Shown here one piece after another: positions 1 to 25,291 of a stretch of 25,291 nt of DNA. The notes below the pieces were generated by a model. The model saw nothing but the letters and a program-made list of their open reading frames with translations, searched no databases and was not told the DNA's origin. Origin of the DNA: a virus; IMG/VR virus record IMGVR_UViG_3300028197_000145, positions 1 to 25,291 of that record. One strand, 5' to 3'. The position numbers and the translations under genes were made by a program. Every line of letters begins with the position of its first letter. Position 1 is the first letter of the stretch.

Positions 1-344
1 AGTTCTAAGGTATTATCTCCTATGTTAACAGTAGTTGAATCAATTGTAGTTGTAGTTCCCTCTACTGAGAGGTTTCCTGAAATCGTTATGTTGTTTGAAA
101 ATGTTTTGTTACCTGCTATGGTTTCATCACCTGTGAGGTTAACATATCTTGAATCTAGTGAAGTTGTGTAAAAGTGGTAAGTATCTTCTGTGGCTATTTC
201 TTTAATGGAAGGAGTTCCATTATCTTTTTCAAAGTAAATCTTTCCATCGTATGTGTTTATTGCCAATTCACCTAACTCAATATTAGACGTTGTTGGTTTT
301 CTACCCTCTACCGATGTTCTTTTTAGTTTAACTACTTGTGCCAT
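1..344 (-). CDS. Fibre-like structural protein, N-terminal part (runs off left edge)
   Basis: An ATG at 342-344 opens a frame that stays open to the window edge, giving about 114 residues; the C-terminus is missing. The protein starts MAQVVKLKRTSVEGRKPTTS and continues with a GELAINTYDGKIYF segment, closely matching the starts of the 212-aa protein and, more loosely, the 955- and 1580-aa proteins in this window. Near residues 90-114 it reads GNLSVEGTTTTIDSTTVNIG, the same module found twice in the 955-aa protein. A short purine-rich AAGG lies upstream of the ATG. It follows the 1616-aa gene after a 118-nt gap. The shared N-terminus is probably the part that attaches to the virion, which is inference. 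Whether it carries an S74 domain cannot be seen. Confidence 0.85.
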   Translation of the reverse strand, partial: MAQVVKLKRTSVEGRKPTTSNIELGELAINTYDGKIYFEKDNGTPSIKEIATEDTYHFYTTSLDSRYVNLTGDETIAGNKTFSNNITISGNLSVEGTTTTIDSTTVNIGDNTLE

Positions 345-395
345 ATATATGACTTACCTTTTTTATACAATTATCTACCCTAAACAGTATATTAC

Positions 396-410
396 CTTTA
401 TATAAAGATA
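396..410. promoter_or_regulatory. AT-rich palindrome in the 118-nt gap before the left-edge gene
   Basis: The 118-nt gap between the 1616-aa gene and the left-edge gene contains a perfect 12-bp palindrome, CTTTATATAAAG (396-407), within a run of TA repeats. It overlaps TATAAAGAT, a loose relative of the TATAAATAT motif seen in other intergenic regions here. It may be part of a promoter for the left-edge gene. No hairpin followed by a T-run (minus strand) was found, so the 1616-aa gene has no obvious terminator. AT richness makes chance matches likely. Confidence 0.25.
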
Positions 411-462
411 TATATATACTATTTAACTTTTTAAAATTTGAATCGTTAAGTGAACCTCTTAT

Positions 463-3400
463 TTAAGAAAGTTTACTTTTCAATTCATCAATCTGTTTTT
501 GTTGGTCTTTGATAGCTTCGATAAGTAATCCAGTAAGTTTTGCATAATCTACACCTTTAAATCCATTATCTCTATCAGTTACCAACTGTGGTAGAACTTT
601 CTCAACATCTTGTGCAATTACACCAACATTTGGTAATGATTGTTGCAATTCATCTGCATTTGAGTTCCAATTCCATGTTACACCTTTTAAAGATTGTACT
701 TTTTCAATTGGGTTAGAGATAAGTTCTATATTATCTTTTAATCTTTCATCCGAAGAAGCATATGCTACAACATCACCACCAACATTCAATGCTCCACTAA
801 TACCAACACCACCAGTTACTTTAAGTGCTCCAGTCGTTTTGGATGTTGATGCAGTTGTGTTTGTGATTGATATAATACCAGTTGCAGTATCATTAGCATT
901 ACTTCTTAGATATTTACTATCTGTTTGAGTTGTAATATCAAATGATGAAATATAGTTCTCACCATTTGTTAATGAAGAGTTACTTGTTGGTATATCAGAT
1001 GTAAGAGCTACTGTACCAGTTGCATTTGGTAAAGTTATTGTTCTATCTGCTGATACAGTTCCAGCTATTAATGTTACTTCGTTATCATCTGCCGAACTAC
1101 CTTCAAATACAACACCATTTGATGTGGATACAGTTTCTACATTATTTGTAGTTGTTGTTCCAGTTACTACTATATCACCAGGGAAGGTTGTTATTGTTGA
1201 ACCATCTCCAATAGTAAGTGTATTACTAGTCATTGCATTGTTAAGTGCACCCCTAACATTACCCATATCAGTAACATCTGCACTAGTTTCAATACCATCT
1301 AATTTATCGTGATGAGTTGTACTCATTAAACCAGCGATAGTACCAGTTGCTTCTCCAATAACTACATCATCACCATCTGATGAATGAATTGTTATTTGTC
1401 CTGTTGCAGTTGTTTTAGATAAATTTGTACTTACGTTTGTATCTTTAGCTGAGTTATTAGTAATTGCAGTTGCTTGAGCTCCACTTATAGTTGTTGTATC
1501 TCCAGCGAGAGCAGTAGAACTTGAAGTTCCTAATTGTAAAGTAGTTACTGAACCACCAAGTGAGATAGCAGAACCATCTATTGTTATAGAAGAGTTTGCT
1601 AATTTACCATTTGCTATTGAACCTGCTAAATCTGCATTTGTAATAGAACCCGATTGGATTCCACTACCACCAGTCACAGTTTCTAAAGATACTTGTGAAG
1701 AACCAGATACTATACCAGTTCCACCAAATAAAGTTGCATCATCAATACTACTGCCAAGTGATACTGAAGTTCCACTAATAGTAATTGCTGAGTTTGAAAG
1801 TTTAGCATTTCCTATTGAACCAGCTAATTTACTTGCTGCAATTGAACCTGCTAATTGTGTGTTTGTTATTGTACCACTTAAATTAGAAGTTGCATAATTA
1901 GTTGCATCTGATAAATCAAATGCTGGTGTTGAATCCGAAGAACCTAAATCTACTGATACTCCACCAAAACTAACACTATCATTTGAAAGTTTAGAATTTG
2001 CGATTGAACCAGCAAGTTGTGAACTAGTTACACCACTAATTTGTGATGAGCCAGATACTACACCACTTGGTAATGATGTTAATACATTTGCTGCATCTGT
2101 TACATCTGCACCTGCTTCAATACCATCTAATTTATCATGGTCGGCAGTTGTAAAGTTTTCATCTGTTTGTGATGCAACTACGAAATCAATGTTACCATTA
2201 GTATCATCATATCCAACAGTAATTCCTGTTTCTGTTCCATCTAACATTCCACCTACGAAATCTTCAACTTGTTCTTGTGTTAGTTGTGTGTTATCATTAT
2301 CATTTGGAGTAGTTACAGAACCACCTAATGAGATAGCCGAACCATTTATAGTAATTGATGAATTTGCTAAATCATCATTTTGTATAGTATTTGCAGTAAT
2401 TTCTTGTCCACTTATAGTTAAGTAATCATTACCAGCAAGAGTTACATCTGTTGAATTATCAGTTCCAGCGGCATCAACTCCAAGTGCTGTTCTTGCTGCA
2501 CCTGCTGAAGTTGCTCCTGTACCACCACTTCCGATTGGTACTGTACCACCTGTTATTGCTTGTCCACTAATTGATAAGTAATTTGTATTTCCTAAAGTTA
2601 CATCTGTTGAATTATCAGTTCCTGCTGCATCTACACCTAAGTTTGTTCTTGCAGTTGATGCATTTGCTAAATCTGATAAATTACTTGATTTTGCTAATTT
2701 TGTTCCAACAGTTGTTGTTAAAGCAACTACATCAGAATCTCCATTTGCAATACTTGCAGAAATTTCTAATAATGTATCAAACGCCGCAGGTGCTCCACCG
2801 ATTAAACCAGTAAGTTCTCCTTGTACATAAGCAGTTGTTGCTATTTTTGTTGAATCATCATCAGCTGAAGGAGTTGGTGCTACTGTTGTTCCAGTAAATG
2901 TAGGAGAAGCAAACATTGTTGATTTACTTTCATTTGTTACATTTCCTAAACCAACATCACCTTTAGTTGTTGCTTGTGCTCTTAATCCACTATAATTTCC
3001 ACTTTGTGAGAATGCATCTACATCACTAATTTGAGATGAATCAATAGATACTTGTGCTGAACCAGATATTACACCTCCAATTAACTCGGCAGATATTGTA
3101 TCACCACTTAAAATCATATTAACTTCACTTGTATCAGCAACTGCCAAGTTAGTGTTTGAACTAATATCAACAGTTGTTAGATATGATGCAGTTGCCGCAT
3201 TTAATGATGTATTAGCATTTGATGCGGTAAATGCGTTTAATGAATCGTTTTTGTAATCTGAATCTACATTTAAAGTTCTTGTGGATGCGATTGTACCACC
3301 ACCATTTAAACCAGTACCCGCAGTTATAGAAACTGAAGTATGGTCAATATTTTCGTTTGCTACATATCCTGTCGTGTTATGTATATCAATTTGTGCTGAA

Positions 3401-5313
3401 CCAGTTACTACTCCTACTCCTCCAAATAGAGTTTCATCAGTAATTGCACCACCAAGTGATACTGAAGTACCACTAATAGTAATTGCTGAATTTGCTAATT
3501 TAGCATTAGCTACTGAACCTGCTAATTGTGCACTTGTTATACCACTTACTTGTGATGAACCACTTATAACTCCATCACTAACAGTAAATGTTACTGTTTC
3601 ATCTGAAGATTGGTTAAGTGTTATTGCACCACCACCATCTAATCCTGCTCCTGCAGTAAATGTGATTGTATTATTATTAACATCACTTGCTAATGCGTTT
3701 ACTTGGTCTGAACCAGATACTACACCACTTGGTAGAATTGATGTTACGTTACCAGTAGTTACTGTACCTACTGTTATTATTGAGTCATCACCAGCATATG
3801 TTCCACCAGCAACAGTTGCCAATGTTGAATTAAATGCTTGTACATCTGAACCAATTTCAACTCCTAAGTTTGTTCTTGCAGTTGATGCGTTTGCTAAATC
3901 AGATAAGTTACTTGATTTTGCTAATTTAGTACCAACAGTTGTTACTAAAGAGTTTAGTGAACCAGAATCTGCAGCTAATGAAGCTGATAGTTCTCCTAAT
4001 GTATCTACTGTTGAATCGGCAGTACCTATTAAATCAGTAAGTTCTTGTTGTACATAAGCAGTTGTTGCTATCTTTGTTGAACTATCGTTTGCCGAAGGTG
4101 TTGTTGATAATGGTGTTCCAGTAAATGTTGGTGAAGCAATATTAGCTTTTAAATCCAATGCAGTTTGTTGTGCAGTTGAAACTGGTTTAGCAGAATCCGC
4201 AGTATTATCTACATTTCCTAAACCAACATCACTTTTATCTTTTGTTATTTGTTCTGAACCAGAAACTACACCAGCTGGTAATAGTGTTGTTACTTGTGCT
4301 GAACCAGATACTACTCCAGCTCCTCCAAATAAAGTTTCATCTGTTATTGAACCACCAAGTGATACTGAAGTACCACTTATTGTTATTGCTGAATTAGAAA
4401 GTTTAGCGTTTCCAATTGAACCAGCTAATTTACTTGCCGCAATTGAACCAGCTAATTGTGAGTTAGTTACACCACTTATTTGTGATGAACCAGATATTAC
4501 TCCTAATGAATTTAAATGGTCTGTATTATCTGAATCTGTATATGAGGTTACACCTTCTAACGATGTACCATCTCCTACAAATGAACCAGTAAATGTAGTT
4601 GTTCCTGCAACATCACCGAAATCTTCACCACTTACTCTTCCACTTCCAAAATCAGTTGCAACATTTAATAATTGTGCTGAACCAGAAACTACACTAGTTC
4701 CACCAAATAAAGTTTCATCAGTAATTGCACCACCTAACGATACAGATGTTCCACTAATCGTTATTGCTGAATTTGCTAAATCTGCATTTAAAATTGAACC
4801 AGATTGTATTCCACTACCACCTGTTATTGTTTCTAATGTAATAGTTCCACCTAATGAAGTATCAACTCCAGCGATAGTAATACCATCGTTTGTTAATTTA
4901 CTATTTGCTATTGATGCTAATGTTGCAGCTCCCCCTGCTGCTATTGTAATATCTCCACTTACATTTCCGAATATTGAATCTTCTAAATTAGAGAAAGTTA
5001 CTTTCTTTTCTGTACCATCATCACTTATAAGAAAATTATCTGCTTGAGCTACTATTGCACTTCCCAATGCACCTAAAGAATCAATATTAAAAGATGTTGC
5101 AGCTATTCCAGTTAAACTTGAACCATCTCCAACAAATGAACCAGTAAATGAACCAGAGTAATTAACACTCGGTTGTACATTTTGGTCTACTCCACTTGAA
5201 TTTAAGGTTAAAGTTTCAAGAGTACCATTCTGTACTTGTAAGGTTATTAAATTTCCATTTTCATCCGATGGGAACTGTAATGAACCTGAAATTTTGGGGT
5301 TGTGTATAATCAT
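463..5313 (-). CDS. Giant tail-fibre protein with C-terminal S74 intramolecular chaperone (1616 aa)
   Basis: This is a long repetitive fibre protein. Residues 1-1500 are low-complexity beta-type repeats rich in S, G, T, A and N, with many copies of G[VI][VI]SGS[AS]Q[VI] and four copies of a 25-residue cassette near residues 181, 307, 608 and 1174. Two copies of a fibre module near 357-485 and 779-894 contain DVGLGNV, ASPTFTGT, STKIATTAYVQ and NLSDLANASTARTNLGV, segments typical of phage side-tail fibres. The last 99 residues match the peptidase S74 (endosialidase chaperone) family: SSDERLKDNI, GVIAQDVEKVLP and a coiled-coil end. By family knowledge, self-cleavage falls between Ser1521 and Asp1522, releasing about 95 residues after trimerisation. 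The ATG is preceded by AAGGAA. The receptor is unknown. Confidence 0.9.
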   Translation of the reverse strand: MIIHNPKISGSLQFPSDENGNLITLQVQNGTLETLTLNSSGVDQNVQPSVNYSGSFTGSFVGDGSSLTGIAATSFNIDSLGALGSAIVAQADNFLISDDGTEKKVTFSNLEDSIFGNVSGDITIAAGGAATLASIANSKLTNDGITIAGVDTSLGGTITLETITGGSGIQSGSILNADLANSAITISGTSVSLGGAITDETLFGGTSVVSGSAQLLNVATDFGSGRVSGEDFGDVAGTTTFTGSFVGDGTSLEGVTSYTDSDNTDHLNSLGVISGSSQISGVTNSQLAGSIAASKLAGSIGNAKLSNSAITISGTSVSLGGSITDETLFGGAGVVSGSAQVTTLLPAGVVSGSEQITKDKSDVGLGNVDNTADSAKPVSTAQQTALDLKANIASPTFTGTPLSTTPSANDSSTKIATTAYVQQELTDLIGTADSTVDTLGELSASLAADSGSLNSLVTTVGTKLAKSSNLSDLANASTARTNLGVEIGSDVQAFNSTLATVAGGTYAGDDSIITVGTVTTGNVTSILPSGVVSGSDQVNALASDVNNNTITFTAGAGLDGGGAITLNQSSDETVTFTVSDGVISGSSQVSGITSAQLAGSVANAKLANSAITISGTSVSLGGAITDETLFGGVGVVTGSAQIDIHNTTGYVANENIDHTSVSITAGTGLNGGGTIASTRTLNVDSDYKNDSLNAFTASNANTSLNAATASYLTTVDISSNTNLAVADTSEVNMILSGDTISAELIGGVISGSAQVSIDSSQISDVDAFSQSGNYSGLRAQATTKGDVGLGNVTNESKSTMFASPTFTGTTVAPTPSADDDSTKIATTAYVQGELTGLIGGAPAAFDTLLEISASIANGDSDVVALTTTVGTKLAKSSNLSDLANASTARTNLGVDAAGTDNSTDVTLGNTNYLSISGQAITGGTVPIGSGGTGATSAGAARTALGVDAAGTDNSTDVTLAGNDYLTISGQEITANTIQNDDLANSSITINGSAISLGGSVTTPNDNDNTQLTQEQVEDFVGGMLDGTETGITVGYDDTNGNIDFVVASQTDENFTTADHDKLDGIEAGADVTDAANVLTSLPSGVVSGSSQISGVTSSQLAGSIANSKLSNDSVSFGGVSVDLGSSDSTPAFDLSDATNYATSNLSGTITNTQLAGSIAASKLAGSIGNAKLSNSAITISGTSVSLGSSIDDATLFGGTGIVSGSSQVSLETVTGGSGIQSGSITNADLAGSIANGKLANSSITIDGSAISLGGSVTTLQLGTSSSTALAGDTTTISGAQATAITNNSAKDTNVSTNLSKTTATGQITIHSSDGDDVVIGEATGTIAGLMSTTHHDKLDGIETSADVTDMGNVRGALNNAMTSNTLTIGDGSTITTFPGDIVVTGTTTTNNVETVSTSNGVVFEGSSADDNEVTLIAGTVSADRTITLPNATGTVALTSDIPTSNSSLTNGENYISSFDITTQTDSKYLRSNANDTATGIISITNTTASTSKTTGALKVTGGVGISGALNVGGDVVAYASSDERLKDNIELISNPIEKVQSLKGVTWNWNSNADELQQSLPNVGVIAQDVEKVLPQLVTDRDNGFKGVDYAKLTGLLIEAIKDQQKQIDELKSKLS
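1720..1794 (-). repeat. 25-codon fibre cassette, copy in the 1616-aa gene
   Basis: Copy of a 75-nt in-frame cassette encoding NSAITISGTSVSLG followed by a divergent middle and LFGG. This is the most diverged copy (SSIDDATLFGG). It is followed in the protein by an SGSSQV segment, as at the other copies. Confidence 0.85.
3418..3492 (-). repeat. 25-codon fibre cassette, copy in the 1616-aa gene
   Basis: 75-nt cassette encoding NSAITISGTSVSLGG and ITDETLFGG, followed by VGVVTGSAQI. It has the same length and reading frame as six other copies in this gene and in the 955-aa gene. Confidence 0.9.
4321..4395 (-). repeat. 25-codon fibre cassette, copy in the 1616-aa gene
   Basis: 75-nt cassette encoding NSAITISGTSVSLGG and ITDETLFGG, followed by AGVVSGSAQV. 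The preceding segment (KLAGSIGNAKLS) is also repeated before the copy at 1720-1794, so the duplicated block is larger than the cassette there. Confidence 0.9.
4699..4773 (-). repeat. 25-codon fibre cassette, copy in the 1616-aa gene
   Basis: 75-nt cassette, the first in protein order (near residue 181), followed by TSVVSGSAQL and an ATDFGSGRVSGEDFGDVAGT segment. That second segment recurs in the 955-aa protein, so neighbouring modules are shared as well. Confidence 0.9.
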
Positions 5314-5337
5314 TTTTGTTTTCCTTCTTTATTTCTT

Positions 5338-5348
5338 ATTATAAGTAT
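5338..5348 (-). promoter_or_regulatory. Possible -10 element before the 1616-aa fibre gene
   Basis: In the 44-nt gap between the 212-aa and 1616-aa genes the minus strand reads ATACTTATAAT, containing a TATAAT hexamer (5338-5343) about 25 nt upstream of the ATG. No convincing -35 is seen; it would lie in the end of the 212-aa gene. The plus strand of the same site reads TATAAGTAT, a relative of motifs at 10782, 10833, 13927 and 24270. This is weak evidence because the gap is very AT-rich. Confidence 0.3.
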
Positions 5349-5357
5349 ATTTTTATT

Positions 5358-5996
5358 TTAGAACTCTTCTCCATCTACTTGAGAAATAACAGTTGCTGCA
5401 CCATTTCCAGTCACATCTCCTGTTAGAGTTACTTGAGCTGAACCACTAAATACTCCAAGAGCATTTACATTTGCAGTTACTTGGTCACTCAATCCTGCGA
5501 TATTTTCTACATCTACTGAACCACTAACAATTTGTCCACCTCGTGCAACAACTACATAACCACTTTGATTACTTTCAAATGTTGCTCTTACATTATCATC
5601 ATCAATTATTTGTAATGTTGATGGTATCATTTGGAAATCGTTAGCATCATATACTTGTACGATTGCATTTGGAGTAGATAGATTATGTTCTACACTCCAT
5701 GTATCAGCATTTGTAAAAGATTGTTTTACAGTTGCATTTTGAGCTACTGTAATATTTGTTAATCCTGAACCATCACCTATAAAATAAGATGCTGATATAG
5801 AACCACTCATTTCAATAGAACCAGAACCAACAAAATCATTTGTAATAAACTCTTGGATTGTATCAGCAGAACCACTTTTACGAAGGAATACTTTTCCATC
5901 GGTTACATTCATTGCTAATTCGCCTATTGCTAAATCGGAAGTACTTGGTTTACTACCACCAGTGAGACTTCTTTTTAACTTTATTATCTGAGCCAT
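5358..5996 (-). CDS. Small fibre-family structural protein (212 aa)
   Basis: The protein opens with MAQIIKLKRSLTGGSKPSTS and GELAMNVTDGKVFLRKSG, the N-terminal signature shared with the left-edge gene and, in weaker form, with the 955- and 1580-aa fibres. It has a GDGSGLTNI repeat near residue 75. A beta domain follows at about 88-153, containing TWSVEHNL, IVQVYDANDFQMIP, DDNVRATF and SGYVVVARGG, a pattern seen in many marine phage virion proteins. The rest is short SGS repeats, ending in VDGEEF. It has no S74 domain. It lies between the two S74 fibres, 17 nt after the 1580-aa stop and 44 nt before the 1616-aa start. It could be a connector or a short fibre; its exact role is unknown. The Shine-Dalgarno sequence is weak (AAAGAAAGAAA), suggesting coupling to the gene upstream. 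Confidence 0.8.
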   Translation of the reverse strand: MAQIIKLKRSLTGGSKPSTSDLAIGELAMNVTDGKVFLRKSGSADTIQEFITNDFVGSGSIEMSGSISASYFIGDGSGLTNITVAQNATVKQSFTNADTWSVEHNLSTPNAIVQVYDANDFQMIPSTLQIIDDDNVRATFESNQSGYVVVARGGQIVSGSVDVENIAGLSDQVTANVNALGVFSGSAQVTLTGDVTGNGAATVISQVDGEEF

Positions 5997-6013
5997 ACTA
6001 TGTTTCTTTCTTT

Positions 6014-9000
6014 TTACTTGATTTTACTTTTTAATTCTTCTACTTCTTTTGATAGTTCTTTTATCCCGCTGATTAAAAGAGATACTAGTTTATCATATTT
6101 TACTGCTTTGTATCCATTTTCTCTAGTATTAACCAACTCAGGTAATATTTCTTCAATTTCTTGAGCTATTACACCATAATCCTTACCTTTATAAGTATTT
6201 TGTTTTTCAACATTCCAATCAAAACTATAACCATCAATTGAATTTATTTTTTCTAGTGGATTTTCTATTGGTTTAATATTATTTTTTAATTCTCTATCTG
6301 AAGATGCATATGCTATAATATCACTAGTAGCTTGTATAGTACCAGTTACATGAATTCCATTATTTATATCGAATCGTGTTCCTGAATGATTCCAAGTAAT
6401 CGATGCATTTGCATCACTACCTCTATCAACTTCAATACCACCACCATTTGCAGCTGATGAATTTGCTGAACCACTTGCAACTGTAATTAGTTTATCTTGA
6501 ATTGATAATTCAGTAGTTGAAATTTCTGTTGCAGAACCTAATACTGTGAAATCACCGTTTATAACAACATCACCCGAAGCGTTGATATCATTAAACGTTA
6601 CATCTGATGTTGTTTTAACATCTTGGTCCATTCCACCCAAGTAACCCCATTGTGTTGCCGAGATTGTACTTGTACCTATATTCTCTAATTGTGAACCTTC
6701 ATCTTCAGTTAAGTTACTAAGTTCAGTTACATTTGAAATTGCAATTGAACCACTATGAACATCATCTGCATCTATTACTTTCTTGATACCTTCATCGAAG
6801 TGAGCAGAACCAGTATCTAATGTTATACTTCTACTTGTATCAATAGTACCACCACCAGTTAAACCTTTACCACTACCAACTGAAATGCTTGAGTGGTCAA
6901 TATGTTCGTTTGCAACAAAGTTTGTAGTTGAATCATGGTCTACTTGTGATGAACCACTTATGATACCAGTACCTCTTGATTCAAATGTACTTGATAACTG
7001 ATTTGAACCACTAATTACTCCACTTGGTAAAATTGCTTGAACATTACCAGTTGTAACTGTACCAACAGTTGTAATAGCTGATTGTAAGAAGTGTTCACCT
7101 GCTACGAAGTTGGTTGTAGCATCGTGGTCTATTTGAGATGAGCCACTTATTACACCATCACCACCAGTATTAAGATATCTTGTATCAAAATCTGTTGTAA
7201 GTTGTGCTGAACCACTAATTACTCCCTCTGTATCTAATTTATCTTTTACTTTACTATCAGAATATTGATTTATAGAAGAATAATTTGTTGTATTTTGAAC
7301 ATCTATTTGAGCCGAACCACTTACTACTCCACCTTTTAAGTTTGCAGATAAAGTATCATCAGTCAAAATCATATTAACTTGGTCGGTATCTGATACTGCT
7401 AAGTTAGTTCCACTTGATATATCAATTGTTCCGATTGAAGTTAAGTAAGAACCAGTTGCTGCACTTAATGCATCTACTTCTGTTTGTATTGAAGAAGTAA
7501 ATGTGTTTATTGAACCTAAAATACCTATTACTTGTGATGAACCACTAATTACTCCCTCTGTATCTAATTTATCTTTTACTTTACTATCAGAATATTGATT
7601 AATACTTCCAAAGTTTGTTGTATTTTCAACATCTATTTGAACTGAACCACTTACTACTCCACCTTTAATATTTGCTGATAAAGTATCATCAGTCAAAATC
7701 ATATTAACTTGGCTTGTATCTGATACTGCTAAGTTAGTATTAGTTGATATATCTACTGTTGTTAAGTATGATGAAGTTGCCGCATTTAATGATGTATTAT
7801 CATTACTTGCTGTAAATGAATTTAGTGATACATTTAAATTACTTGTTAAATAAGAACCAGTAGCTGCTGATAATTGATTTAATCTTGTATCCTGTCCACT
7901 ATTTGTAGTATCATTCGAAGCAGTATATGAATTTAATGATGTATTAGCATTTGATGCAGTAAATGAATTTAATGGTACAATTTCGTTTAGAGTTAAATAA
8001 GAACCAGTTGCTGAGTTTAATGATGTATTATCATTACTTGCAGTAAATGCATTTAATGAACCTAAATCAACTGCTCCACCTGCAATGTTGGTTACACCAG
8101 TTGTAAAGTGAGATGAACCAGTATCTAAGGTAACGGTTGTTGCACCTGATATTCCCCCTCCACTTATACCTAATCCAGCATTTACTTCTGTAATATCACC
8201 TGCACCTGCTTCAATTATAGATGCATCAATATAATTTTTTGTTGCTTGAGCAGTACCAATAACTTGTGAGTTACCATCTGCAATAGAAGATGAGAAGTGT
8301 AATAAAGCAGCAGTTCCTAAAGAATTAAATTTAACTTCATTACTATCTACAAATAATGCAGTTAATACACTATCACTACTTGTTACTAAAGATGTTAAAC
8401 TTAAAGAACTAAATGATGGTGAATCATTTGTGTTTAATCCTAAATCTAGATTTGTTGCAGTACCATTGATACTAGCAGTTATCGAACCTTGATGATTTGA
8501 TGAGAAAGATGAACCACTTACTACTCCACCTTTAAGATTTGCTGATAAAGTATCACCAGTTAAAATCATATCTATATTCGAAGTATCAGCAACTGCTAAG
8601 TTTGTATCTGAAGATATATCAACAGTTGTTAGGTATGATGAAGTTGCTGCAGAAAGTTGATTTAATCTTGAATCCTGTCCCTCTTGTTCTAATGTAATAG
8701 AACCAGTTTCAGTTGAAAGTTGATTTAATCTTGAATCCTGTCCCTCTTGTTCTAATGTAATAGAACCAGTTTCAGTTGAAAGTTGATTTAATCTTGAATC
8801 TTGTGCAGATTGTTCACTTGATATAGAACCAGTTTCAGTTGAAAGTTGGTCTAATCTTGAATCTTGTGCAGATTGTTCAGATGAAATAGAACCAGTTTCA
8901 GTTGAAAGTTGGTCTAATCTACTATCTTGTGCCGCTTGTTCAGATGATATAGAACCAGTTTCAGTTGAAAGTTGGTCTAATCTTGAATCTTGAACTAAAT

Positions 9001-10756
9001 TTTTTGTATCGTTAGATGCAGTATATGAGTTTAAAGAAGTATTGATATGATTAGAACCACTTAATATTCCAGTTCCACCTAATACTTGTATAGAACCACT
9101 AATTACTCCATCACCATCTAATTTTGTTTTTACTCTTGTATCAGTATAGTAAAGATTACTACCTTCAGTTACTTGGTCTGTATCAATACCTGTAAGTTCT
9201 CCACCTTCTCCTTTAAATCCTACCGATGAACTTACTTGAGCATCTAATATAAATTGAGATGTATTATGGTCCCACTTTAATGATTTACCAGCACCATCAA
9301 TTTCTAAACCTGCTCCATCTGCTGCAGCTGAATCTGCTGAACCACTTGCAACTGTAATTAATTTATCTTCAATTTTTAATTCTGTTGAAGATATTTCAGT
9401 TGCAGAACCTAAAACAGTTAAATTACCAGTAACAGTCATATCACCAGTAAATGAACCAGTATTAAATGTTACATCTGATGTTGTTGATAGATTTTGGTTT
9501 ATCGTATCAAGATTTGCTTTATTAGCGTGTGAATGAGATACATCACTTAGTAAATCCAATCTACTATCTATTGATGTAGAAAGAGGTCCTTCAATCGTAT
9601 CTAATCTACTATCTACTGATGATGAAAATCCATTAAAGTTTTCATTTGAGGATGAAAGAACATTACTTCCACCTAATATTTGTATTGAACCAGATATAAC
9701 ACCACCTTTTAAATTTGCAGAAATACTACCACCATTGATAATCATATCAACTTGATTAGAATCAGTTGATGATGAAATTATATTTCCACTTATACCTGCT
9801 ATTTCAGTAAAGTTTATTTGACCTGAACCACTAATTACTCCATCATCATCTAGTTTATCTTTTACATTACTATCAAAGTTTGTAATTGAATCAGCATCTA
9901 CTTGAGATGAACCAGATACTACTCCACCAATTAATTCAGCAGATAGAGTATCACCAGTTAAAATCATATTAACTTCTGATGTATCGCTTACTGCTAAATT
10001 AGTATCAGTTGATATATCTACTGTTGTTAGATAAGATGAAGTGGCTGCTTCTACATTATCTAATCTACTATCTAATGATGCAGTTGTAGAATGTAAGTTT
10101 GTAATGTTTATATCGTTTGATGCGGTGTAAGAATTTAATGAAGTGTTAGAATCAGATGAAGAAATAAATCCTAAATCTGTAATTTGTGCTGAACTACTTA
10201 CAATATCAGTTCCTCCAAGAATTTGGATTGAACCACTTACTATCCCAGCTGGAATACTATTTAAATCAGTAAATACTACTTGAGATGAACCACTTACTAA
10301 TCCACTTGGAATACTACTTATGTTTACAAAGGTTACTTGAGATGAACCACTTACTAATCCACTTGGCAATGCTGCAACTATCTGACCTGAACCACTAATT
10401 ATTCCATTTCCAAAAAGTCCATTTACAGCATTTACATTTCTCCATTGTTTTGTAGCAGAACCTAAATCGTATGTATTATCTGCATCAGGTATAATTGATG
10501 AACTCAATTCACCTTGTATTATAATGTTATCTGTACTTGCATCTCCAAGAAAAATACTACCACCTAAAGTAATATCTCCTGTGAACTCGATTGAACCAGT
10601 GTTAATACCTAATCGTGATAGTGTTACGTTTGAGGTACCTGTACCTATTTGTAGGACTTCACTGTCAGTATTGTAAAATAGTTCACCAATAGATAAATTA
10701 CCTATACTACTTAAATCTGAATTTGTCCCTTTCCTTAGTTGTAATATTGCAGCCAT
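6014..10756 (-). CDS. Giant tail-fibre protein with C-terminal S74 intramolecular chaperone (1580 aa)
   Basis: The N-terminus (MAAILQLRKGTNSD, then GELFYNTDSEVLQIGTG) is a diverged form of the MAQIIKLKR..GELA start shared by its neighbours. The body is repetitive: GVISGSxQ[VI] units, a recurring DTNLAVSDTSEVNMIL / DTLSANLKGGVVSGS block, and six tandem 21-residue repeats at about 588-702. Two copies of a module with GSATEIS, DKLITVASGSA and a W-containing strand lie near 446 and 1405. The last 98 residues are a peptidase S74 domain (SSDRELKNNI, YGVIAQEIEEILPEL, terminal coiled coil). Predicted self-cleavage is between Ser1486 and Asp1487. Here Glu occupies the place where many members have Arg (SDxR). 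The gene starts after a terminator and an extended -10 element, so it probably heads its own transcription unit. Confidence 0.9.
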   Translation of the reverse strand: MAAILQLRKGTNSDLSSIGNLSIGELFYNTDSEVLQIGTGTSNVTLSRLGINTGSIEFTGDITLGGSIFLGDASTDNIIIQGELSSSIIPDADNTYDLGSATKQWRNVNAVNGLFGNGIISGSGQIVAALPSGLVSGSSQVTFVNISSIPSGLVSGSSQVVFTDLNSIPAGIVSGSIQILGGTDIVSSSAQITDLGFISSSDSNTSLNSYTASNDINITNLHSTTASLDSRLDNVEAATSSYLTTVDISTDTNLAVSDTSEVNMILTGDTLSAELIGGVVSGSSQVDADSITNFDSNVKDKLDDDGVISGSGQINFTEIAGISGNIISSSTDSNQVDMIINGGSISANLKGGVISGSIQILGGSNVLSSSNENFNGFSSSVDSRLDTIEGPLSTSIDSRLDLLSDVSHSHANKANLDTINQNLSTTSDVTFNTGSFTGDMTVTGNLTVLGSATEISSTELKIEDKLITVASGSADSAAADGAGLEIDGAGKSLKWDHNTSQFILDAQVSSSVGFKGEGGELTGIDTDQVTEGSNLYYTDTRVKTKLDGDGVISGSIQVLGGTGILSGSNHINTSLNSYTASNDTKNLVQDSRLDQLSTETGSISSEQAAQDSRLDQLSTETGSISSEQSAQDSRLDQLSTETGSISSEQSAQDSRLNQLSTETGSITLEQEGQDSRLNQLSTETGSITLEQEGQDSRLNQLSAATSSYLTTVDISSDTNLAVADTSNIDMILTGDTLSANLKGGVVSGSSFSSNHQGSITASINGTATNLDLGLNTNDSPSFSSLSLTSLVTSSDSVLTALFVDSNEVKFNSLGTAALLHFSSSIADGNSQVIGTAQATKNYIDASIIEAGAGDITEVNAGLGISGGGISGATTVTLDTGSSHFTTGVTNIAGGAVDLGSLNAFTASNDNTSLNSATGSYLTLNEIVPLNSFTASNANTSLNSYTASNDTTNSGQDTRLNQLSAATGSYLTSNLNVSLNSFTASNDNTSLNAATSSYLTTVDISTNTNLAVSDTSQVNMILTDDTLSANIKGGVVSGSVQIDVENTTNFGSINQYSDSKVKDKLDTEGVISGSSQVIGILGSINTFTSSIQTEVDALSAATGSYLTSIGTIDISSGTNLAVSDTDQVNMILTDDTLSANLKGGVVSGSAQIDVQNTTNYSSINQYSDSKVKDKLDTEGVISGSAQLTTDFDTRYLNTGGDGVISGSSQIDHDATTNFVAGEHFLQSAITTVGTVTTGNVQAILPSGVISGSNQLSSTFESRGTGIISGSSQVDHDSTTNFVANEHIDHSSISVGSGKGLTGGGTIDTSRSITLDTGSAHFDEGIKKVIDADDVHSGSIAISNVTELSNLTEDEGSQLENIGTSTISATQWGYLGGMDQDVKTTSDVTFNDINASGDVVINGDFTVLGSATEISTTELSIQDKLITVASGSANSSAANGGGIEVDRGSDANASITWNHSGTRFDINNGIHVTGTIQATSDIIAYASSDRELKNNIKPIENPLEKINSIDGYSFDWNVEKQNTYKGKDYGVIAQEIEEILPELVNTRENGYKAVKYDKLVSLLISGIKELSKEVEELKSKIK
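7211..7423 (-). repeat. 213-bp direct repeat, downstream copy (1580-aa gene)
   Basis: Near-identical partner of 7541-7753, offset by exactly 330 nt and therefore in frame. The first 60 nt on the plus strand (7211-7270) are identical to 7541-7600 on direct comparison. It encodes DTDQVNMILTDDTLSANLKG, SAQIDVQNTTNYSSINQYSD and KVKDKLDTEGVISGS. Confidence 0.9.
7541..7753 (-). repeat. 213-bp direct repeat, upstream copy (1580-aa gene)
   Basis: Partner of 7211-7423. The middle differs by scattered substitutions (for example VENTTNFG versus VQNTTNYS) while the DKLDTEGVISGS end is identical in DNA. This suggests a duplication followed by local divergence or by gene conversion at one end. Confidence 0.9.
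8652..8994 (-). repeat. 63-bp tandem repeat, six units (1580-aa gene)
   Basis: Six consecutive units start at 8652, 8715, 8778, 8841, 8904 and 8967, each 63 nt after the last; the sixth is incomplete. Each encodes QDSRL[DN]QLSTETGSI followed by a variable SSEQAA / SSEQSA / TLEQEG end. The units at 8652 and 8715 are identical over all 63 nt, indicating recent duplication, while the others carry substitutions. Twenty-one residues equal three heptads. With Leu5 and Leu8, then Thr12 and Ile15, at a/d positions, the stretch could form a trimeric coiled coil with a polar core; this is inference. Confidence 0.95.
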
Positions 10757-10781
10757 GTATGGATTTCTTCCTTATCTTGTA

Positions 10782-10849
10782 TATAAATATTCTTAAATGT
10801 GATTTTAATGCTAAATAGTATTATACCACTACTATAAGTATAGAAAAAA
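10782..10849 (-). promoter_or_regulatory. Promoter-like region upstream of the 1580-aa fibre gene
   Basis: Between the terminator at 10861-10896 and the ATG at 10756 the minus strand carries TGGTATAAT (10820-10828), an extended -10 element of bacterial sigma-70 type. There is no good -35, which is tolerated for extended -10 promoters. It would give a leader of about 55-60 nt containing AAGGAAG before the start codon. Two further elements, ATACTTATA (10833-10841) and ATATTTATA (10782-10790), resemble motifs found in the other intergenic regions. The promoter assignment is inference. Confidence 0.45.
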
Positions 10850-10860
10850 TAAAAGTGTAT

Positions 10861-10896
10861 AAAAAAAATCCCCCAACTTTCGAAGGGGGAGTTTTT
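10861..10896 (-). terminator. Rho-independent terminator after the 955-aa gene (possibly bidirectional)
   Basis: On the minus strand a TCCCCC / GGGGGA stem (10885-10890 with 10869-10874) closes a loop TTCGAAAGTT and is followed directly by eight T residues. An A-run before the stem pairs with the T-run across one mismatch. On the plus strand the stem is followed by GTTTTT, so weaker termination in that direction is possible. It begins 23 nt after the stop of the 955-aa gene and separates it from the 1580-aa gene. Confidence 0.9.
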
Positions 10897-10918
10897 AAAT
10901 TTACTTAATCTATTCTAA

Positions 10919-13786
10919 TTAGAATGTACCTCCATCAATTTCGTTACTTGCAACGAAAGATGAACCATTCCATTGAATCACATCACCTGCAGTTGAAGCC
11001 GCAACTGATTCGATAGATTTATCTGCATTAACGAATGCAAATCCATTTGCTGTTGCTCCATTAACTCGTAATTCTGCAGTACCAGTAATAAGTACATTTG
11101 TACCATCATCTTCAATCAATGAATCAACTAGTAATCCATTAGAATCCGCTTTAAGAACTGTGTTAGCAGTTGGAGTAGCATTTAATCTTGCGATTTCCTT
11201 TTCACTTCCAAGTGCACCAGCCATCCAATTATCTTCAGATGCATCCCATAGTAAAGAACCACTTACAGTAGCTCCACCGGTAACATCACTAACTAAAAGT
11301 CCAGCATCACCTGCACCATCAGCGTAGTTAAGTTCAATAATTCTATCACCAATGTTTACAGTTGTAGAATCAATAGTTGTAGTTGTACCTTCAACCGCTA
11401 AGTTTCCAGTTACAGTTACATTACCAGTAAGTGTTGGGTTTGATGGGATTCCAATTGTTACAGTTTGACCAGAAACAGAAGTTTCGATTTCGTTAGTTGT
11501 ACCAGCGAAAGTTAAATCTTGTGTTTTTAGTGAAACTGAACCATTACCACTTGAACCACTAATATCTAATGTACTAGCAACACCAGTAAGTGCTGAACCA
11601 TCTCCAATGAATGAACCAGTAAAGTCAGTTGTTCCACCTACATCACCAATATCATCACCACTTATTCTACCACTTCCAAAATCAGTCGCTTGATTTGATA
11701 ATCCAGCTACTATTTGTGCTGAACCAGATATTGTACCTGTCCCACCAGCGATTGTTGCGTAAGTAATAGTTCCACCTAATGATGTATCAACACCAGCTAT
11801 TGTAATTCCATCGTTAGAAAGAGATGAATTTGCAATGTTTGTAATAGTGTTATCTGGACCATTGATAGTTTTGTTAGTTAAAGTTACAGTTGAAGCCGCA
11901 AATGAACTTGTATAGTTTTCTAACCTACCAGCTCTTTGTTGTAGAGCTGAATCAGCAGTTTCAAGTGCACCAGTTGCTGCAGCTAATTCTGCAGTATCTA
12001 CGAAATCACCACTTACAGAACCAGTGAATGCAGATAATTGGTCTAATCTTGTATCTTGTCCACTATTTGTTGTATCGTTAGATGCAGTATATGAATTTAA
12101 AGAAGTGTTTAATACTTCATCATCTAAATTTGCTTTATCAATTGCAGTACCACTCCATACACCGGTAGCAATTGTACCTAATGTAGTTATGGAAGATGCT
12201 CCTGTAAATCCAGTCTTATCAGCAGATTGTAATACTACTTGTGCTGAACCAGTTACTACACCAACTCCACCAAATAGTGTTTCATCAGTAATTGAACCAC
12301 CTAATGAAACAGATGTTCCACTAATTGTTATTGCTGAATTTGCTAATTTACCATTTGCAATTGAACCAGCTAATTTATCGTTAGATATTGAACCAGCTAA
12401 TTGTGCATTTGTAATTCCTGATACTTGTGCAGAACCAGAGAATACACCATCACCATTTGCAACTAATACTTTAGATTCTGAACCACTTGCTCCCGCAATC
12501 CATTGGTTATCAGTACCATTCCATAAGAATGAACCACTTGCAGGTCCATTTGCATCATGTACTTCTAAACCACCAAGTGCTGCTCCACTACCATTAAGAG
12601 CTAAAATATTATCTCCTAATACAACAGTAGTTGAATCAACTGATGTAGTTGTTCCTTGTACTTCTAAGTTACCAACAATTGTTAAATCATTTCCGATTGT
12701 TACATCATCAGGTAAACTTAATGTTACTTTTACATCATTACCAACTTTAGTTACTGCAGTTGCGATTTCGTTTGCAGTTCCTAAAAATTGTAAATCATCA
12801 TTGATTAAATCTACGTTTTGAGTTCCACTATCACCATCAACAGTTAAGTTAGTTGCTAATCCAGTTAATCCTGAACCATCACCAACAAATGAACCTGTTA
12901 TAGTTGAAGTTCCTGCAACATCACCAATCGATGCTCCACTTATTCTACCACTACCAAAATCAGTTGCTTGGTTAGAAAGAGATGCTACAACTTGAGCTGA
13001 ACCGCTTATTACAGTATCAGCATCTAATTTTGCTTTTACATTTGTATCAAAGTTTGTAATTGAATCTGCATTTATTTGAGCTGAACCAGTTACTACACCA
13101 GTTCCACCGAATAATACTTCATCAGTAATTGCACCACCTAATGATACTGAAGTACCACTAATAGTGATTGCAGAATTTGATAATTTTGAATTTGCTATTG
13201 AACCAGCTAATTGTGTATTTGTAATTCCTGATACTTGTGCTGAACCAGAGAATACACCAACTCCACCAAATAATACTTCATCAGTAATTGCACCACCAAG
13301 AGAAACCGAAGTTCCACTAATAGTAATTGCTGAATTTGCTAATTTATCATTTGCTATTGAACCTGCTAAATCTGCATTTAAAATAGAACCAGATTGTATT
13401 CCACTACCACCTGTTACTGTTTCTAAAACTACTTGAGATGAACCGGACATAATTCCAGTACCACCTGTTTGAGGGGTAGCTTTTACTTCTACATTTCCTC
13501 CTTTGTTTAGGATATATAATTTTTGGTCATCAGTATCAAAGAATGGAATACCATCCACATGGGTGTTATAATTACCACCAGTTAAATCAGGTACGGTTGT
13601 TCCTTGTAATATTTTATTTACAGGACTCGCCGTTGAACCATCGATACCAACAAACACTAAATTAGCTCCATTGGCAATCGTTCCAAGACCACTTGAACCA
13701 GTAACAACTAACAGTTCACCTGCTCTTGTTGTTGCATCTTTCAGGCCTTCGAGATTACCTCTTCTGTGCTTTATAATTTGTGCCAT
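10919..13786 (-). CDS. Fibre-like structural protein without S74 domain (955 aa)
   Basis: The start MAQIIKHRRGNLEGLKDATT with AGELLVVTGSSG marks it as a member of the local fibre family. Residues 100-280 contain SGSxQV repeats and two copies of the 25-residue cassette (near 151 and 204); a third lies near 483. A module reading GNLEVQGTTTSVDSTTV and ending with an FLWNGTDNQWIAG strand occurs at about 372-435. It is repeated near 794-860 as GNLAVEGTTTTIDSTTV, ending in LLWDASEDNWMAG. The protein ends SNEIDGGTF with no chaperone domain. The gene stands alone between a 167-nt gap and a strong terminator. Its exact position in the virion is unknown; a fibre, or a partner of the S74 fibres, is the likely role. 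An AAGGAAA site precedes the ATG. Confidence 0.85.
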   Translation of the reverse strand: MAQIIKHRRGNLEGLKDATTRAGELLVVTGSSGLGTIANGANLVFVGIDGSTASPVNKILQGTTVPDLTGGNYNTHVDGIPFFDTDDQKLYILNKGGNVEVKATPQTGGTGIMSGSSQVVLETVTGGSGIQSGSILNADLAGSIANDKLANSAITISGTSVSLGGAITDEVLFGGVGVFSGSAQVSGITNTQLAGSIANSKLSNSAITISGTSVSLGGAITDEVLFGGTGVVTGSAQINADSITNFDTNVKAKLDADTVISGSAQVVASLSNQATDFGSGRISGASIGDVAGTSTITGSFVGDGSGLTGLATNLTVDGDSGTQNVDLINDDLQFLGTANEIATAVTKVGNDVKVTLSLPDDVTIGNDLTIVGNLEVQGTTTSVDSTTVVLGDNILALNGSGAALGGLEVHDANGPASGSFLWNGTDNQWIAGASGSESKVLVANGDGVFSGSAQVSGITNAQLAGSISNDKLAGSIANGKLANSAITISGTSVSLGGSITDETLFGGVGVVTGSAQVVLQSADKTGFTGASSITTLGTIATGVWSGTAIDKANLDDEVLNTSLNSYTASNDTTNSGQDTRLDQLSAFTGSVSGDFVDTAELAAATGALETADSALQQRAGRLENYTSSFAASTVTLTNKTINGPDNTITNIANSSLSNDGITIAGVDTSLGGTITYATIAGGTGTISGSAQIVAGLSNQATDFGSGRISGDDIGDVGGTTDFTGSFIGDGSALTGVASTLDISGSSGNGSVSLKTQDLTFAGTTNEIETSVSGQTVTIGIPSNPTLTGNVTVTGNLAVEGTTTTIDSTTVNIGDRIIELNYADGAGDAGLLVSDVTGGATVSGSLLWDASEDNWMAGALGSEKEIARLNATPTANTVLKADSNGLLVDSLIEDDGTNVLITGTAELRVNGATANGFAFVNADKSIESVAASTAGDVIQWNGSSFVASNEIDGGTF
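12266..12340 (-). repeat. 25-codon fibre cassette, copy in the 955-aa gene
   Basis: 75-nt cassette encoding NSAITISGTSVSLGG and ITDETLFGG, then VGVVTGSAQV. At protein level it equals the copy at 3418-3492 in another gene except for a Ser/Ala change. Confidence 0.9.
13103..13177 (-). repeat. 25-codon fibre cassette, copy in the 955-aa gene
   Basis: 75-nt cassette with ITDEVLFGG in place of ITDETLFGG, followed by TGVVTGSAQI. The Thr-to-Val change is shared only with the neighbouring copy at 13262-13336, so these two probably arose by local duplication (offset 159 nt). Confidence 0.9.
13262..13336 (-). repeat. 25-codon fibre cassette, copy in the 955-aa gene
   Basis: First cassette of this protein (near residue 151), carrying ITDEVLFGG and followed by VGVFSGSAQV. 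It is preceded by a GSGIQSGSILNADLA segment that also precedes the copy at 4699-4773 in the 1616-aa gene. Confidence 0.9.
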
Positions 13787-13901
13787 TTTTAATTTTTTCC
13801 TTTTTTGTTAAATTAATTTAAATATTTTTTTGTTAAATAACCTTTATTTTTCAAATCGTAACCAATTGTTCAACGGGAATGTTCCCTTTTAATTTTATTT
13901 T

Positions 13902-13937
13902 AACTCTATATAGAGTTTGTTACTTTTATAAATATGA
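13902..13937. promoter_or_regulatory. Palindrome and conserved 17-nt motif in the gap before the 955-aa gene
   Basis: The 167-nt gap between the 197-aa and 955-aa genes holds a perfect 16-bp palindrome AACTCTATATAGAGTT (13902-13917). Immediately next to it is TACTTTTATAAATATGA (13921-13937), which matches 24264-24280 upstream of gp13 at 16 of 17 positions. A small GGGAATGTTCCC hairpin lies at 13875-13886, but no T-run follows it on the minus strand. The 17-nt match suggests a shared promoter element; on the coding (minus) strand its core reads ATATTTATA. Function is inferred from position only. Confidence 0.4.
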
Positions 13938-13953
13938 TTTTATTTTTTTAATA

Positions 13954-14547
13954 CTAAAAAGTCTCACCATCAATTTCAACTTTTTGTACTCCACCAATAA
14001 AGTGATTTGAACCTGTACTAACATTAATACCATTTGCATTTAAAACAATTCCGTCTCCTGGGTCTAGTTCTAATACAACATTACCACTTGATGCTCCACC
14101 AGTAATACCTTCATCAGATGTGAATACCGCAGTGATATCTCCACTTCCTCCACCTCCACCACCAGAGCCAGTCAATGCTGATAAATCAACAGACATAGAT
14201 ACTCTTGTTGAACCAGGTACATCCTCACCAAATAATGTTAGGGTTGCAGTTCCATCAAAAGATGCACTTGTAAATGAACCACTATTAAATGAAAATGAAT
14301 TAAAAGCTACTGTATCTTCGAATGTTGAAATGAAATCTGCAGGTACAACATCTGCTTTATATAATGAACCACTATCTTGAACATATATTATTTGGTTATC
14401 TGCAAATAGGTTAGGAGAAATACCAACTAATGTTTTGGATTCATATACTTTAAATGCCCCTTTAACGAAATCGACATTAAGTAGCGCAGTTGTGCCCGAT
14501 GCACTAACCGCGGAAGTTAACCCTAATCTTTCTCCTATAAATGGCAT
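13954..14547 (-). CDS. Small virion-associated fibre-like protein (197 aa)
   Basis: The N-terminal 60 residues (MPFIGERLGLTSAVSASGTT, DFVKGAFKVYE) differ from the MAQIIK family. Residues 60-130 contain beta strands and end in VDLSAL followed by a TGSGGGGGGSGD hinge, which resembles the VDLSTLGGGGGGGSS hinge of the 2030-aa protein just upstream. The C-terminal part (DEGITGGASSGNVVLEL, GINVSTGSNHFIGGVQKVEI) is the GITGGG-type repeat common in phage fibres. The last residues are IDGETF, matching the ends of the 955- and 212-aa proteins. The gene starts 17 nt after the 2030-aa stop with a good AAAGGA site. It may be a short fibre or an adaptor; I cannot assign a precise function. Confidence 0.75.
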   Translation of the reverse strand: MPFIGERLGLTSAVSASGTTALLNVDFVKGAFKVYESKTLVGISPNLFADNQIIYVQDSGSLYKADVVPADFISTFEDTVAFNSFSFNSGSFTSASFDGTATLTLFGEDVPGSTRVSMSVDLSALTGSGGGGGGSGDITAVFTSDEGITGGASSGNVVLELDPGDGIVLNANGINVSTGSNHFIGGVQKVEIDGETF

Positions 14548-14564
14548 ATTATATTCCTTTCATT

Positions 14565-17500
14565 TTAAAATGCTCCTAATGAACCACTACTTGGTATTAC
14601 CTTAACTCTCATATTTGTTGCACTACTATTTATTTTAGCACCTAATACGTGCCACTTATCAAATCCACCTTGTGTTCCATCAACATCAAGTGTATGAATT
14701 ATTGATGGAGATGCTCCCAAAGGTGCAGATGTTCCATCAGCATAGTGAACTAAACAATATTCTCCTGCAGTACTTCCTCCAAAACCATCTGTCATTGAAG
14801 TTGGTACATTTGTCATACTTGAACCACTTGGTATTACAAATACTGTTTGTACAGTACTTCCCCAACTCATTGCTCCTGCTGATGCAGAAATAATTGTTGG
14901 AAAATCCGAACCACTTATCGTTGCCGCAAGGGTCATAGTTTTACCACCAGCAAGTGAATATGAACTATCACCTATTGATGTTTTAAGTTTGTAATATGGT
15001 GATGCAGTATTTGCCGTATAAGCAGTTACTTCAGGTGGAGTATCACTATTTAAGGTACTTGCACCCATCACCGAATTATACGCACTCGTGTAATTACCAT
15101 CCGAAGCGTAGTTCGAATAATAAATATATACTTTACCTGTATTTGCTGATTGGTCAACTACAATTGATTGATTTGATAAAGTTACTGATTCTGAGTAACT
15201 ATCTGTTACTACTATGTTAATTGAGTATGTTCCTGCCTCTAAAGAACCAGTTGGTTGTATTTCAAATGGTGTTGTTGAACCACTTACATCAAACTTACCA
15301 CCATCAGTACCTGCGAGGGTAACTGTAAATGGTGAATTACTTTCTACATCAGTTACTACTAATGCACCTGCATCAGAATCAGCAATTGCATTATCACTTT
15401 CATAGTTTGATGATGATGTAAATGATGCAACTGGTGATTGGTTACCAAATACATTTAAGGTAACTGAACCACTACCAACATTTCCATATTGGTCATCAAA
15501 TGTTATTGTTGTACTTACTGTATCTCCACTTTGTGTTAGTGAACCACTTAAATCTACTGCTAAAGTTAATCCACCAGTATCATTTATTGCAATTGCCGCA
15601 TTTGATGATGTGAATGATTGTACTATTGGTGAACCAAATGATGGTGAATAAGATACATCAACATCTCCAGCGTTTCCATTTTCAAATCCAGTCGCATCTC
15701 TTAATACCGAACCACTTAATGCAGATTCTATTGCATAAACTGCAGTATCACCACTCATTGTACCTGTATCGGCTTGTGTTATCACTAACGAACCACTTAC
15801 AACTCGTGTATTAAATCCATGTTCATCTTTTAATGTTACTTCCCAAGGGTAAGTTCCACTTGGTACTGAAGTATTATTTACATTTAATCTCATATTTGGA
15901 GTTGAAACCGATGGTGTGAAATAAGTTGAGTTGTAACTTGACCAAGTTAAACCAGCATTTGGCATTGAATCACTTTCAGTATCAGATATTGTTAATTCTA
16001 ATACTTCAACTGAACCAGTTGCTTGGTTTGTATTTTCAAATTGAGTTGAAAGTGAACTTGTAGTTGGTGCATTGTTTGTAGTTACATTAACTGATATAGA
16101 ACCACTACCTACGTTACCATGTTGGTCTGCCCAAGTTATATTAGAGGTGATTGAATCTCCACTTGTTTCACTACTTCCACTTATATTTGTTCCTACTGAT
16201 AAATTACCACTTGTATTTACAGAAACAAATGCGTTTGATGAAGTAAACTCTTGTACAACTTGTGAACCATAGTTAGGTGAATAAGAAACTCCTAAATCTC
16301 CTTGTGTTCCTGTTCTACCATTTGAGTTTGTTACGATGTTATTACCATTTACAGCAGATTCTATAACATAGAATGTACCATTAGTTGATAATGTACCTAA
16401 AGTTGCTTCTGCAATTGTTATTTCTCTTTCATATTGTGAAGTTTCACCAAATTGGTCAAAGATTGAAGCAGTATATGAATAAGTTCCACCATCAAAATCA
16501 GATGCCGCAGTTAACTGAACTGAAGAAGTGTTTGAGTTTTGTGGTTCTATGTTAAATTTACCTGCATCTGTTCCACTTAAACTCATACTAAATGGAGTAT
16601 CTGTTTCTTCATCTGTAATTGTTAGTGAAACCATCAATGCACTTGATGTTGCTTGATTAGTATTGTAAACTCCACTATTATTAGTGAAGGAAGCACTTGG
16701 GTGTGAGTTTGCAAATACATTTACTGTTAAACTACCACTACCTAAATTACCATAATTATCTTGGAATGTTATAGTAGATGAAATTGAATCACCTGATGAT
16801 GTAGCTGAACCACTTATATCAACTGCAAGTGTTAAGTTACCACTATTATCAATATCAATTGATGCATTTGATGATGTGAATGATTGAACTGATGGTGAAC
16901 CATCTGAACCAGAGTATGAAACAGTTAATTGTGAAGCATTTCCTGCTTCAAAACCACTTGCATCTCTTAGAACCGAACCACTTCTTGCTGATTCAATTAA
17001 ATGTGATGTTGTATCCCCACCAAGTGTACCAGTATCGGCTTGATTGATAGGAATTGTTTGACCTATGTAATCTGATACTTCACTATAAGAATCAGTTACT
17101 CTTAGGTTATAAGTTATGGTCCCTGCAGATAAGTTCTCATTTGCTCTAATGAAGAGAGATGATGAATTTGAGTTTGTATAATTGATATTTAGTTTTCCTG
17201 CATCAGTACCAGATAGAGAAGCAGAATAAGGAGTATCACTCTCTGTATCCGTTATCGATACAGAAACCAAATTTGTGTTTGTTGTTGCTAAATTAGTATT
17301 TAGGTTTGAATTTTGTAATGTAAATGATGCACTCGGGTGATGATTTGGAATAACAGATACACTAATAGCTTGAGCAGTTGTTGTACTAAAACTATTTGTA
17401 AATGTAATTGTAGAATCGATTGTTTCTCCACTTTGAGTTACTGAACCACTTAAATCTACATTCAATGATAAATTACCACTACCATTTATTAAAATTGATG

Positions 17501-20500
17501 GATTAGATGATGTGAATGCTCCAGCTTGATTAGAATCAAAATCAGCAGTTGTTGAACCATAGTTTGTTGTTTTTATGGTAGTACCACTTTCTTCAGATTC
17601 TTTAATAAATAAATTAGTAAAGTTATCTGTAAGTGTTGCTGGTGTATCATCAGTAATCGGTATTGTTATAATTGCTGGATTCGATAGTTCATTATATGCA
17701 TCTTTTATTTCAACAGTATATTGATATTCATTAATCAAATCAGAATTTATAAATACACCTGTTTTTCTTGTTACTACTCCACTTGAACTCATTTGAAATG
17801 GATTTTCATGTGGGTCTGTTAATTGAGATGTTCCACCATAAGAACCACTTGATACATTTGCATTATCTAATTCTAATTTGTATAAAGTAAAGTTAGTAAA
17901 TGTAATTGTATCTCCTTCATTATCAGCCGCTGATATAGTTCCAACAGTTGCACCATTTGAACTATTTTCATTTATTGCTGAAAGTGATTGATTACTAAGA
18001 GTTGGTTTTAAGTTATCAGTTATATTAACAGTAATTGGTAATGCTACGATAGAATCAGAATCTTGTCCATTTTCAAAGTGTTCATCTGATGCAGATATAC
18101 TAAAATTATATGTTGTTTGTTCTTCATAATTTAAAGAACCTGTATTTTGTCTAATATCAACATAAGTTGAATATTTAGTTACATCAAAATGATTACCATC
18201 AATTGATGATGAATGTATTGTTATTGTATCTCCATTTGCATCTGTAAAATATACTCTTTTTACTAAAGTATTATTTGTTGAACTTTCATTTAAATTTGAA
18301 GTTACTGATGTTATGATATTTCCACTTGTAGAAGTTTCTCTAAATACAGGTGTTGAGTTTGGAGTTACAAATATTGTAATATCTTTTTCAACTGTTGAGT
18401 TGAATGTATCGGTTGCAGTTGCAGTAAATGTATGTCCATGCGAACCACCTACTAAATCAGTATTAAATGAAGATGATTCTGCTAATACATTCAAAGTTAC
18501 AACACCATTGGATGCAACTCTAACTAAATCATCTGTATAATCAGATGCAGTACCGAATGTAAGTGTTTGTCCTTCAGGATCAGTTGCTTCTAATGTAAAT
18601 ATAGCAGCTGAACTTGCACTATATTCAGAAATCGTTTGATTACCACTTGATATTGATGGTGCACTATTTGGATAGAATACAGCATTTAAGAAATCTGTTA
18701 TAGAACCACTTGTACCAGGATTAAATGATGATGTGAATAACTGAGGTAATTTTTCTTGTGATATAATTCTATTTCCATCAAAATCAGTTGAACCTCCACT
18801 TGAACCACTTAATGCATATCTTGTATCATATGAAGATGTTAATTGTGAAGAACCACTTATAATTCCACTTGGTACTGAAGTAATATCTGTAAAATCTACC
18901 GAGCCACTTGATGTTAAGTAAGATGATGTTGCTGCACTTAATCCATCAACCTCTGTTTGTATAGATGAAGTAAATGTATTTAATGAAGTTGTTGAATCTG
19001 ATGAAGAAATAAATCCTAAATCAGTAATTTGTTCTGAACCACTAATAGTTCCTGCATCAATTGATGTTAGATAAGAAGAAGTTGCTGATGATATTCCATC
19101 AACTCTTGTTTCTATTGAACTAGTAAATTGTTCAAGTGATAAATCTCGTTGTCTACTAGAAGTATAATGATTTGCAAATGCAGTATCGTTTGATGTATCT
19201 GTTGTGTTAACTAAATCTACAATTTCTACGAACTGGTCGTAATCTGCACTTGCACCACTTAATATATTATCTATTCTATCTTTTTCAGTAGTAATTCTTG
19301 TATCTAATGATGCAGAATCAACATAATAAGAAGAAGTAAATGTATTTAGTGATGATACGTTTGTTAAATCATCATATGAACCAGTATTTGATTCAATTTC
19401 TCCTACTCTTTGTTCTAAAGAAGAAGTTGTTGATTCAATATTTGAAATCTTGATATCATTTGATGATGTATATGAATTTAATGAGGTTATATCAGTTTTA
19501 GAACCACTAAGTATATCAGTTCCACCTAATACTTGTATAGATGCTGAAATTAAACCACTTGGCAATTGTTCTGAACCGCTTATTACTCCACTTGGTAACT
19601 CCGAACCTGTCGGTATAGTTACTGTATTACCAGTTGATATTGTTAACTGGTCTCCACTTATAGAAAGTGTTTGATTATCAGTTTCACTTGTTAAGTAAGA
19701 ACCAGTTGCTGCTTCTATATTTAATAATCTTGAATCAGCTGATGATGTATAAGTGTTTAATGAACTTATATCGGTATGTGATGAAGAAATAAATCCTAAA
19801 TCAGTAATTTGTTCTGAACCACTAATAGTTCCTTGTGGTATTTGTGTATGAGAACCACTAAGTATTCCAGTTCCACCTAATATTTGAACTGAACTTGAAA
19901 CTATTCCACTTGGAAATTGTTGAGATGAACTTATTATTCCTCTACCAACAGTTTCATAAGAACCAGTCGTATCTGATATTTGTGTTATTCGTGTATCTAA
20001 TGAAGAAGTTGTTGATTCTAAATTAGTTAATCTTAAATCAGTAGATGAAGTATAATCATTTAATGAAGTTACATCTCCACCTCCACCACCAGAACCACTT
20101 AAAGCATATCTTAAATCATATGATGAGGTTAATTGAGAACTTCCACTAATTAATGAAGGTACATTTATAAGGTTAGAGTAGTCAATCGAACCTGTGAATG
20201 AAGTTGCAGTAATTGAACCAGTTACTTCTAAATTTGCACTTACTTTATATACACCACCACTTATAGTCCATATAGAAGAACCGCCACCACCTCCTCCACC
20301 GAGAGTTGATAAATCAACAGAATTACCATCTCCAATAGATAATATTTTACTTGCTTGGTTAAAGGAAAGAGTTTGGTCATCAGTATCAACTGAACTAAAT
20401 TGTGATGCAATAGATGAACTAAATGAGGTAAACCCATCTGTTTCTAGTAAAGAAATTTGAGATGAACCACTAACAAAACCAGTTCCACCAAAGTTAAGTT

Positions 20501-20657
20501 GAGAACCATCACCAGTAAACGAACCACTAAATGAACCAGTAACACCACTAGCCGCAGATAAATCTACAAGTCCACCACCACCGACAGTAAAATCTCCTTG
20601 AACTACCGAAGCAGTTACTACACCTTGTATCTGTTTACTTTGAATTAACGTTGCCAT
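14565..20657 (-). CDS. Giant fibre/adhesin with Ig/cadherin-like super-repeats (2030 aa)
   Basis: Residues 1-640 are fibre repeats (GSFTGDGSQL, G[LFIV]ISGSxQ units, TSS[IL]xTR coiled-coil-like segments) with poly-Gly hinges near 115-125 and 188-192. From DFLNAVFYPNSAP (about 650) it changes to beta-sandwich domains. Cadherin-like domains with acidic D-x-[EN]-[GST]-[DQN] motifs lie near residues 691, 803, 909, 1134, 1346, 1556 and 1766. Between about 1109 and 1840 a two-domain unit of about 212 residues repeats three and a half times. The last 190 residues (about 1841-2030) form a non-repetitive domain with the only cysteine I saw, a plausible receptor-binding tip. No S74 domain is present. 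The gene starts 2 nt after the 122-aa stop, so it is probably translated from the same mRNA as the neck genes. Calcium binding and adhesion are inferred from the fold type. Confidence 0.85.
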   Translation of the reverse strand: MATLIQSKQIQGVVTASVVQGDFTVGGGGLVDLSAASGVTGSFSGSFTGDGSQLNFGGTGFVSGSSQISLLETDGFTSFSSSIASQFSSVDTDDQTLSFNQASKILSIGDGNSVDLSTLGGGGGGGSSIWTISGGVYKVSANLEVTGSITATSFTGSIDYSNLINVPSLISGSSQLTSSYDLRYALSGSGGGGGDVTSLNDYTSSTDLRLTNLESTTSSLDTRITQISDTTGSYETVGRGIISSSQQFPSGIVSSSVQILGGTGILSGSHTQIPQGTISGSEQITDLGFISSSHTDISSLNTYTSSADSRLLNIEAATGSYLTSETDNQTLSISGDQLTISTGNTVTIPTGSELPSGVISGSEQLPSGLISASIQVLGGTDILSGSKTDITSLNSYTSSNDIKISNIESTTSSLEQRVGEIESNTGSYDDLTNVSSLNTFTSSYYVDSASLDTRITTEKDRIDNILSGASADYDQFVEIVDLVNTTDTSNDTAFANHYTSSRQRDLSLEQFTSSIETRVDGISSATSSYLTSIDAGTISGSEQITDLGFISSSDSTTSLNTFTSSIQTEVDGLSAATSSYLTSSGSVDFTDITSVPSGIISGSSQLTSSYDTRYALSGSSGGSTDFDGNRIISQEKLPQLFTSSFNPGTSGSITDFLNAVFYPNSAPSISSGNQTISEYSASSAAIFTLEATDPEGQTLTFGTASDYTDDLVRVASNGVVTLNVLAESSSFNTDLVGGSHGHTFTATATDTFNSTVEKDITIFVTPNSTPVFRETSTSGNIITSVTSNLNESSTNNTLVKRVYFTDANGDTITIHSSSIDGNHFDVTKYSTYVDIRQNTGSLNYEEQTTYNFSISASDEHFENGQDSDSIVALPITVNITDNLKPTLSNQSLSAINENSSNGATVGTISAADNEGDTITFTNFTLYKLELDNANVSSGSYGGTSQLTDPHENPFQMSSSGVVTRKTGVFINSDLINEYQYTVEIKDAYNELSNPAIITIPITDDTPATLTDNFTNLFIKESEESGTTIKTTNYGSTTADFDSNQAGAFTSSNPSILINGSGNLSLNVDLSGSVTQSGETIDSTITFTNSFSTTTAQAISVSVIPNHHPSASFTLQNSNLNTNLATTNTNLVSVSITDTESDTPYSASLSGTDAGKLNINYTNSNSSSLFIRANENLSAGTITYNLRVTDSYSEVSDYIGQTIPINQADTGTLGGDTTSHLIESARSGSVLRDASGFEAGNASQLTVSYSGSDGSPSVQSFTSSNASIDIDNSGNLTLAVDISGSATSSGDSISSTITFQDNYGNLGSGSLTVNVFANSHPSASFTNNSGVYNTNQATSSALMVSLTITDEETDTPFSMSLSGTDAGKFNIEPQNSNTSSVQLTAASDFDGGTYSYTASIFDQFGETSQYEREITIAEATLGTLSTNGTFYVIESAVNGNNIVTNSNGRTGTQGDLGVSYSPNYGSQVVQEFTSSNAFVSVNTSGNLSVGTNISGSSETSGDSITSNITWADQHGNVGSGSISVNVTTNNAPTTSSLSTQFENTNQATGSVEVLELTISDTESDSMPNAGLTWSSYNSTYFTPSVSTPNMRLNVNNTSVPSGTYPWEVTLKDEHGFNTRVVSGSLVITQADTGTMSGDTAVYAIESALSGSVLRDATGFENGNAGDVDVSYSPSFGSPIVQSFTSSNAAIAINDTGGLTLAVDLSGSLTQSGDTVSTTITFDDQYGNVGSGSVTLNVFGNQSPVASFTSSSNYESDNAIADSDAGALVVTDVESNSPFTVTLAGTDGGKFDVSGSTTPFEIQPTGSLEAGTYSINIVVTDSYSESVTLSNQSIVVDQSANTGKVYIYYSNYASDGNYTSAYNSVMGASTLNSDTPPEVTAYTANTASPYYKLKTSIGDSSYSLAGGKTMTLAATISGSDFPTIISASAGAMSWGSTVQTVFVIPSGSSMTNVPTSMTDGFGGSTAGEYCLVHYADGTSAPLGASPSIIHTLDVDGTQGGFDKWHVLGAKINSSATNMRVKVIPSSGSLGAF
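15135..17331 (-). repeat. About 635-bp super-repeat, three and a half units (2030-aa gene)
   Basis: Unit boundaries, marked by the segment xNxxPxASFT, fall near 17331, 16692, 16058 and 15425, spaced 633-639 bp (211-213 residues). Each unit has domain A (ITDxESDxPF, LSGTDAGKFNI, GTYxYxxxVxD) and domain B (IESAxSGSVLRDAxGFE, SPxVQSFTSSNA, LTLAVDxSGS, STITFxDxYGNxGSGS). The last unit has domain A only and then runs into the unique C-terminal domain. A domain-B-like copy also precedes the first unit. Confidence 0.9.
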
Positions 20658-20659
20658 CT

Positions 20660-21028
20660 TTATCTACTTACTATTTTACCTTTTACTAAAAAATCTGTAT
20701 TTACTATACTTCCTGGGTCTAATGTAATACTTTCATTAAAAACAATTACTATATTTGTTCCATTATCTGTAACTTCGTATGAGCTTGATGTTTTTTTTAT
20801 TCCTTGTAAATATATGTCAACATAATCAGAATTTGCATCAACCGCTACATCTTGATAAATCAATTTTTTATTAGATAATACCAGTGTAAACAAAGAGCCA
20901 TCTAAAGATATTGAATCTGGTATATGTTTAAATATTTCCATATCTTTAAAAACCTCTAAGATTAAGTCTTTAAATCTTTTTTTATCATCAAATGGGGTTA
21001 TAATATTTGGTTTTTTCTTTGAACTCAT
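20660..21028 (-). CDS. Small protein with C-terminal beta domain shared with gp15-like and 109-aa neighbours (122 aa)
   Basis: The N-terminal half (MSSKKKPNIITPFDDKKRFK, then DLILEVFKDMEIFK) is charged and probably helical. From about residue 66 it carries a domain with YVDIYLQGI, a Y-x-V strand, TNIVIVFNESITLDPG and the end NTDFLVKGKIVSR. The same layout occurs at the ends of the 109-aa protein and of the gp15-like protein, the two genes upstream. The start overlaps the 109-aa stop by 4 nt (ATGA), so translation is probably coupled; an AAGGAG lies slightly far upstream. The giant fibre gene starts 2 nt after its stop. A role as tail or fibre attachment accessory is possible but not proven; I do not recognise the family. 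Confidence 0.75.
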   Translation of the reverse strand: MSSKKKPNIITPFDDKKRFKDLILEVFKDMEIFKHIPDSISLDGSLFTLVLSNKKLIYQDVAVDANSDYVDIYLQGIKKTSSSYEVTDNGTNIVIVFNESITLDPGSIVNTDFLVKGKIVSR

Positions 21029-21354
21029 CCTACTTGTATATCTCCTTCTATTTTAACATCATCACTCTCAACAACACTATAACCGAAATTAGATTTTTTT
21101 AATTTAACCAATAAATTACTACCTTCTACTCCGAAATCATAATCATCTTCTAAAATATATTGACCATTTACAAATACATCAAATCTTGCGTGTTCTGGTC
21201 TATTTTCTCGTATTTCCAAATCCAAATCTTTCATTTTTCCATCTTTCAACTTCCATATCCAATAATCTCCATGATTCATATCATGAACAACCAACTTATA
21301 TTCATCGGGTTCGTGTACTTGTTCTAATATTTTTACTAAATCCTTTAAAGCCAT
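21025..21354 (-). CDS. Small protein with C-terminal beta domain shared with gp15-like and 122-aa neighbours (109 aa)
   Basis: Residues 1-50 (MALKDLVKILEQVHEPDEYK, then LVVHDMNHGDYWIWKLKDG) are followed from about residue 55 by FDVFVNGQYILEDDYDF, a GSNLLVKLKK strand and the end SDDVKIEGDIQVG. This C-terminal half aligns with the ends of the gp15-like protein and the 122-aa protein, including a Gly six residues from the end in all three. Its AAGGAA ribosome site lies inside the last codons of the gp15 gene, with one nucleotide between stop and start. It is tightly linked to the tail-completion gene, so a virion role is likely. I do not recognise a named family. Confidence 0.75.
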   Translation of the reverse strand: MALKDLVKILEQVHEPDEYKLVVHDMNHGDYWIWKLKDGKMKDLDLEIRENRPEHARFDVFVNGQYILEDDYDFGVEGSNLLVKLKKSNFGYSVVESDDVKIEGDIQVG

Positions 21355-21355
21355 T

Positions 21356-22516
21356 TTATAATTCCTTAAATTTACCAGTTATACCAAATTCATCTGTGTT
21401 TTCTAATATATACCCTAGTTCAGTTGATGTAGATATTAAATCATCAGGATACACTCCACCTCCTGCTACTGAACCTGTTGCAAAGTTAAATAAAATTTCA
21501 TTACTACCATCTTGATAAACAAAGTTATATTTTTCTTTTGATATAAAAACACCATTTACATAAACTCTAAACCATTCATCTTCATTAAATGTACCAATTA
21601 ACTCTGGTGGGAGCTTTGGTTTTTCTACACCTGTAAGTTTCATAGTATCTGCATCAACAAACGAACCTTGTTTTGAACCTCTAATAGATACAAAATCAAT
21701 AATATCAGAATATTCGTTAATAGTTTTCTTTTTAATAGTAGAATTAGTTACATTACCACCATCTAATCCAGTTAAATCAGTTTCTAATCCCCAAACTACT
21801 TTTTTAGGTGTAATTGATTTTTTATGAGTTGATTCATTATCAAATTGTTCTGGTAAAAGATATGCATTTACTGCCATTGTGAAGTTTGTTCTAACTATTC
21901 TTTGAGAACCTTCACTTATTTCAGTTGTATTATCAAATGAATCTATTTTAACTTTAAACTTAAATCCACTTTTATCTCCCCAATACTCATCTGTTGCATA
22001 TTGAAATGCTTCAACAATCTTATTCATATGTTCTGTAAAATCAGTCCATATTAGTACCTCATATGTTAATGTTACATAATCAGGCATTACAACATCATAT
22101 ATTTCAACTGGTTTTTCAGTACCAGTCATTGCTGAAAACTTATCGTATCTGTGTTTTTTTGAATATCTTGATATTGATGGGTATGAAACGTGTCTATTCA
22201 TTGTATTTGATAATGAATCGTTTCTTTCAATTGAATTTCTTTTAAACATTACCAAAGGAATCTGTAACATTCCATTTCTATCTCTTAAGAACCCATCTTT
22301 TTGAACAGATTTCCATCTTTCGGGATTACCATATACAACTGGTATTTTTTGTTTTTCTTGGAATATTTCAACAGTAGGTAAAACTGTATCTATCATGTGT
22401 TCAGCCATTGCTAAATCAACATCAAATAATTTTACACCTTTACCTTGCTCAATACTTTCTTTTTTGTATTGAGTAGCTCTGTTTTTAGGGAAATTTTTTA
22501 AAGGGTCGATTGCCAT
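21356..22516 (-). CDS. gp15: Tail completion / sheath-terminator protein, T4 gp15-like (386 aa)
   Basis: T4 gp15 forms the ring that ends the contractile tail tube and sheath and joins it to the neck. Here residues 44-70 (VLPTVEIF, IPVVYGNPERW) and 86-92 (QIPLVMF) resemble the gp15 VPITYASKEHF region. TYEVLIWTDFTEHMNKIVEA (151-170) matches the T4 segment YELSIFTRYEDDMFQIVEQ. QRIVRTNFTMAVNAYLLP (205-222) matches its IEWSLTFEVNGWMYP segment. The protein is longer than T4 gp15 (272 aa) because residues from about 310 form an added beta domain (FRVYVNGVFI, NEILFNF, DEFGITGKFKEL) also found in the next two small genes. Its start overlaps the gp14 stop by one base, with GAGAGGA as ribosome site. 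These comparisons are from memory of the T4 sequence. Confidence 0.75.
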   Translation of the reverse strand: MAIDPLKNFPKNRATQYKKESIEQGKGVKLFDVDLAMAEHMIDTVLPTVEIFQEKQKIPVVYGNPERWKSVQKDGFLRDRNGMLQIPLVMFKRNSIERNDSLSNTMNRHVSYPSISRYSKKHRYDKFSAMTGTEKPVEIYDVVMPDYVTLTYEVLIWTDFTEHMNKIVEAFQYATDEYWGDKSGFKFKVKIDSFDNTTEISEGSQRIVRTNFTMAVNAYLLPEQFDNESTHKKSITPKKVVWGLETDLTGLDGGNVTNSTIKKKTINEYSDIIDFVSIRGSKQGSFVDADTMKLTGVEKPKLPPELIGTFNEDEWFRVYVNGVFISKEKYNFVYQDGSNEILFNFATGSVAGGGVYPDDLISTSTELGYILENTDEFGITGKFKEL

Positions 22517-23079
22517 TAGTGATATGTCCTCTCATCTATTTGTATTTGACTTCTTCTTACCATAAATGCGGTTGTAATCAATTGATTACTTGTATTTTTA
22601 AATGTTTCAGATTCTTTATCATAAATTTCAGGCGAACCACCAATCCATTGGGGTTCTCTCACATTATCTATCTCATAAAATATCTTATCAAAAAGGATAA
22701 TATCTCCTATTTGAGGATATCCCGCAGTTAAGTTCTGTATCGCTTCTGTTGGCACTAATGTACCATTTATATCTCTAACCTTTGGAACTGAGTAAGAAGT
22801 TTCTCTTAATCTATCTCTATTAAATCTAAATTCAACTGCTTGTTGTTTATCTGGTCCAAATCCCTCATACACTACATTCATTGGCTCTCTATCTACAATC
22901 GCCATCATAGTTGAAGGTGCTCTCCAAACCTTTCCTAAAGATTCACCATACAGATTAGTTTTAGTTTCACCAACAGATACCTTAAACAAGGTTACTGCTT
23001 GTTCTACAACGTAATCTACTACTTCTTCAGAAATAGTTTTTATGAAATCTAAATCTTTTGAGTTAAAAAACTTTGGCAT
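22516..23079 (-). CDS. gp14: Neck protein, probably T4 gp14-like (187 aa)
   Basis: T4 gp13 and gp14 close the filled head and form the neck. Three features resemble gp14: an early NLYGESLGKVW segment (residues 42-52), a central FEGxx-like stretch (YEGFGPDKQQAVEFRFNRDR), and YPQIGDIILFDKIFYEIDNV, which parallels the gp14 [22 protein letters not shown] region. The protein is shorter than T4 gp14 (256 aa), with the C-terminal tail reduced. It sits 4 nt after gp13 with AGGAT as ribosome site and directly before gp15, the same order as in T4, which supports the call. Similarity is moderate, so other head-tail connector proteins cannot be excluded without a profile search. Confidence 0.65.
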   Translation of the reverse strand: MPKFFNSKDLDFIKTISEEVVDYVVEQAVTLFKVSVGETKTNLYGESLGKVWRAPSTMMAIVDREPMNVVYEGFGPDKQQAVEFRFNRDRLRETSYSVPKVRDINGTLVPTEAIQNLTAGYPQIGDIILFDKIFYEIDNVREPQWIGGSPEIYDKESETFKNTSNQLITTAFMVRRSQIQIDERTYH

Positions 23080-23083
23080 AATT

Positions 23084-24235
23084 TTATCCTATATAAATTG
23101 CTAGTGGAACTTTGTTTATGATTGTTTGTTGTTGGTCAACCATAGAAGCTTCGTTCTCTATTCTTTGTTTCTTACTTACTTCATTAAGATTCTCTCTTAG
23201 TTGTTCTATAAGAGCATCCTTTTCTGTTTGTGCTTCAGCTCTAAGTGATGCACCATCTAAAGAAACTTCAGAACCAGGTATAGGAACTGTTGAATATTTT
23301 TCTCTTACTGCACCTAACATTTCTTTTGCTAAAGCAAGTGTGTATTTTCTAATCCATTGTTTACCAACATCATTGATTTCAGTATAATCTGCAAAGTTAT
23401 ATCCAACATTTGAATAATCAGATACTACATTAGGAGTTATAACAGTAGAGTTCTCTGTTCTATCTTTAACAACTTGATATTCAAACCAAAGTTTGTAATC
23501 TTTTGTTGGTAATGGAAATATTTGTAATTTATTATTTACTATATTAAATGTATGTGCTGATTTTCTGAATTGGTCACTAAATTCAATTTGTTGTATTCTT
23601 AATAAATCCTCATATATCGGCATCAAGATAAATTGTGCCGCTGGTGAGAATGAACCAAATCCAAATTCATCAACTAAGTTAAGTGTTCCTTGTCCACTTA
23701 CCGAATAAGGGTCAAAGAATCTTTGAATAGCAGGAGAAGTTTCGTGAAATACTCTTGTAACATCAATTCGTTCACCACTTTCACTCACATTACCCCACAT
23801 AGCTTGTAAATCATAATCTTGTCTACCTTTTGTTAAATCAATAGAACCTGATTTTATGTCTGTTCTACCACCAACATTTGCAAAGTTACCATATGCTTCT
23901 GAAATAGTAGCTACATTGTTTAATTCTGAACCTTGTACTGAACTACCTTGGTAATTAGCACCAGTAGGCTGTCCTTCTAACGAACCTAAGTTATTTCTTA
24001 TATTAAATTGGTTTACCTGTGATGAGTATTCACTCACTGCTTCTTCAAACACTGCGAAAAAGTTTTCACCTTGTAATTCAATATCAATGATTGGATATCC
24101 TAATCTTTTTGCACACCATGATGCAACTTTAGGTGCATCTGTTCGAAAGACGGAATTACCATCATATGTACCGAACGGTGTTGATGAACCAGAGGTAAAG
24201 TCTGCTGAACCTGTCCATATTCTTGCTTGTGACAT
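23084..24235 (-). CDS. gp13: Neck protein, T4 gp13-like (383 aa)
   Basis: Residues 34-72 (APKVASWCAKRLGYPIIDIE, then a FEEAVSEYSSQV helix) match the conserved gp13 start, where a C-x-x-x-LG-x-P-x-I-x-I pattern precedes a D/E-x-x-x-DEAL-like helix. The middle has the segments ILMPIYEDLLRIQQIEF and NNKLQIFP. The C-terminal third has KQWIRKYTLALAKEMLGAVR (292-311), followed by IPGSEVSLDGASLRAEA, the typical gp13 ending. It is longer than T4 gp13 (309 aa): a Ser/Gly-rich leader of about 33 residues and a C-terminal coiled coil (about 330-370) are extra. It heads the compact block gp13-gp14-gp15 and has a strong AAAAGGAG ribosome site. It probably seals the portal together with gp14 after packaging. 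Confidence 0.8.
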   Translation of the reverse strand: MSQARIWTGSADFTSGSSTPFGTYDGNSVFRTDAPKVASWCAKRLGYPIIDIELQGENFFAVFEEAVSEYSSQVNQFNIRNNLGSLEGQPTGANYQGSSVQGSELNNVATISEAYGNFANVGGRTDIKSGSIDLTKGRQDYDLQAMWGNVSESGERIDVTRVFHETSPAIQRFFDPYSVSGQGTLNLVDEFGFGSFSPAAQFILMPIYEDLLRIQQIEFSDQFRKSAHTFNIVNNKLQIFPLPTKDYKLWFEYQVVKDRTENSTVITPNVVSDYSNVGYNFADYTEINDVGKQWIRKYTLALAKEMLGAVREKYSTVPIPGSEVSLDGASLRAEAQTEKDALIEQLRENLNEVSKKQRIENEASMVDQQQTIINKVPLAIYIG

Positions 24236-24259
24236 ATTTTTCTACTCCTTTTATATTCA

Positions 24260-24290
24260 ATTATACTCTTATAAATATGAAGAATTTCAA
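24260..24290 (-). promoter_or_regulatory. Promoter candidate upstream of gp13
   Basis: On the minus strand TTGAAA (24285-24290) and TATAAT (24260-24265) are separated by 19 nt and lie between the gp23 terminator and the gp13 start, giving a leader of about 18 nt with AAAAGGAG. A second signal overlaps it: TACTCTTATAAATATGA on the plus strand (24264-24280), shared with the gap before the 955-aa gene. The spacer is longer than the usual 17, so the phage-specific motif may be the real signal. Confidence 0.45.
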
Positions 24291-24305
24291 AACAAAGTGT
24301 AAAAA

Positions 24306-24340
24306 CAAAAAAAGAGGGAAACCTTTCGGAATCCCTCTTA
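24306..24340 (-). terminator. Rho-independent terminator after gp23
   Basis: On the minus strand AAGAGGGA (24332-24339) pairs perfectly with TCCCTCTT (24312-24319). The interior TTCCGAAAGGTT can form two more C-G pairs with a GAAA tetraloop, and the stem runs into a T tract (24306-24311 on the plus strand as A). It lies 48 nt after the gp23 stop. It probably limits or ends capsid transcription before the neck block. Confidence 0.92.
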
Positions 24341-24387
24341 ATTTTATCATCACTCTGTAATGACTACTACTAAAATTTAATTAACTA

Positions 24388-25291
24388 TTATAAGTTGTTT
24401 AAATCTTTAACATAGATTTTACCATAGAATTCTGGTCTTACCATTTTCTTAGCATATCTAGTCATTACACCTCTTCTTGGTGTAAAGTTAGTTGGGTCAT
24501 AAACAAGTGGAGTCATAATTAACGGTACATATGGAGCGTAAACAGCACCAGTCTCAAGGAAATTACTTCCTTTAAATCCTAATAAGATTTCGTTAGAAGT
24601 CATATATGGATTTTTGTAGATTGTGTATCTGTTACTCATAGAACCAACAGCACTTACACCAGCTGCGAAAGATGAAGCATCTTTATCTGCTGATACAGTA
24701 AATCCTGGAATAGATTCTAAAATTGTACATACGTCAGGAGAAGCAACAACGAAGTTAGCTCCACCTCTTAAAGTTAATTGGTGTATCTTGTTAGATACTT
24801 TATTCAACTTAGCTCCTAAAGTCTGGAACCAAGAGTTTTTAGTATAAGCTGCAGAATTACTTCCAGCAACCCAACCACTTGTGTTTGCATCATACTCTTC
24901 ACCTAAAGATACAGACCAGTATTCAGTTGTTAACGCGTTAGCTTTTAACATATCAAGGATTTCAAGGTCAATCTCTAATGAGATGTACTCTGATAACATT
25001 GAAGTTAATTCAGCTTCTGCATCAATACTGTGGTATGCATTTAAATCTTGAGCTAATTCTGGAGTCCAAACAGCTTTTAGTTTTCTAGTCTTAGCAACAA
25101 TTGCTTCAGACTTTAATTCTAAATCTACTTCTGGAATTCCAATATCAGCTGGTGAACCTGGAGTTGAATCTTCAAAGTCACCTCTGTTTTCAGCAATTGG
25201 TTGTTGTGAATGTTTCACTGCCAAAGCACCACCTAAAGATGATAATTTTGCAAAGAATACTAAGTTAGCACCACTCACTTGTGAATGTGCT
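24388..25291 (-). CDS. gp23: Major capsid protein, T4 gp23-like, C-terminal part (runs off right edge)
   Basis: The frame stays open to the window edge; the GTG at 25276-25278 is an internal Val codon, preceded in frame by AHSQ, so the N-terminal part is missing. About 301 residues are visible. Recognisable gp23 segments are TRKLKAVWTPELAQDLNAYH with SIDAEAELTSMLS (T4 has TRALKAKYTLELAQDL and HGLDAEAELTNILS), the GGANFVVASPDVCTILES strand, ILLGFKGSNFLETGAVYAPY followed by VPLI, and GVMTRYAKKMVRP near the end. The protein forms the hexameric shell of the head. In T4 it is processed by a prohead protease near its N-terminus, a part not seen here. The gene ends before a strong terminator. Confidence 0.95.
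   Translation of the reverse strand, partial: AHSQVSGANLVFFAKLSSLGGALAVKHSQQPIAENRGDFEDSTPGSPADIGIPEVDLELKSEAIVAKTRKLKAVWTPELAQDLNAYHSIDAEAELTSMLSEYISLEIDLEILDMLKANALTTEYWSVSLGEEYDANTSGWVAGSNSAAYTKNSWFQTLGAKLNKVSNKIHQLTLRGGANFVVASPDVCTILESIPGFTVSADKDASSFAAGVSAVGSMSNRYTIYKNPYMTSNEILLGFKGSNFLETGAVYAPYVPLIMTPLVYDPTNFTPRRGVMTRYAKKMVRPEFYGKIYVKDLNNL

Follow-up and report, generated by a model that had tools for sequence, protein, structure and literature searches.

A long tail-fibre gene in a 25,291-base virus record of the IMG/VR type, the whole of which is referred to here as the window, carries a tandem array of 63-bp repeats, each of which codes for 21 amino acids, or three heptads. We consider this array to be an evolutionarily adjustable, probably trimeric, coiled-coil spacer that is altered in whole units and in frame, and we give this reading a probability of roughly 0.83. 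It is based on the repeat itself, on a ladder of coil lengths at matching slots in related phages and on a constraint on the heptad register, each of which was observed directly.

The Fibre Gene and Its Genomic Setting

Judged from its gene content, the minus strand of the window reads like a T4-type structural block with head genes and, after them, several fibre-like proteins of great length (Table 1). The capsid protein of the window is closest to those of an uncultured 484-kb phage (67.3%), of Flavobacterium phage immuto (63.9%) and of Microcystis phage Mel-JY01 (61.2%). The two Pfam domains of the 1580-aa fibre protein, Mtd_N (27.0 bits against a cut-off of 26.3) and, at the C-terminus, Peptidase_S74 (67.1 bits against 22), were the sole matches at E 0.01, and a collagen match was absent at that threshold. 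Within the shaft array no Pfam family reached its cut-off, the best being DUF1263 with 18.4 bits against 27.

Two long fibre genes lie on the minus strand at 463-5313 and 6014-10756 with one short ORF between them, and both end in Peptidase_S74, which raises the possibility of two S74 fibre types in this phage. The product of a further minus-strand gene (14565-20657) is 2030 aa long and contains numerous Ser/Thr-rich segments, similar to one another, that resemble cadherin- or Ig-like repeats by eye; it had no PHROG match at E 0.001. Additional in-frame repeats in fibre genes were detected by TRF at 10229-10366 (57 bp, 2.4 copies) and 13076-13369 (159 bp, 1.8 copies); by eye these encode modules of the SGSxQ type and not coil.

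Table 1. Features of the window that are relevant to the repeat array.
Feature	Position	Strand	Evidence or remark
Tail-fibre gene, 1580 aa: Mtd_N (residues 6-42), shaft modules, Peptidase_S74 chaperone (residues 1486-1542)	6014..10756	-	ORF, Pfam, PHROG tail fibre families
Whole slot with both caps	8411..9157	-	AF2 helix at slot residues 34-176, low-confidence beta hairpin 195-208
Truncated sixth unit (QDSRLNQLS...), ends the coil, then right cap YLTTVDIS	8615..8677	-	
Two near-perfect copies, which contain the identical 63-mers starting at 8652 and 8715	8652..8800	-	86 exact period-63 matches
Five full 63-bp / 21-aa units, residues 589-693	8678..8992	-	TRF and reading frame
Second, short coil of 26 aa with similar caps, same protein	9809..10141	-	Full RhxxhE (RLDNVE, residue 231)
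Head-tail adaptor	23084-24235	-	PHROG 211
Major head protein	24388 to window end	-	PHROG 138

The Repeat Array

A sequence-only reading of this DNA had described six 63-bp units in tandem, two of them identical. The repeat is real: TRF found at 8652-8992 a period of 63 with 5.4 copies, 91% matches and 0 indels (score 479), a repeat search of the window placed the units at start-to-start spacings of 63, 63, 63, 63 and 63, and the 63-mers at 8652-8714 and 8715-8777 agree without a mismatch. The count of six requires adjustment, in that the gene lies on the minus strand and, in frame, holds five full units, while the sixth is truncated after its first nine residues, with the next domain following directly.

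In reading-frame phase, the near-identical pair differs by one synonymous base (CAA/CAG). Units 1-3 and units 4-5 form two subtypes. Identity between adjacent units is 83-98% in the window, compared with 68-87% in the eight-unit array of contig L019. Since the window units have mostly diverged from one another, exact periodicity is limited to a run of 86 bases, which by inspection is far above chance for 25 kb, and the two near-perfect copies together occupy 149 bases. If the record derives from short-read assembly, the count of this near-identical pair could be wrong by one unit. The slot that contains the array is bounded on the left by the cap SLNxYTxSND and on the right by YLTTVDIS, after which a beta hairpin is predicted.

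A Ladder of Coil Lengths at Matching Slots

Related contigs were gathered by whole protein, unit, cap and downstream flank; loci L011-L018, which are pieces of the window itself, were excluded from every count. Six slots share a homologous downstream flank, and they hold five full units in the window, eight in L077 (the same contig as L019), one each in L079, L080 and L081 and none in L078. The corresponding coils measure 124, 187 and, in the three single-unit cases, 40 aa, with L078 carrying a 10-aa link without the unit, so that the five coil-bearing slots all follow 19+21n residues. The earlier expectation that units could be added or lost without disturbing frame or heptad register is borne out by this series from 0 to 8, and the rod seems to have been lengthened in whole steps during evolution.

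A broader survey of cap-to-cap linkers, for which only exact duplicates were collapsed, yielded 12 of 18 with lengths of 19, 26, 40, 61, 103, 124 or 187 aa, a single class modulo 7 in which all except 26 follow 19+21n. The six others (10, 99, 123, 178, 224 and 268) lack an anchor or cross other modules, and relaxing the cap rule placed 15 of 21 linkers in one class modulo 7. Contig L001, whose neighbouring-gene stretches are about 90% identical to those of the window, has a 26-aa coil in a slot matched by its upstream flank and caps, and is absent from the results of the downstream-flank search. L019 also has four 21-aa units in a separate array nearer the start of its fibre (4882-5147), where the window has just its 26-aa coil; the right cap differs, and orthology of the two is therefore only putative.

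Heptad Register and the RhxxhE Motif

Anchors of the R-h-x-x-h type are expected to lie a multiple of seven residues apart wherever the chain forms a heptad coiled coil. Among distinct pairs spaced 7-91 residues apart this was found for 148 of 192, a count in which exact duplicates were collapsed and near-identical contigs kept, and for 81 of 125 when the value 21 was left aside. Generic Rhxxh anchors gave 194 of 252, or 116 of 174 without 21, over 26 loci from 26 contigs. The compared phages are related, and thus such counts are not independent; with each contig-spacing taken once and 21 omitted, 44 of 94 were multiples of seven, compared with an expectation of 1 in 7. Control motifs gave 103/518 (SGS), 9/41 (GV[VI]SGS) and 58/470 (D[LI]); a fourth, T.TG, gave 41/62, but this motif lies within the unit. 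Exceptions to the rule occur in L020, which has 38-aa spacings and linkers of 99 and 123 aa. In two of its ORFs, which start at 1527 and 6536, a different module, of the SELAAATGALETKD type, interrupts the coils, and the 38-aa spacing there departs from multiples of seven.

RhxxhE is a trimerisation motif according to the accessible part of the source (PMC5940361). It occurs 237 times in 79 ORFs, against a mean of 2.8 and a maximum of 8 in 200 shuffles; E follows Rhxxh at 237 of 399 sites, and at least one copy is present in 23 of the 26 contigs. L037 was omitted from these and the generic-anchor counts, as it overlaps L040 on one contig; the 27-locus set that includes it gave 209/275 multiples of seven and 261 RhxxhE motifs. 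The window array has RLxQLS in all six units, and with S in place of the final E the motif is degenerate there; full copies in the 1580-aa protein are confined to residues 231 and 384. The trimeric assignment draws on the motif in the family, and neither on the array's own sequence nor on a solved or predicted trimer.

Predicted Structure of the Array

The array is predicted to be helical. With a single sequence, the AF2 monomer was helical over residues 13-158 of 200, the mean pLDDT of the five models ranging from 75.8 down to 37.9. A ten-row alignment gave one 143-residue helix (34-176 of 249), with pLDDT 89-97 over the array and low confidence for the hairpin that follows. Together with the register kept in relatives, which is the weightier evidence of the two, this supports the coiled coil that had been suggested, although repetitive sequence as such may bias AF2 toward a helix. 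A hydrophobic 3.5-residue signal within one unit was not significant, 19% of unit permutations scoring as high.

Searched by sequence against the PDB, the eight-unit array (E 0.007) and the window array (E 0.074) had the same best match, a fragment of reovirus sigma-1 that we take to be a trimeric coiled coil. A profile of the 21-aa unit produced weak PDB matches (best E 0.037), and Foldseek searches of PDB and BFVD returned no match at E<=0.001.

Divergence and Possible Exchange of Units

Unit and core comparisons were made for nine loci picked for carrying the unit, and null tests and permutations for eight of these. The first unit of the window differs from the first unit of the same slot in L019 at 1 of 63 bases, and for the other window units the nearest unit in any other contig is 4 to 8 bases away, as if the arrays grew and shrank internally. 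The nearest counterpart of a GSIETEQAA-type unit in the L019 slot differs from it at 5 of 63 bases and belongs to another slot, in L001.

A ten-codon core of 30 bases, from which the variable D/N codon is omitted, has the same sequence in 19 of 33 copies, and these come from 7 of 9 contigs. Core pairs from different contigs were identical in 150 of 459 cases, whereas windows of ten conserved residues in flanking genes led one to expect 76, an excess of about twofold; in the distant contig L026 the figures were 34 of 62 core pairs against 1 of 167 background windows. A null based on codon usage (0.0015) was rejected as too lenient, given that the flanking DNA is shared too, and the empirical null was used in its place. 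The excess hints, tentatively, at exchange of units between phages, the flanks being mosaic and the pairs non-independent. The bolder idea is of a mobile 21-aa building block, present in varying number in several fibre slots, with phages trading and multiplying one DNA cassette that sets the geometry of their fibres; it would account for these sequence patterns but appears doubtful to us.

In the blastn comparison of contigs, cut at 80% identity and considering alignments of at least 800 bases, L001:10993-11869 and L024:12716-13593 shared 878 aligned bases at 97.8% identity, other listed blocks being at about 82-88%. This block suggests a recent exchange near the fibre genes.

Proposed Mechanism and Alternative Explanations

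Within the shaft of a presumably homotrimeric phage fibre, the array would form a rod-like spacer, namely a parallel, probably three-stranded coiled coil of three-heptad units held between the two caps. Unequal recombination between the 63-bp repeats, or slippage during their replication, would add or remove whole units, and with such whole-unit changes reading frame and heptad register survive. A coiled-coil helix rises by 1.48 A per residue, and each unit would thus add about 3.1 nm, such that the distance from the virion side to the receptor side would change stepwise over evolutionary time. Fibre length is among the geometric traits on which a phage's access to a given surface could depend, and we infer that unit number may influence reach and adsorption. 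The slot shows how a fibre can change in length without its fold being re-invented, and natural relatives that differ in three-heptad steps between similar caps constitute ready variants for studying the effect of shaft length on adsorption or host range.

The most serious alternative shares this structure and mechanism and differs in purpose alone: units may vary by slippage or recombination, with register-breaking changes purged and shaft length carrying no adaptive meaning. We regard such neutrality as quite plausible, if short of an even chance. It would produce the spread of 0 to 8 units that six phages show at a single slot, and the reuse of the unit in several slots and phages would agree with this view and with an adaptive one alike.

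The earlier suggestion of a length-variation switch, taken here to mean that unit number would change frequently within one population and alter adsorption in the style of a contingency locus, found no support and is improbable. Adjacent identical 63-mers, the exact period-63 run and relatives differing in unit number speak for it, but L001 and L002, with 12 mismatches in 18,262 bases (99.93% identity), both carry four units in another slot, and L030, L031 and L032 (99.9% identical) carry one each. This comparison is a thin one, L001/L002 being the one informative near-identical pair with multiple units and L027/L028 being uninformative on unit number because they are identical. The observed variation lies between diverged phages, the blocks they share with the window being 80-92% identical in the comparison cut at 80%, and the divergence of adjacent units in both the window and L019 leaves little long exact homology.

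It is likewise improbable that the array itself binds a receptor or glycan, with additional copies adding avidity. Its sequence is polar and rich in S, T and Q, and changes and duplications in the T4 gene 37 adhesin reportedly alter host range (Tetart 1996; PMC9004378 on gene 37), yet the array is predicted to be a plain helix and lies mid-protein, remote from the C-terminal end. Finally, that assembly created or collapsed the repeat number of this uncultured virus contig can be given very little credence, even with a near-perfect stretch close to short-read length, for only two window units are near-identical while the others carry distinguishing bases, and arrays of at least two units were present in eight of the nine contigs picked for carrying the unit.

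Relatives and Comparison with Known Systems

A whole-protein tblastn search matched 233 of 50,697 known-phage records, and among the matches listed the coverage was of the C-terminal part about the S74 domain only, 5-7% of the query. The 168-aa array region had no match to known phages at E 0.01 with the low-complexity filter on. Archaeal genomes and bacterial genomes other than E. coli contained 39 pattern-matching stretches, none of which encodes a relative. Within about 20 kb on each side of the capsid gene in immuto, Mel-JY01 and the 484-kb phage, there was no ORF of more than 120 aa with at least four anchors; immuto has one 378-aa ORF with an SGSSQ or GSYLT motif. A literature search, in which subscription journals were thinly covered, returned no published description of the 21-aa unit, and a Klebsiella paper that had seemed pertinent (PMC13119998) was set aside, its accessible part holding nothing on fibre repeats.

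The window protein resembles phage fibres with Peptidase_S74 and Mtd_N in carrying both domains above curated cut-offs, and differs from them in a shaft array that falls under no Pfam family at cut-off. Trimeric autotransporter adhesins, BadA and others, have stalks built of modular, repetitive coiled coils. The likeness to the window array is one of modular build, and these proteins are bacterial outer-membrane adhesins whereas the array belongs to a phage fibre. For T4, work by Tetart in 1996 reportedly described duplications of adhesin domains in gp37 with a changed host range. The window shares with it an in-frame duplication inside a T4-type tail-fibre gene; in gp37, however, the duplication lies in the adhesin and alters host range, while in the window it lies in a putative shaft coil.

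The closest parallel is provided by the collagen-like side tail fibres (EPcl) of E. coli O157 prophages, whose trimeric PCoil domains, in the accessible part of the source, typically differ in length by multiples of seven (PMC3368898). Both are phage fibres with an alpha-helical coiled coil, and in the window family, too, coil lengths differ by multiples of seven. PCoil, as described there, is an Ala/Ser-rich low-complexity coil beside collagen, whereas the window has a 21-aa unit repeated in tandem at the DNA level, set between its two caps, in a protein where the Pfam search gave neither the collagen Gly-X-Y repeat nor the PfN/PfC domains of EPcl. Length change by heptad multiples is thus already published (PMC3368898, in its accessible part); what the window and its relatives contribute is the three-heptad tandem unit, the ladder from 0 to 8 units at matching slots and the recurring caps, in an uncultured group of phages.
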